Below, piece after piece: positions 1-64,000 of a stretch of DNA of 64,000 bases. The position numbers and the translations under genes were made by a program. Where the stretch lies: positions 2,290,501 through 2,354,500 of the forward strand of contig NZ_CP086106.1 of the NCBI RefSeq assembly GCF_016765655.2, in the 5' to 3' direction. This stretch comes from Skermanella mucosa (GTDB lineage Bacteria; Pseudomonadota; Alphaproteobacteria; Azospirillales; Azospirillaceae). A model generated the notes under the pieces. The model ran no database searches, was not told the DNA's origin, and saw only the letters and a program-made list of their open reading frames with translations. Each line of letters begins with the position of its first letter. Position 1 is the stretch's first letter.

Positions 1-289
1 ATGCTGAAGGAGCCCATGCTGCCCGGCACGCGGCCATAGGATGCTTGATCAAGCCGATCTGTCCTTCACGGCTTGCTGCCGCTCTGATGGCCCTTGATGC
101 CTTTGTACAGGGGCAAATCCCAGACCATGTCCCCGATGGGCTTGAAGTATTCCCGGCGGCTATGTCGGCCGCCTGTTCGACGCCTCTATATCGGGATGGC
201 CAGCCGAACTGATCGGCCCTCCGCTATCAGACTGCCCGGAATACTCCCGGTGGTCAGGTCGCAGTGCGTGAGCTTTCCCTGCTGCGATG
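1..289. other. Left-edge gap, no intact gene
   Basis: I see no convincing gene here. On the minus strand a stop-to-stop frame of about 39 codons ending at 66 reads protein-like near its end (FKPIGDMVWDLPLYK) but has no plausible start or ribosome-binding site. It is probably a remnant of a small gene. Confidence 0.4.
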
Positions 290-1762
290 TTACGGTCCCG
301 ATCTGGCCGGCCGTCTTGCCGAAGCAACCCTGAGCCGAAACACCGACCCTTTACCCGGAGCGGATGAGACCTCCATCTGATGCCCGAGCAGACCAGTCAG
401 GCGGTTGACGACGGCCAAGCCGATCCCGAAGCCCTCGCTGGCGTTGCGGGTTCTGTCACCGCATCGGTGGAACTCGCGGAAGATGTCGCCGCACTGATCC
501 GGCGGTATGCCGATGCCAGTATCCCACACCTCGATGCTGACCGTCGCTCCGCATCGTCGGCATCCAATCAGCACGCGGCCCTGCTCAGTGTACCGGACTG
601 CATTGGAGATCAGGTTCCGCAGGACTCGCTCCAGGAGCAGCGGATCGCTCAGTACTTCCAGGCCCGTGTTCACGACGATCAAGTCCAGGCCTTTCTCGGC
701 TGCTTGGGCAGTGAACTCTCCAGCCAGCCTGCCGAGCAGATCGCCCAGCATCACCGGCCCGATATTCGGCTCGACCGCCCCGGCTTCCAGCTTCGACATA
801 TGTATGATCGCATCCAGCAGGTCCGACAGCGACCTGACCGATTGCTGGATCAACCCGACTAGGTTCAATGCGGAGGGTTCGGTCACCCGGCGGTCCAGCA
901 GCTTGGCGAACAGGGCGATGGCCTGGATGGGCTGACGGAGGTCATGGCTGGCGGCAGCCAGGAAACTCGTCTTAGCACGGCTCGCCTGCTCGGCGGTCCG
1001 CTTGTCCGTGAGCAGTTTGTCCTCAGCCCGCCTCTGGGCGGTGATGTCGCGGGCGACACAGAGGATACCGATGATTTCACCGCTTTCCGACCGCAGGGGC
1101 ATCTTGAGCTTTTCGATGATCTTGCCACCTGTCGCAAGCTTGAGCGACTGATCAACGGTCACGAGACTTTCACCAGCCTGCATGACCTGCACATCCTCGC
1201 GTCGGACAGCCTCGGCGTCCGATGGGTCCATGATGTCATGGTCGGTGATACCGGGAACGGCACGCGATGAGGCAAGCCCGACGACCTCGGCGAATATCCG
1301 GTTCCCGCCGAGGTACCGGGACTGCCGATCCTTCCAGTAGACAGCGTGAGGGATCTGATCGAGGACCAGCCAGAGCGGATCGCTTCCCCCTGCAACTCCA
1401 CCCGCCTCCGGAGGCCGCGTGATTCTCTCGTTGGCGTGGATCACGGCTCCGGATACCGCTCCCGTCTCCGTGAGCAACGGCATGACCACGACGTTGAACC
1501 AGCGGCCCCGGCTCTGGAGTTCGGTCCTGAGTGATTGCCCGCTGGAGACAACTTGCACTACGGTATCATGCAGCAGAGCACCGTTCGATCCGGCGACCTC
1601 GCTGATGCACCTGCTCCGGATCGCTACGGGCGAGACAGTGACAATCTCGGCGGCCACCTGGCTGGCCGCTTCAATCCTGCCCTCACGGTCAACCAGGATC
1701 AGGGGGTACTGGACCGTGCTCAGAATGGCAGATAGAAGGTCCTGCTCTTTCTGTAGTGCCAT
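290..1762 (-). CDS. PAS-PAS sensor histidine kinase
   Basis: Cytoplasmic two-component sensor kinase; no membrane segment is visible. In order: a PAS domain near residues 10-110 (ILVDREGRIEAAS), a second PAS near 125-250 (WKDRQSRYLGGNRIFAEV, ending ARDITAQRR), a HisKA domain with the phospho-acceptor in AAASHDLRQPIQAIALF, and an HATPase domain with an N-box-like LISNAVRYTEQG, a G1 box DTGIGIP and a G2 box GFGIGLAVV. The SHDLRQP H-box is typical of hybrid kinases that pair with separate receivers. The frame opens at a TTG at 1789, but the ATG at 1762 is preferred because AAGGCGG lies just upstream. No receiver is adjacent; the nearest are at 4443 and 5115. The ligand is unknown. Confidence 0.9.
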   Translation of the reverse strand: MALQKEQDLLSAILSTVQYPLILVDREGRIEAASQVAAEIVTVSPVAIRSRCISEVAGSNGALLHDTVVQVVSSGQSLRTELQSRGRWFNVVVMPLLTETGAVSGAVIHANERITRPPEAGGVAGGSDPLWLVLDQIPHAVYWKDRQSRYLGGNRIFAEVVGLASSRAVPGITDHDIMDPSDAEAVRREDVQVMQAGESLVTVDQSLKLATGGKIIEKLKMPLRSESGEIIGILCVARDITAQRRAEDKLLTDKRTAEQASRAKTSFLAAASHDLRQPIQAIALFAKLLDRRVTEPSALNLVGLIQQSVRSLSDLLDAIIHMSKLEAGAVEPNIGPVMLGDLLGRLAGEFTAQAAEKGLDLIVVNTGLEVLSDPLLLERVLRNLISNAVRYTEQGRVLIGCRRCGATVSIEVWDTGIGIPPDQCGDIFREFHRCGDRTRNASEGFGIGLAVVNRLTGLLGHQMEVSSAPGKGSVFRLRVASARRPARSGP

Positions 1763-2078
1763 CAACCGCCTTCTTTGTACAAAATCCAACTGTAATATCA
1801 GTTTGTTTCCCGGACTAGTAATGCTGCATCTAAGAGTTCTCCAGCCGGCAACTTTTTAGCCTCACTATGGCGGATGATATTTGCCCAGGATCAGAAGTTC
1901 AATTATCAATAATATGATGCATTCTGGATGACAGAGCATCATGGGCATGAGCATGGCCGAGCCACCGGCCAGTCACGTTACCGGCATCCAGTCCGGCCGT
2001 TCGATCCGACGCCAGGGTTTGATGCCATGTTGGTTGTCTGAGGAAAGCTGACGGTGACCCCTGGAGCGGAGCAGACAG
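1763..2078. other. Intergenic, nothing recognised
   Basis: AT-richer spacer upstream of the sensor kinase, which probably holds its promoter. No reading frame with a ribosome-binding site, repeat or hairpin stood out. Confidence 0.4.
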
Positions 2079-2237
2079 TCAGGCGGCTTTGCGGCAGGTT
2101 GGCTGCAACCGCTTCTTCATCTCGTTGAGGAATAGGCGAACCTCCTCAACCTTCAAACCATCGCGGGCCAGCACGGCGTGCAGGATCGGGTCGTCGAGTA
2201 GGTCATCAAGCGAGGGTTCAGGTCTTCTCTTGTCCAT
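2079..2237 (-). CDS. Small hypothetical protein (52 aa)
   Basis: Short reading frame starting MDKRRPEPSLDDLLDDP and ending KKRLQPTCRKAA. A strong ribosome-binding site (TTGGAGG) sits about 7 nt before the ATG, which is why I call it. The protein is charged and predicted helical (residues 18-45), with no signal peptide or membrane segment. A small regulator or adaptor is possible, but no function can be assigned. Confidence 0.6.
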   Translation of the reverse strand: MDKRRPEPSLDDLLDDPILHAVLARDGLKVEEVRLFLNEMKKRLQPTCRKAA

Positions 2238-2408
2238 TGGTAAACCTCCAAGAATGAGTTGCTGATCTCCGGAACCGTGTTCCTTATCAGTGGATCATGA
2301 CCAACACGTGAAACCTGGGGCGGCCGCTCCGGCATAGCCCAGATGGACGCGTGTGGTTTGCGAAATATTACTGGAAACGATACTGGCTGCTCAGGCCACT
2401 CAGGCTTA

Positions 2409-2813
2409 TCACCACCAGCCCGGCGGTCGGACGACCATGAGGTCGATCAGCCCGTTGCTCCGGTCATCGTACCGTTGGATGCGGGTGGCTGCCCGAGCTA
2501 TCCACGAGCGTTCGGCGGCCTCGGCCGCAGCCAGCCAGTCGGAAGCAAGAGGGCGAACACCGTGCAGCCATGTCCACTCGTCCGGTCGGATCGCAACGAC
2601 AGTCCCATCGCCTCGCTCGGATTGCAGACGGCCGTAGGCCAAAGCCGCATCCCAAGTAGCGGAGCAGGCGGTGCCGTAGCTGTGGATCCTGATCAGATCG
2701 CCCGTGGTGGAGAACACGACTTCCAGAATGTCCGGGACTGGTCGCTCGCGGCGGCCCGATGTCAGACAAGGCGGCACGGCGGTCGGTAGAGTGACCCGGC
2801 GTGGCAGCAGCAT
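2409..2813 (-). CDS. Hypothetical protein (134 aa)
   Basis: Unrecognised soluble protein. The ATG follows GGGGGAAAC, a good ribosome-binding site. Visible parts are a beta-rich half (LEVVFSTTGDLIRIHS) and a C-terminal helix with SWIARAATRIQR followed by SNGLIDLMVVRPP. The end resembles the end of the protein at 8229-8591 (FWIRAVAERIKR...SNGLMIFTPP), so the two may belong to one small lineage-specific family. No catalytic motif is seen. Confidence 0.6.
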   Translation of the reverse strand: MLLPRRVTLPTAVPPCLTSGRRERPVPDILEVVFSTTGDLIRIHSYGTACSATWDAALAYGRLQSERGDGTVVAIRPDEWTWLHGVRPLASDWLAAAEAAERSWIARAATRIQRYDDRSNGLIDLMVVRPPGWW

Positions 2814-3117
2814 CGTTTCCCCCTCAGGACACTTGGCGATTTTTCATTGAAACTTCTTGAAGCCCAGGCCGTTGTAGACCTCTGACCTTCCGCGTTCCAG
2901 CCATAAACCTGCCTACGCCGGGAATCTTTCGGCAGGGGGAGTAGGACGTTGCGGAAGTCTCCATGCAGACGGCCTGTACTGTTGAAATACGGCGGTCGAG
3001 ATTGCTGTAATCCAGCCCTAATCTTGTGCTACGGGTAAACTCTCGAGCATTGTTTCAACCTCCGGAGAGGCCCACCGGACAGCCGAAAGCGGCGTTCCGG
3101 CAATCCGTGCCGCGGGT
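2814..3117. other. Intergenic, divergent promoters expected
   Basis: Spacer between the divergent genes at 2409-2813 (minus) and 3118-4449 (plus). Promoters for both are expected here, but I could not single out a -35/-10 pair with confidence. Confidence 0.35.
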
Positions 3118-4449
3118 ATGCAGGGTCGTGCCTGTGAGGAGTTGGTACCCACCAGACCACAACCGCCAAGCCGTGTCGGGGGATCCATACCTAACTCCAT
3201 GCAGACAGGTGCCACTGAAAGCAGCAGAGATATGGGAGATCAACAGTCTGAATTCCTGGGCAGTCTGCCAGAGGGCTTCGCCAGACCTCCGGTGCCGCTC
3301 GATGAACCGCAGCGGCTCATCGCGTTGCACCGGTATGACCTGCTCGACACGCCACCGGAGCGAGCCTTCGACCATATCACGCGACTGGCCGCGAGCGTGC
3401 TCGGCACGCCGATTTCGCTGATCACGCTGATCGATGAAACCCGGCAGTGGTTCAAGTCCCGACATGGTCTCGACGCCCCCTGGACCCGGCGAGAAGTGGC
3501 TTTCTGTTCCTACACGATCCTCGACACCGAACCCCTGGTTGTTCCGGACGCCACGGCGGATGACCGCTTCGCCGCCAATCCGTTGGTGACCGGAGATCCG
3601 AACATCCGGTTCTACGCCGGGGCACCGCTGGTCACGCCGGAGGGGCATGTGCTGGGCACCCTGTGCGTGATCGACCGCTCGCCCCGCCCGGAGTTCAGCG
3701 ACGAACAGCGGCGGCTCCTGCGAGACTTCGCCGACCTTGTGATGACGGAGATCGAGGCCCGCTCAGCCAACCGGGCCTTGCGTCACATGATTCGCGAGCA
3801 CCAGGACACCGAACGGCAGCTACAGCGATTCCTGGCGGAGAAGGAAACCTTGTTGCGGGAGGTCTACCACCGGGTCAAAAACAATCTCCAAGTCGTCGAT
3901 ACGCTCCTTGCCCTTCAGATCCGTCACACTCCGTTAGATGCCGGGAACCTGCGGGATCTGCGATATCGGGTGTACTGCCTCGGCCTGGTCCACCAGAAGC
4001 TGATGCAATCAAAGGATCTGGAGACGATCAACCTGAGGGAGTTTCTCCGTGACCTGGCTCAGGCTCTCGTCACCTATCACGCAACGTCAAAGAGTGACCT
4101 GCCGCTGGATGTCACGGTCGAGCCCGTGGACGCCACTATCAAGATTGACGTCGCAATCCCTTTGGGATTGCTGGTCACCGAACTGGCTTCCAATGCGTAC
4201 AGGCATGCCTCCCCGCCCGATCAGCACGGTATTATTGATGTCTCGCTGACGATCACGGGCGGAGGAAGGGCTTACTTGATCGTCGCCGATAATGGTGCCG
4301 CCGTGCTGAACACACCCTCACCCTCTGCAATAGGACAGCAGATCATCGCCGCACTGGTGGATCAGTTAGACGGTGATATGACCATGGACGAGAGCCATAG
4401 CAGGCAGGTCGTCGTGACATTCCCTTGTCCCGGAGAACTGCCATGTTGA
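3118..4449 (+). CDS. GAF-domain HWE/HisKA_2 sensor histidine kinase
   Basis: Soluble sensor kinase. A GAF domain occupies about residues 75-220 (LDTPPERAFDHITRLA, ISLITLIDETRQWF, YAGAPLVTPEGHVLGTLCV), the form often seen in bacterial light or redox sensors, although the chromophore cannot be told from sequence. It is followed by a HisKA_2 domain with LLREVYHRVKNNLQVVDTLL (phospho-acceptor His in YHRVKNNL) and a short HATPase with ELASNAYRHA and VADNGAAV. The G2 box is weak. The start is uncertain: 3118 has no ribosome-binding site, and in-frame ATGs at 3199 or 3232 are equally possible. The stop overlaps the start of the next receiver gene, so kinase and receiver are very likely partners. Confidence 0.9.
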   Translation: MQGRACEELVPTRPQPPSRVGGSIPNSMQTGATESSRDMGDQQSEFLGSLPEGFARPPVPLDEPQRLIALHRYDLLDTPPERAFDHITRLAASVLGTPISLITLIDETRQWFKSRHGLDAPWTRREVAFCSYTILDTEPLVVPDATADDRFAANPLVTGDPNIRFYAGAPLVTPEGHVLGTLCVIDRSPRPEFSDEQRRLLRDFADLVMTEIEARSANRALRHMIREHQDTERQLQRFLAEKETLLREVYHRVKNNLQVVDTLLALQIRHTPLDAGNLRDLRYRVYCLGLVHQKLMQSKDLETINLREFLRDLAQALVTYHATSKSDLPLDVTVEPVDATIKIDVAIPLGLLVTELASNAYRHASPPDQHGIIDVSLTITGGGRAYLIVADNGAAVLNTPSPSAIGQQIIAALVDQLDGDMTMDESHSRQVVVTFPCPGELPC

Positions 4450-4814
4450 CCGATGATGCTCCCATTTTGATTGTCGATGATGACAACCTCGTGCGGCTCG
4501 GGATCCGGATGACCTTGGAGGACGCCGACTTCCGAAACCTCCAAGTTGCCAAGTCGGGATCGGCAGCCGTCAGGATGGCATTGCGGCACCACCCGGCGGT
4601 CGTCCTGATGGACGTCCGGCTTGGAGATGGCATAGATGGTGTCGAGGCGGCCCAGCGGATTTGCCGGGAGCATTCCTGCAAGGTGATCTTCCTGACCGGC
4701 TCCAACGAAACCGCAACCCAGCTTCGGATCAGTGCCACAGACGCCGCCGGCGTGCTGGTCAAGCCGATCCTGCCCCAGTACCTGCTTGAAGCACTCGAAG
4801 CTCTGCCGGGGTAG
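4443..4814 (+). CDS. Single-domain response regulator (CheY-like)
   Basis: A 123-aa receiver with no output domain. Key residues are the acidic pair in ILIVDDDN, phospho-acceptor Asp in VVLMDVRL, Thr in VIFLTGS and Lys in VLVKPI. The ATG at 4443 lies within the stop region of the upstream kinase (ATGTTGA overlap) and follows CGGAGA, pointing to translational coupling and a cognate kinase-receiver pair. In alphaproteobacteria HWE kinases with stand-alone receivers often act in branched phosphorelays; that role is inferred here. Confidence 0.9.
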   Translation: MLTDDAPILIVDDDNLVRLGIRMTLEDADFRNLQVAKSGSAAVRMALRHHPAVVLMDVRLGDGIDGVEAAQRICREHSCKVIFLTGSNETATQLRISATDAAGVLVKPILPQYLLEALEALPG

Positions 4815-5114
4815 AGCCGCTCCTGAAGCAGATCAGGGCACGAGGAACGCCGCGGCTCCACGAGGCAGGCTCCCGGTGGTCTCGGCTATCGTGTTGAATA
4901 TGCTCTCGTGAGCGACCCCAGTATCGGCCGGTAAGCAACTCCTTCTTGTCAGCCAACGCTGGAACCGTCCCAATGACATATGATGGATTGTCCGTTTGTG
5001 CATTGCCGAAAAAGATCCGAAAATATGGGAACCGGTGCGAGCCTGCCCTGTTCTGACGGTCGTTGCTTCATCCCATGAAACCTGCATCGGCGAGCCGGAT
5101 TGGTCCCCCATGTC

Positions 5115-5546
5115 ATGCGTATTCTTATAGTCGAAGATGAGCCTATCATTGCCCTGAGTACCCAGGCCGATCTCGAGACGTCAGGACACACTGTGGTGGG
5201 TCTCGCAATGACATCCGCGGAGGCGGTCGCTTTGGCTGATCGCTGCCGCCCCGATCTGGTGCTGATGGACATCCGTCTGGCCGAGGGCAACGGAATGGAG
5301 GCGGCCGAAGCAATCCATACCCGCTGGGCCATTCCCTCATTGTTCGCGACGAGCTATGCAGAGCATTCGGCAGGTGCATGCCCTGCTGCTCTCGGCTGCC
5401 TGAGAAAGCCATACGACTGCCGGAGCCTTGTACGCAGCACCCAGATCGTCGAGCAGGTGATGAACGGGCTCAAGCCGACCATGCCGCTGCCACGGAACCT
5501 TGAGCTTTATCGACGTGAATTTACTCCCCTGCAACCAGTATCTTGA
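5115..5546 (+). CDS. Single-domain response regulator
   Basis: Receiver domain of about 120 residues plus a short tail. It has ILIVEDEPIIAL with the acidic pair, phospho-acceptor Asp in LVLMDIRLAEG, Ser/Thr-type position in LFATSYAE and Lys in CLRKPYD. The MDIRLA context is typical of receivers that partner HWE/HisKA_2 kinases. The ATG at 5115 matches the usual family start; the frame also extends upstream to 5100. It lies between two HWE-type kinases (3118-4449 and 5891-7093) and could serve either. Confidence 0.87.
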   Translation: MRILIVEDEPIIALSTQADLETSGHTVVGLAMTSAEAVALADRCRPDLVLMDIRLAEGNGMEAAEAIHTRWAIPSLFATSYAEHSAGACPAALGCLRKPYDCRSLVRSTQIVEQVMNGLKPTMPLPRNLELYRREFTPLQPVS

Positions 5547-5890
5547 CAGAGTCTTTCAGGAGATCTGATCAGCCTTTCTTTCTATGGTGCTTGCCAAGCC
5601 GTCAACGCCAAAGCTGGTTGCGGGTGCAATTGCTCAGTTGTTCAGCCTGACGGGTTCCCACGCTGCTTGTACATCGGCAACGGCACGCCCCATGGGGTTG
5701 TCTGGCCTGATTGATGATCGTCGGTGATGAAGTCAGGCCGCTCAGGACTACCACCTGGAGACCAGGAACCGCAGAATATGTCGCGTTCCGGGCCGGTGCT
5801 CTGTGTCGAACTCCAGAACGCCTTCAAGCTGGCGAGCCATGGCCGGTAACAAGCGGGATGCCACTCCCGGCCTTCAGCACCGGCCTAACC
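5547..5890. other. Intergenic, possible gene remnant
   Basis: Short frames occur on both strands. None has a ribosome-binding site or recognisable domain. A minus-strand frame (5642-5827) contains WGVPLPMYK, loosely like the DLPLYK fragment at the left edge of the window. Confidence 0.3.
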
Positions 5891-7093
5891 TCATCCTGAT
5901 GGATCACCGGATCCTGTGAGGCAGTCAGGAATACCCAGGGTCAAAGTTCCCGCAGTGCCCGTGTCCCGCTCCTCCCTCCGGAATTCCCCACCGGCCATCT
6001 TGGTCAGCAGGGGGATCAACTCCAGCCCGGTCCCATGCCCCCGAAACTGCTCAGCCGGCATGCCAATGCCGTCGTCTGCCACGATGAGGCAGGCCTTGCC
6101 CGGCTCGGTTCTCTCCAGCGACACTGTGACTGCTCCGCGTCGGAGCGGAAAAGCGTACTTGAGGCTGTTCGTCACCAGTTCATTGACAATGAGACCCACC
6201 GCGACCGCTCGGTCATGACTGACCTCCACGGAGACCAGACGGAGATGCAATCTGATGGAGCTATCGTCATCGGGCTCGTGGCCGTGCATGAGGAACCGCT
6301 GCTTGACGAGTTCAGCGAGGTAGCCGGCGAGGTCCACCGCGTGTGTGGCCCCGCTCTGGTAAAGGCGGCCATAGATAAGGGCGAGGGACTCCACGCGTTG
6401 TCCGACGCTTTCCAGCCGCTGTCTCGTCTCGCTGCGTTCCGCCCTGCGAGCTTCCATCCTCAGGAAGGACGTCACGACGGCCATGTCGTTCTGAGCCCGG
6501 TGCTGTAGTTCACGCAGAAGAACGGCCCGCTCCGTCGCCGCCGCGGCAAGCTGGTGGTGAGCCCTGTGCCGGTCGATGGCCGCACCCAGCAGGTTGGCGT
6601 AGGTCTGGAGAAAGCTGATACCGGCTGTGGTAAACTCCCGCTCGTCCTGGCAGTCCACCTCCAAGGTTCCATACGCCCGGTCTTTGCAGAGGATCAGGAC
6701 GTTCAGTGAGACGACCACGCTCATTTGCCGCACCACCTCAGACGGCTCGAACCGCGTCTCTGTCGGGACGTGTGAGATCACGGGCTCGTCAGCCAGCATA
6801 GTATAACCGGCAGCGGAGCCGTGACCTCCAGGGACGATGGTCTTGCCTGTGGTCGCAACCTCGGACGGCACGCCGACGGCGGCTCGCAGCAGCAACTCGT
6901 CCTTTCCCGGTAGAGCCTCGAGCACCTTGGCGATGGGAGCCCTGAAGCCGCGTGCAACCAGTTCGCAGGCCCGCTGAAGGATGGCGTCCAGATCCTCGCT
7001 CTGGAGAGCGACCAATCCAAACTCGGCGAGTGCGGCCTGCTGCTCCGACCATGCACGCAGGCGGTCTTCCAAAGGATCCGGTGAGCGAAACAT
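5891..7093 (-). CDS. GAF-domain HWE/HisKA_2 sensor histidine kinase
   Basis: Soluble kinase of 400 aa. The N-terminal GAF domain spans about residues 20-185 (LQRACELVARGF, LLLRAAVGVPSEV, GTLEVDCQDEREF). The HisKA_2 region has LLRELQHRAQNDMAVVTSFL with the acceptor His in LQHRAQND. The ATPase region has NELVTNSLKYAFP (N box), VADDGIGMP (G1) and GTGLELIPLLTKMAGG (G2). AAGG precedes the ATG at 7093. It differs in sequence from the kinase at 3118-4449 though it shares the architecture. The gene runs convergent to the receiver at 5115. Confidence 0.9.
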   Translation of the reverse strand: MFRSPDPLEDRLRAWSEQQAALAEFGLVALQSEDLDAILQRACELVARGFRAPIAKVLEALPGKDELLLRAAVGVPSEVATTGKTIVPGGHGSAAGYTMLADEPVISHVPTETRFEPSEVVRQMSVVVSLNVLILCKDRAYGTLEVDCQDEREFTTAGISFLQTYANLLGAAIDRHRAHHQLAAAATERAVLLRELQHRAQNDMAVVTSFLRMEARRAERSETRQRLESVGQRVESLALIYGRLYQSGATHAVDLAGYLAELVKQRFLMHGHEPDDDSSIRLHLRLVSVEVSHDRAVAVGLIVNELVTNSLKYAFPLRRGAVTVSLERTEPGKACLIVADDGIGMPAEQFRGHGTGLELIPLLTKMAGGEFRREERDTGTAGTLTLGIPDCLTGSGDPSG

Positions 7094-7635
7094 CTGGCAA
7101 ACCTTTCGTTTAGGACGCGGGCCTCGAAGTCGTCACCACAGTTGCCTCCACTGAGACCGCAGCCGCCCCGTGCATCTGCTGAATACGCGGACGCACAGAC
7201 AGTCGATTACAGTCGAAGTTGCTGGGCTGGCCGGAACACCTGCGGATCACCTGATCCTACCCCGCGAGGGCGACCACCTCCGGATTGAACGCCCCTGGCG
7301 GAAGCAGAATCCTGGCGGGGATCCTCACGGCCCTTCGGCGGTCGGTTCGGCGTAACGGGCAGTAGGTTCTTACCACTTTAACACTCATCATGTTGTCCAG
7401 AACTGCACCAGACAACGGGCACGCCAAACCGGTGTACTTGGTGTCTATAAGGTCAATGTGGATATACTCTCCTGACAGAGGCACAAACCCAAGCATAAAC
7501 GTTGCACACACCCTCCGTTGGTGCGATGATCCCTCCACCGCCAGTTGCCGAACCACTCTATCGTTTCACCTGAGACGAATGGAAGCAGACGCGTGCTGGT
7601 GACGTGACGGGAACGCTGCACAAGGAGGCAGCAAG
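7094..7635. other. Long gap, possible minus-strand remnant
   Basis: No confident gene. A minus-strand frame at 7257-7556 contains RRTDRRRAVRIPARILLPPG, which loosely recalls the arginine-rich entry to PilZ domains, but it ends before any PilZ core and has no clear ribosome-binding site. The right part should carry the promoter of the gene at 7636. Confidence 0.3.
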
Positions 7636-7890
7636 ATGATCCCGAGTGAGGTTCTGGCAGCGTGGATCGTGGCCGTAATGACCGGGGCTACGGCATTGGG
7701 CGGGCTCTCACTGCTTGGCAGCCCTCCTTCGGCCGGCGGCATGGAAGCTGAAGCTCTGCCGTTCCGTTACGCCGATGTAAGCACTGCTCGACGGCTCCTT
7801 CCTCTAAACCCGGTGGAGATCCCGCCTGGAGGCTACCGGCAGCCTACCGGCTCGCCCGGTAGCGACCCCAGTAGAGTGGGCCGACGATGA
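7636..7890 (+). CDS. Small membrane or secreted protein (84 aa)
   Basis: Starts MIPSEVLAAWIVAVMTG with a strong AAGGAGG ribosome-binding site about 9 nt upstream. Residues 6-30 are hydrophobic (signal anchor or signal peptide); the rest is proline-rich and not recognised. Its 3' end overlaps the tail of the minus-strand broken gene at 7844-8210 by about 45 bp. Confidence 0.5.
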   Translation: MIPSEVLAAWIVAVMTGATALGGLSLLGSPPSAGGMEAEALPFRYADVSTARRLLPLNPVEIPPGGYRQPTGSPGSDPSRVGRR

Positions 7891-8210
7891 CGATCAGGGG
7901 CATGAGATCGATCAGCACGACAAGAGAGATGAACCACCTGAGGGACCGCTTGCGGCAGAGTACAATGCCGCCGTGTTCCTAAGCCCATAGGCTCGAAGCG
8001 GTGCCACGTCGTCTGGAAGACGCCGGTCACCTCGACCGTTGATGACACGCTGTATGCTTCGGCGGAGAATGTCGCCTGGCCCTCACTGAACTTTTTGGCC
8101 CATTCGATCTCGATCTGAATCACTGGTTGATCATGAGGAAGAACAGTCCATCCAGAGCCGACCAACGACTCAGTGCTCAGCGGCAGCCTACCAAAATTCT
8201 CCTTGATCAT
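7844..8210 (-). pseudogene. Frameshifted hypothetical gene with C-terminal membrane helix
   Basis: The first about 75 codons read as a plausible protein (QPVIQIEIEWAKKFSEGQ, AYSVSSTVEVTGVF). Around 7978 the coding signal moves to another frame that reads GGIVLCRKRSLRWFISLVV and then a hydrophobic stretch ending at a TAG at 7844-7846, with a stop directly upstream in that second frame. Joined, they would give one protein with a C-terminal membrane helix flanked by arginines. This is either a real frameshift or a base-calling error; the family is not recognised. Confidence 0.5.
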
Positions 8211-8228
8211 ACGACGACATAGCTAAGT

Positions 8229-8591
8229 TTGGTGTATGCCACGGAAATCACAATGATGCATCGATCCTTACCCGCTGCAGGCTCTCTACTGAGCGAGGGG
8301 GCCTCAAGTATCTACCCCTCTGGCCTGGAGATTATCTACTTCGTGGGAGAATGTCCGATCCGGCTTCGCAGTCGCGACATCACGCCGCCGCGGAGCCATG
8401 CCAGAGCCGTCCTGGTGGTTCTAGCTGTGGGCGAGGTGGCCTGGGCGAGCCGGATCGCCGACGTGATTGATGCCTGGGAAACCGCCTATCAAAGCCGTGA
8501 TCCATTCTGGATCAGGGCCGTTGCCGAGCGGATCAAACGGCTTGCCCTGATCAGCAACGGGTTGATGATCTTCACGCCCCCGGCGGCGTGA
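8229..8591 (+). CDS. Hypothetical protein (about 112-120 aa)
   Basis: The frame opens at TTG 8229. ATG codons at 8253 and 8256 are more likely starts, since GGAAA lies just before them. The C-terminal segment FWIRAVAERIKR...SNGLMIFTPP resembles the end of the protein at 2409-2813, and LEIIYFVGECPIRLRS parallels LEVVFSTTGDLIRIHS there, so I propose a shared family of unknown role. No signal peptide or catalytic motif is evident. Confidence 0.5.
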   Translation: MVYATEITMMHRSLPAAGSLLSEGASSIYPSGLEIIYFVGECPIRLRSRDITPPRSHARAVLVVLAVGEVAWASRIADVIDAWETAYQSRDPFWIRAVAERIKRLALISNGLMIFTPPAA

Positions 8592-8644
8592 CAGCCGGCA
8601 TCTCGGTCATGACGGGTGTGATACGGGGCAACCAGGAGGCTGCC

Positions 8645-9139
8645 ATGCGGAGAACGGTGTTCGTTGTCGCCACAGCCCTGACCCTCTCCAGCGGTACGGT
8701 CTCGGGTCAGGAGAAGGCGACGCCGCAGCAGGTGGTGCAGAAGGTCCGGCAAGCCGTCGGTTACCTGAGCCAGAAGGGAGAGGCCGGCCTCGCAACCTTC
8801 AAGGAACGGCGATCCGATTACGTATGGGCCGACACCTATGTCTTCGTGATCGACTGCGAACGCAAGAAGGTGGCGGCAAACCCGCTGTTCGGCTTCGTCG
8901 GCATGCCACTGTCCGACCTGAAGGATCCCACCGGCAAGGTGATCGGCCCGATGTTCTGCCCGAGCGGCACAACCGAGGGCTACTGGGTCGAGTACCACTG
9001 GCCCAGGGCAGGCCAGAAGCAGCCGGCCCGCAAGCTGACCTACATCAAGCCCGTTCCGAATACGCCATTCACGGTGGGAGCGGGTATCTACGATAACAAG
9101 TTCACGACCACGGATCTTGAGACGGCAAGTGGCCAGTGA
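8645..9139 (+). CDS. Secreted Cache-domain protein
   Basis: 164-aa exported protein. A signal peptide (MRRTVFVVATALTLSSGTVSG) is followed by a single small Cache (sCache_2-like) domain: VQKVRQAVGYLSQKGEAGLATF, YVWADTYVFVIDCERKKVAANP, LIG-type segment, YWVEYHWPRAG and FTVGAGIYD. Such stand-alone Cache proteins bind small molecules in the periplasm. Here the domain has no transmembrane kinase or chemoreceptor attached. The ATG at 8645 is chosen over 8588 because of AGGAGG 6 nt upstream and the signal peptide. Confidence 0.82.
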   Translation: MRRTVFVVATALTLSSGTVSGQEKATPQQVVQKVRQAVGYLSQKGEAGLATFKERRSDYVWADTYVFVIDCERKKVAANPLFGFVGMPLSDLKDPTGKVIGPMFCPSGTTEGYWVEYHWPRAGQKQPARKLTYIKPVPNTPFTVGAGIYDNKFTTTDLETASGQ

Positions 9140-9227
9140 CAGAAATCAGCCGGCCGGCCTATGCCCGACGAGGTCGGGGCATTGGCAACAAGTGATAGAT
9201 CGGACTGTTTGGGCACGCAACTCGCGG

Positions 9228-10139
9228 TCAGGCCCACGCCTCGAAACCCTGATCCATCACGACAGACGTATCGATCACCTGCACAGTGTATGGGCCGTTC
9301 CTTTTCTCGCCTGGACAGCCGCGTGGATTGCTGATGAACCGCACGCCCTGATCGGTGAAATCCTGATGAAAGCTGGATCGGCCGAAGCACCAAGTGGTCA
9401 GCTTGCCACCATCCAGACAGTCCGACCAGATTGGCACCAGGGCAGCCGTGCAGGCCGCCTCTGCCTCCAGGTCGCAGATGTGGTCGCCTGTGAAAGTAAT
9501 GGCGTCCACATGGGGAGCCGCGTAGGTGATAACCACGATCTCGTGTATGGACGGATCCGCCGCCGCACCCTTCACCTGCTGAGCCAAAAGCTCTACGTGA
9601 TGTGCGAACAGGTCGTCAGGCAGAACGGCAATTCCGAGTTCCAGGTTGCCGACATCATGGTTGCCGCACGGCATGTCGAACCGTTCCTGATCGGAATCAC
9701 CGCTCCCCGCTACTTCGGCATGGAAATGACTCCAGCCGGTCATGCCGCAAACCAGTGTGCTCTCGATTGTTAAGCCGGAACCAGTGCCAAGATAATAGAT
9801 GCCGTCATGCTGCTCGGCGAACTGCCGGAGCCTCTCGGCCGCTGCGGGACTCCAGTAGCCGTTCGGGTGTTCGCATGACCCCTCAACAAAGATCACGCAT
9901 CGAAACGCCTGCCGGGCCAGCAGGATCTCCTCCATGCTGATGCCTGCTGAGCCCGAAACGTTACCGGCGATTACCAGGATATCGGTCCCGGTCCATCGTC
10001 GCACGATATGCCAGTCGAACTGCTGATTGTCCGGGTAGTGATCGACATGGAGGTCGGAAACCAGAGCGAACTTCAATGCAGGTGTCCTAGCCTCTTGGGT
10101 TTCGCACAAGCCCGCCGAGGCGAAGGCCGCCGACGGCAT
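9228..10139 (-). CDS. Metallophosphoesterase-fold protein, motifs degenerate
   Basis: About 303 aa, calcineurin-like phosphoesterase family. Motif I is intact (LVSDLHVDH). The other metal-binding motifs are altered: GD is read as AGNV, GNHE as EGSCEH, the H-H motif as ITYAAPH, and GH-x-H as CFGRSSFH. The C-terminus keeps the family's NPRGCPGE signature, so alignment is not in doubt. Family members hydrolyse phosphoesters with two metals; this copy may be inactive or bind metal differently. The frame extends to 10421, but family homology starts near ALKFALVSD, so ATG 10139 is the best start. Confidence 0.75.
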   Translation of the reverse strand: MPSAAFASAGLCETQEARTPALKFALVSDLHVDHYPDNQQFDWHIVRRWTGTDILVIAGNVSGSAGISMEEILLARQAFRCVIFVEGSCEHPNGYWSPAAAERLRQFAEQHDGIYYLGTGSGLTIESTLVCGMTGWSHFHAEVAGSGDSDQERFDMPCGNHDVGNLELGIAVLPDDLFAHHVELLAQQVKGAAADPSIHEIVVITYAAPHVDAITFTGDHICDLEAEAACTAALVPIWSDCLDGGKLTTWCFGRSSFHQDFTDQGVRFISNPRGCPGEKRNGPYTVQVIDTSVVMDQGFEAWA

Positions 10140-10380
10140 GGAGCGGCATATCCGCGGCCCTTTCAAACTGAACTTATCAGTATGCTTTCGCGGGGACCAA
10201 AGCAATAAAGTTCCTTTTCGGAAAAGTTCCATATCAAAGAGCATTATGCTTTTCGGCGTGGGCTCATTGGACTTGCAACAAAAGTGTAACCCCGGTATAA
10301 CCAATGCTGCACCGCACAACAACGCCGTGTCGGCTTTTTGGACTAGACCGTAGGTGCTGTCCTGACCTCCGCAGGACAGC

Positions 10381-11172
10381 ATGAGCAACTGCATGGACCC
10401 TCTTGGTATGAATAGCACCACTTCGTCTGATCCAGGAGCGGCATCCTCAAACGGGCAGTTAGACTACCGGCTGCTGGTGGCGACGATCCGGGATCCCTTG
10501 CTGGTGATTTCTCCGGACGGAGTGATCCTGGCGGCCAATCACCCCGCGGCAAGCATGCTGGAAACCCCGCCGAGGGCGGGCGATCTCCTGTGGGGCCACG
10601 TGCCTATGGGCATGGTCTACGATTATGCCGGAGTTGTTGACACTGTCGTTCTCTCCTGTCGGTCCATCCGCTTCGAGCAGCAGGTCGGGGGCCGGTGGTT
10701 CGAAATCTCTGTCGAACCGATGCTCGGGAAAGCAGATCAGACAATGGCCGTTTTGGTCCATGGTAGGGACATAACGGCCAGGAAGCAGATCGAGGCTTGC
10801 CACCGGGCCAGCGAAGCCCTCCTGTCCGTGATCATCGATCATTTGCCCGAATTGATCTACTGGAAGGACCAGCAGGGACGGTTCCTTGGATGCAATCGGG
10901 CCTTCGCTGAGGCCAACGGCCTGACCTCCCCAGAGGAGGTCCGCGGTAAGACCGACTGGGACTTCCTGCCTCCGGGCCAAGCTGCGTCTCTCCACCAGCA
11001 GGACTCCGCCGTGATGACGGAGCATCGCTGCCATCGGGCGGAACAGACTCTCAATCTTCTGACCGGCGATCAAGCTGTGGAGAAAGCCAAGTTGCCGCTG
11101 TTCACCGAGAGCGGTGATGTGATGGGTGTTCTGTCTGTTGCACAGAAGGTGAACGAGGCGGAGGAGAAGTGA
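10381..11172 (+). CDS. PAS-PAS sensory protein without output domain
   Basis: 263 aa. PAS 1 (about residues 25-135; LLVISPDGVILAANHPAASM, ending VHGRDITARK) and PAS 2 (about 140-258; WKDQQGRFLGCNRAFAEANGL, ending GVLSVAQKVNEAEEK). The architecture and sequence parallel the two PAS domains of the kinase at 290-1762, but the protein stops exactly where HisKA would begin. It may be a truncated kinase or a free-standing partner that heterodimerises through PAS. AGGA precedes the ATG at 10381. Confidence 0.85.
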   Translation: MSNCMDPLGMNSTTSSDPGAASSNGQLDYRLLVATIRDPLLVISPDGVILAANHPAASMLETPPRAGDLLWGHVPMGMVYDYAGVVDTVVLSCRSIRFEQQVGGRWFEISVEPMLGKADQTMAVLVHGRDITARKQIEACHRASEALLSVIIDHLPELIYWKDQQGRFLGCNRAFAEANGLTSPEEVRGKTDWDFLPPGQAASLHQQDSAVMTEHRCHRAEQTLNLLTGDQAVEKAKLPLFTESGDVMGVLSVAQKVNEAEEK

Positions 11173-11329
11173 GCCAGAACCCCTAGACAAACATCATGAC
11201 ATAGCGTGAGCAGTCATTGCTCCGTGCATCTCTAAAGTCTCTGCTTTTGTCTTCAGTAGACAACGAACCCGCCTTACCGATTACGGCACTGCGGAAGATA
11301 TGCCGAACAGAGGTGAAGGAAATTCATCA

Positions 11330-11524
11330 ATGATCAAGCAGGCAGGTCAATGGAAGGTTACGTTCTGTCTGCCGGGCGGCGAACCCGTAGATCTCTTGTA
11401 TACGACAGACAACTATGACGATGCCAGGAGCTTTGCGACGGAAGTCCAGTCAGCGGACCAAAAGCTGGTACCGAAGATCACTCGGACTGACGAGAACTCA
11501 CCGCCCCCGAAAGGTAGGACGTGA
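11330..11524 (+). CDS. Small hypothetical protein (64 aa)
   Basis: Starts MIKQAGQWKVTFCLPGGE, preceded by GAAGGA about 8 nt upstream; the frame also extends to 11300. It has a compact beta-alpha look (WKVTFCLPGG, DDARSFATEVQSADQ) and a basic/proline tail. No known domain. Confidence 0.55.
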   Translation: MIKQAGQWKVTFCLPGGEPVDLLYTTDNYDDARSFATEVQSADQKLVPKITRTDENSPPPKGRT

Positions 11525-11637
11525 TTGCCTTTCGAGAGCATTATGAACGAGTCAGGGCGGCGTGGAAGCCCATCACGGCTCCCATCTGTATTGGAGCATT
11601 ACCTAGGCAACGACGGCAAAGCTGTTGCTCTTGGTGA

Positions 11638-12039
11638 TCACTTGCCTTCGATACTGACATCGAACTGGCGTAATTGGTCGGCCACCAGAGTCGCCCGAGC
11701 CCTCCGGAGCCGGGCGATGAGTTCGTCAATCTGCTCAGGCGTGTCCAGGGCAATGGCTTCGCTGGCTGCAACTGTGCTGGTCAGTCGAACGGAGGGCCGG
11801 CCATTGAGCGTCTCGCCCATGGTCAAGGCATAAGGGACCGGTCGCTGGTAGCTACCGCGGATCTGCCAGTCTTCAGCAGGATCGATAGCCCGCCTTTCGG
11901 CCGCCCGCACCGCATTGAAGATCATCGCGGCGGTTTGTTCACCGACATTTCGGGGCTGGCCGGTGGTTTCGTCCTTGCGGTAATCCAGGATGGAAACGCG
12001 TTGGATCGCATCCAGGATCTGGTCGGTCCAGTCGCTCAT
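11638..12039 (-). CDS. Hypothetical protein (133 aa)
   Basis: Starts MSDWTDQILDAIQRVSILDY with CCGGAGG 6 nt upstream, which decides the start against the longer frame at 12078. It has a helical N-terminus (VGEQTAAMIFNAVRAAERRA), a central beta segment (GRPSVRLTSTVAASEAIALD) and a C-terminal helix (EQIDELIARLRRARATLVAD). No catalytic motif or signal peptide. The codon pattern looks genuinely coding, but the family is not recognised. Confidence 0.6.
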   Translation of the reverse strand: MSDWTDQILDAIQRVSILDYRKDETTGQPRNVGEQTAAMIFNAVRAAERRAIDPAEDWQIRGSYQRPVPYALTMGETLNGRPSVRLTSTVAASEAIALDTPEQIDELIARLRRARATLVADQLRQFDVSIEGK

Positions 12040-12374
12040 GTCGGCCTCCGGTGATGGCGTGCTTGGGATCCACAACACCTGTACCGGGATTGAATTCCGC
12101 CAGAAGCAGCATGATGCCGTCTATACGCGGATGTATGGCTCGCGACACCGGCAGCGGGATGATTGAGCCTCATTCAGGGGCCAGTCGTCCCCCATCTCAA
12201 CAAATTCATCGCTCCTGCCCTGTCATTTCTGGAAGCTGGTGACCTGCTGTTTCGTCAGGGGCACAGTCATCTCATCGCATTGCATGGTGAACGGGGCCAG
12301 GAATTTCTCTTCCCCATTCTCACCGGATTTGCGTGAACGGAAGACCGATGTACATCCCTGCCGCCTCGACAGCT
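12040..12374. other. Intergenic, nothing recognised
   Basis: Several short frames on both strands without ribosome-binding sites. The left part should hold the promoter of the minus-strand gene at 11638. Confidence 0.3.
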
Positions 12375-12686
12375 TCAAGGCTGCTCGTCAACGTGGATTG
12401 ATTGTATCGCAGCAATCTGCCGCTTCACGTCCAAGATGGCAGCCTCCGCTGCCCTGGTAGCTCGCCCCTCGCCGGCCGCCTCACCGAGACCTACTACGGC
12501 TCTACCGCCATCCCGCATCACGCTGCTGACATCCACGAAGTCGAGGCATATCAGCCCTGGGACCATTAGCAGGTCCGTGATGGAGCGGATGGCAAGGCAG
12601 GTCCGCTGCTGGGCGTCACTGGGATCTTCGATGCCGGCCTTCCTGGTTTTCTGGCAGACATCGGTGCAGAGATGGCAGAACTTCAT
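12375..12686 (-). CDS. Mini-protein resembling the FtsZ T7-loop/H8 region
   Basis: 103 aa. Residues about 32-84 match the middle of FtsZ: AIRSITDLLMVPGLICLDF, then VDVSSVMRDGGRAVVGLGEA and GEGRATRAAEAAI. This corresponds to the end of H7, the T7 synergy loop (NxDFxD in FtsZ, here CLDFVD) and helix H8 onward. The T7 Asp pair (D49, D52) is kept; the Asn is Cys47. The G-box (GGGTGTG) is absent, so it cannot bind GTP as FtsZ does. The N-terminus (MKFCHLCTDVCQ) is cysteine-rich. It could be a decayed ftsZ copy or a small protein that docks on FtsZ. The ribosome-binding site is weak (GGTGACCC). Confidence 0.55.
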   Translation of the reverse strand: MKFCHLCTDVCQKTRKAGIEDPSDAQQRTCLAIRSITDLLMVPGLICLDFVDVSSVMRDGGRAVVGLGEAAGEGRATRAAEAAILDVKRQIAAIQSIHVDEQP

Positions 12687-12949
12687 GGGTCACCTCATGG
12701 GGCGTCCACATCAGCCAGCCATGGATTGGCCGACTGGCAAGAGGAACCCTATGAAGCCCCAGCTACCATTTGCATCGGTTAACCGCAGGCCCTTGGAGGA
12801 GCCCCCAGGGGCGGCCTTGACGAACCCGCCGATCATGACCAGCAAGCGGAGCGGCAACAAGACAAATGATCAATGAGCCGCCCGCGACTTGCCGATCAGC
12901 GGACCGCCCCGTTACGATCGACCCTCGGCAAACATGGCAGGTCGCAGGC

Positions 12950-15346
12950 ATGGCATTTCACGAAGATCCACTCCTGGTCCACTGGGCGATTGGGTACCTG
13001 CACGATACCGAGTTCGCTCGGCCGGACCCACGGAAGTTCGTCGAGGAGACATTCCTCAGCCCATCAGCGGTCCGACATTATTTCGACACCTGGGAGCCGC
13101 ATGACCTCAACGTGCTGATCGGTCTTGTCCCCGACCCAGTCCTCGCCGAACACGCGGACCGGCTGGTGGAGATGTGGCCGACGCTGCCCTATCGGGCCGC
13201 CATTGACGCCGCTGCCTTCCTGGCCCGCCACGATAACGTCCGTGCTGCCAGCTTGTTCGAGGGCTACTTGTCCGCACCGGATACTGTCCGCCCCCGGCAG
13301 GTCGTTGGTATTCTCCAATCGCTGGATCACCTCGCCCCCGAGGCGACCCGCCGGATCATTGATCTCGCCCAGCCCGTGATCGAGACCCTCGCCGACACCG
13401 ATGATGCCTATGCGGCAAACATCGCACGGATCACGGCGGCCCTGCGTTCCCGTCATCCGGCCCGCATCGACATGGTCCGACGGTTCCTGTCAGAGTGGGC
13501 CAACGAACGGGGAGAGAGGGCCTATGCCAACCATCTAGAAACAATTGCTGCCGTCCTGTTCGGCGATCGCTCCCAGTTTAGCATCGTCCGCGATTACGTA
13601 CTCGGCTTCACCAAGCAGAGCGTCGGTCCGGTTGCGGCGTTCATTTACCAGTCCGGGCTCGACATCACCGCGGTCGATAATATCCTGCGACCCCTCCGCA
13701 CCAATGACCGCAAAGCCGCCGAAAGGGCTGTTATGCTGCTCGAGGCGGTGTCGCGAGGCATGGTCGCCGCAACGGTCGGCGAGCCCGCCTGGGAGGATCT
13801 CATCGCCCTGGTCGAACAGGGCTTCTCACAACCATCGTCGCCGAAGGCGAAGCGGATCTGGCACGGCGTCATTGCCCTGGCTGGTGTGCTCAGCGTCCAC
13901 CGGCGGGAACGGCTTGATCTAAGCGAGATCCATGATCGGGACGTCTGGCCGCTGATTGCAGCGGACATGCGGCTTCCGCCGGGCCTGGATGAAGTGGGCG
14001 GACACCTTCGCACGCTGCCGCTAGACGAGGTCACCGGTCACCTGACCCGGATTGCTCGCGAGCATGCCGATGACTATGGAGCCGTCCATGCCGCTGATCT
14101 GATGGCTCAACTCGGTGATCCGGCGTTCCTGCCCGTGCTGATCGACCTGATGGACGCTGAGTTCGAAGAGAGTCGCGATGCCGCCATCAGGGCGGTGGAG
14201 ACGTTCGGCGACACTGCCATCGAGTACCTTAGTCAGCATTTCGACCGGCTCCCCGAGTTCGTCCGCATCCTTGCCCTGGGACTGGCCGTGAGGAATGGAT
14301 CGCCAGGAGCGGTCGGCCTGATCGATCGGCACTGGGACGCGTTTCTCGACGAGAGCGATTATGAACTCGGCGAAGCCGTCCTGGCTCTGGATGAGCCGGA
14401 GTTGAACGAGCGGTTGAAGGGATTGGTCGGTCAGAACTTGCAAGGTATGGACCGGGCCTTTGTCATTCTCGGCTTGCTGTATGGCGGTTTGGCGGAGGAG
14501 CATCGGGAGATCGAGAGGCTGGTCCGATCGCAGTTCGACAAGGACAACCGCCGACAGCATGCCTTCCTGGTGGAAACCCTCAATGGCGACCTTGGCGTAC
14601 CCAGACTCGACGTTCCGCTGACATGCATCAGATGCGGACACACCGCGACCTACGCGGTGCATGAAGTCTGGGTATTGCCGGACGCTCCCAACCCCCAACC
14701 CTTCCTGGCCGAGGACATCGCCTGCACGGCCTGCGGGGCGGTGTCGGAGTTCGAGTTCACCCCCGACGCCATCGAAGCCATCACGGCAAAACTTGCCGAT
14801 TTACCGCAGGAGGACTGGCTGTTCTCGCGGGGCGACCGGTTCTCACCAGTCAAGCGGCGGTCGTTCACCGGGGCGTTCGGGGAGAAGCTGTCGGCCCAGC
14901 AGTTGCTTGCCCAACTCGGGGAGGAATCCGTGAAGGGCGAAGCGTACCGGCTCCTTCGACTCGGACATGCCTATCATGCCGCGAATCGGTTTGTCGAAGC
15001 GGAGCGTCTCTACCGGCAGGCCATTGACACGGATCCCGCCTGGGTCGAGGCGTACTACGGGCTCGCCGACACCCTCGAACGCCGCGAACAGATCCAGGAG
15101 GCGATTGCAATGCTTGAAGCCGGGGCGAGGCACGGCAAAACATTGCCCTGTCGGCGACCGCTCGGCTGGCCCACCCTGGGTGATTTCATCCATGAATACC
15201 TTGGACTTCACACCAAGCTGGCCGCTATGGCCGGACAGCATGGGAAACTCGCCGCGTCGATGTTCGCGACCAAGGTTCACCGCAACGATCCTTGTCCCGT
15301 CGGTACGGGCAAGAAGGTCAAGAAGTGCTGCGGCGGAGAGGGGTGA
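12950..15346 (+). CDS. HEAT-repeat / zinc-ribbon / TPR / SEC-C protein
   Basis: Large soluble protein (about 798 aa). Residues roughly 1-550 are alpha-solenoid HEAT-like (for example LADTDDAYAANIARITAAL, GDPAFLPVLIDLMDAE, AIRAVETFGDTAIEYL). A zinc-ribbon-like pair CIRC...CTAC lies near residue 560-605. TPR repeats follow (AYRLLRLGHAYHAANRFVEA, WVEAYYGLADTLERREQ). The C-terminus is a SEC-C metal-binding motif, RNDPCPVGTGKKVKKCCG. SEC-C in SecA binds zinc and contacts SecB or ribosomes; here it probably mediates protein contacts. The frame opens at 12866, but MAFHEDPLL at 12950 begins the conserved-looking part. Function unknown. Confidence 0.8.
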   Translation: MAFHEDPLLVHWAIGYLHDTEFARPDPRKFVEETFLSPSAVRHYFDTWEPHDLNVLIGLVPDPVLAEHADRLVEMWPTLPYRAAIDAAAFLARHDNVRAASLFEGYLSAPDTVRPRQVVGILQSLDHLAPEATRRIIDLAQPVIETLADTDDAYAANIARITAALRSRHPARIDMVRRFLSEWANERGERAYANHLETIAAVLFGDRSQFSIVRDYVLGFTKQSVGPVAAFIYQSGLDITAVDNILRPLRTNDRKAAERAVMLLEAVSRGMVAATVGEPAWEDLIALVEQGFSQPSSPKAKRIWHGVIALAGVLSVHRRERLDLSEIHDRDVWPLIAADMRLPPGLDEVGGHLRTLPLDEVTGHLTRIAREHADDYGAVHAADLMAQLGDPAFLPVLIDLMDAEFEESRDAAIRAVETFGDTAIEYLSQHFDRLPEFVRILALGLAVRNGSPGAVGLIDRHWDAFLDESDYELGEAVLALDEPELNERLKGLVGQNLQGMDRAFVILGLLYGGLAEEHREIERLVRSQFDKDNRRQHAFLVETLNGDLGVPRLDVPLTCIRCGHTATYAVHEVWVLPDAPNPQPFLAEDIACTACGAVSEFEFTPDAIEAITAKLADLPQEDWLFSRGDRFSPVKRRSFTGAFGEKLSAQQLLAQLGEESVKGEAYRLLRLGHAYHAANRFVEAERLYRQAIDTDPAWVEAYYGLADTLERREQIQEAIAMLEAGARHGKTLPCRRPLGWPTLGDFIHEYLGLHTKLAAMAGQHGKLAASMFATKVHRNDPCPVGTGKKVKKCCGGEG

Positions 15347-15534
15347 GCGGAAGGTGGTCGCGACGCCAGATGCTCCCGGTTCTGCCGGGTCCCCCGCTTC
15401 AACGCCCGAGACGTTTCGCAACCTGAGGCCAGTGTGCCGCCGGTCAGTTTCGTAGTCAATGACACTACGCTCGGAAGTACCACACGGTACCGCACCGCAG
15501 AGGGATCATCCTCATACGTTCCAATGGGTATCCA
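15347..15534. other. Convergent intergenic spacer
   Basis: Lies between the 3' ends of the SEC-C gene (plus) and the cold-shock gene (minus). No clear hairpin terminator or frame was found. Confidence 0.3.
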
Positions 15535-16100
15535 TCAGATCACCTCGAGGCCATCGGCTTCCGTACCCTTTTGCCCAGCCTTTTCAGTGAAGCGGATACG
15601 CTGGTTTTCCCTTAGGGTACTCAATCCAGCCCGCTCGACCGCACTGATGTAGACGAAAACGTTATTGCCGCCTTGATCGGGGCGATGAACCCAAAGCCCG
15701 TGTCCGGGTTGAACCACTTCAAGGTACCTTCGACAGTTCCGCCACCGCTGGGCTTTAACCAATATCCATAGTCGTCGTAGTCGCTGACGTTCTGGCGGGG
15801 ATACCGGGTTCCGGTTGCAGGGCGACTGCTACGCTGGCCTGAAGCAGAACCAGCCTCCACGCTGTGGATGGTCGAGACCTGAGGGCCTTTCTGCCCGTCG
15901 GCCAGATCACACACGAGGATCGCTCCTTCACCGGGGCTTTGAAGACCAGCCTGCTCCACAACCGAGACATGGAGGAACACATCAGCCGAACCATCATCCG
16001 GCGTGACGAAGCCGAAGCCTTTGGATGGATTGTACCATTTCACAGTGGCACGGACATGGGTGGCGAAGGGACGAGGAGTGCGGGGAGGACCGAAGGGCAT
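15535..16100 (-). pseudogene. Double cold-shock-domain protein, frameshifted
   Basis: Two tandem cold-shock domains. CSD1 has VKWYNPSKGFGFVTPDDG and DVFLHVSVVEQAGL (RNP1 and RNP2 both present); a linker rich in Ser/Arg/Tyr follows; CSD2 begins LKWFNPDTGFGFIAP. Directly after IAP the frame breaks near 15680: the natural continuation DQGGNNVFVYISAVERAGL is in another frame and ends at 15535. One missing C in a CCCC run (GCCCCGATC) explains it. As written, translation would stop at 15621 with a scrambled second domain. It may be a real mutation or a homopolymer sequencing error; the intact protein would be a Csp-type RNA chaperone. Confidence 0.8.
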
Positions 16101-16245
16101 GTGGTAGCTCAATCACGATGGTGTGGTAAGTTGCCGCACTGTACATGTTGGCTGTGAAAAGGCACATGCTCCCTGACGGCGGTGACCTAATGGAACTGCA
16201 AGCGAATTCCCTGTCACGGCAAGGCTTCTCGGTAAGCTGCCCAGC

Positions 16246-18447
16246 ATGAACAATCCGGCTTCCATTCCGGACCGCGAACCCCTGGCCGGGCTGGTCGAAC
16301 GGGTCACCTATCACAATCCCGACAATGGCTACTGCGTGCTCCGGGTAAAGGTTCGGGGGCACCGCGACCTCGTGACCGTGCTCGGCCATGCCGCCTCCAT
16401 TTCGGCCGGTGAGTTCGTCCAAGCGTCAGGCAAGTGGGAAGTTCATCGCGAACACGGCCAGCAGTTCCGGGCGGCCTTCCTGAAGTCAGCACCTCCGTCA
16501 TCGCTGGAGGGCATGGAGAAGTACCTGGGCTCGGGGCTGATCAAGGGCATCGGCCCGGTTTATGCGAAGAAACTGGTCAGGGCGTTCGGCGAGGCCGTGT
16601 TCGACATAATCGAGCAGCAGGGCGAGCGGCTGATCGAGGTCGCCGGCATCGGTCCCAAGCGGGCATCCAAGATTCGGCTGGCCTGGAGCGATCAGAAAGC
16701 CATCCGCGAGATCATGGTGTTCCTACAATCCCACGGCGTCGGCACCTCGCGGGCGGTCCGCATCTACAAGACCTACGGGGCCGACGCGATCCCGCTGGTA
16801 ACCGAGAACCCGTACCGGCTGGCCCGTGATATCCGCGGCATCGGCTTCAAGACCGCCGACATGATCGCGGAGAAGCTCGGCATTCCCAAGACGGCGATGA
16901 TCCGGGCCAGAGCCGGCATCTCCTATGCCCTGCTGAATGCGGTCGATGATGGTCACTGTGGACTGCCCCGTGACGAGTTGCTGAAGTTGGCCGAGGAGTT
17001 GTTGGAGATCCCGACCGAAATCCTGGAAGACGCGATCAATCTCGAACTCGGCGACGGCATGGTAGTCGCCGACACCATCGGGGAACGCCAGTGCGTCTTC
17101 ATGAGAAAGCTGTGGGAAGCCGAACGGACCATCGCCGAGCGGCTCCGGGTACTGCGGGACGGCCAGCCGCCCTGGCCGACCATCGAGGCCGACAAGGCCA
17201 TCGAGTGGGTGCAAATGAAGCTCTGCGTCACGCTGGCGGAAAGCCAGCAGGCGGCGGTCCGGATGGCCCTGGCGTCCAAGGTCGTGGTCATCACCGGCGG
17301 ACCGGGGGTGGGTAAAACCACACTGGTCAATGCCATCCTGAAGATCCTGGCGGCCAAAAGGGTCGAGGTCATGCTGGCCGCCCCCACCGGCCGGGCGGCC
17401 AAGCGGATGACCGAGGCGACCGGGTTGGAAGCCAAGACCATCCACCGGCTACTGGAGTTCGATCCCGCCGGCGGTGGATTCAAGCGGACGGAGGAGAACC
17501 CACTGGACTGCAACCTGCTGGTCCTGGACGAGACCAGCATGGTCGATGTGCCGATTATGGCGTCGACCCTGAAGGCAGTCAGGAACGGCTCCGCCGTGAT
17601 CATGGTCGGTGACGTGGACCAGCTTCCCTCGGTCGGTCCCGGACAGGTACTGGCCGACATCATCGGCTCCGGCATGGTACCTGTGGTGCGACTGACCGAG
17701 GTGTTCCGGCAGGCCGCCGAGAGCCAGATTATCACCAATGCCCACCGGATCAACGCCGGCCGCTTGCCCGATCTCAAGCCACCAGCGGACGGCCGGAACT
17801 CGGACTTCTACTTCATCGACGCTGCCGACTCCGAGGACGCAGCCCGCAAGGTCGTCGAGGTCGTGCAGAACCGGATTCCCAGGCGGTTCGGCTTCGACGC
17901 CATCAGGGACATCCAGGTGCTGGCCCCGATGAACCGGGGCGGATTGGGAGCCCGGACGCTGAACGTCGCCCTCCAGGCGGTTCTGAACCCCGCCACCGGC
18001 CAGCCCCAGGTGGAGCGGTTCGGTTGGACCTACCGCCCGGGCGACAAGGTGATGCAGACCACCAACGACTACGACAAGGAGGTCTTCAACGGCGATCTGG
18101 GGTTCGTCTCGACCATCGATGCTGATGCCCAGGAAGTGACGATCACCTTCGACGGCCGGGACGTGGTGTACCAGTTTGGTGAATTGGACGAGGTGTCTCT
18201 CGCCTTCGCGACGACTATCCACAAGAGCCAGGGTTCGGAGTACCCGGCCGTCGTGATCCCCGTGGGCATGACCCATTACATGATGCTGCGGCGGAACCTG
18301 ATCTATACCGGCGTCACCCGTGGCAAGAAGCTGGTCGTGCTGGTCGGTCAGCGAAAAGCTGTCGGGATCGCTGTCCGGTCGGCCGAGGGTGGGCGGCGGT
18401 GGTCGAAGCTCCGGGAACTGCTGGAGAGTGCTGCGGTCAGAAATTGA
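16246..18447 (+). CDS. recD2: RecD2-like ATP-dependent DNA helicase (SF1B)
   Basis: 733 aa. The N-terminal OB-like domain (GLVERVTYHNPDNGYCVLRV) is followed by helix-hairpin-helix repeats (LIKGIGPVYAKKLVRAFG, LIEVAGIGPKRASKIRLAW, IRGIGFKTADMIAEKLGI) typical of RecD2. Helicase motifs: Walker A GGPGVGKTT near residue 353, Walker B LDETSMVD near 428, GDVDQLPSVGPG, and the C-terminal TTIHKSQGSEYPAVVIP and YTGVTRGKKLVVLVG. RecD2 is a 5'-3' helicase acting in repair outside RecBCD, and no recB or recC is present here. The start fits the family. Confidence 0.93.
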   Translation: MNNPASIPDREPLAGLVERVTYHNPDNGYCVLRVKVRGHRDLVTVLGHAASISAGEFVQASGKWEVHREHGQQFRAAFLKSAPPSSLEGMEKYLGSGLIKGIGPVYAKKLVRAFGEAVFDIIEQQGERLIEVAGIGPKRASKIRLAWSDQKAIREIMVFLQSHGVGTSRAVRIYKTYGADAIPLVTENPYRLARDIRGIGFKTADMIAEKLGIPKTAMIRARAGISYALLNAVDDGHCGLPRDELLKLAEELLEIPTEILEDAINLELGDGMVVADTIGERQCVFMRKLWEAERTIAERLRVLRDGQPPWPTIEADKAIEWVQMKLCVTLAESQQAAVRMALASKVVVITGGPGVGKTTLVNAILKILAAKRVEVMLAAPTGRAAKRMTEATGLEAKTIHRLLEFDPAGGGFKRTEENPLDCNLLVLDETSMVDVPIMASTLKAVRNGSAVIMVGDVDQLPSVGPGQVLADIIGSGMVPVVRLTEVFRQAAESQIITNAHRINAGRLPDLKPPADGRNSDFYFIDAADSEDAARKVVEVVQNRIPRRFGFDAIRDIQVLAPMNRGGLGARTLNVALQAVLNPATGQPQVERFGWTYRPGDKVMQTTNDYDKEVFNGDLGFVSTIDADAQEVTITFDGRDVVYQFGELDEVSLAFATTIHKSQGSEYPAVVIPVGMTHYMMLRRNLIYTGVTRGKKLVVLVGQRKAVGIAVRSAEGGRRWSKLRELLESAAVRN

Positions 18448-18866
18448 ACGGCACACATCACGTGATCCCTGTTGACCTTCATTCAATGGAGACGATCGCT
18501 CGTCCACCGTTCTGTCTAGTCCAGCACGCACATCGCGGGCGGGTCGGTCCCTCGTAGTCGATGCCTTCCTCGTGCGAACACGATGATCCGGTCAGCCATG
18601 GCGACAGTCTAGATTCTGGCTCCGTCGATGAAGGCCAGGATCGCGGTAGCAATTCCGGATTCGTCCGCACATCGCGGTTTTCGGACGACCATCGTCGCAG
18701 TTCAGCCGGTTCCTGTTCTGCGGCTAGAACTATGGTGACCACCACCTTGGACTTCAACCTGACCTCAGCTTTGATGTGGGAGACCGTCCCCAGTTGGGTC
18801 CGATCTGGAGGGGCGGGGATCATCCGGTACATCAAGCTCTCAAACTCGGGTCGGGTATCGGCACAC
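18448..18866. other. Gap with a possible decayed minus-strand frame
   Basis: A minus-strand frame from 18835 reads plausibly at first (AEVRLKSKVVVTIVLAAEQE, PAELRRWSSENRD). Near 18660 a different frame reads CADESGIATAILAFIDGARI and stops at a TAG. Together they could be one short frameshifted gene of about 80 codons. Support is weak. Confidence 0.3.
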
Positions 18867-19784
18867 CTATTCGAAAAAGTCCTCGTCCACTCGCTTGATA
18901 TGCAAGGTCTCCTCGATCCTGCATCCGACCTCGTGACGGATCATCAGGTGAGCGAGCCTAATACCGTCGATCAGCACGATCCGCATACCAAGCCGCTCGG
19001 CGGTTTCCTTGGCCGAGGTGGTGAAAGTGGATGTGGTCACGAACAGCCCCTTGGTCGCCTTGAACAGGTTGAGACTGCCGAAGAAGTCACGGATGGCTCC
19101 GGCTCCAACGGCGTTTCCGTCTGCGTACCGCTTCGCCTGCACGTAAACTCGGTCCAGCCCGAGCGGGTCCTGGTCGATGACACCATCCACACCATCGTCG
19201 CCCGATTTCCCGACCAATGCCTTGTCGAGGTCCATGACCGAGCCGCCGTAGCCCATGGTGACGAGGAGGCGGACCACGGTCTTTTCGAAGAAGGCGGGCG
19301 TCCCGGTCCGCACTCGCTGGAGGATCTCGTCGGCCAGGGCCGCCTCAATGCGGCGATGGGCTTGCCGCATCACCTCGTCGGGGGTCAGGGGGCTTTCGAT
19401 AACCGGCAACGCGGCCTCCACGGCTCCGCCCGTTTCGGTAACGCCGTCGCGGAAATCTTTGAAACCGGGAAACTGTTCTAGGAAACGGATGGTGATCCGC
19501 TCCGGCGGCGACTTCAGCACCTCACGTCCCGCCACGGTGATGCGGAAGTGAGCCCGCCTCGTCAACTCCACCAGCCCGGCCTTGGTGAGGTGGCTTTTGG
19601 CCCAATGGACCCGGTTGGCGAATGTCGTCTGCCGCCCCGAAGGCAGAAGTTGAGCACGCTCCTCGTCGGACAGGGCGAACGCGTCGGCAAGGCGGTCCAC
19701 TACGTCACCGATGCGGACCTCGCCGCCGTCGGCGGTGGTCTTCAGGACGGGGAGCATCAGGGTCTGAAAATCGGGAACCGCCAT
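18867..19784 (-). CDS. mrr: Mrr-type restriction endonuclease
   Basis: 305 aa. The N-terminal winged-helix Mrr_N-like domain (FQTLMLPVLKTTADGGEVRI, FANRVHWAKSHLTKAGLVEL) recognises DNA. The C-terminal PD-(D/E)xK nuclease has GDDGVDGVID and YVQAKRYADG (the QAK catalytic signature), within IRDFFGSLNLFKATKGLFVT. Mrr enzymes cut methylated DNA (type IV). The ATG overlaps the preceding gene's stop by one base (TGATG), so it is translationally coupled as the last gene of the hsd operon. It appears intact. Confidence 0.9.
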   Translation of the reverse strand: MAVPDFQTLMLPVLKTTADGGEVRIGDVVDRLADAFALSDEERAQLLPSGRQTTFANRVHWAKSHLTKAGLVELTRRAHFRITVAGREVLKSPPERITIRFLEQFPGFKDFRDGVTETGGAVEAALPVIESPLTPDEVMRQAHRRIEAALADEILQRVRTGTPAFFEKTVVRLLVTMGYGGSVMDLDKALVGKSGDDGVDGVIDQDPLGLDRVYVQAKRYADGNAVGAGAIRDFFGSLNLFKATKGLFVTTSTFTTSAKETAERLGMRIVLIDGIRLAHLMIRHEVGCRIEETLHIKRVDEDFFE

Positions 19785-20524
19785 CAGGTTGGCCCCAGGC
19801 GACGCAGGGTCAGGAAATGCTCGTTGTTGTCCAGCCACGCCTTCCTGACCTTCCAATCCGGCAGGATGGTGGCGACCAGTCCCCAGAAGGCCCCATCGTG
19901 GGTACGGTGCCTGAGGTGGCAGAGTTCATGGACAACCGCGTACTCCAGCACCGTCTTAGGGGCAAAAACCAAGTGCCAGTTGAGGTTCACGACGCTGTCT
20001 CGGCCGCAACTACCCCATAGGTACTTCTGGTCCTTGACCAGCATGCCCCTGGGCTCCAGGCCGTTCGGCTTGCCGTGACGCCGCACGAAAACTGCCGCGT
20101 CCTCGCGAAGCCGCTTGCGGAACCAAAGCCGCAACGCGTCCTCGATCAGGTCGTCGCGGACGGCCTCAGACAATGCTCTGGGGTACCCGACGACAAAGCC
20201 ATTGCGGTAGGAAACCTCGATCAAGGTACCTTCAACCGGCTCTACCCGTAACCGCATGAGCCGACCCCGAAACGGGATCTTCGCCCCGCTGACGAAGCGG
20301 CTAACCGCGTTTGAGCTTGCTACCCGTTCGGACATATGTCGTGTCTGCTCGAACAGCCATCGCCGACGACGGTGGAGCACGGTCGCGACCTCCTCGTCGG
20401 TAGCAGCCGCCGGAACCACAACCTCTACCGCGTTCGGCGTGACTGTGATGCGTGCCTGCGTCACTGAGGCAGACCGACGCAGGACATAATCAATCCCGGT
20501 ACTTCCAACGGTCAAAACGGGCAT
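19784..20524 (-). CDS. YgjP/WLM-type zinc metallopeptidase (DUF45)
   Basis: 246 aa. Contains the zinc-protease motif HELCHLRHRTHDGAFW, preceded by YLWGSCGRDSVVNLNWHLVF, the standard DUF45/YgjP signature. In this family two His and a third downstream His bind zinc. These genes are commonly found inside type I restriction-modification operons, as here: 2 nt after hsdR and overlapping mrr. The role in those operons is not established; quality control of the nuclease is one idea. Intact. Confidence 0.88.
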   Translation of the reverse strand: MPVLTVGSTGIDYVLRRSASVTQARITVTPNAVEVVVPAAATDEEVATVLHRRRRWLFEQTRHMSERVASSNAVSRFVSGAKIPFRGRLMRLRVEPVEGTLIEVSYRNGFVVGYPRALSEAVRDDLIEDALRLWFRKRLREDAAVFVRRHGKPNGLEPRGMLVKDQKYLWGSCGRDSVVNLNWHLVFAPKTVLEYAVVHELCHLRHRTHDGAFWGLVATILPDWKVRKAWLDNNEHFLTLRRLGPT

Positions 20525-23116
20525 GATCAGCCCCTCGCAAAGTGCTTGAGAGCGAATTCCTCCACCTGCATGGGGACCTCCTTAAGGTTTCCAAGTCCGA
20601 AGTCGTGGGCGTAGCCCCGGACCTTCTGGCGAAGAGATCTCCTTAGTCCTTCCTTCTCATGCCAAAGCGGCGGTGCGGTACTTTCGTCCCGGTACAGGGC
20701 TTCGATCTTCATCGCCAAACCGTCCGCACCATCACCCGCATTGAAGGCTCGAAGAACCTGGAGAATGCCATAGGCCCCCTCGGAAAGCCCCGTGCCCTCA
20801 TGTGCCTTTGCCTCCGCGTTGAGATCCTTGGCAAGTTCTTCTGCCATCCTCAGCTTATCGGCCCAAGACATCTGGGAACCGTCCAGCTTCTCCAGAAGCT
20901 CCCGTAGGCGTTCCGAGAACTTGGCGTACTGGTGATGGTTCTGGGACATCCGCTCGTAGACCACCTTGCGGAGTTCCGTGGTCTTGCGGATGGCGGCCGT
21001 CTTCAGGTCATCTTCGGTTTTCCCATCCACCTTGAAGTCGTCCCAGAACTCGGGATCGGTGATATGGCGGAGTTTGACCGTCACGCTCAGCCCCGTGGCA
21101 TCAAGATGCTGGTCCAGCATGTCCCTGATCTTACGACTGTAGGACTGCTGATCGAAGGCTTCCCGCTTCTCAAAAACCTGGGTACCGTATTGGAGGAAGA
21201 TCGCCACCCACTTCAGGTCGTCGGTGAATTCCAGCACAGCGGGGTCGGGACTGACGGCCTCGTACAGGCCGATGAACTCCCGGGCCTTGCTCTGGAATTC
21301 GAACCACTTGTCCTCGGTCTTGAGCAGAGCGACGAGCCGGTCGAACTCCGCCTTGAGGGTACCCTTGCCGATCTTACCCCCGACCTCTCGCTTCACGCCC
21401 TTCATCATTTGAGCGACGACGGCGTGTGCGGTTCTAAGCTGATTACGGAGATCATCGAGGTTCCGCATGGCGTTCTGCACATCATCAGCCCGATAGGACG
21501 CGAGGGCCTCCTCCAAGTTATCGGACACGCCGATATAATCGGCGATGAGGCCGCTCCTCTTCTTCGCATCCGCGACCCGGTTGGTACGGGCGATGGCCTG
21601 AAGCAGGCCATGCTCCTTCAGCGGTTTGTCCAGGTACATCACAGACTCGATGGGGGCGTCGAACCCGGTCAGCAGCTTATCGCAGACAATGAGGAACTCC
21701 GGCTGGCTTCCCTTCTTGCCGAAGGCTTGCTTGACAACGGTCTCGGCGTCTCGGTCGAGGTAGTGGACCTGAAGGCCCTCACGAATGTCCTGGATACGGC
21801 CATCTTCGCTGGGCTTCGCGTCCTCCTGTGAGGCGGAGTAGACGCATGCCGACATGGCGGCGGCTTGTGCCGTGGCCGCGTCGCTGTCCATCCCCTTGGC
21901 GATGAGATCTTCTGTGATGACCTTGTCCAAGGCCCGCTTGTAGAGGATTACCGCCTCGCGGTCGATGGCGACGATCTGGGCCTTGAAGCCGTCCGGACGG
22001 GCGTACTCCTTGAAGTGCGTCCAGATGTCGTAGGCAACCAGGGCGACCCGCTTGGGATGCTTCACCAAGTCGGTGATCTTGACACCACGCTTCTTAACCT
22101 GCTCCAGCTTGTCGTCGGGCAGGTCAGCGAACCACTGGTCGAACAGGATGTCGATCTTGGCCTCATCGATGTGCCAGTCGGTCTTACGGCCTGTATAGTA
22201 GATCGGAACCGTCGCCCCGTCCGCCACCGCGTCATCGATGCCGTACTTGTCGAGGTAGCCTTCGCCGACCACGCCGAAGTTGGCGTAGGTGTCCTTGTCG
22301 TTCTTCTTGATCGGGGTGCCGGTGAAACCGAAGAAGCGGGCGTCGGGCATGGTCTTTCGCAGGTAGGCACCAAGGTCCTTCTCCTGCGTTCGATGACATT
22401 CATCGACCATGACAATCCAGTTGGCGGAGTTTGGGATCTGCCTGTCGGACCCTTGGAACTTGAAGATGGTGGACAGTACCGTCAAGCCATCGGTTCCACT
22501 GGCAATAAGGGTCCGAAGGTCACGGATACTGTCCACCGCCACCGGGTTTGGCAGCCCGCAGGCGGTGAAGGTGCCGCTGATCTGACCGTGCAAGTCGATA
22601 CGGTCGGTCAGCACCATGATGTTGGGGTTCGCCAGTTCGGGTGACGTGACGGTCAGGTGGGTCTTCAGCTTGAGAGCAGCGAATACCATGGTCAGCGACT
22701 TGCCCGACCCCTGGGTGTGCCAGATCAGCCCGCGACGGTGCTGGTTCGCCGTCACCCGCTCTACGATCTTGTTGACCGCCCGGAACTGCTGATAGCGGCA
22801 CATCTTCTTGACGGTACCAGCGTCAGTCTTCTCGAAGACGATGAAGTGGGCGATCAGGTCGAGCAGGCGGGAGGGCTCCAGAAGGCTCCATAGCCCCTTG
22901 GTAAGCTCGTCGGCGAAGTCGGTCGCCTGCCGGGGCCAGGGATCACACCACGTCGCGAAAAACTTCGACAGGCTCCCCGTCGATCCGTACAGACAGTTGG
23001 TGCTGTCGGTGACGATGTTGAAGCAGTTGGACAGAAACAGGCGGGGGATGTCTCGCTCGTACTGTCGGATCTGCTCGAATGCCTCACCCGTCTTGTCCTT
23101 ATGGTTGATCGGGCTC

Positions 23117-24437
23117 GGGACTGTCGGGAATTCCGTGCTTGGCGGGGCGGGTTCAGTATCAGGCGGTCATCGCCTTTGCGAACCGGTCGCCGAAGATGAC
23201 AGCCATCTGGGCTTTGGCGGCCGTCCATTCCCGGGGCGGCATCTTCCAGTCTTTCTCCGCGCGGTTCAAGACGAGAAACAGGAGCTTCAGCGCGGCCTCG
23301 TCATTGGGGAAATGCCCCCTGGCCCGGACCGCCCGGCGCAGCTTTGAGTTCAACGCTTCAATGGCATTGGTCGTGTAAAGGATGCGCCGGACCTCGCGCG
23401 GGAAGGCAAAGAAGGGGATGACCTCCGGCCACGCCCGCCGCCAAGCCTTGCCGATGGCCGCGTATTTTTCGCCCCAAGGCCCGGTCTCAAAGGCGCTCAG
23501 AGCCATCTCGGCGGCCTTGTCGTCGACAGCGTCGTAGACCGTCTTCAGGGCGGCGGCGATGGCCTTGCGGTCCTTCCAGGACGCGAACTCCATGCTGTGG
23601 CGCAGCAGATGAACGACGCAAGTCTGAACAATCGTCTCCGGATAGGCAGCCGCGATCGCCTCGGGAAAGCCTTTCAGCCCATCGACGACGGCCAGCAGGA
23701 TGTCCTCCACACCCCGGTTCTTCAACTCGTTCAGGACGCGCAGCCAGAACTTGGCGCCCTCGTTCTGTTCGATCCACAGGCCCAGCACCTCCTTGGCGCC
23801 GTCGGCCCGCACGCCGATGGCGACATGGATGGCCTTGTTGCGGACCAGACCTTCGTCGCGGATCTTGACCCGGATGGCATCCAGGAACACCAGGGGGTAG
23901 ATCGCCTCCAGCGGCCGGTTCTGCCAGGCCGTCACCTCCTCGATCACGGCGTCCGTCACCGTGGAGATCAGGTCGGCCGACACCTCGATGCCATAGAGCT
24001 CCCGCAGGTGTCCCGTGATCTCCCGGGTTGACATGCCGCGTGCGTACATTGAGATGATCTTCTCGTCGAAGCCGGGGAAGCGCCGCTGGTATTTGCCGAT
24101 CAGCGCCGGATCGAACGTCCCCGACCGATCGCGGGGAATGGACAGACCCATCGAGCCGCCATCGGTCAGCACCGTCTTGTGGCCGTAACCGTTGCGACGG
24201 TTGCCGCTCTCATCTCCAGCCAGATGATGATCCAGCTCCGCCTTCAGCGCCCGCTCCGTCAGCGCCTTCTTCAGCTGGTCGAGCAGGCCGTTCTGGTCGA
24301 ATGCCGTCTTCGCATCGGCTCCAGCCAGCAGCTGGTCAAGGATCGCGTCAGGGATAACAGGATCTTTGCGTCGGGCCATTCAGGGTCTCCTTCTGTTTCA
24401 GGATAACCCCGCCAAGCACGAAATTCCCGATAGTCCC
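23117..24437 (-). mobile_element. IS256-family insertion sequence, copy 1 (in hsdR)
   Basis: Complete 1,321-bp element. The ends are imperfect inverted repeats starting GGGACTRTCGGGAATT and running into CGTGCTTGGCGGGG. It is flanked by an 8-bp direct repeat TCGGGCTC at 23109-23116 and 24438-24445, as expected for IS256-type transposition. It encodes one transposase on the minus strand. A second copy, identical at the protein level in every frame, lies at 32794-34114. Confidence 0.95.
23159..24379 (-). CDS. IS256-family transposase, copy 1
   Basis: 406-aa mutator-type DDE transposase. Likely catalytic residues are Asp in YPLVFLDAIRVK, Asp in LLAVVDGLKGFPEAI and Glu in LYTTNAIEALNSKLRR. CVVHLLRHS is also characteristic of the family. 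The ATG follows AGGAGACCCTGA. Intact, so the element may still be active. Confidence 0.96.
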   Translation of the reverse strand: MARRKDPVIPDAILDQLLAGADAKTAFDQNGLLDQLKKALTERALKAELDHHLAGDESGNRRNGYGHKTVLTDGGSMGLSIPRDRSGTFDPALIGKYQRRFPGFDEKIISMYARGMSTREITGHLRELYGIEVSADLISTVTDAVIEEVTAWQNRPLEAIYPLVFLDAIRVKIRDEGLVRNKAIHVAIGVRADGAKEVLGLWIEQNEGAKFWLRVLNELKNRGVEDILLAVVDGLKGFPEAIAAAYPETIVQTCVVHLLRHSMEFASWKDRKAIAAALKTVYDAVDDKAAEMALSAFETGPWGEKYAAIGKAWRRAWPEVIPFFAFPREVRRILYTTNAIEALNSKLRRAVRARGHFPNDEAALKLLFLVLNRAEKDWKMPPREWTAAKAQMAVIFGDRFAKAMTA

Positions 24438-24903
24438 TCGGGCTCTTACACTCGATCACCACGACGGGGATGCCGTTGAGATGGATCACCACATCAGGGA
24501 TGCGAGTCACCTCGGCCTTGACGCGGAACTGGTGAGTAACCGTCAGGACATTGTTGGTGAGAGTGCGGAAATCGATTACGCGAAGGGTTCGCCGTGTAGC
24601 CTCACCCTGAATGGGGCGACTGAAGTTGCCTCGCAGAATGGATAACCACGCCTCGTTGCTGGACACCGACACGAGGTCAGCGTAGGCCGCCTGGGCGTCG
24701 GCCTCAGACACACCATTGATCCGTTTGATGGCAGCCACGACATGGGGGCGGAACAGCACCTGATTATCGCCGTCGCGGAGGTCTGCATGGTCCTCCGGTG
24801 GCACGAAGCAGTAACCCATGGCCTCAAGGCAGACGATAGTCGGCTGTTCGACAAGATGCCATTCCATGCCCTGGGCCACAACTGTCTCTCCTCTTCTCGT
24901 GCC

Positions 24904-26145
24904 CTATTCAGCAGCGGCTAAGTTGTCGATGAAGACCCGCTTCTGGCCCGACAGGAGGTCGGATAGAAGGGCGGATTTGGTTTCCTTCAAAGAAGCCAAC
25001 TCCTCCCTGGAAGCTTGCTCGGCTTCTGACAACGCATTAAGGCGATGAACAATCTTTTCCTGCTCGGGCTTCGGTGGCACGGCTATAAGCTGATTTGTGA
25101 TTTCTGACTTATGAACATGGAGCAAGCTTGCCTTGAAGCCGTGAGCCTTAGATTCAATGCGAGTCGTGACCAATGTCATCGCAAAGAACAGCCAGAACTT
25201 GTCCACTTCAGAACATGAGTGCACTTTGAAGATGTGCTGGTTCAGCACTCCACGAGGGCCATCCCAGAGGTGAGGTCCGAATGACACCCCTCGAACGCCA
25301 GCCCAAGAAAAGAGCAGATCACCAGGGTCAACAATCCACTTGTCTTTCGGCGTCCCTGCAAAGTAATTGAACTCCCGCGAGCCATTGAGATTTTGAATCC
25401 TGATAATAGGCAACCCATGACTAGTCCATTCTGTTGGGCGAAAACCGTTACCATTAGTGAGAGTGCATAACTCTCCAAGCGGTTTCAGTTCCCAAGTCTC
25501 TGGAATTTCGCCGACCTCGGTCAGCTTGAAGCGGGTGTGTCCGATGCCTCGGGTCAGCAGCCGTTTAAGGACACCCTGCTTGACTTTGCGGGTCTGCTCG
25601 ATGACTGCTTGTGTCGCCTGAATGGCCTCGTCCACACTAGTGAGGATCTCAGCAATGCGGCGTTGTGCATGTAGCGGTGGTAGAGCTATAGGAAAACTCT
25701 TGAGAGACTTCTTGCTGATCTCCAAAAATGTGCTGCCACCTGCAAGACGTTCCAAGTTCAAACGATTGTAGATGATCCATTGGGTCAGAAACGTAGGATC
25801 ATAGTGGCGGCTAGGCAGAAAGTTCGCGAACCCTTGGTTCGTTGTCATCGGCACCAAGTTAATCACCGGGTACCCTATGGTCGCCCTGCTGGTCATGAGA
25901 ACAGACCCAGGCGGAAGCAACCTTAGAGACAAACCTTTGATGGCCTTATCATTTATACTTGAAGCCGTCCTGTTGATTTTCGTTACCCCGATGGGAAGTT
26001 TGGTTACGTCCGACGGAGTCGCCCAGGCAATTGTGCCATCTTCCCAGTAGGAAGCTTCATCCTTAGACGGTGTAGAGCCGCCCACGATGTCTGCCATTTC
26101 CCCCAGAGTAGTCTTGAGCCATCCCTCAGGCACCTTCTGGGACAT
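24904..26145 (-). CDS. hsdS: Type I restriction specificity subunit HsdS
   Basis: 413 aa with the two-target-recognition-domain layout: TRD1 (VPEGWLKTTLGEMADIVGGS ... PMTTNQGFANF), a central conserved helix (PLHAQRRIAEILTSVDEAIQ), TRD2 (IPETWELKPLGELCTLTNG) and a distal conserved helix (PEQEKIVHRLNALSEAEQAS). The ATG at 26145 follows GAAGGAG and overlaps the end of hsdM by 20 nt. It is less GC-rich than its neighbours in the TRDs, as is usual for exchangeable specificity domains. The recognition sequence cannot be read from this. Confidence 0.93.
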   Translation of the reverse strand: MSQKVPEGWLKTTLGEMADIVGGSTPSKDEASYWEDGTIAWATPSDVTKLPIGVTKINRTASSINDKAIKGLSLRLLPPGSVLMTSRATIGYPVINLVPMTTNQGFANFLPSRHYDPTFLTQWIIYNRLNLERLAGGSTFLEISKKSLKSFPIALPPLHAQRRIAEILTSVDEAIQATQAVIEQTRKVKQGVLKRLLTRGIGHTRFKLTEVGEIPETWELKPLGELCTLTNGNGFRPTEWTSHGLPIIRIQNLNGSREFNYFAGTPKDKWIVDPGDLLFSWAGVRGVSFGPHLWDGPRGVLNQHIFKVHSCSEVDKFWLFFAMTLVTTRIESKAHGFKASLLHVHKSEITNQLIAVPPKPEQEKIVHRLNALSEAEQASREELASLKETKSALLSDLLSGQKRVFIDNLAAAE

Positions 26146-27682
26146 ACCCAAGCTCCTTCAAAAAACCCATCATTTTTGCTTCAGCGGTGTCCCGCTGTTC
26201 CCGTAGTTCGAGGAGCTTCTCGACTTCCTCGGCCACGTCGAGGTCTTCCGCGTCCTCGGTGACGTGGACATAGCGGCTGATGTTGAGGTTATGGTCGTTG
26301 GTAGCGATCTCCTGGATCGGCACCACGCGGGCAAGGCGGTCCACGTCGGCATAGTCGTGAAATGCCCTGGCGAGGACGGCGACGTTACTGGCGGACAGAT
26401 GGTTCTGAGCCTTGCCCTCGACGAACTGCTCCACGCCGTTAACAAATAGCACCTTGCCCTTCCGCTCGGCAGGCTTGTCCTTGCGGATGATGACGATGCA
26501 GGCGGGGATCCCGGCCCCGTAGAACAGGTTGGGGGCCAACCCGATCACGGCCTCTATCAGGTCGTCCTTCAGCATGCCCTCGCGGATCCGCCCCTCGGCC
26601 CCGCTGCGGAACAGGATGCCGTGGGGCAGGACCACACCCAACATACCGTCGTGCTTCAGGCTGGCGATCATGTGCTGCACGAAGGCCAGGTCGGCATAAG
26701 ACTTAGGCGGGCAGCCGTAGCGGTCACGGGCGAAAGGATCACCGTTGCTCCAAACGTCGTGTCCCCATTGCTTTAATGAAAAAGGTGGATTAGCTAGAAC
26801 ACGGTCAAAAGTGCGGATGGCACCACGAGCTAGATGTACTCCTTTCAGTGTGTCCATCAGTCCGTCAACACCTTGCCGTCTAACACCCTCACCAATGAGG
26901 TGCTTAGGGTCAATGAGGGTGTCACCTCGGGCGACTGACGCGTCGTCGATGTCGTGCAGGAACAGGTTCATCTGGCAGATGGCCCAGGTGTTCAGGTTCC
27001 GCTCCTGCCCAAACAGGGACAAACTCTTCGGGTTCTTGCCCAGCCGCTCCAAGTGGTGGACGACCTCCAGCAACATACCACCGGACCCACAAGTGGGGTC
27101 GTAGATGGACATGCCCTCGTCGGGACGGAGACATTCCACGATCAGCCGTACAACCATCTTGGGGGTGTAAAATTCGCCCCCCTTTTTGCCTGCGTCATCG
27201 GCGAACTGGGCGATCAGGTACTCGTACGCCTGCCCAAGAACGTCCGGCTCGACGTCGACGTTGCGGAGCCGGTACCTCTCGAAGTGCTGAAGGAGCTTCT
27301 CCAGAACTGCGTCGGGAAAGCGTTCCTTGTTGTTAAAATCCACGTCCTGGAACACGCCCCGCAGACGGTGGTTGGCGTCTTCAACCGCGTGGAATGCGAC
27401 GTTGAGGTGGGTACCGATGTCAGTGGTGTGCCTCCGCACATCCTTCCAGAAGTGCCCAACGGGGATGGGAAAGCGGTGCTCCTCGGGGTCGGCGGCAAGT
27501 TCCTCATCGCCGTATCTCGCCAGCCGTTCTTCGTACTCTTCCTCCCATACGTCACATAGCCGTTTGTAGAACAGAAGACCGAAGATGTAGTGCTTGTAAT
27601 CACTGGCATCGATTGCCCCTCGGAGGATATCGGCGGCCCTCCAGAGGTGGGCTTCAAGCTGGTCGAGCGATAGTACCGTCAT
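26126..27682 (-). CDS. hsdM: Type I restriction methyltransferase subunit HsdM
   Basis: 518 aa N6-adenine methyltransferase. An N-terminal helical domain (LEAHLWRAADILRGAIDASD, YKHYIFGLLFYKRLCD) is followed by a SAM-binding region (GEFYTPKMVVRLIVE, DPTCGSGGMLLEV) and the catalytic motif IV NPPF in RVLANPPFSLKQWG. First gene of the operon hsdM-hsdS-hsdR-ygjP-mrr. With HsdS it should still methylate DNA although hsdR is interrupted. Confidence 0.95.
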   Translation of the reverse strand: MTVLSLDQLEAHLWRAADILRGAIDASDYKHYIFGLLFYKRLCDVWEEEYEERLARYGDEELAADPEEHRFPIPVGHFWKDVRRHTTDIGTHLNVAFHAVEDANHRLRGVFQDVDFNNKERFPDAVLEKLLQHFERYRLRNVDVEPDVLGQAYEYLIAQFADDAGKKGGEFYTPKMVVRLIVECLRPDEGMSIYDPTCGSGGMLLEVVHHLERLGKNPKSLSLFGQERNLNTWAICQMNLFLHDIDDASVARGDTLIDPKHLIGEGVRRQGVDGLMDTLKGVHLARGAIRTFDRVLANPPFSLKQWGHDVWSNGDPFARDRYGCPPKSYADLAFVQHMIASLKHDGMLGVVLPHGILFRSGAEGRIREGMLKDDLIEAVIGLAPNLFYGAGIPACIVIIRKDKPAERKGKVLFVNGVEQFVEGKAQNHLSASNVAVLARAFHDYADVDRLARVVPIQEIATNDHNLNISRYVHVTEDAEDLDVAEEVEKLLELREQRDTAEAKMMGFLKELGYVPEGA

Positions 27683-27937
27683 GTGTCTGCCGTTGGCCTC
27701 AGGCGTGATAGAGGCGGCAATCTATCAGAAGAAGTACAGCAGGTAACTCACTGAAGTGCCTTACCTGGTAGAAGTTTTTTTGGGACTGACGATCGACGCG
27801 GGTCCCCTCTGGTCCATTGACGGAATCGTCTTACTGGCTGAGGACTTAACGTCGACACCGGGCAGCAACCTGGTGCACAGACGCATTCAGAAGATGCACG
27901 AAAACCGTGCCAAAACCCTCGCACCACCTGCATTCTG

Positions 27938-28318
27938 GTTGAATCTAGTGTCAGCGTCAGTGCACTCGACATTAACGGCAAAACCCTGACCTCGACCCAG
28001 GAATGGTACATCGACAGCCTTATGGGCTCCATGACTAAAACGTTCATCAAGATCGATGCCCGTGACGGCGTCTTCCTCGTTGCCAGCGACAAGGCCGGTA
28101 GTGCGACGGCAATCACGAAGAACGAATCGGACGCATAGTCCAGGGTCAGCAGCATCGTTTTGAGCCAGAGTGGAGCCACAGAGATCGGCGGCTCGGGCGT
28201 CCTCTCGGGTCCTGTCGGCACGTCCCTCTACATTAGGTTGGATGCCTTGTACCTCCTCTTGGGTGGCGGCACCCCAACCGGTGTTGTGACGCTGTCACTC
28301 CTGGCTCTTCAAAGCTAA
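27938..28318 (+). pseudogene. Decayed reading frame with internal amber codon
   Basis: One plus-strand frame reads VESSVSVSALDINGKTLTST...FLVASDKAGSATAITKNESDA, then TAG at 28136-28138, then continues in the same frame as SRVSSIVLSQSGATEIGGSG...PTGVVTLSLLALQS to TAA. The composition (Ser/Thr/Gly-rich, beta-type) suggests a structural or surface protein, but no family is recognised. No start codon or ribosome-binding site is evident, and the beginning is lost. Confidence 0.4.
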
Positions 28319-28411
28319 GAGTTGCGACAGACGAAAATCCGCGACCTGGGATGTCTTTTCCCTCATACGATCAGATCTGGGCTCACCACCTCCAACTATT
28401 GAGTTGTGGAG

Positions 28412-29128
28412 TCACTCCTTTCGACGAGGAGTCAGGCTGCGTTTGGTGCTGTGCAACTGTCGCAATTTTCTAAATTCCTTCCCTTTCCCAACGCTGTCGG
28501 CGATTCGCAGCAGCTGACTCTCGTGAAAGGGGGTCGGCTTGCCGTTCCTTCCGCGTGCGTGGTAGCCTCGTATTTGAAGTGCTGTAGAGATACTTCCGAG
28601 CACCGTGGCTTCGCCAGAACAAACAATGTCTTTCATCGCATCGTATATCTTCTTATCTCTTTCACGAGATTTCAGACTGAGCGGCCGGCTCTCCTCAAAG
28701 CCTCGTAGTGCCTGCTTCAGCTTGTACTTCCCAACTGCGGCAAGCGACGCAATTTCTTCAGTGTTGATGTGTATGTAATCGTCAACATACGGGTCGGTGA
28801 GCGATTGCTCATCGATTCTAAAAATTTCTTCCATGATGTCATCAATGAAGGCAAGCTTAATCCAGAAATCTAAGAAATCATCAAAGAGGTCGTATTGGCC
28901 GCGTATTGCGTCATAAGACTCAACAAGAACCAAGTCAACGATACCAAACCTCTCAAGAGCTATACCTAACGTTGGATGCTGAAATACTTCGGCAAGTGAG
29001 AGTTCGCCGATCAACCGGTACCGCGACCCTCGCTTGATGATATCCAGGTTCTCGGACAGCTTGTCTCGCCGCCCCTCCTCTGACTTAACACCTTGTAAAA
29101 GAACGGCATTTCGAATTTCCATTGACAA
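28412..29128 (-). CDS. Hypothetical protein (about 238 aa), AT-rich
   Basis: Unrecognised soluble protein, lower in GC than surrounding backbone genes and so probably acquired. It is rich in acidic helices (FDDFLDFWIKLAFIDDIMEE). The last 60 residues (ISTALQIRGYHARGRNGKPT followed by FHESQLLRIADSV) resemble the helix-turn-helix tail of large serine recombinases, so DNA binding is possible. It is divergent from the DUF5131 gene, whose promoter region it shares. The start ATG is either residue 1 or residue 3. Confidence 0.6.
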   Translation of the reverse strand: MSMEIRNAVLLQGVKSEEGRRDKLSENLDIIKRGSRYRLIGELSLAEVFQHPTLGIALERFGIVDLVLVESYDAIRGQYDLFDDFLDFWIKLAFIDDIMEEIFRIDEQSLTDPYVDDYIHINTEEIASLAAVGKYKLKQALRGFEESRPLSLKSRERDKKIYDAMKDIVCSGEATVLGSISTALQIRGYHARGRNGKPTPFHESQLLRIADSVGKGKEFRKLRQLHSTKRSLTPRRKE

Positions 29129-29271
29129 CTCCCCCCTCTGTCAATTGTCTGCTGTGGCACCGGAAACTTCTCAGCGGCATTATATCTTCGTCAGTGGCCA
29201 CTGCATATCGCCAACTTACCGCAACATGGCAAATACTCACAACGTGTGCGAATATGGGGAGAAGTACAAGA

Positions 29272-30993
29272 ATGAATACTTTCACGAATGATAGTCAGTC
29301 TACGCTCCAAGCCGACGAGGACCACGCTCAACAGCACGCAGAGCAAGAGCAAACTGTTTCCGGAAACAGTTCAGCGGATGAAGATGCATCAGCGGAAGCC
29401 GATTCGGGCTTCACAGATCTGGAAGCGGGTGTTCTCGAGCACGTTGACGAAGTGCAACTCCTGATCGGTGATATGGATAGGCATCGATTAGCCGGCCGAA
29501 CTATGAAATTGGATTTCGAAAGCCGAATGGCCGTCATCGCAACCAAATTCGCTCCACTGTACGCACGGATCTCAGCTATGCCACCGCAGGAGCGACGAGC
29601 ATTTCTTTCAACTCCTGCGAAGCTGGGAGGTGTCGAGAAGAAGTGGCCCGATGCCCGAGCGATAGACCCTTATGCCGTGATGATGGTCCACAAATACCTT
29701 TTTGATGGCAAAGAGAATAGAAAGGGAGCGATTAAAGTCCTGTGCAACAGAATTGGATATACGGCAGCGGCTTTGGCGGAGATTGGAAAATTCAATTTCG
29801 ATGACGCTTACAATTATGTGGTAAAAAACGGAATGTGCGGAAGAGTTTCTCTTGATTATACGGCCAGGAAAAGGAACAAATATGAAGTTGGGCTGTCAGT
29901 TCTGGATTCGAAACCTGTACAGTTCTCATTTAGTATTCCGGAGGATGATGGATTCCCTCCTGGATCTTACAGGGCGTTTCTAGTTCGAAAAGCTGAAGAG
30001 GCTGGATACCACTTGATCGATGATCTCGCTCCGGATGAGAAATTGCTGGGCCAGATAATTGAGCGGTACTATTCTTATGCTGACAAGCCTGAGACTGAGC
30101 ACGGAGAACCGCCTCCCGAAGATCCAGACATACGAACAGTTACCTCGCAGAGACTGAGCATAGAATGGACCGGCAATCGTCGTGTTAATCCCTCGGGCGG
30201 ATGCTCCAATGCCGATGCTGATTGCGATAACTGTTACGCTCGATCTTTTTCGGCTCGCCAGCAGGGTATGGGAAGGATGAAGTATGAAGGAACAACTAGA
30301 ACGGGCAATAATGGTCGGCTCGAGTGGACCGGAAGACTTAACTGGGACAGCAAAGCCGCACGGCAGCCGCTCCACTGGGGAAAGGGGCAGCTTATCTTTG
30401 TAAACTCAATGAGCGATCTGGGACACCCTGGGATCAAGCCAGAAAATTTCGCTGAGATGCTCGATGTCATCGAGCAAACGGCAGACAGGCATGTGTACCA
30501 GGTCCTGACCAAGCGTCCCAACGTCGTGGCGAAGCGGCTCAAGGTTCTCGGTCGCTCCTGGCCGGATAATGCATGGCTTGGCACATCGGTGGGCGTCAGG
30601 AAAGGCCTCCATCGCATCGCTGCACTCCAAGAGATCGATGCCAAACGGTTCCTGTCGCTGGAGCCGCTGATCGAGGATGTCGGAGACCTCAATCTCACGG
30701 GCATCGATTGGGTCATTGCTGGCGGAGAATCTGGGCAATCTCGAATTCGGAAGCCAGAGCCCGATTGGCTTAGGAACCTTCGGGATCAGTGCCTAAGTGG
30801 TGAAATCCCGTTTTTCTTCAAACAATGGGGAGACTGGAAATTCAACCCTCTGACGAGGGAGTACGGATTGGCGAAGGCCAAATCGATGGAAGAGGAGGTC
30901 GGGGATGCCAACAGCCATGGCGGAGCCCTGCTTGATGAGCGGCTCTGGCGAGAGATGCCAGAAAAGATGGCCGAAGTCCTCCGCAGTTCTTAA
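29272..30993 (+). CDS. DUF5131 (phage Gp37/Gp68-like) protein with extra N-terminal domain
   Basis: 574 aa. The C-terminal half is a DUF5131 domain: cysteines in GGCSNADADCDNCYA (CX6CX2C, near residue 310), LIFVNSMSDLGH, HVYQVLTKRPNVVAKRL, DNAWLGTSVG, RFLSLEPL, IDWVIAGGESG and PFFFKQWGDW. The three-cysteine cluster resembles a radical-SAM-type iron-sulfur site; the activity is unknown. Residues 1-290 are an added, unrecognised module with an acidic, Gln/Glu-rich start. The ATG at 29272 follows GGGGAGAAG. DUF5131 genes are common in phages and mobile islands. A serine recombinase lies just downstream. Confidence 0.82.
   Translation: MNTFTNDSQSTLQADEDHAQQHAEQEQTVSGNSSADEDASAEADSGFTDLEAGVLEHVDEVQLLIGDMDRHRLAGRTMKLDFESRMAVIATKFAPLYARISAMPPQERRAFLSTPAKLGGVEKKWPDARAIDPYAVMMVHKYLFDGKENRKGAIKVLCNRIGYTAAALAEIGKFNFDDAYNYVVKNGMCGRVSLDYTARKRNKYEVGLSVLDSKPVQFSFSIPEDDGFPPGSYRAFLVRKAEEAGYHLIDDLAPDEKLLGQIIERYYSYADKPETEHGEPPPEDPDIRTVTSQRLSIEWTGNRRVNPSGGCSNADADCDNCYARSFSARQQGMGRMKYEGTTRTGNNGRLEWTGRLNWDSKAARQPLHWGKGQLIFVNSMSDLGHPGIKPENFAEMLDVIEQTADRHVYQVLTKRPNVVAKRLKVLGRSWPDNAWLGTSVGVRKGLHRIAALQEIDAKRFLSLEPLIEDVGDLNLTGIDWVIAGGESGQSRIRKPEPDWLRNLRDQCLSGEIPFFFKQWGDWKFNPLTREYGLAKAKSMEEEVGDANSHGGALLDERLWREMPEKMAEVLRSS
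29352..29371. repeat. 20-bp perfect palindrome, copy 1
   Basis: AACTGTTTCCGGAAACAGTT reads identically on both strands. It lies inside the DUF5131 gene (codons about 27-33). A near-identical copy lies at 31021-31040, just past the end of that gene. Confidence 0.85.
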
Positions 30994-31020
30994 CCGGCAG
31001 GAGGGCAAGACCTAGCTCCG

Positions 31021-31040
31021 AACTGTTTCTGGAAACAGTT
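31021..31040. repeat. 20-bp palindrome, copy 2
   Basis: AACTGTTTCTGGAAACAGTT differs from copy 1 by a single base in the centre. It lies 27 nt after the DUF5131 stop codon and about 200 nt before the serine recombinase. It could be a protein-binding site, a recombination half-site pair or a terminator-like hairpin. Confidence 0.85.
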
Positions 31041-31241
31041 TTCGGCACTGGTGGGGAGGTGGCGAGAGCCACTTCCCCTGCTTGCTCCCTTGACACTCCT
31101 CCTGTGGCGGATGTCCCAAAACCCCCTCCGCCAACCGGGTCCCCAGCGTCGCATATTTCCTGGCTTCCGGAGCCTCTTCTGCGGTGTCCCACAACCACCC
31201 GGTTAGTTGACAGCGGCTGGGCCTGTGCGACGGTGATCGGC

Positions 31242-31856
31242 ATGAAGAAGGTCGCCATATACGCCAGGGTGTCGACGGATCGGCACCAGACAGTCGAGAA
31301 CCAACTCGTCGCTCTCCAGGCGATGGGCGAGCGGTTGGGTTGGGTCGTCGTGGCCGTCCATGTCGATGAGGGGATCAGCGGTGCGAAGGGTCGGGAGCAG
31401 AGACCAGGGTTTGACGCCCTGCTGAAGGGGGTGGCACGCCGGGAGTTCGACCTGATCGCGGCGTGGAGCGTGGACCGACTCGGCCAGTCGCTCCAGGATC
31501 TCGTGGGTTTTCTGGCCGACATCCAAGCCCGCGGGATTGATCTCTACCTGCACCGGCAGGGCCTCGACACCTCGACACCGTCGGGCCGAATGATGTTCCA
31601 ACTGCTGGGGGTGTTCGCCGAGTTCGAACGATCGATGATCCGGGAGCGGGTCATGGCCGGGCTCGACCGGGCTCGTAGTCAGGGTCGCCGCATCGGTCGA
31701 CCGCCGATGCCGGCGGGCAAGCTTGAGAGCGTCCGGCAGGCCCTGGCCGGCGGTGCCGGCGTGCGGCAGGTGGCCCGGTTGACCGGCGTCAGTCCGACAG
31801 CGGTCTCGCGGGTCAGGCAGTCCATGGTCGCCGAGAGCCAGTCCGGCACAGTCTGA
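31242..31856 (+). CDS. Serine recombinase (resolvase/invertase)
   Basis: 204 aa, complete. Catalytic Ser in MKKVAIYARVSTDRHQTVEN; the family signatures DLIAAWSVDRLGQSLQDLV and MMFQLLGVFAEFERSMIRER are present; the C-terminal helix-turn-helix is GVRQVARLTGVSPTAVSRVR. It resembles Pin/Hin or Tn3-type resolvases. The frame is open from 31059, but the family starts at MKKVAIYARV (31242). The last codons form the left arm of the 26-bp inverted repeat. It may act on sites nearby. Confidence 0.93.
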   Translation: MKKVAIYARVSTDRHQTVENQLVALQAMGERLGWVVVAVHVDEGISGAKGREQRPGFDALLKGVARREFDLIAAWSVDRLGQSLQDLVGFLADIQARGIDLYLHRQGLDTSTPSGRMMFQLLGVFAEFERSMIRERVMAGLDRARSQGRRIGRPPMPAGKLESVRQALAGGAGVRQVARLTGVSPTAVSRVRQSMVAESQSGTV

Positions 31857-31887
31857 GCCCAAGACTGTGCCGGACTGGCTCTCGGCG
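31829..31887. repeat. 26-bp perfect inverted repeat at recombinase 3' end
   Basis: The left arm (31829-31854) starts CGCCGAGAGCC and covers the final codons of the recombinase. The right arm (31862-31887) is its exact reverse complement. The loop is 7 nt (GAGCCCA). No T-tract follows, so it is not a textbook terminator. Such a long perfect stem is rare by chance. Confidence 0.85.
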
Positions 31888-31934
31888 GGTAAATACCGGG
31901 ACGCACCTCGGCGTCGCCCGTCACGGAGTTCAGC

Positions 31935-32156
31935 ATGCGAGCCCACGAGTTCATTAGCAAACGACGCAGCCATCGTCATGAGCACGTCGCAGTCCTCTAC
32001 CTTGATCCGACTGACTGGAACCGGTTCCGAGCCTTCGCCCAGGATCGTGATGATGTCGTTATCCTTGACGCCAAGCCGGATGCAGATCGGATTGCTGTCC
32101 AGTGCGGCTGCCAGTCGGTTGAGATCTGCGACCGGCTGCAGGATGCCTGGAACTGA
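31935..32156 (+). CDS. Small hypothetical protein (73 aa), uncertain
   Basis: Starts MRAHEFISKRRSHRHEHVAV and ends CDRLQDAWN. GGAG lies 6 nt before the ATG and GC3 is moderately high. The opposite strand (from 32183 leftwards) also reads plausibly (VKDNDIITILGEGSEPVPVS) but has no good ribosome-binding site and runs into the antisense of the recombinase. Only one strand is likely real; I favour the plus strand slightly. Confidence 0.4.
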   Translation: MRAHEFISKRRSHRHEHVAVLYLDPTDWNRFRAFAQDRDDVVILDAKPDADRIAVQCGCQSVEICDRLQDAWN

Positions 32157-32193
32157 CGCTGGGATCGGTTTTGTCCTGAGCATGCCTGTTGGT

Positions 32194-32228
32194 TGCTCCA
32201 GCCGGCGCCGCAGGCGCCGGCTGGAGCA
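32194..32228. terminator. 16-bp perfect hairpin downstream of minus-strand gene
   Basis: TGCTCCAGCCGGCGCC and its exact complement are separated by a 3-nt loop (GCA). It begins 6 nt beyond the stop of the gene at 32234-32743, so a terminator for that gene is likely. No T-tract is present. Confidence 0.6.
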
Positions 32229-32233
32229 TGACC

Positions 32234-32743
32234 TCAGTCCTGCGGGAACTCGAAGCCGATCTTCCCACCGGGCACGCAGTGCCAGCGAAGTCTGGCAAGG
32301 GTAAGCACCGCCAGGTCGTCACACCCTACGATGAAGGTGCGATAGCAGTTTCCTCCCGACCACCATACCCGACCCGGAGCAATGCTGTATTGACCAGGAA
32401 CGCGTCCGGCCGACGACGAGAGCTTGTCGATCCAGCAGGTCCGGACATCGATTCTGGTGATATGGGATCGGCTTTCGACCTCCGTCCGCAATGCCGTGTT
32501 CTCTGCGTCCACGACAGCCTTGTGCTTGTGCATAGTGAGCAGATGTCTGAGAAGCTTAACGTCCATGGTAAACAACCTTTCTATGTGTTTCGAACCGTAG
32601 CCATCCGCTGCGGTAAGGGTAATTTGAAGCATCTGATCAGGGAGAAGCAAAATTACTGTTTGGTCAGATGAGTACTTTTCTGCGATTTCGCTAATGTGGT
32701 GGGTAAATGACTTTGACGTGATTGACGTCAGAGGGGCATTCAC
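32234..32743 (-). CDS. Hypothetical protein (169 aa)
   Basis: Not recognised. Reads as MNAPLTSITSKSFTHHISEI, with a middle segment LLRHLLTMHKHKAVVDAENT and a C-terminal beta-like part (RTFIVGCDDLAVLTLARLRW). No signal peptide or membrane helix. An internal ATG (MDVKLLRHLL) is an alternative start. It lies between the inverted repeats and IS256 copy 2, in an island-like setting. Confidence 0.5.
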   Translation of the reverse strand: MNAPLTSITSKSFTHHISEIAEKYSSDQTVILLLPDQMLQITLTAADGYGSKHIERLFTMDVKLLRHLLTMHKHKAVVDAENTALRTEVESRSHITRIDVRTCWIDKLSSSAGRVPGQYSIAPGRVWWSGGNCYRTFIVGCDDLAVLTLARLRWHCVPGGKIGFEFPQD

Positions 32744-32793
32744 TCGGGAGGTGGCGGTGAAGGTCGAGTGAGTGCTTGGTCGCTCAGTGGCGG

Positions 32794-34114
32794 GGGACTA
32801 TCGGGAATTTCGTGCTTGGCGGGGTTATCCTGAAACAGAAGGAGACCCTGAATGGCCCGACGCAAAGATCCTGTTATCCCTGACGCGATCCTTGACCAGC
32901 TGCTGGCTGGAGCCGATGCGAAGACGGCATTCGACCAGAACGGCCTGCTCGACCAGCTGAAGAAGGCGCTGACGGAGCGGGCGCTGAAGGCGGAGCTGGA
33001 TCATCATCTGGCTGGAGATGAGAGCGGCAACCGTCGCAACGGTTACGGCCACAAGACGGTGCTGACCGATGGCGGCTCGATGGGTCTGTCCATTCCCCGC
33101 GATCGGTCGGGGACGTTCGATCCGGCGCTGATCGGCAAATACCAGCGGCGCTTCCCCGGCTTCGACGAGAAGATCATCTCAATGTACGCACGCGGCATGT
33201 CAACCCGGGAGATCACGGGACACCTGCGGGAGCTCTATGGCATCGAGGTGTCGGCCGACCTGATCTCCACGGTGACGGACGCCGTGATCGAGGAGGTGAC
33301 GGCCTGGCAGAACCGGCCGCTGGAGGCGATCTACCCCCTGGTGTTCCTGGATGCCATCCGGGTCAAGATCCGCGACGAAGGTCTGGTCCGCAACAAGGCC
33401 ATCCATGTCGCCATCGGCGTGCGGGCCGACGGCGCCAAGGAGGTGCTGGGCCTGTGGATCGAACAGAACGAGGGCGCCAAGTTCTGGCTGCGCGTCCTGA
33501 ACGAGTTGAAGAACCGGGGTGTGGAGGACATCCTGCTGGCCGTCGTCGATGGGCTGAAAGGCTTTCCCGAGGCGATCGCGGCTGCCTATCCGGAGACGAT
33601 TGTTCAGACTTGCGTCGTTCATCTGCTGCGCCACAGCATGGAGTTCGCGTCCTGGAAGGACCGCAAGGCCATCGCCGCCGCCCTGAAGACGGTCTACGAC
33701 GCTGTCGACGACAAGGCCGCCGAGATGGCTCTGAGCGCCTTTGAGACCGGGCCTTGGGGCGAAAAATACGCGGCCATCGGCAAGGCTTGGCGGCGGGCGT
33801 GGCCGGAGGTCATCCCCTTCTTTGCCTTCCCGCGCGAGGTCCGGCGCATCCTTTACACGACCAATGCCATTGAAGCGTTGAACTCAAAGCTGCGCCGGGC
33901 GGTCCGGGCCAGGGGGCATTTCCCCAATGACGAGGCCGCGCTGAAGCTCCTGTTTCTCGTCTTGAACCGCGCGGAGAAAGACTGGAAGATGCCGCCCCGG
34001 GAATGGACGGCCGCCAAAGCCCAGATGGCTGTCATCTTCGGCGACCGGTTCGCAAAGGCGATGACCGCCTGATACTGAACCCGCCCCGCCAAGCACGGAA
34101 TTCCCGACAGTCCC
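32794..34114 (+). mobile_element. IS256-family insertion sequence, copy 2 (in vapE-like gene)
   Basis: Same 1,321-bp element as copy 1, in opposite orientation, with the same terminal repeats (GGGACTATCGGG left, right end complementary to GGGACTGTCGGG). The flanks do not match: AGTGGCGG on the left, CGGGAAGG on the right, so there is no target duplication. On the right it cuts a VapE-like gene, and the missing half of that gene is not on the left. This points to a deletion or rearrangement next to the element. Confidence 0.95.
32852..34072 (+). CDS. IS256-family transposase, copy 2
   Basis: 406 aa, identical in amino-acid sequence to the transposase of copy 1, with the same candidate DDE residues (VFLDAIRVK, AVVDGLKGF, TTNAIEALNSK). 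Intact start and ribosome-binding site (AGGAGACCC). Two intact identical copies imply recent transposition. Confidence 0.96.
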   Translation: MARRKDPVIPDAILDQLLAGADAKTAFDQNGLLDQLKKALTERALKAELDHHLAGDESGNRRNGYGHKTVLTDGGSMGLSIPRDRSGTFDPALIGKYQRRFPGFDEKIISMYARGMSTREITGHLRELYGIEVSADLISTVTDAVIEEVTAWQNRPLEAIYPLVFLDAIRVKIRDEGLVRNKAIHVAIGVRADGAKEVLGLWIEQNEGAKFWLRVLNELKNRGVEDILLAVVDGLKGFPEAIAAAYPETIVQTCVVHLLRHSMEFASWKDRKAIAAALKTVYDAVDDKAAEMALSAFETGPWGEKYAAIGKAWRRAWPEVIPFFAFPREVRRILYTTNAIEALNSKLRRAVRARGHFPNDEAALKLLFLVLNRAEKDWKMPPREWTAAKAQMAVIFGDRFAKAMTA

Positions 34115-35075
34115 CGGGAAGGCTGCCCAGGACCTCACTGTGTCGGTCGTCGGCCAGCTTGGCGAAGTCGCTGTCCACCCAGGCGTCGCCGAGCGGCGAC
34201 AGGAACCGCTTGACCATCTCGGTCTTGCCGCCACCCTGCTGGCCGATGATCACCGGCATCATGTGATTGCCGACCGTCATACCCCGGATCTTCCGGCCGA
34301 CCTGCCAGATGAAGTGCTGGAGGACAGCCTTGACCAGGTGATGATCCTGGTCGTAGTCGGCCAGCACAGCCTGGAGGAACAGGTCCCACTGCTGGTCTGT
34401 CTCGGCGTGCTCATCTTCCTGAATGCCGCCGCCCACTTTGTCAGCGAGCCAGAACAGGATCTCCGCCCGCTTCTGCACCACCCATTCGTTCCAAGCCCGC
34501 TCAATGCCGGCCTCGGTGAAGCCGAGCTTGTGATCCTCGTTGAAGATCTTCATCTGATCGACGACCCGCCTCACGTCGATCTCCCGCGGACTCCAGATTT
34601 CGTTGAAGCGGTCGAGGTACTCGTCGTCGGTCTCCTGGAGGCGGACTTCGCTACCGTCCGCCCGGATCAACACCCGCTTGGTAACCCGGACCCTGTCCTT
34701 GAGCGTCGGCTCCAAGCCAAACTGATCGGTGTAGGCCCGAATGAATTCAGCAAGGCTCGTCGGGAAAAATCCCAGAACCTCGGCGACCTTGGCCCTGGCG
34801 ATCTTTCGCTTGGTCAGGTTGACGTTCAGGCCGACCTCACCCTTCAAGAACTCCGCGACGACATCAACATCGTCGGGGCTCAGGTTCTCGACCGGGAGCC
34901 GGGCCAGTACGGTGTCGGCGAAGTTGGCAGGGGCTGCACGGTCCAGGGCCGTTGTACCCAGGCGAATCTCCTCGAGGATACCGACAACATCCGGCTGTCC
35001 AGCGAACTTGGTGACAAGGCTCATTCCATAACCCTCATTCAGTCGGGGCTCGATTGCCGCGACGAGGGTCACCAT
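34115..35075 (-). pseudogene. VapE-like (virulence-associated E) ATPase, 3' end lost
   Basis: The N-terminal about 320 residues remain. The P-loop is in VIIGQQGGGKTEMVKRFLSP and is followed by AWVDSDFAKLADDRHSEVL, as in VapE-family phage/island replication ATPases. The frame then runs into IS256 copy 2 and stops at 34032. ATG 35075 follows TGAGGA; MSLVTKFAG at 35024 is an alternative start. VapE genes typically sit in prophages and phage satellites, near an integrase, as here. Confidence 0.75.
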
Positions 35076-35427
35076 GAACAATCCTCACCCCGCGGGTCCA
35101 AATTGCAGGAACACCCCCGGAAAAATCAAAAACGGGAATAATGAGCCAAGGAACATGGTCTGATAGAATGGCGAGTTGGCCCAGCCATTTCGGCAATCCA
35201 AATCTGCCGCGACACAAAGCTTGGCTCAGTATAGTAGGCGGCAGACAATAGCACTGTCCTCAGCAGCCAAGGCCCTCACATGCCCCTCCTCGGCTCCACC
35301 AAACCGGACTCCGACTGGTATGTTCTAGGGCCGATCCAAAGCGGAACCAGTGGTCAGATTGACAGCGGCTCGGTCTATGGGACCGTCCTGCATGGACAAC
35401 TGGATTTGCCGGTGCAGGAGGATCTAC
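35076..35427. other. Spacer between vapE-like gene and integrase
   Basis: Divergent promoter region. I could not find a convincing excisionase-type small gene or repeat. The right end carries the integrase ribosome-binding site. Confidence 0.35.
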
Positions 35428-36450
35428 GTGGCAGCGGTTTACAAGCGGGGGCGGACATGGTGGGTCCGGTTTACATGGCACGGACAGGAGGTCCGAAGGT
35501 CAGCCCGAACCTCGTCGAAAGTTGTGGCTCAGCAGTATCTTGCTCAACTGGTTGAGGAACGCCGACGGCTGGACCGAGGCGGCCGTCCCCGTCACACCTT
35601 TGATGAGGCTGTCGAGCGATTTATCGGCGAGCACCTTCCATCGCTCAAACCTCTAGCTGCCCGCCGATACCTCTTCAGCCTAAAGATGTTGAACCCGCAC
35701 TTCGTCGGGGCCTATCTGGATGAGGTCACGAAGACGAAGATCCTAGCCTATGTCAGCTTCCGGAGAAAACAGGGCATATCGCCATCAACAATCAGACGCG
35801 ACCTGGCTTGCCTCTCATCGATGCTGCAACTCGCTATCTCATGGGAGTGGGTTGATGCAAATCCGATCCGGACCCTGGACCGGCGACTCTTGAAGGAAGG
35901 AGACCCTCGAAGACGCTACCTGAGCCATGAGGAGCAGGAACGGCTTCTCGTTGCGGCGGGGTCTTATCTCAAGCCGATGGTCGGGTTCGCTATCGAAACC
36001 GGTCTTCGCCTGGAGGAGCAACTGTCTCTGGAGTGGTCACAGGTCAACCAGCGGCGTCACGAACTCACTCTCACCAAAACCAAGACCAGCAATCCAAGGG
36101 TGGTCCCCCTCACCGATCAGGCCGCACAGATCCTGGCACAGCAGCCACGACATCTGACCTCGCCCTACGTGTTCTGCAAACCAGATGGATCACGGTACCT
36201 CAGGCTAACTCGTGGGCTGGATGGGGCCGCATCGCGGGCTGGGATAAGCGATCTTCGATGGCATGATCTCCGCCGAACCTGTGGCTGCCGCCTCCTACAG
36301 GACTACGGTATGGACCTATACCGGGTCAGCAAGTGGTTGGGGCACAAGTCGGTTGCCATGACCGAAAGGGCCTACGCCTTCCTCAGAGTCGACGACCTGC
36401 ATGCGGTGATCCGCCCCGGTACAAAGGTCGGCACAGGGAACGCGGATTGA
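35428..36450 (+). CDS. int: Tyrosine recombinase / integrase
   Basis: 340 aa. The N-terminal SAM-like core-binding domain (HTFDEAVERFIGEHLPSLKP) precedes a catalytic domain with Arg in IETGLRLEEQLSLEW, HDLRRTCG (His-x-x-Arg), LGHKSVAMTERAYAF (His and the Tyr nucleophile). GTG 35428 is chosen because AGGAGG lies 8 nt upstream and the product starts VAAVYKRGRTWWVRF, the usual family beginning. It faces a tRNA-Met gene about 70 nt away, the typical position of an island integrase. Confidence 0.92.
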   Translation: MAAVYKRGRTWWVRFTWHGQEVRRSARTSSKVVAQQYLAQLVEERRRLDRGGRPRHTFDEAVERFIGEHLPSLKPLAARRYLFSLKMLNPHFVGAYLDEVTKTKILAYVSFRRKQGISPSTIRRDLACLSSMLQLAISWEWVDANPIRTLDRRLLKEGDPRRRYLSHEEQERLLVAAGSYLKPMVGFAIETGLRLEEQLSLEWSQVNQRRHELTLTKTKTSNPRVVPLTDQAAQILAQQPRHLTSPYVFCKPDGSRYLRLTRGLDGAASRAGISDLRWHDLRRTCGCRLLQDYGMDLYRVSKWLGHKSVAMTERAYAFLRVDDLHAVIRPGTKVGTGNAD

Positions 36451-36477
36451 TCGCCGGACGACTGGCCCGCCAAACGA

Positions 36478-36514
36478 AAAACCCCTGCCAAGTGCTTGAC
36501 TTGGCAGGGGTTTT
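36478..36514. terminator. Bidirectional intrinsic terminator
   Basis: Stem arms AAAACCCCTGCCAAG and CTTGGCAGGGGTTTT (15 bp perfect) around a 7-nt loop. The T-tract on the plus strand ends integrase transcripts; the A-tract on the left serves the minus-strand tRNA transcript. Confidence 0.9.
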
Positions 36515-36517
36515 AAC

Positions 36518-36594
36518 TGGTAGCGGAGGAGGGATTTGAACCCCCGACACAAGGATTATGATTCCTCTGCTCTGACCAACTGAGCTACTCCGCC
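36518..36594 (-). tRNA. tRNA-Met (CAT anticodon), encoded CCA
   Basis: 77-nt cloverleaf. Acceptor GGCGGAG pairs with CTCCGCT and is followed by ACCA. D arm GCTC...GAGC. Anticodon stem GAGGA/TCCTT with loop ATCATAA (anticodon CAT). T arm GGGGGTTCGAATCCCTC. Sequence style matches alphaproteobacterial elongator tRNA-Met; tRNA-Ile2 (CAT, lysidine-modified) is the less likely alternative. Its 3' end points to the integrase, so it is a candidate attachment site. Confidence 0.93.
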
Positions 36595-37081
36595 GCAGGC
36601 CCGGTTCGTCGCCGGGAGGCCGTCATATAGTTCGGCGAAGTGGGGACTGTCAAGCGCTTCGCGGTGTTTTTTGCAGCCCCAAATACCCTGCGCGTAAGCC
36701 TCCTCTTCGCAGGAAAAGTTTCTTAACCGGCGGCCGCTATGATGCTCCGCCGCATGGCACGGATCTTTGACAATCGCATATGAAAGCCAGCCCGTCCGGT
36801 CGGCGGGGCAGGGCGGTCCGACGGATCCGACGCCACGAATGATGACATCCGCCGTCGTCAGACCACGGTGCGGCGGCGGCGCTCCGGCGACGCCGAGCCG
36901 GCCTGAAACTCTCCGCCCCCTACGTTTGCTGACTTTTGCTGACATGCTCCAGGGGGGGGCGGCGTGGCGATCCCGGGCCAAGCCGCCCCGGGTCCCTCAT
37001 CACGTCTGCGTACATTTGCTGACATACCCGGGGGTATCGCGCCTGCCCACCCGGCAAGTCTCATGCAGCAAACCCCGTCCC
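36595..37081. other. Intergenic region upstream of tRNA, downstream of mnmA
   Basis: No supported gene. Contains three copies of TTTGCTGAC (see next entry) and a G-run near 36951. A promoter for the tRNA is expected close to 36600-36650. Confidence 0.45.
36925..37023. repeat. Three direct copies of TTTGCTGAC
   Basis: Copies at 36925-36933, 36935-36943 and 37015-37023. The first and third are preceded by TACG or TACA. The 10-bp step between the first two equals one helical turn, which suggests a regulator binding site, but no partner is known. Confidence 0.5.
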
Positions 37082-38296
37082 TCAGGCAGCCGCGAGCCCG
37101 CCTTCGGCCCGGGTGATCCAGCCGCCGCCCAGCACCCGGTCGCCCTGGTAGAATACGCAGGCCTGTCCCGGCGCCACGCCGAACTGCGGCTCGTCCAGCA
37201 CGATCTTCACGGCCCCCGCTTCCGCCGCCGGGAATACCGTCGCCTCCGCCGCCGGCTGCGCCGACCGCAGCTTCACCTGCACCCGCGTCCCGCCGGCGTC
37301 CGGCGCGCTACCGGTGCCCAGCCAGTTGACCTCGCGGACCAGCACGCTGTCGCGCCCCAGCGCCGCCCGCGGACCGACCACCACCTGGTGCAGGGCCGGG
37401 TCCAGCCGGACGACATAGAGCGGGTCGCCGCCGTCGCCCTTCTGGCCGCCGATGCCCAGCCCCTTCCGCTGTCCGATCGTGTAATGGATGATCCCCCCGT
37501 GCCTGCCCATCACGCGGCCGTCCACATGCACGATGTCGCCGGGCTCGATCGCGCCCGGTCGCAGCTTCTGGACCACCTCGGCATAGGACCCGGTCGGCAC
37601 GAAGCAGATGTCCTGGCTGTCCGGCTTGTCCGCCACCACCAGCCCGAACCGCTCGGCCAGCGCCCGCACTTCCGGCTTGTGCATGCCGCCCAGGGGGAAC
37701 CGCAGGAAGTCCAGCTGTTCGCGGGTCGTGGCGAACAGGAAATAGCTCTGGTCGCGGGCCGGGTCGATCGCGCGGTGAAGCTCGGCGCCGTTTTCGCCCA
37801 TCGCCCGGCGCACATAGTGGCCGGTCGCCAGCGCCTCTGCGCCCAGGTCGCGGGCGGTCTCCAGCAGGTCGCGGAACTTGACACGCTGGTTGCAGCGCAC
37901 GCAGGGGATCGGCGTCTCGCCGCGCAGGTAGCTGTCGGCGAAATCGTCCATCACCGACTGGGAGAACCGGTTCTCGTAGTCCAGCACATAATGCGGGATG
38001 CCGATCCGGTCGGCCACCTGGCGAGCGTCGTAGATGTCCTGGCCGGCGCAGCAGGCGCCCTTCCTGCCCACGGCCATGCCGTGGTCGTAGAGCTGGAGCG
38101 TTATCCCGACCACGTCGTATCCCTCCTCGCGCAGGAGGGCCGCGGTGACCGAGGAATCGACGCCTCCGGACATGGCGACGACCACGCGGGTATCCGCCGG
38201 CGCCTTGGCGAAGCCGAGCGAATTCAACGCCGGGGAACCAACGGCGGCCGAGCCCGCCGCGGCGGGGTTCGAGGGGTACATCAAGGGTGCGTCCAT
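37082..38296 (-). CDS. mnmA: tRNA-specific 2-thiouridylase MnmA
   Basis: About 404 aa. N-type ATP pyrophosphatase: PP-loop [18 protein letters not shown]. Catalytic cysteines in [13 protein letters not shown] and in SQDICFV; GHYVRR is also conserved. It adds sulfur to uridine 34 of tRNA-Lys, -Glu and -Gln. The open frame reaches 38350; ATG 38296 (MDAPLMYP) is preferred. It has a longer than usual alanine-rich N-terminus before the PP-loop. Confidence 0.95.
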
Positions 38297-38639
38297 GCCC
38301 GCCAATATAGGCGACCGCCGGTGCGCCGCAACAGGCCTCGACGCCACCAAGGGTCGGCGTCAAGCCTCCATTGGGGCGGAAGCCTGGCCAATACAAAGGA
38401 CGGATGGAATAAGGCTCCGGAAAAATCGTTCATAAGCATAGAGAAAAAGTGCATTTCGCGGCCGTGACGATGGCACGTTTTGGGTGCTCGCGGTATTCAG
38501 CCTGGGTAACGAAGGTCTGAAACCGCCATGGCTTGAGCGATTATTTAAGGCTAATGCCATTAAAATCCGCTGTGCGCCGTCGGCCCGAAGATTTGAGGTC
38601 CCGCCATTACGGACCCGTTGATGATGGATTGAGCAGAAC
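38297..38639. other. Divergent intergenic region
   Basis: Contains the promoters of mnmA (minus) and of the prenyltransferase gene (plus). No repeat or riboswitch-like structure was recognised. Confidence 0.4.
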
Positions 38640-40142
38640 ATGGCCAGCATGGACGCGATAGACCGCTCCGAACCCGACCACTCTCGACCGTCCTCATCCA
38701 TGCCACCGGCCTCGTCGGCACGTACCCGGCCGGTACCGCTGTGCGTGGACATGGACGGCACGCTGCTCAACACGGACAGCCTGATCGAGTGCTTTTTCGC
38801 CCTGATCAAGGACTGGCGCGTGCTGTTCGCCATGGTCGGCTGGCTCCTGAAGGGCAAGGCGCACCTCAAGCAGCAACTGGCGCTCCATGCCCGGCTCGAC
38901 CCTACATTGCTACCTTACAACACCGGGCTGGTCACCTGGCTGCACGAGCAGAAGCGGCTCGGCCGGCGGCTGATCCTGGCGACCGCGGCGGACCACATTA
39001 TCGCCGACGCCGTCGCGCGCCACCTCGGGATCTTCGACGAGGTCATCGCCTCCGACGGGCTCAACAACCTGCGGGGATCGGCCAAGGCCGAGGCGATCGA
39101 CCGGCACCTCGAAGGCCAGCCCTACGCCTATGCCGGCAACGACTTCTCCGACCTGGAGATCTGGCGGCACGCCGATTCCGCCGTCCTGGTCAACGCGCCC
39201 AAGAGCGTGTGCAAGGCGGCGGCGGAAATCACCCATATCGAAGCCCATGTGGACGACCGCGCCCCCTGGACACGCGCCTTGCTCAAGGCGCTGCGGCCCC
39301 ATCAGTGGGTCAAGAACGTCCTGGTCTTCGTGCCCATCGTCACCGCCAGCGCGCTGTTCGATCTCTCGGCCTGGGGCGATGCGCTGCTGATGTTCCTGGC
39401 CTTCTGCTGCACCGCCTCGGCCATCTACATGATCAACGACCTGACCGACCTCGCATCGGACCGGCAGCACCACCGCAAGCGCAACCGCCCCTTCGCCAGC
39501 GGCGCGCTGCCGCTCTACCACGGTCCGATCTTGGCGCCCGGGCTGCTTCTGCTGGGCGGGTCGCTGGCCGCCGCCGCCGGCGCCTTCACCGTCGTGGTGC
39601 TGTACGCCGTCTGCTCGATCCTTTACTCGTTCAAGCTGAAGAGCCTGGCGCTGGTCGATCTGTTCATGCTGGCGGCCCTCTACACCATCCGGCTGTTCGG
39701 CGGCGGCGAGGCATCGGGCTATCCGGTCTCGCTCTGGCTGCTGGGCTTCTCCAGCTTCGTCTTCCTCAGCCTCGCCATCGTCAAGCGCGTCGCCGAACTG
39801 ATGGCCTTGCCACCGGAAAACGGAGGTAAGCCGGCGGGACGGGGGTATCGCGCCGGGGACATGGATATCCTGCGCCTGATGGGCGTCGCCTCTTCCTTCA
39901 CCTCGTGCCTGGTGCTCGCCCTCTACGTCCAGTCCGACCTGGCGCTGGGCCTCAACACGATGGATGCGCTCTACTGGGCGATCGTGCCGCTGATGCTGTT
40001 CTGGCAATGCCGCATCTGGCTCGCCACCTCGCGCGGCAAGATGCACGACGACCCCATCGTGTTCGCCGCCAAGGACCCCGTGTCGTGGCTCGTCTGCGGC
40101 GCCGTCTTCGCCATCGTCGCCATCGCCCATCTGCCCGTATAG
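38640..40142 (+). CDS. HAD phosphatase - UbiA prenyltransferase fusion (DPPR synthase-like)
   Basis: 500 aa. Residues about 30-210 are a HAD domain: nucleophile CVDMDGTLLNTDS, ILATAADH, YAGNDFSDLEIW. Residues about 220-500 are a membrane UbiA domain with INDLTDLASDRQHH (NDxxDxxxD) and the second motif YSFKLKSLALVD, with about eight hydrophobic helices. The UbiA part matches decaprenyl-phosphate phosphoribose synthases that add phosphoribose to a polyprenyl phosphate; the HAD part could remove the 5-phosphate. Genes for a flippase-like protein, DprE1- and DprE2-like enzymes follow, giving the decaprenylphosphoryl-arabinose route. Confidence 0.88.
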   Translation: MASMDAIDRSEPDHSRPSSSMPPASSARTRPVPLCVDMDGTLLNTDSLIECFFALIKDWRVLFAMVGWLLKGKAHLKQQLALHARLDPTLLPYNTGLVTWLHEQKRLGRRLILATAADHIIADAVARHLGIFDEVIASDGLNNLRGSAKAEAIDRHLEGQPYAYAGNDFSDLEIWRHADSAVLVNAPKSVCKAAAEITHIEAHVDDRAPWTRALLKALRPHQWVKNVLVFVPIVTASALFDLSAWGDALLMFLAFCCTASAIYMINDLTDLASDRQHHRKRNRPFASGALPLYHGPILAPGLLLLGGSLAAAAGAFTVVVLYAVCSILYSFKLKSLALVDLFMLAALYTIRLFGGGEASGYPVSLWLLGFSSFVFLSLAIVKRVAELMALPPENGGKPAGRGYRAGDMDILRLMGVASSFTSCLVLALYVQSDLALGLNTMDALYWAIVPLMLFWQCRIWLATSRGKMHDDPIVFAAKDPVSWLVCGAVFAIVAIAHLPV

Positions 40143-40149
40143 AGGAATC

Positions 40150-41184
40150 GTGACCACTCACCGAATCCCATCCCAGCCGGGCGCGTCCACGGGATCCCGC
40201 TCCATGATGCGGCGGGCGGAGTACGGCGCGGTCATCACCGCCGTGGTCTTCGTCGCGGCCATGTCCGCCGCCGGCATCTGGTTCGGCCTGGACGAGGTCT
40301 GGCACCGCATGTGGGCGCTCAGCCCCGCCGTCTTCGCCGGGCTGCTGCTCCTGTCGCTGGCCAACTATGCCCTGCGGGCATGGCGCTGGCACCTGTTCGG
40401 CCATCATCTCGGCATCGACGTTCCGGCGGGACGCACCGGGCTCTACTACGTCGCCGGCTTCGCCATGACCACCACTCCGGGCAAGGTGGGGGAGGCGCTG
40501 CGCCTCTGGCTCCTGGAGCGATGCCACGGCTACCGATACGAGCGCACCGCCCCGCTGCTGATCGGCGACCGCATCAGCGACGCCGTCGCGATCACCCTGC
40601 TGTGCCTGACGGGGCTGTCGGCGTTCGGTGCCGCCTACGGCACCGGCACCCTGGTGGCAGCCGCGGCGCTGGCAGGGGGGCTCCTGATGCTGCTCCGTCC
40701 GCAGATACCCTTGCGCGCGGTGCTGCTGGCCTATGGCCTGGTCGGGCGCTGGCCGCGCCTGTTCGGCGGGGCGCGTACCGTCGTGCGCAAGACCTCGCGC
40801 CTGCTCGATCCCCGTATCTTCGCCCTGACCTCAGCGATCGGGGTGGTCGGCTGGCTGTGCGAGGCCTTCGCGCTGCATTGGCTTCTGATCGACCTGGGCG
40901 CCCAGGTCACGCTTCAGCAGTCGATCTTCGTGTTCGCCTTCGCCATGCTGGTCGGCGCCGTCTCCATGCTGCCGGGCGGGCTCGGCGGCACCGAGGCGAC
41001 CATGTTCGCTCTGCTCACCCTGCTCGGCGTGCCCGCCGACACGGCGCTGGCGGCGACCTTGATCATCCGGCTGACCACGCTATGGTTCGCCGTCGGGCTG
41101 GGGTTCGTGGCCCTGCCGGTGGCGCTGAAGCTGGCCCGCCAACCCGCGGCGGAGCGTCTGGCGACCGCCGACGGAATCAGGTGA
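40150..41184 (+). CDS. LPG synthase-like / UPF0104 membrane protein
   Basis: 344 aa with about eight hydrophobic helices. Family signatures: LSLANYALRAWRWHLFGHHL, GKVGEALRLWLLERCHGYRY, RISDAVAITLLCLTG, and SMLPGGLGGTEATMFALLTL. Members of this superfamily are often flippases or accessory proteins in lipid-linked sugar pathways. GTG start with GAGGAATC upstream, 7 nt after the previous stop. In this cluster it may move the lipid-linked pentose across the inner membrane (inference). Confidence 0.85.
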   Translation: MTTHRIPSQPGASTGSRSMMRRAEYGAVITAVVFVAAMSAAGIWFGLDEVWHRMWALSPAVFAGLLLLSLANYALRAWRWHLFGHHLGIDVPAGRTGLYYVAGFAMTTTPGKVGEALRLWLLERCHGYRYERTAPLLIGDRISDAVAITLLCLTGLSAFGAAYGTGTLVAAAALAGGLLMLLRPQIPLRAVLLAYGLVGRWPRLFGGARTVVRKTSRLLDPRIFALTSAIGVVGWLCEAFALHWLLIDLGAQVTLQQSIFVFAFAMLVGAVSMLPGGLGGTEATMFALLTLLGVPADTALAATLIIRLTTLWFAVGLGFVALPVALKLARQPAAERLATADGIR

Positions 41185-41196
41185 GTTCTTGATATC

Positions 41197-42546
41197 ATGA
41201 CTTGGAAGACGATGACCCTGACCGGCTGGGGCCGCACCCGCCGGTCCGAAGCCGCCGCCTGCCGGCCGGAGCGCGCTCCGGCCGCGGCGCGGGTGCTTCA
41301 GGACCGGTTCGAGCGCGGCATCCTGGCCCGCGGCCTGGGCCGCAGCTACGGCGACGCCTCCCTGAACGGCGGCGGCAACGTCCTGCTGACGGAGCGGCTG
41401 AACCGCATGGTCTCGTTCGATCCGGACGATGGCACCCTGGTGTGCGAGGCCGGCGTCAGTTTCGACGACCTGCTCACCGCCTTCCTGCCCCGGGGCTTCA
41501 TGCCGCCGACCTCGCCGGGAACATCCTTCGCCACCGTCGGGGGCGCCGTCGCCAACGACGTCCACGGCAAGAACCACGACCGCGTCGGCAGCTTCGGCGA
41601 CCATGTGCTGTGGCTGGACCTGATCCTTCCCACGGGCGAACAGGTCCGCATCTCGCCGGACGAGCGGCCCGACCTGTTCGCCGCCACCGTCGGCGGTGTC
41701 GGGCTGACCGGCGTGATCCTCCATGTCTGCTTCCGCCTGCGCCGGGTCGCCTCCGCCTCGGTCGAGGTGCGGGAGCGGCGGATGCCCGATCTCGACGCCT
41801 TCATGGCCGGGCTGGCCGAGGCGCGGGAGACCGCAGGATACAGCGTCGGCTGGATCGACGGCATGGCGCGCGGGGCCGACATGGGCCGCGGCATCCTGGA
41901 GACGGCGGAGACCGCCCCCGCCGACCCGGCCGGCGCCGCCCCGAAGCCGCCCAGGAAGCGGGCGGTGCCGGTCGATCTCCCCGGATTCGCGCTCAATCCG
42001 TTCAGCATCAACCTGTTCAACCAGGCCTATTACCGGCGCGTCCCGGCCGCCGGGCGGACCCGCACCCTGCCGGTGCGGCAGTTCCTCTACCCGCTCGACG
42101 CCATCCACGACTGGAACCGGATCTACGGCAAGCGAGGCTTCTACCAGTTCCAGAACGTGGTCCCCGACGCCGAGGCGCCGGCCGCCCTGCGCAAGCTGCT
42201 GGAGGCCATTTCCGACGCCCGGGCCGGCTCCTTCCTGGCGGTGCTGAAGACCCTGGGCGGCGAGGGCAGGGGGCACCTGTCCTTCCCGATGCGGGGCTAC
42301 ACCCTGGCGCTCGACTTCCCCCGGCGCGACGGCGTGGAGGACCTGCTGGCCCGCCTCGCCGCGATCACCCTGGACCACGGGGGCCGGGTCTATCTCGCCA
42401 AGGACGCCGTGCTCGACCCCGCCGGCTTCGCCCGCATGTACCCGAAACTGGGAGAGTTCCGCCAAGTGCTCGACCGCATCGATCCCGACCGGCGGATCCA
42501 GTCCGACCTCTCGCGCCGCCTGGACATCCGGGGAGAGAAGTCATGA
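41197..42546 (+). CDS. dprE1: DprE1-like FAD-dependent oxidase
   Basis: 449 aa. A vanillyl-alcohol-oxidase-type FAD domain (RGLGRSYGDASLNGGGNVLL, SPGTSFATVGGAVANDVHGK with the HGKNH motif) is followed by an ALO-type C-terminus (KDAVLDPAGFARMYPKLGEF). DprE1 oxidises decaprenylphosphoryl-ribose at C2. The Cys that benzothiazinones modify in mycobacteria (in NxCVDFP-type context) aligns with Ala here (YTLALDFP). Its stop overlaps the next start (ATGA). Confidence 0.9.
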   Translation: MTWKTMTLTGWGRTRRSEAAACRPERAPAAARVLQDRFERGILARGLGRSYGDASLNGGGNVLLTERLNRMVSFDPDDGTLVCEAGVSFDDLLTAFLPRGFMPPTSPGTSFATVGGAVANDVHGKNHDRVGSFGDHVLWLDLILPTGEQVRISPDERPDLFAATVGGVGLTGVILHVCFRLRRVASASVEVRERRMPDLDAFMAGLAEARETAGYSVGWIDGMARGADMGRGILETAETAPADPAGAAPKPPRKRAVPVDLPGFALNPFSINLFNQAYYRRVPAAGRTRTLPVRQFLYPLDAIHDWNRIYGKRGFYQFQNVVPDAEAPAALRKLLEAISDARAGSFLAVLKTLGGEGRGHLSFPMRGYTLALDFPRRDGVEDLLARLAAITLDHGGRVYLAKDAVLDPAGFARMYPKLGEFRQVLDRIDPDRRIQSDLSRRLDIRGEKS

Positions 42547-43298
42547 ATGCCCCGACCTGGCTGGTGCTCGGCGCCTCCTCTTCGATCGCCCGAGCCTTCG
42601 CGCTGGAAGCGGCGGCCCAGGGCAGCAACGTTATCCTGGCCGGGCGCGACCGCGCCGACCTGGACCGCGGCGCCGCCGACGTCCGCATCCGCCACGATGT
42701 CGCGGTCGAGGTGGTTGACTTCGACGCGGAAGTGGTGGATACCCATGATGTATTCGTCAAAGATGTGACCGGTTTGTCGGCGGGCTTCGGCACCGGACCG
42801 TTGAACGTCTTCCTGGCCTTCGGCTTGATGCCGGACCAGTCCGCCATCGACGCCGACCCGGACAAGGCCCAGAGCACCATCATGGCCACATATGCCGGCG
42901 CGGTCTCGGTCCTGCACCGCTTGGCCCCGATCCTGGAGGCGCAGGGAAAGGGCCATATTGTGGCGCTCGGCTCGGTCGCGGGCGACCGCGGGCGGATCAA
43001 GAACTATGTCTACGGCTCCGCGAAGGCAGGGCTGCACGCTTATCTCCAGGGGTTGCGCAACCGCCTGTTCCGCTCCGGCGTGACGGTCACCACCGTCAAG
43101 CCGGGTTTCATCGACACCACCATGACCTGGGGAATGCCGGGGCTGTTCCTGGTCGCCTCGCCGCAGGACTGCGCCCGCGCCTGCCTGCGCTACGCCGCCA
43201 AGGGGGCGGAGGTCCGCTACTTCCCGGCCTTCTGGTGGATCATCATGACGATCATCCGCTCGATCCCGGAACCGATCTTCAAGCGCCTGAGCATTTAG
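42543..43298 (+). CDS. dprE2: DprE2-like short-chain dehydrogenase
   Basis: 251 aa. Rossmann SDR: LVLGASSSIARAFALEAAAQ, catalytic Ser in IVALGSVAGDRG and Tyr-x3-Lys in NYVYGSAKAGLHAYL; C-terminal hydrophobic segment FFPAFWWIIMTIIRSIP-like. It reduces the 2-keto intermediate made by DprE1 to give decaprenylphosphoryl-arabinose. Translationally coupled to dprE1 through ATGA. Its stop overlaps the stop of the convergent fkbM gene by 3 nt. Confidence 0.9.
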   Translation: MNAPTWLVLGASSSIARAFALEAAAQGSNVILAGRDRADLDRGAADVRIRHDVAVEVVDFDAEVVDTHDVFVKDVTGLSAGFGTGPLNVFLAFGLMPDQSAIDADPDKAQSTIMATYAGAVSVLHRLAPILEAQGKGHIVALGSVAGDRGRIKNYVYGSAKAGLHAYLQGLRNRLFRSGVTVTTVKPGFIDTTMTWGMPGLFLVASPQDCARACLRYAAKGAEVRYFPAFWWIIMTIIRSIPEPIFKRLSI

Positions 43299-44152
43299 AC
43301 CCCCTGCGGAGCGGCGGCGTCCCGCCGCCCTACGGCCCGCTCCGGCACCCCGGGATCGCGGGTCGCCAGAACGTTCAGGCACTCGCCGAAACCCGCGGTT
43401 TCGTCCCGCAAGGCACCGTCAGGACCCACGACATGGCAGGCGAAGCCGTGCCCGCGCAGCCGGTCCAGGATCTCGCCGGCGCCGTAGCCGTATCGGGCGG
43501 AGTTCTCGTCGAACAGCTCGATGTAGACATTTGATGACACGGACAGCACCTGAGCGGCGCCGTCCAGCACGAACTTCTCGAAGCCCTCGACATCGATCTT
43601 CAGCAGGTCGATCCGCTCCAGGCCGCCCAGCAGTGCGTCGAGCGTCGTCAGCTCGACCGTCGCCCCGTCGCCGTCCGCCGACACGAAGTTCATGTCGTCC
43701 GCGCGCCGCTGTGAGATCCGGATCGTCCCCGGCTCCGCCCCGACCGCCACGTTATGGATGGTCACCTGATCGAAGCCGTTCAGCCGCATGTTCTCCCGCA
43801 GGAAGCCCGCGATGGTCGGGTTCGCCTCGATCGCGTGGACCGTGCCGCCGGGACCGACCCTAGCCGCGGCCGCCGCCGCCAGAGTCCCGACATTGGCGCC
43901 GACATCCACGTATGTCGCTCCGGGGCCGAGCAGGCGGGTGACGATCCGCTCGTCCGCCGCCCGCGATTCCGGGTCGATCCAGTAGGCGCAGGAGACCGAC
44001 GACGGGAAGAAGCGCAGCCGGTAGCCGTCCTTCGGGATGGTGAAGTGGCGGCACAGCCCGGTCTGCCACAGCAGCCGACCCGCCAGGTTGCGGACGGGCC
44101 TGTCGCCCCGGACCAGTTCGGCCAATCGGCCGGCGTAGCGGGAGAGAGCCAT
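43295..44152 (-). CDS. FkbM-family methyltransferase
   Basis: 285 aa. SAM-binding Rossmann region: ATYVDVGANVGTLAAAAAAR and HAIEANPTIAGFLRENMRLN; LLKIDVEGFEKFVLDGA is the FkbM signature. These enzymes O-methylate sugars or polyketides. It lies 7 nt after tamB and convergent to dprE2; a role in modifying the same glycan is possible but not shown. Confidence 0.9.
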   Translation of the reverse strand: MALSRYAGRLAELVRGDRPVRNLAGRLLWQTGLCRHFTIPKDGYRLRFFPSSVSCAYWIDPESRAADERIVTRLLGPGATYVDVGANVGTLAAAAAARVGPGGTVHAIEANPTIAGFLRENMRLNGFDQVTIHNVAVGAEPGTIRISQRRADDMNFVSADGDGATVELTTLDALLGGLERIDLLKIDVEGFEKFVLDGAAQVLSVSSNVYIELFDENSARYGYGAGEILDRLRGHGFACHVVGPDGALRDETAGFGECLNVLATRDPGVPERAVGRRDAAAPQGV

Positions 44153-44159
44153 GGCGGCC

Positions 44160-47100
44160 TTAGTACTCCCACTCGTACAGCACGCCGACCCCGGCGCCCG
44201 AGGTCGTGCCCACGTCGGTACGAACCTTCAGGTTGTCAGTCACGTCGATCTCCACCACCACGCGGCTGCCGGCCTCGCCGACCCGCTGTTCCGCGCCGAC
44301 ATAGACGTCGCGGGAGACGTAGCGGCCCGCCGCGACTCCGGCTCCCTCAAGCCCTTCGCCTTCCTCGCCGCTCAGCAGCTCCAGCCGGTCCACGCCCAGC
44401 GTGTTCCGCAGGTTGTCCAGGATGCCCGGCCCGCCGCCGACGCCGGCGAGCTGGCCCACGCTCTGGGCCAGCTGCACCGCCTCGATGGCGCTCAGGTCGC
44501 TGAACGGCTTGTTGAACAGCACGCGGGCGATCACCTCGTCCTGCGGCAGCTCCGGCGTCGAGGTCAGCTGGATTTTCGGGTTGGATGCCCGTCCGGTCAC
44601 CGCGACCACCGCCGTGATGTCTTCGGCCTGCGCCTGCGCCGCCACGTCCAGAACCGGATCGGTGCTGCCGTCGCCGACGAAATCGATGTTCGCCTGCTGG
44701 AACTCGAACCGCTTGGTCAGCAAATCGAGCGTCCCGCTGACCAGCCGCAGCCCGCCGCCGATGATCGGCTCCGCCGCGGTGCCGGTGACCTGGACGTCCG
44801 AGGACAGCTCGACGTTCAGCCCGCGCCCGCGCACGAAGATCTGGTTCTGAGCCTCCACCGTCAGGTCGAGGCGGAGCTGGAACGCCGAGGGGGCATCCTC
44901 CGTCGGCCCCGGCGCAGGTGTGTCGGCCGTGCCGGGACGGTTGATCTCCTCCACCTGGATCTCGACCACGCTGGGGGGAAGCTGTTCCGGCACCTGGATC
45001 TCGGCGCGCTCGATCGTTACCGGTCCCTGGAGCAGCGGGTTGTCCAGCGGCCCGGTCAGGCTCAGCAGCGTGTCGAGCCGGACCGTCGCCAGGTCGATCT
45101 GGACAAGCTGGGCGTTGCTGGCGCCGACCCGGATGTCGAAGGCGCGGGGATCGGTCGGATCGACGTTGACCGAGCCGGATGCCTCGACGATGCCGTCGTT
45201 CGGAGTCCTGCCGTTGAACTGGTCGATGGTCAGCCGGGTGCCGTCGCCGCGCAGCCGCATCACGATGTCGCGGATCACGGTGCCCGCCGCCTGGTTCTCG
45301 TACCGGGCGCCATCGAGCGTGGCGAGGCCGCCCAGCTGCGGGTTGCCCAGCGACCCGCCCAGGTCGAGGTTCACGTCCAGCCGCCCTTGCGCCCGGTCGC
45401 CGGTGGTGGCGAGCAGATCGTTGAAGGTCGCCAGCTCCACGTTGCCGCGCAGCGCGCCGGAGACCGGCGCGTTCATCGGCACCTCGACCGTCAGCGGCTC
45501 CTGCCTCAGCACCAGCGGCAGCTCCGCCGCCAGCCTCATGTCGATGCCGTCGCGCTGCCGGGTCACGGCGTTGCCGTCGAGCGCCAACCGCCCGTTCCGC
45601 CAACGCCCCGTCGTGGAGATGTCGATACCGCTCAGCCCGGCGGCCTCGCCGCCCTCCACGGTCAGGTTCGTGACCCTCAGGTCCAGGTCGGCCCGGGGAT
45701 CGGCGGTGGTGCCGGCGAAGCTGGCATTGCCGTTGATCTGCCCGTCCAGCCCCAGGCCGGGAGCGGCCAGTTCCGCCAGCGCCAGCGGCACCTGGGTCAG
45801 CGTCGCCGAGCCCTCGATCGCGTTCCGCACCAGCCCGGCATCGAGCGCGATGCGTCCCTCGTTGCTGGCGAGCAGCAGGTCGCGGACCTCGTACCGGTCC
45901 GGGCCGATCGTCGCGGTGGCCGGGTTGACCAGCCGGAACGGCTGCCCGCCATAGGTGCCGTCCAGCCGTTCCAGCCGAAGCCTTTGCAGGTTGCCCTCCT
46001 GGCTGAAACCGCCGGCCAGCGCCACGCGGGCCGGCTGTGCCGGCGCGCCGGCCTGGCCACTGGTCCGGGCTTGGAACTCCGCCTTGGCCGGCGTGCCGGA
46101 GGCCGAGGCGGTCAGGGTCGCCAGATCGGCGCCGCCGGCCGTGATGCCGGAGCCGTCCAGCTTGGCGTCGAACCGCAGGGCACCCAGCGCGTCGTTCACG
46201 TCGGCGTTCAGGTTGATCCGGTCGGCGGCCAGCAGCGGGCCTTCGGGTCCGGCGACCAGGATGTTCCGGCCCTGGACCGCGGCAGTCGCCGACTGCCGCC
46301 CCTGGGGATCGTCCAGCCTGACCTCGATCCTGCCGCTGCCGCCCAGCTTCTGGCCGGCCAGGGGGGAGAAGACGTTGAGGTCGCGCATGTCGCCGGCCAG
46401 CCGTCCCGATGCGGTCAGCCGGTCGAGCGCCACCCGGATCGCGCCCGCGATGCGGTTGCGTTCCGCCCCCAGCGAGATGTCGGACAGGTCGAGCCGCTGG
46501 CCTTCCAGCGCGAAGCCGGTGCGGGCGTCCAGCGGCTGCCCGTCCACCACCGCGGAGGCGACCAGGGTGCCGCGCGGGGCGCCGGGCACGCGGGTGGCGC
46601 GCAGGTCCACGTCCGCCGTGGGCACGTTCCGGCCGGCCAGCACGAGGTTGCGTCCGTCCAGGTCGGCGCGCACCTCCAGGGAGTCGAGCGGTCCGGTCGC
46701 GGTCCCCTCCAGCGAGGTCGAGCCGGCGATGTCGGTCGCGAGCGGCTCTTTCAGAACGGCGAGTCGCGGCAGGTCGGCCCGCCATCTGGCGTCCAGCCGG
46801 TTCTCCCGCAGCGCCGCGGCGGCGGTCAGCGCGACGTTCCGGCCGTCGATCTTCAGCCTCGGCATGTCGATAGACCCGTCGGTCCCGACCGTCACCAGGC
46901 CGGCCAGATCGACCTTGTCGCCGGCCAGCGCATCGGCGGCCGGGGTGCCGGTATTCAGGCCGGTGACGCCGCCGGTCAGGTCGGCGCGCACCAGCGTTTC
47001 CCGGTTGCCGCCGCTCAGGTCGGCCCGAACCTGCGCGGCACCGGCCAGCGGCGTCCCGGCGACGGCGGACAGGCGCGACAGTTCCGGCACGGTCAGGTCG

Positions 47101-48926
47101 ACGATCCCGGCTATGTCCTGGCCGAACTCGCGCACCGTCGCGGTGCCGGTCAGGCTGCCCACCGGTGCGTTCAGGGCCAGTTCCGTAACCTCGACCGTCC
47201 GGGCGGCATCCTGGCTGTCCGCGGCGAGCCGCAGGGTCACGGCATCGCCCGCGAGGTCGCGCAGCATCGGCTCCAGCGCCGGGTCGGTGCTATTCAGCCC
47301 GCGCAGCTCGGCGGTCGCCTCGCCGCGCAGGATCTGCCCGCCCTGTTCCAGGGCAAGGTCGGTCCGGACGCTGGCGGCACCCGCGACCGGCAGGTCGGGC
47401 AGGCGGCCGAGGTCGGGGACGTCCAGCACCACCTGCGCGCCGACGGCGTCGCCCCAGCGCTCGACCAGCGCGGTGGCGCTGGCGGTGCCGGCGGCGGTGT
47501 TCGCGCGCAGGTCGGCGACTCGGATCTCGCCCGCGCCGGGCGTCACGACGGCAATGCCCTCGATCGTTACCTCCTGGCCGGCGACCTGGGCTATCCGTGG
47601 ATCGGAGGGCGACCTGGGATTGGTCAAGGTTCCGTTCAGCGTGACGTCGATGGTGGAGCCGGGCTGGTCGAGCGGTCCGGACGGGACCGCCCGGAGTTGC
47701 AGCACCGCCCGGTCCAGCGCCGCCTGGGCGGCATCGACGGCCTCGGCGGTCAGGTCGGCCGTGAGGGTGGGCGCCGCGACGGGACCTTCCGCGGTACCGG
47801 CCAATCGGACCGACTGCCAGGCCACATCAGGGGCCAGGGTCCGGAGCGCCGAATCGGCTCCCGCCTCCAGAACGTAGTCGAAGTCCAGTTCCTGCGGGTC
47901 GAACCGGTAGCTGCCGGACAGCTCCGCCGTGCCGGCGGCCAGGGTGACGCGGGCCGGGGTGAGGGTCACCCCGCGGTTGGGATCGATCACGGATTCGGCC
48001 GAGAACCCGACCGTCTCGCCGACCAGAACGGCGGCCTGGGGATCGAGCAGGCGGGCGAAGGCGGTATCGCCGCGGATGACCATCCCATATCCCTGGGCGC
48101 CCTCCGCGACTTCGACGCCGCGGATCGTCGCCTCGGCACCGATCCGGGCGACGTCGCCCGCATTGCCGTCCAGCCGGCCTTCCCAGCCGGACAGGGGACC
48201 GGACCCCCGCAGGGCGACGTTGACCGGCGGCAGTCCCGGAATGTCGGCGGCCCGCGCGATCACGCCGCCCTGCGGTTCCTCCACCGTCAGGTCCAGGTCG
48301 AGCATGTTGGTGTCCGGCGCGTAGTTCAGCGCCAGCTTGGCGCCGCCGGGCCTGTCCAGGCGTTCGATGTCAAGGTCGGCACCAAGCCCTGCGTCGCCCC
48401 GGCCGAGCCGGGCGCTGCCGTTTATGCCCAGGGTCGCCGCTTCGCCGCCGAGGACGGGTGCGCCCAGGTGCAATTCCTTGACTGCCAGATGACGAAGGTC
48501 CAGGCCGACCGGCAGGTCGGGGATCTGGGGAAGGGAGAAGGGTTCGTCGCTGGGCGGTTCCTCGGGCTGTCCCGCCGGCAGCCGCTCCACGTCCATCCGG
48601 TTGACGTCCAAACCCGATATCCGGAACTCGCGGCGGAACAGGGCGCCGGCGGCCCAATCCAGCTTCGCCTGGTCGACCTGCAGCCAGACGCCCTCGTCGT
48701 CGGCGATGGCCAGGTCGTACAGAGTCACGTCCAGGCTCCAGCTCGAACTGACCCGGCCGATCGTCACGGTGCGGCCGGGGCCGCTCAGCAGGTTCTGGAT
48801 CTGGCGGGTGATCCAGCCGGGATCCTGCTGCCCGGACTCCTCCTGGGCTGTGACGGCGATCGGCGCGCCCGCGACCAAACCCAGCAGCAGCAACGCGGCG
48901 CTCCACCGACGAACCAGACCTTCCAT
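44160..48926 (-). CDS. tamB: TamB-family translocation and assembly protein
   Basis: About 1,588 aa. A signal anchor (MEGLVRRWSAALLLLGLVAG) is followed by long beta-rich repeats of AsmA/TamB type and the conserved C-terminal DUF490 domain (VALRGSGPLSG, FNKPFSDLSAIEAVQLAQSV, GVGVLYEWEY at the end). TamB spans the periplasm and helps place outer-membrane proteins or move lipids. ATG 48926 is preferred over 48968 because GGCGGGA lies upstream and the signal sequence starts there. No tamA is next to it; the divergent neighbour is a GDSL esterase. Confidence 0.9.
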   Translation of the reverse strand: MEGLVRRWSAALLLLGLVAGAPIAVTAQEESGQQDPGWITRQIQNLLSGPGRTVTIGRVSSSWSLDVTLYDLAIADDEGVWLQVDQAKLDWAAGALFRREFRISGLDVNRMDVERLPAGQPEEPPSDEPFSLPQIPDLPVGLDLRHLAVKELHLGAPVLGGEAATLGINGSARLGRGDAGLGADLDIERLDRPGGAKLALNYAPDTNMLDLDLTVEEPQGGVIARAADIPGLPPVNVALRGSGPLSGWEGRLDGNAGDVARIGAEATIRGVEVAEGAQGYGMVIRGDTAFARLLDPQAAVLVGETVGFSAESVIDPNRGVTLTPARVTLAAGTAELSGSYRFDPQELDFDYVLEAGADSALRTLAPDVAWQSVRLAGTAEGPVAAPTLTADLTAEAVDAAQAALDRAVLQLRAVPSGPLDQPGSTIDVTLNGTLTNPRSPSDPRIAQVAGQEVTIEGIAVVTPGAGEIRVADLRANTAAGTASATALVERWGDAVGAQVVLDVPDLGRLPDLPVAGAASVRTDLALEQGGQILRGEATAELRGLNSTDPALEPMLRDLAGDAVTLRLAADSQDAARTVEVTELALNAPVGSLTGTATVREFGQDIAGIVDLTVPELSRLSAVAGTPLAGAAQVRADLSGGNRETLVRADLTGGVTGLNTGTPAADALAGDKVDLAGLVTVGTDGSIDMPRLKIDGRNVALTAAAALRENRLDARWRADLPRLAVLKEPLATDIAGSTSLEGTATGPLDSLEVRADLDGRNLVLAGRNVPTADVDLRATRVPGAPRGTLVASAVVDGQPLDARTGFALEGQRLDLSDISLGAERNRIAGAIRVALDRLTASGRLAGDMRDLNVFSPLAGQKLGGSGRIEVRLDDPQGRQSATAAVQGRNILVAGPEGPLLAADRINLNADVNDALGALRFDAKLDGSGITAGGADLATLTASASGTPAKAEFQARTSGQAGAPAQPARVALAGGFSQEGNLQRLRLERLDGTYGGQPFRLVNPATATIGPDRYEVRDLLLASNEGRIALDAGLVRNAIEGSATLTQVPLALAELAAPGLGLDGQINGNASFAGTTADPRADLDLRVTNLTVEGGEAAGLSGIDISTTGRWRNGRLALDGNAVTRQRDGIDMRLAAELPLVLRQEPLTVEVPMNAPVSGALRGNVELATFNDLLATTGDRAQGRLDVNLDLGGSLGNPQLGGLATLDGARYENQAAGTVIRDIVMRLRGDGTRLTIDQFNGRTPNDGIVEASGSVNVDPTDPRAFDIRVGASNAQLVQIDLATVRLDTLLSLTGPLDNPLLQGPVTIERAEIQVPEQLPPSVVEIQVEEINRPGTADTPAPGPTEDAPSAFQLRLDLTVEAQNQIFVRGRGLNVELSSDVQVTGTAAEPIIGGGLRLVSGTLDLLTKRFEFQQANIDFVGDGSTDPVLDVAAQAQAEDITAVVAVTGRASNPKIQLTSTPELPQDEVIARVLFNKPFSDLSAIEAVQLAQSVGQLAGVGGGPGILDNLRNTLGVDRLELLSGEEGEGLEGAGVAAGRYVSRDVYVGAEQRVGEAGSRVVVEIDVTDNLKVRTDVGTTSGAGVGVLYEWEY

Positions 48927-49116
48927 GAATTCCCGCCTTGCCATAGCTCCGTACACCAGGGCGAACACCCCAGGGCAGGAGATGTGCCTTCCAGGATGCC
49001 GCCGACAAGGTCACCGGGACGATCCGAACGCATGCCCGGGCTCCCAAGGGCCGGAAACAAAGCTGTTCCTGCACGTTTACGGGGGCGGAGAACGGTATCA
49101 GTCCTTGGGAAGCAGA

Positions 49117-49974
49117 ATGACACGTCCGTTCCGGATCATCACCATGGTAATCAGCATGTGCGCAGGCTTGGCATCGGCCTCCATCGCGGCGGAGCCGCGG
49201 ACCTATGACGGCATCGTGGTATTCGGCGACAGCCTTTCCGACACCGGCAACGCGGCCGGCGCGCGGTTCAGCAACGGACCCGTCTGGGTCGAGCATCTGG
49301 CGAGCCATTTCAGCCTGCCGGTCGAGCCGGCGATCTCCGGCGGGACCAATTACGCGGTCGGCGGCGCGCGTGCCCATGATCCGGGGAGCCCCTACAACCT
49401 TCGCGCCCAGGCCGACCGGTACCTGGCGGAGGAGCCGGACCGGAAGACCGTCCGCCGGACCCTGTTCATCGTCTATGGCGGCGCCAACGATCTGCTGGCC
49501 GCCGTGTCGGGCCGGGATCCCGTCGTCCTGGCGACCGACGCGGTCCGGGTGCTCGCCGGCATCGCCGACGACCTCGCCTCGGCCGGGGCCGGCACCATCC
49601 TGATGCCGAACCTGCCGGACCTCGCGAAGGTCCCGGCCGTGCGGCAGTTCGGCCCGACGGTCGGCCGGATCGCCAGCCAGGTCACGACGGGCTTCAACCA
49701 GGCGCTGGATCGTACGATCGCCGGCGTCGAGGCGCGCCGCGGCACGCGGGTCGTCCGCCTGGACGTCCATGGGTTGGTCGAGCGGGTCTTCAGGGATCCC
49801 GGCGTCCTTGGCAGGCCCGACGTCAACCTGACGGACCCCTGCGCGGGGGCCGGCCGGATCTGCGCCGAGCCGGACCGGTACATCTTCTGGGACCAGGTCC
49901 ATCCGACCGCCTTCGGCCACGCCCGGCTCGCCAACGCCGCGCTCCGGGCGCTGGCCGGGAACGGAGACCGGTGA
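49117..49974 (+). CDS. Secreted GDSL/SGNH esterase
   Basis: 285 aa. Signal peptide (MTRPFRIITMVISMCAGLAS). Block I VVFGDSLSDTGN holds the Ser; block III IVYGGANDLL the Asn; block V DQVHPTAFGHARLA the Asp and His. It hydrolyses ester or acyl substrates in the periplasm or outside. The frame is open further upstream, but ATG 49117 has GGGAAGCAGA before it and starts the signal peptide. Divergent to tamB. Confidence 0.9.
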   Translation: MTRPFRIITMVISMCAGLASASIAAEPRTYDGIVVFGDSLSDTGNAAGARFSNGPVWVEHLASHFSLPVEPAISGGTNYAVGGARAHDPGSPYNLRAQADRYLAEEPDRKTVRRTLFIVYGGANDLLAAVSGRDPVVLATDAVRVLAGIADDLASAGAGTILMPNLPDLAKVPAVRQFGPTVGRIASQVTTGFNQALDRTIAGVEARRGTRVVRLDVHGLVERVFRDPGVLGRPDVNLTDPCAGAGRICAEPDRYIFWDQVHPTAFGHARLANAALRALAGNGDR

Positions 49975-49981
49975 CCTGACA

Positions 49982-51064
49982 ATGGAAAAGGTCGTCATTG
50001 CCGAAGAGCCGGCGTCGCGCATCCCCAACTGGCTGCGGATCGTGATCTGGGGTCTGGTGATCGCGCTCGGCATCGGGCTGATCGCCGTCCTGGGACGGAC
50101 GCTGGTTCCCTTCGTGGTCGGTGCCGGCCTCGCCTTCACGTTCGACCCGCTGGCCGGCTGGCTCGGCCGGAAAGGTGTCCGGCGCGGCTGGGCCGCCTTC
50201 CTGGTGACGCTGCTCACCTTCGGCATCCTCGCCGGAATCCTGGCGCTGCTGCTGCCGGTGCTGCTGGAGCAGGCCAGCGATCTGGCGGACCGCCTCCCGG
50301 ACCTGCTCGCCCGCGCGCGCGCCATGCTGACCGGCGCCGCCGCCCAGGTGCCGGGTGCCGAGGTGCTGAACGATACCGACCTGCTCCGCCGGATCGCCCG
50401 TCGGACCGGGGAATGGGTGCAGCAGTCGGCCGGGGACCTGCTGGGCTTCGCCGCCACCCTGTTCGACATAGCGCTCCTGCTGGTCCTGACCCCCGTCGTC
50501 ACCTTCTATCTTCTGCGCGACTGGAACCCGGTGGTGCGCCAGATCCGCCGGCTGGTGCCGCGCCAGTCCCGGGCCGTCGTGTTCGAACTGGTGGGGGAGA
50601 TGACCGACCGGCTCGCCGGGTTCCTGCGCGGCATGGCGCTGAGCGCCGCGATCCAGGCGGTGATCCACTCGGTCGGGCTCTACCTGGTCGGGCTCAACTT
50701 CGCGATCCTGATCGGCGTGCTGACCGGGCTGCTGGTCTTCGTCCCGGTGGTTGGCAACCTCGTCATGCTGATCGCCGCCGTCACGGTGGCGCTGGTCCAG
50801 TTCGACGGCTGGCTGGAACCGCTCCTGGTCGTGCTGATCTATGCCGGGAGCAACGTGCTGGAGACCAGCGTCCTGGAACCCGTCCTGGTCGGCAACCGGA
50901 CCAATCTCCATCCCGTCTGGGTGATCTTCGCGCTGCTGGTCGGCGGCAGCCTGTTCGGCCTGATCGGCGCCCTGCTGGCTCTGCCGGCGGCCACGGTGAT
51001 CGCCGTGCTGATCCGCTACGCGGTCGACCGCTACACCCACAGCAGGCCTTACGACGAGTTCTGA
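49982..51064 (+). CDS. AI-2E/PerM-family membrane transporter
   Basis: 360 aa, seven to eight hydrophobic helices. Family marks: LVPFVVGAGLAFTFDPLAGW, ILLVLTPVVTFYLLRDW, LRGMALSAAIQAVIHSVGLY, and IGALLALPAATVIAVLIRYA. Some relatives export AI-2 or act as Na+/H+ antiporters; the substrate here is unknown. It starts 7 nt after the GDSL esterase stop, so the two are probably cotranscribed. Confidence 0.88.
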   Translation: MEKVVIAEEPASRIPNWLRIVIWGLVIALGIGLIAVLGRTLVPFVVGAGLAFTFDPLAGWLGRKGVRRGWAAFLVTLLTFGILAGILALLLPVLLEQASDLADRLPDLLARARAMLTGAAAQVPGAEVLNDTDLLRRIARRTGEWVQQSAGDLLGFAATLFDIALLLVLTPVVTFYLLRDWNPVVRQIRRLVPRQSRAVVFELVGEMTDRLAGFLRGMALSAAIQAVIHSVGLYLVGLNFAILIGVLTGLLVFVPVVGNLVMLIAAVTVALVQFDGWLEPLLVVLIYAGSNVLETSVLEPVLVGNRTNLHPVWVIFALLVGGSLFGLIGALLALPAATVIAVLIRYAVDRYTHSRPYDEF

Positions 51065-51073
51065 ACCCGGGGA

Positions 51074-51943
51074 TCAGAACGACTCCACCTCGACGATCCA
51101 GCAGTCCAGCATGCGCTGGCTCAGCGCCACGCAGACATTGTTGACGCCGATCCGGTCCAGCGGCCCGAACGCCAGCGAGAAGGTCATGCTGTCCTTCCCC
51201 ATCGTCGGGTAGATGAAGTGCGCGTAGGGGGCGTATTGCGGGCCGGCGGCGGCGATGAAGTCGATCCAGCCGTTTTCCGCCTCCACCGGGGTGAGGAATT
51301 CGCCCACGCGCGCCGCGTAGAAGGTACGGGGCGGGCCGCTGCCCGCGAAATCATAGTCGTGGACTCCGATGATCGGCAGCAGCTGTTCGGGCGGCAGCGC
51401 GATGCTGGCGATCGACTCCGACGTCATGCGCGCCTTGCCGCCCTGGACGTCGAGCAGGCCCAACACGGCGCCGCGCTCCAGCTTGGTCTCCCGCTTCTTG
51501 CCGTCCTTGATCTCCGTGCCCGCGGCGTTGCCGGCCAGGACGTGGGTGCCGCGCAGGGTGCCGTCGGGGAAGGTCCAGCGCTGCCGCCCGACCACGGCGG
51601 CCCGGCTCGCGACCGTGCGCGCGATGAAGATGCTGTCGAGGCTGTCGCTCGGCACGTAGCCCACGTCCCGGCCGCCCAGCCCGATCTGCGTCCAGGAGGT
51701 GCGGCGCGGGGTGCCGAACGCCGCGACGGTCTTGCCCCTGGGCAGCATCATCACGACGCGGCTCGCCTCGTCCGGCGAGACGCGGACCTCCACGTCGCGG
51801 TTCAGGATCGTCTCGCCGACCTGGGGCGCACCGAGGTTGGGTCCTCCCTGCGCACGGGCGGAAACCGGTGCGCACAGCAGGAGGGCCGCGGCCACGATCG
51901 GCAGAAGGAGCCGGGTGACCGGCGGCTTAGGCAGAATCTGCAT
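51074..51943 (-). CDS. Secreted SH3-type domain protein
   Basis: About 289 aa. Signal peptide (LLLPIVAAALLLCAPVSARA), then a bacterial SH3-like region (VEVRVSPDEASRVVMMLPRG, WTQIGLGGRDVGYVPSDSLD). The rest is beta-rich and not recognised. Likely periplasmic and perhaps cell-wall-binding. ATG 51943 follows GGGGGATCGCG; the frame extends to 52048. Convergent to the PerM-like gene. Confidence 0.7.
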   Translation of the reverse strand: MQILPKPPVTRLLLPIVAAALLLCAPVSARAQGGPNLGAPQVGETILNRDVEVRVSPDEASRVVMMLPRGKTVAAFGTPRRTSWTQIGLGGRDVGYVPSDSLDSIFIARTVASRAAVVGRQRWTFPDGTLRGTHVLAGNAAGTEIKDGKKRETKLERGAVLGLLDVQGGKARMTSESIASIALPPEQLLPIIGVHDYDFAGSGPPRTFYAARVGEFLTPVEAENGWIDFIAAAGPQYAPYAHFIYPTMGKDSMTFSLAFGPLDRIGVNNVCVALSQRMLDCWIVEVESF

Positions 51944-52086
51944 CGCGATCCCCCCGGCATAGGGCAAGTCCTGCCGCGACGGTCCGTCCAATCTGCGTAA
52001 AAAGCCCGGGAATCCGCCACTGGCACGGGGCTTGCCATTGATGGTCACGAACCTGCCCCACAGAGACCGCCCCGTCGGAGACCGCC

Positions 52087-53082
52087 ATGCGTACAGCGCT
52101 GAACACCGGAATGATCGTCGCCTCCCTTGCCGCGGTGCTCGGCTGGAGCAACGCCGCCCAGGCAGCCGCCTGCGCGCCGGGCGGCACCGAAACGGACCCC
52201 GTCGCCCTGTTCGAGGCGGTGGCGCCGGCCGTGGTGACCATCGAGTCCGCCGGCGACGGCGCGAAGACGGTCGGCACCGGGTTCCTGTGGGATCGCGCCG
52301 GCCATGTGGTGACCAATGAACACGTGATCCGGCCGGGGCGGCAGCTGACCGTCAGGTTCGCCGACGGCCGTACCGTCCGGCCGGCCATGATCGCGGTCGC
52401 CGCCGACCTGGACATCGCGGTCCTGCAGGTGGATGCCGCCGCCGCTCCGGCCTCGGTGACCCGCGGCTCGTCGCGGTCTCTGAAGGTCGGGCAGGGGGTC
52501 TTCGCCATCGGCAATCCGTACGGGATCGGCGTCAGCCTGAGCCGAGGCATCATCAGCGGCCTGGACCGGCCGGTGGAACTTGGCGCCGGCAAGCGCATCG
52601 ACAAGGCGATCCAGACCGACGCCAGCCTGGACCCCGGCAACTCCGGCGGTCCGCTGCTCGACTCGCGGGGCTGCCTGATCGGCATGGCGACGGCGGTGGT
52701 CGCGGCGCCGGCCGGCCTGTCCCGCGTCGGCTTCGCGGTTCCCGTGGACCTGCTGGAGCGGACCATCGCCGGCCTGATCGGCGGCGCGGGCAGGGTCGCC
52801 GGCCAGGAGGGCGCGTCCGGTGCCCGCAATGATCTTGGCATCATGGCCGAGGATGCGGCTCCGGGGGTACGGGTCGTCAGCGTGGCGCCCGGATCGCGCG
52901 CCGCGGCACTGGGCGCCAAGCCCGGCGACGTCATCACCCACGCCGACGACCGGCCGGTCGCGGGCGTCGCGGAACTGACCGCCCACTTGAAGCGCCAGGG
53001 AGCGGCGGGCATGCGCCTGACGTTCCAGCGAGGCAAGACTTCGCGGACCGTCGAGGTCCTGCTGACCTCGGCCGGCTCCTGA
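52087..53082 (+). CDS. HtrA/Deg-like periplasmic serine protease
   Basis: 331 aa. Signal peptide (MRTALNTGMIVASLAAVLGW). Trypsin-like catalytic triad: His in HVVTNEHVI, Asp in AADLDIAVLQV, Ser in DPGNSGGPLLDS. One PDZ domain at the C-terminus (GVRVVSVAPGSRAAALGAKP, GDVITHADDRPV). Only one PDZ, as in DegS-like or short HtrA forms. Expected role: protein quality control in the periplasm. Confidence 0.92.
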   Translation: MRTALNTGMIVASLAAVLGWSNAAQAAACAPGGTETDPVALFEAVAPAVVTIESAGDGAKTVGTGFLWDRAGHVVTNEHVIRPGRQLTVRFADGRTVRPAMIAVAADLDIAVLQVDAAAAPASVTRGSSRSLKVGQGVFAIGNPYGIGVSLSRGIISGLDRPVELGAGKRIDKAIQTDASLDPGNSGGPLLDSRGCLIGMATAVVAAPAGLSRVGFAVPVDLLERTIAGLIGGAGRVAGQEGASGARNDLGIMAEDAAPGVRVVSVAPGSRAAALGAKPGDVITHADDRPVAGVAELTAHLKRQGAAGMRLTFQRGKTSRTVEVLLTSAGS

Positions 53083-53107
53083 CGGGGCAGGGCGGTCCGC
53101 CGGGCGG

Positions 53108-53677
53108 TCAAGGCGCGGGTTCCCGAAGGATGACGGTCGGGAGCCGCACGGTGAAGACGATCGGCTCGGTGCCGGCAAGCTCCTCCAGCGTCGGCTCCGG
53201 CGTGGCCTTCGGTGCCGCGGGCATGTCGTCGGGACCGAAGACTGTGATCGGCACCACGGATGTGAAACCTTCCCGGGCGGGCGGCACAGGGACGGGCTCC
53301 GGAGGGAGGGCCGCCGCCGGAGCGGCTGAAGTTGCCGCCGTCACCGTTCCGCCCGGCTTGCGCCGGGGCACCGGGGGCCAGAAGATCGGCGGCTGATAGG
53401 GCGTGACCTTGGCGACGGCGGGAAGCATCGGAGCCGCAGGCGCCGCGGCGTCGCCCGGCAGGTCCAAGGAAGGCAGCGGCTTCGGCGGCAAGGGGGGAAC
53501 CGAAGCGGTCAGCCGCCCTTTCCCCGGCGCCGGGATCGAGTATCGGGCCGGGGTGATGCCGGACGCGACCGACCCGGACCCGGGCGGCACCGGCTGCTGC
53601 GCGGAAACGCCCTGGACGCTTCCCAGCAGAAGGACGGCCGCGACCCGAGCGGCTGCGGGAAGCCGGAGCAGGCTCAT
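53108..53677 (-). CDS. Secreted proline-rich hypothetical protein
   Basis: 189 aa. Signal peptide (MSLLRLPAAARVAAVLLLGS, with VQGVSAQ as likely cleavage region), then Pro/Ala-rich low-complexity sequence. No domain recognised. The start overlaps the stop of the preceding lipoprotein gene (ATGA), so the two form an operon. Confidence 0.6.
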   Translation of the reverse strand: MSLLRLPAAARVAAVLLLGSVQGVSAQQPVPPGSGSVASGITPARYSIPAPGKGRLTASVPPLPPKPLPSLDLPGDAAAPAAPMLPAVAKVTPYQPPIFWPPVPRRKPGGTVTAATSAAPAAALPPEPVPVPPAREGFTSVVPITVFGPDDMPAAPKATPEPTLEELAGTEPIVFTVRLPTVILREPAP

Positions 53678-54039
53678 TCTTTCGCCGGCGCCGGGGATGT
53701 CGGCAGGTCTGCGGGGAGCAGGCGCGGCGCATGGGTCACCGGGTCGATCACGACCCGCAGGATGCCGTCCTCGCCGATCTGCGTCTGCACCGGCTTTCCG
53801 GTCGCCGGGTCGAACGGGCCTTCCGTGTTGCCGGTCCTGGGGTCGGTGCGGAAATTGACGGCGACGCTGTCGGGCGGCTGCTGGCCGTCGGCGGGGCGGA
53901 GCGTCTCGCAGCCGGCGAGGGTCACCATCGCCAGTGACGCGGCCAGCGCTCTCCCGCCGGTTCGCCGGAACGACTCCGCCAAGCCGCTGAATTTCGCGGA
54001 AGACTCGCCAGAAACGCTGTGCAACACCAACCAGCTCAT
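53674..54039 (-). CDS. Probable small lipoprotein
   Basis: About 121 aa. A lipobox LAGC follows a hydrophobic stretch (ALAASLAMVT); the N-terminal region before it is longer than usual, so the true start may lie further in. The mature part is proline-rich (TDPRTGNTEGPFDPATGKP). Unknown role; coupled to the downstream proline-rich protein gene. Confidence 0.6.
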   Translation of the reverse strand: MSWLVLHSVSGESSAKFSGLAESFRRTGGRALAASLAMVTLAGCETLRPADGQQPPDSVAVNFRTDPRTGNTEGPFDPATGKPVQTQIGEDGILRVVIDPVTHAPRLLPADLPTSPAPAKE

Positions 54040-54131
54040 CCAGTCAATACGATATCCCTGCCGCCGGACCGGCCGCACGGAACCATGATGTCGGGCAGTG
54101 GTTTGCTTTCCGTTACTCGAAGGGAATGAAG

Positions 54132-54956
54132 ATGGAATACGTGAACCTCAAGGGGGTGCGGGTGCCCGCGCTCGGCCTCGGGACCTGGCAGCTGTCGGGC
54201 GCGCAGTGCGTCGACGTGGTCCGGGCCGGTCTCGCCATGGGGTATCGCCATGTCGATACCGCGCAGGCCTACAACAACGAGGAGCAGGTCGGGGAGGCGC
54301 TGGCCGACTCGGGCATCCCGCGCGACGATATCTTCCTGACCACGAAGGTCTGGTACGAGCGCATCGGCGACGGCGAACTCCAGCGCTCGGTCGACGAGAG
54401 CCTGAAGAAGCTGCGGACCGACCATGTGGACCTGCTGCTGATCCACTGGCCCAATCCCAAGTTCCCCCTGGGCGAGAGCCTGAAGGCCCTGTCGGAAGTC
54501 AAGGCCGCGGGCAAGGCGCGCAACATCGGCGTCAGCAACTTCCCGACCGCCCTGCTCCAGGATGCCGTCGAGCGGCACAAGGCCGATCTGCTCTGCGATC
54601 AGGTCGAGTACCACCCCTTCCTGTCCCAGCGGCCGGTGCTGGATTTCGCCCGCGCCAACGACATGATGGTGACGGCCTACAGCCCGATCGCCCGCGGCGA
54701 GGCGGCGACCCATCCCGTCCTGACACGGATCGGGGAGAAGCACGGCAAGTCCGCCGTCCAGGTGACCCTGCGCTGGCTGATCGACCAGAGCAACGTCGCG
54801 GCGATCCCGAAGGCCAGCGGCGAGAAGCACCTGAAGAGCAACTTCGAGATCTTCGATTTCAAGCTGGGCGACGACGAGCGGGCCGAGATCGATGCCCTTC
54901 GGGGCGACCGCCGGCTGATCAATCCGGGCTGGGCGCCGGCATGGGACGCCGCCTGA
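54132..54956 (+). CDS. dkgB: Aldo/keto reductase (2,5-diketogluconate reductase type)
   Basis: About 274 aa NADPH-dependent reductase of the AKR superfamily. Catalytic tetrad: Asp in HVDTAQAY, Tyr in AYNNEEQVG, Lys in FLTTKVWY and His in LLLIHWPNP; the C-terminal cofactor motif is IPKASGEKHLKSN. An ATG at 54126 is 2 codons upstream, but GAAGGGA is better spaced for 54132. Substrate uncertain. Confidence 0.9.
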   Translation: MEYVNLKGVRVPALGLGTWQLSGAQCVDVVRAGLAMGYRHVDTAQAYNNEEQVGEALADSGIPRDDIFLTTKVWYERIGDGELQRSVDESLKKLRTDHVDLLLIHWPNPKFPLGESLKALSEVKAAGKARNIGVSNFPTALLQDAVERHKADLLCDQVEYHPFLSQRPVLDFARANDMMVTAYSPIARGEAATHPVLTRIGEKHGKSAVQVTLRWLIDQSNVAAIPKASGEKHLKSNFEIFDFKLGDDERAEIDALRGDRRLINPGWAPAWDAA

Positions 54957-54957
54957 C

Positions 54958-55398
54958 CTAGTGGAAAACGGTCCGGGGCGGCGGCTCCGTCTGCTCCAGA
55001 CGGACGGCGATGGGGCTGGCCTGGTGGTGAACCATCCGCCAGGCGCCGCCCTCGTTCACGAAGATGTTGGTGGCGGCCAGGACGCCGCCCTCCAGCACCT
55101 CTTCGCAGATCACCACGGCGACGTCGCCGTAGATGAAGGCATTGTCATTGCGGCTGAAGGCCTTCGGCGTCGCCGGGTTCCTCATGATGTCCCGCAGGCT
55201 CGTCAGGACCAGCGTGCGATCCACCAGCGGAGCCCAGCCGGGATGGATGCAAAGGACCGGCGCGGCCTGTGCCCACAGCATTTCCATCGCCGCGAAGTCC
55301 CGGCTGGAGAAGGCGTGATAGAAGGCGCGGTTGGCGGCCAGCGCGTCGTCCAGGGTCGGACCGGTCGCCGCTGAGGTGATAGTGGGACGAGGGGCCAT
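54958..55398 (-). CDS. SnoaL/NTF2-like protein
   Basis: 146 aa. A cone-shaped NTF2-type fold is suggested by ANRAFYHAFSSRDFAAMEML, VLCIHPGWAPLVDRTLVLTS and WRMVHHQASPI. Members include isomerases and ketosteroid-binding proteins; no activity can be assigned here. The stop almost meets the stop of the aldo/keto reductase. It follows egtB (gap 47 nt) and may share its transcript. Confidence 0.8.
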   Translation of the reverse strand: MAPRPTITSAATGPTLDDALAANRAFYHAFSSRDFAAMEMLWAQAAPVLCIHPGWAPLVDRTLVLTSLRDIMRNPATPKAFSRNDNAFIYGDVAVVICEEVLEGGVLAATNIFVNEGGAWRMVHHQASPIAVRLEQTEPPPRTVFH

Positions 55399-55445
55399 GG
55401 CGGTCGCTTCCGGTAGGAGGAGTTTCGGCCGCCAGACTACCCCAT

Positions 55446-56747
55446 TCAGATGTCTTCGGCGAGTCTGAAGCCGGCGAATTGCCACCGGGCGGCCGGCGGG
55501 AAGAAGTTCCGGTAGGTCGCCCTGACATGGTCCGACGGCGTGACGCAGGACCCGCCGCGCAGGACCATCTGGTTGCACATGAACTTGCCATTGTATTCGC
55601 CGACCGCGCCCGGCGGGGCCTTGAAGCCGGGATAGGGCGAATAGGGGCTGGCGGTCCATTCCCAGACGTCGCCGAACATCTGCCAGGGACCCATCCCGGC
55701 GCAGGGCGAGGCCATGGGGTGCAGCGTGCCGCACTCCATCAGGTTGCCGTCCACCTGCTGGGTCCGGCCGAACAGTTCCCACTCGGCTTCGGTCGGCAGC
55801 CGCTTGCCGGCCCAGGCGGCATAGGCGGCGGCCTCGTAGAAGCTGACATGGCAAACCGGATCGGATTCCACCATCGGACGAAGCCCGGACAGGGTGAAGA
55901 CGTGCCAGTCGCCGTGCTGCTTCTGCCAGTAGAGCGGGGCGCGCCACTGTTGCGCCTCGACCTCGTTCCAGCCGTCCGACAGCCAGTATTTCGGTTTGTC
56001 GTAACCGCCGGCCTCTATGAACTCCCGGTACTCGCCGCAGGTCACCGGCCGCCCGGCGAAGCGGAAGGGCTGGACGTAGGTATGGTGCCGCGGCGTCTCG
56101 TTGTCGAAGCAGAAGCCCGTGCCGTCGCCATCGCATCCGATCTGGACGAGGCCGCCGGCATGCTCGAACCATTTCTGGGGAGCCGTGGTCGCCCCCGGCT
56201 GGTTCTGGGCGGACTGGTATGCCGGAAGCAGCGGGTTCGACCAGAAGACGTGCTTGATATCGGTCAGGATCAATTCCTGATGCTGCTGCTCGTGGTTGAA
56301 CCCGAGCGTCAGGATCTTCGACAGTTCGCCCAGGGTTTCATCCGGTACCTGGCGGATCAGCCGCAAGCACGCGGCGTTGACATGATCGCGGTAGCGCTGG
56401 ACCTCGTCCGCGCTCGGGCGCGACAGCATGCCCCGGTGGGGGCGCGGGTGGCGGCTGCCCAGATTATTGTAGTAGGAATTGAAAAGGTAACCGAACCGCT
56501 CGTCGAACGCCGTATAGCCCTGTGCGTAGCGGTTCAGCACGAAGACTTCGAAGAACCATGTCGTGTGGGCGAGATGCCATTTCGTCGGGCTGACGTCGGC
56601 CATCGACTGGATGATCTGGTCTTCGGGGGTCAGGGGAGCGGCCAGCCCCACCGTACGGCCTCGGACCCGCATGAACCGGCGTACCAGCCGTTCGCGCACG
56701 CTCGGGGCGGCTGCGAGCTCGATGACGTCCTGCATGGCATCGATCAT
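55446..56747 (-). CDS. egtB: Ergothioneine sulfoxide synthase EgtB
   Basis: 433 aa. The N-terminal DinB-like domain contains KWHLAHTTWFFEVFVLNRYA and the iron-binding FNHEQQHQELILTDIKH; the C-terminal formylglycine-enzyme-like domain has PVTCGEYREFIEAGGY, LPTEAEWELFGRTQ and LRGGSCVTPSDHVRATYRNF. EgtB joins gamma-glutamylcysteine or cysteine to hercynine using iron and oxygen. ATG 56747 follows GGAGGAAG. The usual partner egtD (hercynine synthase) is not adjacent. Confidence 0.94.
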   Translation of the reverse strand: MIDAMQDVIELAAAPSVRERLVRRFMRVRGRTVGLAAPLTPEDQIIQSMADVSPTKWHLAHTTWFFEVFVLNRYAQGYTAFDERFGYLFNSYYNNLGSRHPRPHRGMLSRPSADEVQRYRDHVNAACLRLIRQVPDETLGELSKILTLGFNHEQQHQELILTDIKHVFWSNPLLPAYQSAQNQPGATTAPQKWFEHAGGLVQIGCDGDGTGFCFDNETPRHHTYVQPFRFAGRPVTCGEYREFIEAGGYDKPKYWLSDGWNEVEAQQWRAPLYWQKQHGDWHVFTLSGLRPMVESDPVCHVSFYEAAAYAAWAGKRLPTEAEWELFGRTQQVDGNLMECGTLHPMASPCAGMGPWQMFGDVWEWTASPYSPYPGFKAPPGAVGEYNGKFMCNQMVLRGGSCVTPSDHVRATYRNFFPPAARWQFAGFRLAEDI

Positions 56748-57072
56748 CTTTTCTTCCTCCGGCGCATCGGCGTGTTCGCAATTAAGTAGTCTGGTGGCGC
56801 GCATGAATTTGGGAAATGGAACACCTCTTCCGGGGATTGGGTCAGCATCTCCGACGGGGCTATGCCGAAGGAGTACCTGCCGACGGGCCGGATTTCAGGG
56901 GAGGCATATGACTTGAGGTTCGTGGCTGGTTGCCGGCTGCACGTAAAAGTTAGGCAATCGTGAAAACCGTCATTCATGCGCCGCGATGCTGCGTTGCAGC
57001 AAACAGGGATGGTGCGAACCCCGATAATGCTTAGATTTGAAGTCTCTGAACCGAGTTTTGGGACTTCGCATC
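56748..57072. other. Intergenic, egtB promoter region
   Basis: Upstream of egtB. No gene or strong repeat recognised. Confidence 0.35.
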
Positions 57073-57252
57073 ATGGTCATCCTCTCTCTATGCGGTGACA
57101 AGTACACTCGCCCCAGCGAAAAGCTGGAAGATCTCACCCCGCTGGATCGCGCTTGGAAGCGCGTGGTGGCGCGCATCAGGCAGATCGGCGATCACCGCGC
57201 AGGCAGCTCCGCCGTTTCCGCGCCCCCGCGGACGGCCCGGACTGCCGCCTGA
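57073..57252 (+). CDS. Possible small hypothetical protein (59 aa)
   Basis: Frame MVILSLCGDKYTRPSEKLED with a helical basic part (LDRAWKRVVARIRQIGDHR) and high GC at third positions. The ribosome-binding site is only a weak GGGA 10 nt upstream. Treat as tentative. Confidence 0.35.
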   Translation: MVILSLCGDKYTRPSEKLEDLTPLDRAWKRVVARIRQIGDHRAGSSAVSAPPRTARTAA

Positions 57253-57305
57253 TCCGGCCATCCGTCCGGACCGAACGGGAAACAAGCAAGATAGGGCCCC
57301 GACGG

Positions 57306-58412
57306 TCAGTCGGCGGCCCCGGCGGTCTGGAACATGGCAAGGGTTTCCGGCCCGAGCCATGTCGCGAGCGATCCGCCGCAGACCATTCCGGCCACGAAAA
57401 TGGCCGCTGCCAGCGCCATCTGCCTGACGCGCCCGCCGCGACGGCCGCCGTCAATGCCCTCCGCCTCCGATCCGCCCGGCGCCGGCTTATCCGGATCGAC
57501 ACCCCCCGAGTCCCCCTCGCCATCGGGCGCCAGGGTGGTGAACTCCGGCTTCGCCAGCGTCTCGGTGATCGCCTGCGTGACGGTATCGAACGAGAACTCG
57601 GCGTCCGGCAGGCGCCGATGCCGATGGATGCGGCCCAGCAGTTCGGCGGTCAGGAATATGTAGTCCTGGGTCGAGTGGGTGCCGCGGTTGAACAAGGTCG
57701 AGGGCGCCCGCTTGACCTCCGCCTTCAGGATCTCCGGGTCGAAGCGGATCCGGTTTCGGTACAGCAGCCCGGAGAACTGGCTTCCCAGATCCTTCAGCGT
57801 CTGCTGGTCGCGTCGGGTTCCCTCGAACAGCGATACCAGGATGCCGTTGACCACGAGGCCGGGACTGAGGCCGCCGCGCAGCGCATTCACCGTCTCCACC
57901 GTCCGCTGCACGCCCTGGATCGAGAAGGCGCCCGACGTGGTCGGGATCAGTACGCTGTCCGCGGCGATCAGCGCGCTCAGCGACAGCAGGCCCATGGCCG
58001 GCGGGCAGTCGATCACGACGAAATCGAAGCGGTCTTCCGAGAACGTCAGGTAGCGCTTGAGCCCGTGGTTGGGCCTGACCCGGTCGTCCAGCCCGGTCTC
58101 CAGCAGGGTCAGCGCCCGGGTCGACGGGATGATCCACAGGTTCTGGACCACGGTCTCGTGCAGCGCGTCCTCGATGACGGCCTGCTTGCGGATGACGTCC
58201 ACCAGGTTGGGCGACGCCCCGGTGCGCGACAGAACGGTCGTGCTGCTCTGCTGGGGATCGATGTCGACCAGCAGGCACCGGTAGCCCGCTGCGGCCAAGC
58301 ATACGGACAGGTTCAGCGAAACCGTCGTCTTTCCCACGCCGCCCTTGTGGTTGTAGATGGCGATCGTGTGGGTCGGCGAGGTTCGGGGCGAGGCGTTCGG
58401 GCTCGATGTCAT
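57306..58412 (-). CDS. ParA-family ATPase with C-terminal membrane segment
   Basis: About 368 aa. Deviant Walker A YNHKGGVGKTTVSLNLSVCL, Walker A' LLVDIDPQQSST and Walker B FVVIDCPPAMGLLSL define a ParA/MinD-like ATPase. After residue 295 comes a Gly/Pro/acidic linker and one hydrophobic helix (MALAAAIFVAGMVCGGSLAT) near residues 332-352, so it would be fixed to a membrane. No parB lies next to it. Plasmid or chromosome ParA proteins normally lack this helix; a positioning role at the membrane is inferred. Confidence 0.85.
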   Translation of the reverse strand: MTSSPNASPRTSPTHTIAIYNHKGGVGKTTVSLNLSVCLAAAGYRCLLVDIDPQQSSTTVLSRTGASPNLVDVIRKQAVIEDALHETVVQNLWIIPSTRALTLLETGLDDRVRPNHGLKRYLTFSEDRFDFVVIDCPPAMGLLSLSALIAADSVLIPTTSGAFSIQGVQRTVETVNALRGGLSPGLVVNGILVSLFEGTRRDQQTLKDLGSQFSGLLYRNRIRFDPEILKAEVKRAPSTLFNRGTHSTQDYIFLTAELLGRIHRHRRLPDAEFSFDTVTQAITETLAKPEFTTLAPDGEGDSGGVDPDKPAPGGSEAEGIDGGRRGGRVRQMALAAAIFVAGMVCGGSLATWLGPETLAMFQTAGAAD

Positions 58413-58647
58413 CAACAGGGTTCCGGAAGGGCGCCTTCAGGCAACGCGGGCGGCTGCGGTTTCGTACCGAAGGTTTAACCCGCGCCGCCGGATTGGGCAA
58501 CATCCCGCCGAAGGATTTACCCATAAAGTCACGGCCGAGCGCCGCGACCGTCAGTTTCCGCCGAGCACGAAGGTGAAGGAGTTGTCCTTCATCCGCCGGT
58601 CGAGCGTCTGAACCGTGCCGGGATTCCCGGAGGCCGATTTGGTTGAG

Positions 58648-58965
58648 TCACGCCGCCCTGGCGATGTCCTCGGTTTGAGCATAGTAGCGTGCTTCGGCCT
58701 TGGCGGGCGGAATGTTGCCGATGGGTTCGAGCAGGCGCCGGTGGTTGAACCTGTCCTCCCATTCCAGGGTGGCGAACTCGACGGCCTCCAGCCTGTGCCA
58801 TGGCCCACTGCAACGGATTACTTCGGTCTTGTAGAGGCCGTTGACCGTCTCGGCCAAGGCATTATACCGCCATAGGCGTTAGCTAAAGCTCCGTAGCTGT
58901 CGCCGACGCTGCCGACCGACGGCCCGACACCGGCCTCGGCCAGATGTTCGGTGTACTTGACGGGG
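58648..58965 (-). pseudogene. IS3-family transposase (OrfB) remnant
   Basis: The 3' part of an integrase-type transposase: VKYTEHLAEAGVGPSVGSVG and DSY, then a small out-of-frame insertion, then NALAETVNGLYKTEVI, PWHRLEAVEFATLEWEDRF and RRLLEPIGNIPPAKAEARYY. It lacks the catalytic N-terminal part and terminal repeats. Confidence 0.85.
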
Positions 58966-58996
58966 CCTCCGGTAAACCCGGTGCGGTTCACTCATT

Positions 58997-59212
58997 CTTG
59001 TCGAGCGCTTCTTCGCCGAAATCACCCGCAAGCGCATCCGCCGAGGCGTCCTCAAGAGCGTCCTTGATCTCGAAGTCGCGATCTATCGATACCTCGCCGA
59101 ACACAACGAGCGCCCCAAACCCTTCGTCTGGACCGCGACTGCCGACAAAATTCTTAAAAAGGTCGAAAAAGTCCGCACCTCACTAAACGCAAATATCGGT
59201 ACCAAGCGTTAG
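58997..59212 (+). pseudogene. IS630-family transposase C-terminal remnant
   Basis: 72 codons ending in TAG: LVERFFAEITRKRIRRGVLK, VAIYRYLAEHNERPKPFVWT and ATADKILKKVEKVR, the typical C-terminus of IS630 transposases. The 5' part is missing, cut at the junction with the IS3 remnant. Confidence 0.85.
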
Positions 59213-59330
59213 AGTCAGAACACTAGGACCCATCCTTGCGAGAACTCCTCAGCCCAGCAGCCGGGCAACGGCTTCCAGGATCTGGGCCACATAGTAAGCT
59301 CGACTTTGGCCATCCTAAATGGGACTTTGA

Positions 59331-59612
59331 TCAGGCCCTGATCCAGAAGAAGGGTTCCTCGGCGATGAAGTCGAGGGCGTCATCAAGGGGCATGATGGCG
59401 CCGAAGGGACCGGCGGGTCCCCAGGCGTCGCGTCGCCACCAGAGGACCTCGACCTCGTCGTCCTCGCCGGTCGGGCACAGGCGGGCGACCGGCGCGCCGG
59501 TGCGGGTGCTGACCAGCGAGTAGCCGTGACCGGCGCGCCGGGCGCGGACGCCACCTTGCGGCCAGGGGTGGGCGTGGATGCGCTGGAGCACGGGGTCGGT
59601 CTTGGCGGCCAT
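59331..59612 (-). CDS. IS accessory protein, DUF3024-like
   Basis: 93 aa starting MAAKTDPVLQRIHAHPWPQG and containing EVEVLWWRRDAWGPAGPFG, LDDALDFIAEEPFFWIRA. It lies inside the IS, divergent from the transposase. Similar small genes accompany some IS elements; the role is unknown. Confidence 0.65.
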   Translation of the reverse strand: MAAKTDPVLQRIHAHPWPQGGVRARRAGHGYSLVSTRTGAPVARLCPTGEDDEVEVLWWRRDAWGPAGPFGAIMPLDDALDFIAEEPFFWIRA

Positions 59613-59670
59613 GGCGATCTCCGCGGGGCGGGACTGTTGGGTCCAACACTCCAACCGCCCGGAGGGGACC

Positions 59671-61035
59671 ATGGACCGCCCTGACCCGCCGCTGCCCGAG
59701 GCGTTCTGCCGCTGGCTCGCCCCGGCGCTCGCTGTGTTCTCGCCGACCTGCCGGCCCCAGGCCGCCGCGCTGGCGGTCGGCGCCCTGCTGGCGCTTGGCC
59801 CGCGCACCGTGGCCGGCGCGCTACGCGCGCTCGGCCTGGCCGGACGGGCCGATTTCGCCACCTTCCACCGGGTGCTCAGCCGCGACGTGTGGTCCGGGCT
59901 GGCGCTGGCCCGGCGGCTCACCCGGGCGCTGGTGCGCGTGTTCGCCCCGCTCGGCCCGGTGGTGGTCGGGCTCGACCACACCCTGGAGCGCCGGCGCGGT
60001 CCCCGGGTCCGGCCGGCGGCACACTACTACGACCCGGTGCGCTCCTCGCGCGGGCGCAAGGTCACCAGCCGCGGCCTGCGCTGGGTCTCGGCCATGCTGC
60101 TGGCCGAGGTGCCGTTCGCCCGCAAGGTCTGGGCGCTGCCGATGCTCAGCGCGCTGGCGCCGAGCCAAGCCTTCTGCCAGGCCGAGGGCCGGCGATACCG
60201 GCCGGTCACGGCGTGGGCGCTCAGCCTGCTGCGCCTGGTGCGGCGCTGGCTGCCGGGGCGCGCCATGGTCGCGGTGATGGACGGCGAGTTCGCCTCGGTC
60301 GGCCTGCTGCGCGAGTTGGGCCGCGCAATGACCGTGGTGACCCGGCTCCGCCTGGACGCCCGGCTGTTCGACTTCCCGGCCCCGCGCCCGCCCGGCCGGG
60401 GCGGTCGGCCCGCCACCAAGGGCAAGGCCCAAACCAAGCTGGCCAAGCGGCGGCACGACGCGGGCGAGCCCTGGCAGCGCTTCGCCCTGCTGGTCCGCAC
60501 CGGGCGTCGCCACGCGCGGGAGGCGGAGTTCATCTCCGGCACCGCGCTGTGGCACCACCCGGGGGAGCCGCCGGTCGCGGTCCGCTGGATCCTGGTGCGC
60601 TATCCCGGGTCCAAGCGCGACCCCGACGCGTTGGCGTGCACCGACTTGACGGCCGACCCGCTGGTCATCCTCGGCTGGTTCTCCAGGCGCTGGCTGATGG
60701 AACTCACCTATGAAGAGGCGCGCGCCCACCTCGGCGTCGAGACCCAGCGCCAGCACGCCGACAAGGCGGTGTTCCGCACCACCCCGGTGCTGTTCGGCCT
60801 GTACTCGCTGGTCGCGCTCCATGTCCAGGCCTTCGCCGGCCAACTCGACCTGACCCCGCGCCGGGCGGCCTGGTACCCCAAGACCGCCCCGACCTTCGCC
60901 GACGCCCTGGCTGCCGTACGCATCGCCCTGTGGACCGACCTGAATTTCGTCACAGCCCTGGATCCCGGCGAAACCGTCCAAATTCCTCGCACCGTCTACG
61001 TCAGGCTCGTCCAGGCCGCCGCTTATGCCCCCTGA
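59671..61035 (+). CDS. IS701-like DDE transposase
   Basis: 454 aa. Candidate catalytic residues: Asp in VVVGLDHTLERRRG, Asp in MVAVMDGEFASVGLL and Glu in WLMELTYEEARAHLGVETQR. The ATG follows CCGGAGGGGACC; the frame extends further upstream without support. No frameshift is seen, so the element may be functional. Confidence 0.85.
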   Translation: MDRPDPPLPEAFCRWLAPALAVFSPTCRPQAAALAVGALLALGPRTVAGALRALGLAGRADFATFHRVLSRDVWSGLALARRLTRALVRVFAPLGPVVVGLDHTLERRRGPRVRPAAHYYDPVRSSRGRKVTSRGLRWVSAMLLAEVPFARKVWALPMLSALAPSQAFCQAEGRRYRPVTAWALSLLRLVRRWLPGRAMVAVMDGEFASVGLLRELGRAMTVVTRLRLDARLFDFPAPRPPGRGGRPATKGKAQTKLAKRRHDAGEPWQRFALLVRTGRRHAREAEFISGTALWHHPGEPPVAVRWILVRYPGSKRDPDALACTDLTADPLVILGWFSRRWLMELTYEEARAHLGVETQRQHADKAVFRTTPVLFGLYSLVALHVQAFAGQLDLTPRRAAWYPKTAPTFADALAAVRIALWTDLNFVTALDPGETVQIPRTVYVRLVQAAAYAP

Positions 61036-61405
61036 CCTATCAAAACCAATCCGAAGCCGCTCGTAGTCCCATTTAGGATGGCCAAAGTCGAGGTAAGGCT
61101 TCGTGATATGCGCGTCGTGGCCGCCCGAGTAGGAGGGGGGTAGCTGCGTCTCCGGAACGGAGGTTGCCAGAACGATGGGCATACGCGAGCCTCGGGCGCG
61201 CAACTCGACAATCATGTCGAGCCCGTTCATGCGGGGCATCATGTAGTCCGTGATGATCAGGTCCGGGGGCGAGGCCAAGGCCATCTCCAGCCCTCTGGCT
61301 CCATCAGAGGCCACCTCGACAAGATATCCCTCATCCTCAAGGAGCATGCTTGTCGTCATAGAGATGAGAACCTCGTCCTCGACGAGCAGAACGCGGGTCA
61401 TCCGG

Positions 61406-62899
61406 TCAGGACCCCTTCTTACCGGTCCGTCGTGTCACTCCCTTCTGTGTGCTTTCGTCTGTCGTGGGGTCGGGGAGAGCGCCTTCGGGGCGTAGCCTGT
61501 CGAGATTGGCCTCGCCAAAACGGATGCCGGTATCGCCGATGAAGAACTCCTCGGAGATTGGGTCGAAGTCGCTGTCCCGGACCTTCAGAATCGATAAGTT
61601 GCGCCTCATGATGCCGTCCCGGAGGGCGTAGTGAACAAGCACGACATTGTCGGAGATGGCCGAGATGTCTTGGTCGGTGGGCAGATCCTCGGGTAGGAAC
61701 AGCTCTTTGCTCTCCAGGCTCCAGATCACGGCCGCTCCCCTGGAGCGCAGATGCTGGTTGAGAGCGTTGACGAAGAGCGACAGGCGCTGCCTATGGATAA
61801 GGGAGTCGCGGAAGGCCGACAGGCCGTCGATGAAAATTCGTCGAGCTTTGGTCGTCTCGACCATTTCGATGAGTTCGTGACCGAGTTCGTCGACAAGGTT
61901 CTCGGCCGGGCTTCTCCAGCGAACCGTGAGCGCCCCGGTTTCCACAAGGCCTGCCAGATCGATGCCGATGGACTGAGCCTTTAACAGCAGTCGCTTGGGT
62001 CTCTCGTAGAACCCGTAGAGCACGCCCGGCTCGTCGACCGTGCATTGCGAGAGGAAATGCAGCCCCAACGTCGTCTTCCCGGATCCGGTGGGACCAAACA
62101 GTAGCGTGGTCGACGCGGCCGGGTAGCCACCGTGGAGCATCGTGTCGAGCGCTTCCAGACCCGCACTGACCCGACCGGTCGCCTCGTCCTCGGCATCGGA
62201 CGGCAGTACGGTCGCCTCTAGGCGCGGGAACACCCTGATGCCGCTGTCTGTGATGCGGAACAGATGTTCCCCCCGCAGAAAGCTACCACCACGCTGCTTG
62301 TGGACCGTGATGGAGCGAACAGACCGCAGCCCATGACCGACGTCGCGAAGCTCAATCCAGCCATCCACCATGGTGAACTCTGGCGAGGAGGGCTGCCGCT
62401 GCTGATTGGTGAGGATCAGGAGGGTTATGCCAAGCAGGTTGGCCTGCCCCTGGAGTTCGTGGACGAAGGTGCGGAACTCGTGCTCGCTGCCCGCCACGTC
62501 ATGGATGACGAAGAGACCATCCAGGATAACGAGCGACGCCTTGCTGCGGCGAGCCTCCTGCGCCAGCAGGCGGATCACTCCGCGCAGGCCTTCCTTGTCG
62601 AGCGTCGAATATGCCGAGAGGTAAGTCAGCAGCCGTGGGATCCTGTCCTCCGAATAGAACCCCATCTGCTGCATGTAGCGGATCATCCGGTCGTGGGGCT
62701 CTGCAAGCAGGCTCATGTAGAGGGCTGTCTCGCCCTGATCCGTGTGGTTGAAGCAGATCTGGTTGGACAGGATCGTCTTGCCCGTCCCCGGACTGCCTTG
62801 GATGATGTAGGCTGCACCTCTGAGCAAGCCGCCATTCAGGACAATGTCCAGTCCTTCGATCCCGGTTAGTATCCGCTCTATGGCAAAACTCATCAGCAT
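61406..62899 (-). CDS. KaiC-like double-domain ATPase
   Basis: About 497 aa with two RecA-type domains. Domain 1: GIEGLDIVLNGGLLRGAAYI and Walker A IIQGSPGTGKTILSNQ. Domain 2: GLEALDTMLHGGYPAASTTL and Walker A LFGPTGSGKTTLG. The ATG at 62899 (MLMSFAIERI) is preferred; the frame opens at 63070. No kaiB or kaiA is seen. In proteobacteria such proteins form an operon with a receiver and often a kinase, and bear on stress signalling rather than a clock; here the receiver (61401) is split by an IS. Confidence 0.9.
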   Translation of the reverse strand: MLMSFAIERILTGIEGLDIVLNGGLLRGAAYIIQGSPGTGKTILSNQICFNHTDQGETALYMSLLAEPHDRMIRYMQQMGFYSEDRIPRLLTYLSAYSTLDKEGLRGVIRLLAQEARRSKASLVILDGLFVIHDVAGSEHEFRTFVHELQGQANLLGITLLILTNQQRQPSSPEFTMVDGWIELRDVGHGLRSVRSITVHKQRGGSFLRGEHLFRITDSGIRVFPRLEATVLPSDAEDEATGRVSAGLEALDTMLHGGYPAASTTLLFGPTGSGKTTLGLHFLSQCTVDEPGVLYGFYERPKRLLLKAQSIGIDLAGLVETGALTVRWRSPAENLVDELGHELIEMVETTKARRIFIDGLSAFRDSLIHRQRLSLFVNALNQHLRSRGAAVIWSLESKELFLPEDLPTDQDISAISDNVVLVHYALRDGIMRRNLSILKVRDSDFDPISEEFFIGDTGIRFGEANLDRLRPEGALPDPTTDESTQKGVTRRTGKKGS

Positions 62900-63460
62900 G
62901 GTCCCTGAACTTGCATGCCGCGCCAGCAGGCTTGAGGCGACAGCCTTCTCCTCCGGTGAGCCTATTAAGCCTGTGCACCCAACATTCTGTCTGCAGGTAT
63001 TAGCATCTCTGCTCGCTGTTTGTAAGGCGCGTCCGAGCAAGGCTGTAGAGCATTGTGGCTGAGGTCTCAAAGAATCTTTTTATGCTTCAAAGGAGGCCTG
63101 CTGACCACTCAAGGATTGTCCTAAGCAAGAGGTTTTGCAATGTCGCCTGAATCGGTAAAGGACGGCTTCTGAGATGCTGCCCGAGCCGCTACCGTGTTCA
63201 GAATTGTCGGTCTGAATCAGGCAGAAAAGATTGAATCGGCGCTGCCGACCGGGGCGACGGCAGTTCCTGTACCGACGAGTCCCGCAAATACTTCCAGCTA
63301 ACGAAAATGATTCGGCCTTTGGACAGGTCGATGGCTGGACTGGTATGGAACGACATAATCAAGGTGACGCAAGGGCCGGATGAGCCGTAACCCTTGTCGC
63401 TGTTCCATCCCTCACGGCATCGGATACCATTCGAACCCGAGGGTATGGATGTTCCCGGCG
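62900..63460. other. Intergenic gap upstream of kaiC-like gene
   Basis: No supported gene in about 560 nt. The left part likely holds the kaiC-like promoter; the right end borders the terminator of the ABC permease gene. Confidence 0.4.
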
Positions 63461-63495
63461 AAGCGTCCGGCCCCTTTCGGGCGGGCCGGACGCTT
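63461..63495 (-). terminator. Hairpin terminator of ABC permease gene
   Basis: 13-bp perfect stem AAGCGTCCGGCCC / GGGCCGGACGCTT around a 9-nt loop, located 9 nt past the stop codon at 63504. No long T-tract. Confidence 0.65.
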
Positions 63496-63503
63496 GCGGA
63501 GTC

Positions 63504-64000
63504 TCAATCCGCCTGTGCCCTCCGCGGCATGAAGCCGCGGGCGGGGTTGTAGCCGTAGATGGCGGCGGCCAGGAACACCGCCAGGGCAAGCGCTGTCCAG
63601 CCCAGCGACTCCCAGTTGATCTGCACGTAGAGGGCGAAGCGGATCAGTTCGACCGCGTGGGTGAACGGGTTGGCGGCGCAGATCTGGTAGAGCAGCACGC
63701 TAGATTCCTGCATCTTCCACAACGGATAGAGCGCCGAGGACAGGAAGAAGGTCGGGAAGATCACGAAGTTCATGACTCCCGCGAAGTTCTCCAGCTGCTT
63801 GATGGTCGAGGACAGCAGCATGCCCACGGCTCCCAGCATCAACCCGCTGACGACCAGGGCCGGCAGCGCCGTCAGGTATCCCAGGGGCGGCATGACAATG
63901 TCGAAGGCGGCGGCGATCGCCAGGAAGGCATATACCTGGAGGATCGACACGGCGGTTCCGGCCAGCAGCTTGGCGGTCAGCAGGAACCAGCGGGGCAGGG
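63504..64000 (-). CDS. ABC-2 type transporter permease, partial
   Basis: The 3' part of a membrane permease; the 5' end lies beyond the window. About 165 codons with several hydrophobic helices (LQVYAFLAIAAAFDIVMPPL, LMLGAVGMLLSSTIKQLENF, VMNFVIFPTFFLSSALYPLW) and ending ARGFMPRRAQAD. The pattern FAGVMNFVIFPTFFLSSALY plus NPFTHAVELIRFALY is typical of ABC-2 exporters of drugs or glycans. Its ATPase partner is probably next door, outside the window. Confidence 0.88.
   Translation of the reverse strand, partial: LPRWFLLTAKLLAGTAVSILQVYAFLAIAAAFDIVMPPLGYLTALPALVVSGLMLGAVGMLLSSTIKQLENFAGVMNFVIFPTFFLSSALYPLWKMQESSVLLYQICAANPFTHAVELIRFALYVQINWESLGWTALALAVFLAAAIYGYNPARGFMPRRAQAD

What the first reader, a model, noticed from the sequence alone, without database searches (positions are those of the whole stretch)
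38640..43298. DPA-type arabinose pathway in an alphaproteobacterium with a HAD-UbiA fusion
Four genes in one run: UbiA (DPPR synthase-like), flippase-like, DprE1-like and DprE2-like. In mycobacteria the dephosphorylation step is a separate enzyme; here a HAD phosphatase domain is fused ahead of the UbiA domain and could do it. Similar genes (noe genes) in Azorhizobium serve arabinosylation of Nod factors, so a decorated glycan is likely.
Basis: partly seen in the sequence, partly recalled or inferred. Interest (0 to 1): 0.6.

Follow-up and report, generated by a model that had tools for sequence, protein, structure and literature searches.

The report
Lipid-linked D-arabinose operon in Skermanella

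Summary
Confirmed: four nearly touching same-strand genes at 38640-43298 encode a HAD-UbiA fusion, a PF03706 flippase-like protein, a DprE1 homologue and a DprE2 homologue. Replicon sizes identify the host as Skermanella mucosa. Both active sites of the fusion are intact. The fusion type is known: NCBIfam models it (PRK08238), and a Citrobacter HAD-UbiA protein was shown in 2024 to make farnesyl-P-ribofuranose, its HAD nucleophile removing the 5-phosphate (PMC11127046).

Follow-up added three things. (1) The operon is mosaic: its UbiA belongs to the HAD-UbiA clade, its DprE1 to a clade often served by stand-alone UbiA. (2) Near DprE1, PF03706 and GtrA (a proposed donor-flippase family) almost never co-occur (33 and 25 of 120 loci, 1 both), suggesting PF03706 is the donor flippase. 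(3) In four sister genera PF03706 lies beside a GT-C protein, a GT87 protein and DUF4185, a family proven to be endo-D-arabinanases. S. mucosa keeps the two transferase candidates on a plasmid; DUF4185 was not found. The likeliest product is an envelope D-arabinan or D-Araf decoration. Every reaction in Skermanella remains inferred.

The parts
38640..40142 (+). HAD-UbiA fusion protein (500 aa): predicted bifunctional polyprenyl-phosphate 5-phosphoribosyltransferase plus 5-phosphatase
   Evidence: PRK08238/NF006088 568 bits, cut-off 351; PF01040 and PF12710 over cut-off; AF2 model pLDDT 88, pTM 0.83; UbiA half matches Rv3806c 8j8j, TM 0.82 by target, HAD half matches SerB phosphatases
38748..39152 (+). 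HAD phosphatase domain (residues 37-171) with D37, D39, T115, K149, D171
   Evidence: PF12710 33.9 bits, cut-off 27; D37, D39, K149 and D171 kept in 51-52 of 53 fusions, position 115 is T or S in 50 of 53
39273..39998 (+). UbiA / phosphoribosyltransferase domain (about residues 212-453) with N266, D267, D270, D274, K334, D340, R383, E386
   Evidence: the NDxxDxxxD residues correspond to ORF15 N247, D248, D251, D255, needed for activity in Citrobacter (PMC11127046)
40150..41184 (+). PF03706 (LPG_synthase_TM / flippase-like) protein, 344 aa: predicted flippase of the lipid-linked arabinose
   Evidence: PF03706 165 bits, TIGR00374 82 bits; near DprE1 it almost excludes GtrA
41197..42546 (+). DprE1-like FAD oxidase, 449 aa
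   Evidence: NF053785 431 bits (cut-off 500, not reached); Mtb DprE1 E=5.8e-81; K402, K351, Q317, Q319 match Mtb K418, K367, Q334, Q336; Mtb C387 is A371 here
42543..43298 (+). DprE2-like SDR reductase, 251 aa
   Evidence: PRK07102 264.7 bits (cut-off 267), DprE2 model 184.8 bits (cut-off 250); Mtb DprE2 chain 21gq_C E=7.4e-30, catalytic Y-x-x-x-K (YGSAK) present
43295..44152 (-). FkbM-family methyltransferase, convergent and overlapping the DprE2 stop; possibly but not demonstrably related
   Evidence: PF05050 64 bits; an orthologue lies in the same place in two other genomes of the genus

Best explanation
The operon makes and exports a polyprenyl-phosphate-linked D-arabinofuranose donor. The UbiA domain transfers 5-phosphoribose from PRPP to polyprenyl phosphate (probably undecaprenyl). 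The fused HAD domain removes the 5-phosphate. The DprE1-like oxidase and DprE2-like reductase invert C2 to give polyprenyl-P-D-Araf. The PF03706 protein flips it to the periplasm. GT-C enzymes there, most likely the GT87 protein and its 544-aa GT-C neighbour on replicon C2, put Araf onto an envelope glycan. Shown here: gene content, conserved catalytic residues, family assignments, synteny and trees. Shown elsewhere for relatives: HAD-UbiA activity (Citrobacter ORF15), DprE1/E2 activity (mycobacteria), DUF4185 endo-D-arabinanase activity. Inferred: every reaction in Skermanella, the flippase role, the transferases and the glycan.
For: Homology and residues. AF2 model and structural matches. 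ORF15 precedent including the D18A mutant that accumulates the 5-phosphate product. Kelly et al. report DprE1/E2 homologues in Araf-containing loci. HAD-UbiA and DprE1 are kept together in 5 of 5 genus genomes. HAD-UbiA and stand-alone UbiA interchange in front of the same DprE1/E2 clade. PF03706 and GtrA almost exclude each other: 33 versus 25 of 120 loci, 1 with both, Fisher p=0.0015. PF03706 stays with the GT-C, GT87 and DUF4185 genes even where DprE1/E2 lie elsewhere (L262, L263). GT87 orthologues occur in 7 of 82 family genomes, all with DprE1; the four strong DUF4185 genes are in four of those seven. GT87-HAD-UbiA proteins of about 960-1015 aa in Azospirillum-type genomes physically join the synthase to a GT-C.
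Against: The DprE1 and DprE2 proteins score below NCBIfam's curated cut-offs for the mycobacterial-type enzymes. The proposed GT87 gene is missing from two genus genomes that carry the operon (G363, G366), so another transferase must act there or the assignment is wrong. Across the class, distant relatives of the 544-aa protein do not track DprE1 (one of 16, the window genome itself). DUF4185 was not found in any Skermanella genome searched. No sugar analysis of Skermanella was found.
Confidence: 0.75

Rival explanations
1. The HAD domain is not the required phosphatase: it is slow, redundant or regulatory, and a general phosphatase elsewhere dephosphorylates the lipid.
For: Sister operons with stand-alone UbiA, PF03706, DprE1 and DprE2 contain no phosphatase gene, so something else can do the job. 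Citrobacter D18A kept some activity, and a noeN deletion only reduced arabinosylation (PMC5080398).
Against: The HAD catalytic residues are conserved in 51-52 of 53 fusions, which redundancy alone would not preserve. D18A accumulated the 5-phosphate product.
Confidence: 0.12
2. The pathway stops at, or mainly delivers, ribofuranose or another pentofuranose; the oxidase/reductase pair does not make D-arabinose.
For: Both epimerase proteins fall below curated cut-offs. HAD-UbiA occurs without DprE1 in many genomes, for example the GT87-HAD-UbiA proteins of Azospirillum-type genomes without DprE1, where ribose is the natural guess.
Against: DprE1 and DprE2 are adjacent, each finds its mycobacterial counterpart as best solved match, and active-site residues are kept. 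A DUF4185 endo-D-arabinanase homologue sits beside the operon in sister genera.
Confidence: 0.1
3. The PF03706 protein is not the donor flippase but an unrelated lipid transporter, such as a phosphatidylglycerol-derivative flippase; GtrA or a MATE protein elsewhere does the flipping.
For: PF03706 includes MprF and glucosaminyl-PG flippase domains. Many DprE1 loci have neither PF03706 nor GtrA nearby.
Against: It sits inside the operon at the slot where other HAD-UbiA operons carry GtrA, and it co-locates with the transferase genes when DprE1/E2 are elsewhere. GtrA and PF03706 almost never co-occur, although the sample is not phylogenetically independent.
Confidence: 0.3
4. The sugar goes onto a small secreted or protein target, like the Nod factors of Azorhizobium or pilins of Pseudomonas, rather than a polysaccharide.
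For: Both are known uses of homologous pathways (PMC2443382, PMC5080398, PMC11127046).
Against: The linked genes in sister genera are GT-C, GT87 and an endo-D-arabinanase family, fitting oligo- or polymeric arabinan. noeP- or nod-type genes were not searched in this genome.
Confidence: 0.2

Closest known systems
Citrobacter youngae O1 ORF15 (HAD-PRP + UbiA-PPPRS) three-component pentofuranose system (PMC11127046)
   Same: Same domain order, HAD then UbiA; same catalytic residues; lipid-linked pentofuranose donor for extracytoplasmic transfer.
   Different: There a MATE flippase and a GT136 transferase are in the same locus and O1 has no epimerase; here the flippase candidate is PF03706, DprE1/E2 are present and the transferase is not in the operon.
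Mycobacterial DPA pathway (Rv3806c, Rv3807c, DprE1, DprE2, Rv3789)
   Same: Same chemistry predicted step by step; UbiA, DprE1 and DprE2 homologous.
   Different: A separate phosphatase of another family (Rv3807c) and a different flippase candidate (Rv3789); Mtb DprE1 C387, target of covalent benzothiazinones (own knowledge), is alanine here.
Azorhizobium/Rhizobium noeC(N)HOP operon
   Same: UbiA-, DprE1- and DprE2-type genes make a D-arabinose donor.
   Different: Nod-factor target; separate phosphatase candidate NoeN and transferase NoeP; no such genes are in this operon.
NCBIfam NF006088 / PRK08238 'UbiA family prenyltransferase'
   Same: The window protein scores 568 bits against a cut-off of 351.
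   Different: The model's name gives no specific function; the activity comes from the Citrobacter work.

Membership tests
HAD-UbiA fusion family (PRK08238) | Full-length match over curated cut-off | tested here: met
   568 bits vs 351
HAD-UbiA fusion family (PRK08238) | Intact HAD motifs I-IV and UbiA Asp-rich motifs | tested here: met
   D37, D39, T115, K149, D171; N266, D267, D270, D274, K334, D340
Polyprenyl phosphoribosyltransferase (PPPRS/DPPRS) | Fold and nearest solved relative is Rv3806c | tested here: met
   phmmer E=6e-26; Foldseek rank 1 8j8j, TM by target 0.82
Polyprenyl phosphoribosyltransferase (PPPRS/DPPRS) | PRPP-dependent activity | not testable with these tools
   shown only for relatives
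DprE1 | NCBIfam DprE1 equivalog cut-off | tested here: not met
   431.4 bits vs 500
DprE1 | FAD domain and active-site Lys/Gln residues | tested here: met
   PF01565; K402, K351, Q317, Q319
DprE2 | NCBIfam DprE2 equivalog cut-off | tested here: not met
   184.8 bits vs 250
DprE2 | SDR YxxxK catalytic motif and best solved match to DprE2 | tested here: met
   YGSAK; 21gq_C E=7.4e-30
Three-component pentofuranose system (Kelly 2024) | Synthase, flippase and GT-C encoded together | tested here: not met
   No GT-C in the operon; a GT-C/GT87 pair is on another replicon, although sister genera do link them
Three-component pentofuranose system (Kelly 2024) | MATE flippase | tested here: not met
   PF03706 protein instead
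noe-type Nod factor arabinosylation | noeP arabinosyltransferase and nod genes | not tested
   none in the operon; genome not searched for nod or noeP

The most novel reading that the evidence does not exclude
Azospirillaceae and other alphaproteobacteria make a mycobacterium-like envelope D-arabinan with a distinct machinery: a HAD-UbiA donor synthase, a PF03706 protein as polyprenyl-P-arabinose flippase, a GT87 plus GT-C transferase pair, and in sister genera a GH183 endo-D-arabinanase. PF03706 would be a new flippase class for lipid-linked pentofuranoses.
Probability: 0.45. Interest if true: 0.6.

Novelty: new variant of a known kind. Interest (0 to 1): 0.42.

Why it matters
[quoted passage not shown] say so for the Rv3789-type and MATE proteins). 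A compact operon in a cultured, non-mycobacterial soil bacterium, with a PF03706 gene that seems to replace GtrA, makes that question open to simple genetics. The natural exchange of HAD-UbiA and stand-alone UbiA in front of the same DprE1/E2 clade suggests that both feed the same ribosyl intermediate. Alphaproteobacterial D-arabinans are real (Devosia submarina makes a polymer of 2- and 5-linked alpha-D-Araf, PMC8707391), and this gives candidate genes for such a polymer.

Tried and rejected
DUF7657 as the transferase: seen near one sister operon (L136), no match in the own genome, and the controls were silent, so inconclusive. Large neighbours of stand-alone-UbiA operons were acyl-CoA dehydrogenase, histidine kinase, class-III aminotransferase and release-factor genes: not phosphatases, rejected. 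Nesting of the window DprE1 strictly inside stand-alone-UbiA rows: supported in the careful tree (95/94), but a grouping with other HAD-UbiA rows of the same DprE1 clade is not rejected (p=0.175), so only 'interchange within this clade' is claimed. Class-wide profile of the 544-aa protein: no link to DprE1 outside the family. PMT_2 proteins elsewhere in the genome are weaker transferase candidates with no linkage. No sigma-70 promoter match and nothing above shuffle background for terminators in the operon.
Full report
WHAT IS THERE. Four genes run on the + strand at 38640-43298 with spacers of 7 nt, 12 nt and a 4-nt overlap: a HAD-UbiA fusion (500 aa), a PF03706 flippase-like membrane protein (344 aa), a DprE1-like FAD oxidase (449 aa) and a DprE2-like SDR (251 aa). 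Matches to solved M. tuberculosis proteins are strong: Rv3806c E=6e-26, DprE1 E=5.8e-81, DprE2 E=7.4e-30. The host is Skermanella mucosa 8-14-6: the genome held here has 7,840,710 bases with a 6,407,183-base contig, the sizes published for that strain. A genus mate's 529,001-base contig equals a Skermanella rosea plasmid. All five genomes of the genus examined carry the HAD-UbiA and DprE1 genes close together; the full gene set was confirmed in the two further neighbourhoods fetched.

IS THE FUSION FUNCTIONAL. All HAD motif residues (D37, D39, T115, K149, D171) and UbiA metal and substrate residues (N266, D267, D270, D274, K334, D340, R383, E386) are present and nearly invariant over 53 fusions, with T or S at 115. 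AlphaFold2 gives a confident model (pLDDT 88, pTM 0.83); its UbiA half best matches Rv3806c (TM 0.82 by target) and its HAD half matches SerB-type phosphoserine phosphatases.

IS THE FUSION NEW. No. NCBIfam has a dedicated model, PRK08238 (568 bits, cut-off 351). Kelly et al. 2024 (PMC11127046) showed that Citrobacter youngae ORF15, with the same HAD-UbiA order, converts farnesyl-P and PRPP to farnesyl-P-ribose, and that the HAD nucleophile mutant D18A accumulates the 5-phosphate, with some residual activity. They also report DprE1/E2 homologues in loci of Araf-containing glycans. Over-cut-off PRK08238 proteins occur in 15 of 289 sampled alphaproteobacteria, DprE1 relatives in 35 of 289.

A MOSAIC OPERON. 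I compared 120 DprE1 loci, drawn from the class sample, the family and 80 named or metagenome-assembled genomes, plus the window. In the UbiA tree the window protein lies in a 48-row clade (100) that contains all HAD fusions; joining it with the stand-alone UbiA of related operons is rejected (p-AU 5e-54). In the DprE1 tree the window lies in an alphaproteobacterial clade (99), next to operons with stand-alone UbiA and PF03706 (95/94 in the careful tree), and a grouping with the HAD-UbiA operons of the other DprE1 clade, most of them GtrA-type, is rejected (p 2.7e-4). Grouping with other HAD-UbiA rows inside the same DprE1 clade is not rejected (p 0.175). So HAD-UbiA and stand-alone UbiA have interchanged in front of this DprE1 clade, which fits the two delivering the same intermediate. 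The stand-alone-UbiA operons (for example L058, L067, L071) contain no phosphatase gene, so a phosphatase elsewhere must serve them; that is also the main reason not to call the HAD domain indispensable.

THE FLIPPASE SLOT. Many HAD-UbiA operons carry a small GtrA gene between the fusion and DprE1 (PF04138 confirmed in six loci). PF03706 and GtrA near DprE1 are almost mutually exclusive: 33 loci with PF03706, 25 with GtrA, one with both, of 120 (Fisher p=0.0015, not corrected for relatedness). The detection used home-made profiles and the named sample was chosen by likeness to the window's DprE1. GtrA-type proteins are the proposed flippases in three-component systems, so PF03706 is the natural candidate here; this is inference.

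THE TRANSFERASES AND THE PRODUCT. The window genome has a GT87 gene (PF09594, 110 bits) following, with a small overlap, a 544-aa membrane protein on its 669-kb replicon C2. The same pair (77% and 63% identical over the best stretches) lies beside the operon in Indioceanicola profundi (G341 = L135), where the order is 544-aa homologue, GT87, DUF4185, then convergent DprE2-DprE1-PF03706-HAD-UbiA. Two further genera keep PF03706 with these genes although DprE1/E2 lie on another contig (L262, L263), and a fourth links all of them with a stand-alone UbiA (L138). GT87 orthologues are in 7 of 82 family genomes, all seven with DprE1 (36 of 82; hypergeometric p=0.002), and the four strong DUF4185 genes are all in those seven (p=2e-5) (not corrected for relatedness). 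DUF4185 (GH183) proteins are experimentally endo-D-arabinofuranases (PMC10115798), and the L135 protein matches a solved endo-alpha-D-arabinanase (E=4e-11). The GT87 profile matches PimE (entry 9dm5). The 544-aa protein, modelled at modest confidence (pLDDT 66), best matches the GT-C enzymes ArnT and AftD, an arabinofuranosyltransferase. Limits: two Skermanella genomes with the operon lack this GT87, no Skermanella has a detected DUF4185, and remote relatives of the 544-aa protein elsewhere in the class do not track DprE1.

A RELATED SIDE FINDING. In many Azospirillum-type genomes without DprE1, HAD-UbiA matches lie in long open frames; in L143, L144 and L153 the gene is a single protein of 962-1015 aa, and in L143 Pfam finds an N-terminal GT87 domain followed by HAD and UbiA. 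In L153 an EamA/SMR-like gene follows. That joins the donor synthase directly to a GT-C.

VERDICT. Observation confirmed; mechanism well supported by precedent but not tested here; fusion already known. The new content is the PF03706 flippase candidate, the evidence for UbiA exchange, and a coherent candidate D-arabinan system in Azospirillaceae. My confidence is about 0.85 that the operon makes polyprenyl-P-D-Araf, about 0.85 that the HAD domain removes the 5-phosphate, about 0.6 that PF03706 is the flippase and about 0.5 that the C2 pair are the transferases.

Noticed in passing
L143:6711-9599 (+), L153:6694-9741 (+): Single proteins of about 962-1015 aa that join a GT87 GT-C domain to HAD and UbiA domains (Pfam-confirmed in L143), in Azospirillum-type genomes in which no DprE1 was detected: a donor synthase and its probable transferase in one chain.
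   Followed up: partly
L262, L263, L135, L138: DUF4185 (endo-D-arabinanase family) genes beside PF03706, GT87 and GT-C genes in four genera of Azospirillaceae.
   Followed up: partly
window 43295-44152 (-): FkbM-family methyltransferase convergent with and overlapping the end of the DprE2 gene, kept in the same place in two other Skermanella genomes; could modify the glycan.
   Followed up: no
window 20527-36594: Probable genomic island: type I restriction genes (HsdR-like 20527-22803, HsdS 24904-26151, HsdM 26126-27682), a Mutator-family transposase (32852-34072) and a phage-type integrase (35350-36450) next to tRNA-Met (36518-36594).
   Followed up: partly
window 59821-63070 (-): A KaiC-family ATPase gene directly next to a response-regulator gene in an alphaproteobacterium.
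   Followed up: no
window 41197-42546: The DprE1-like protein has alanine (A371) where Mtb DprE1 has C387, as do all 13 aligned proteobacterial sequences, so covalent benzothiazinones should not inactivate it.
   Followed up: partly
L053-L056, L066, L069: Stand-alone HAD proteins, 36-44% identical to the fused HAD domain, with no UbiA or DprE1 nearby in small alphaproteobacterial genomes; perhaps phosphoribose phosphatases of other ribofuranosyl systems.
   Followed up: no
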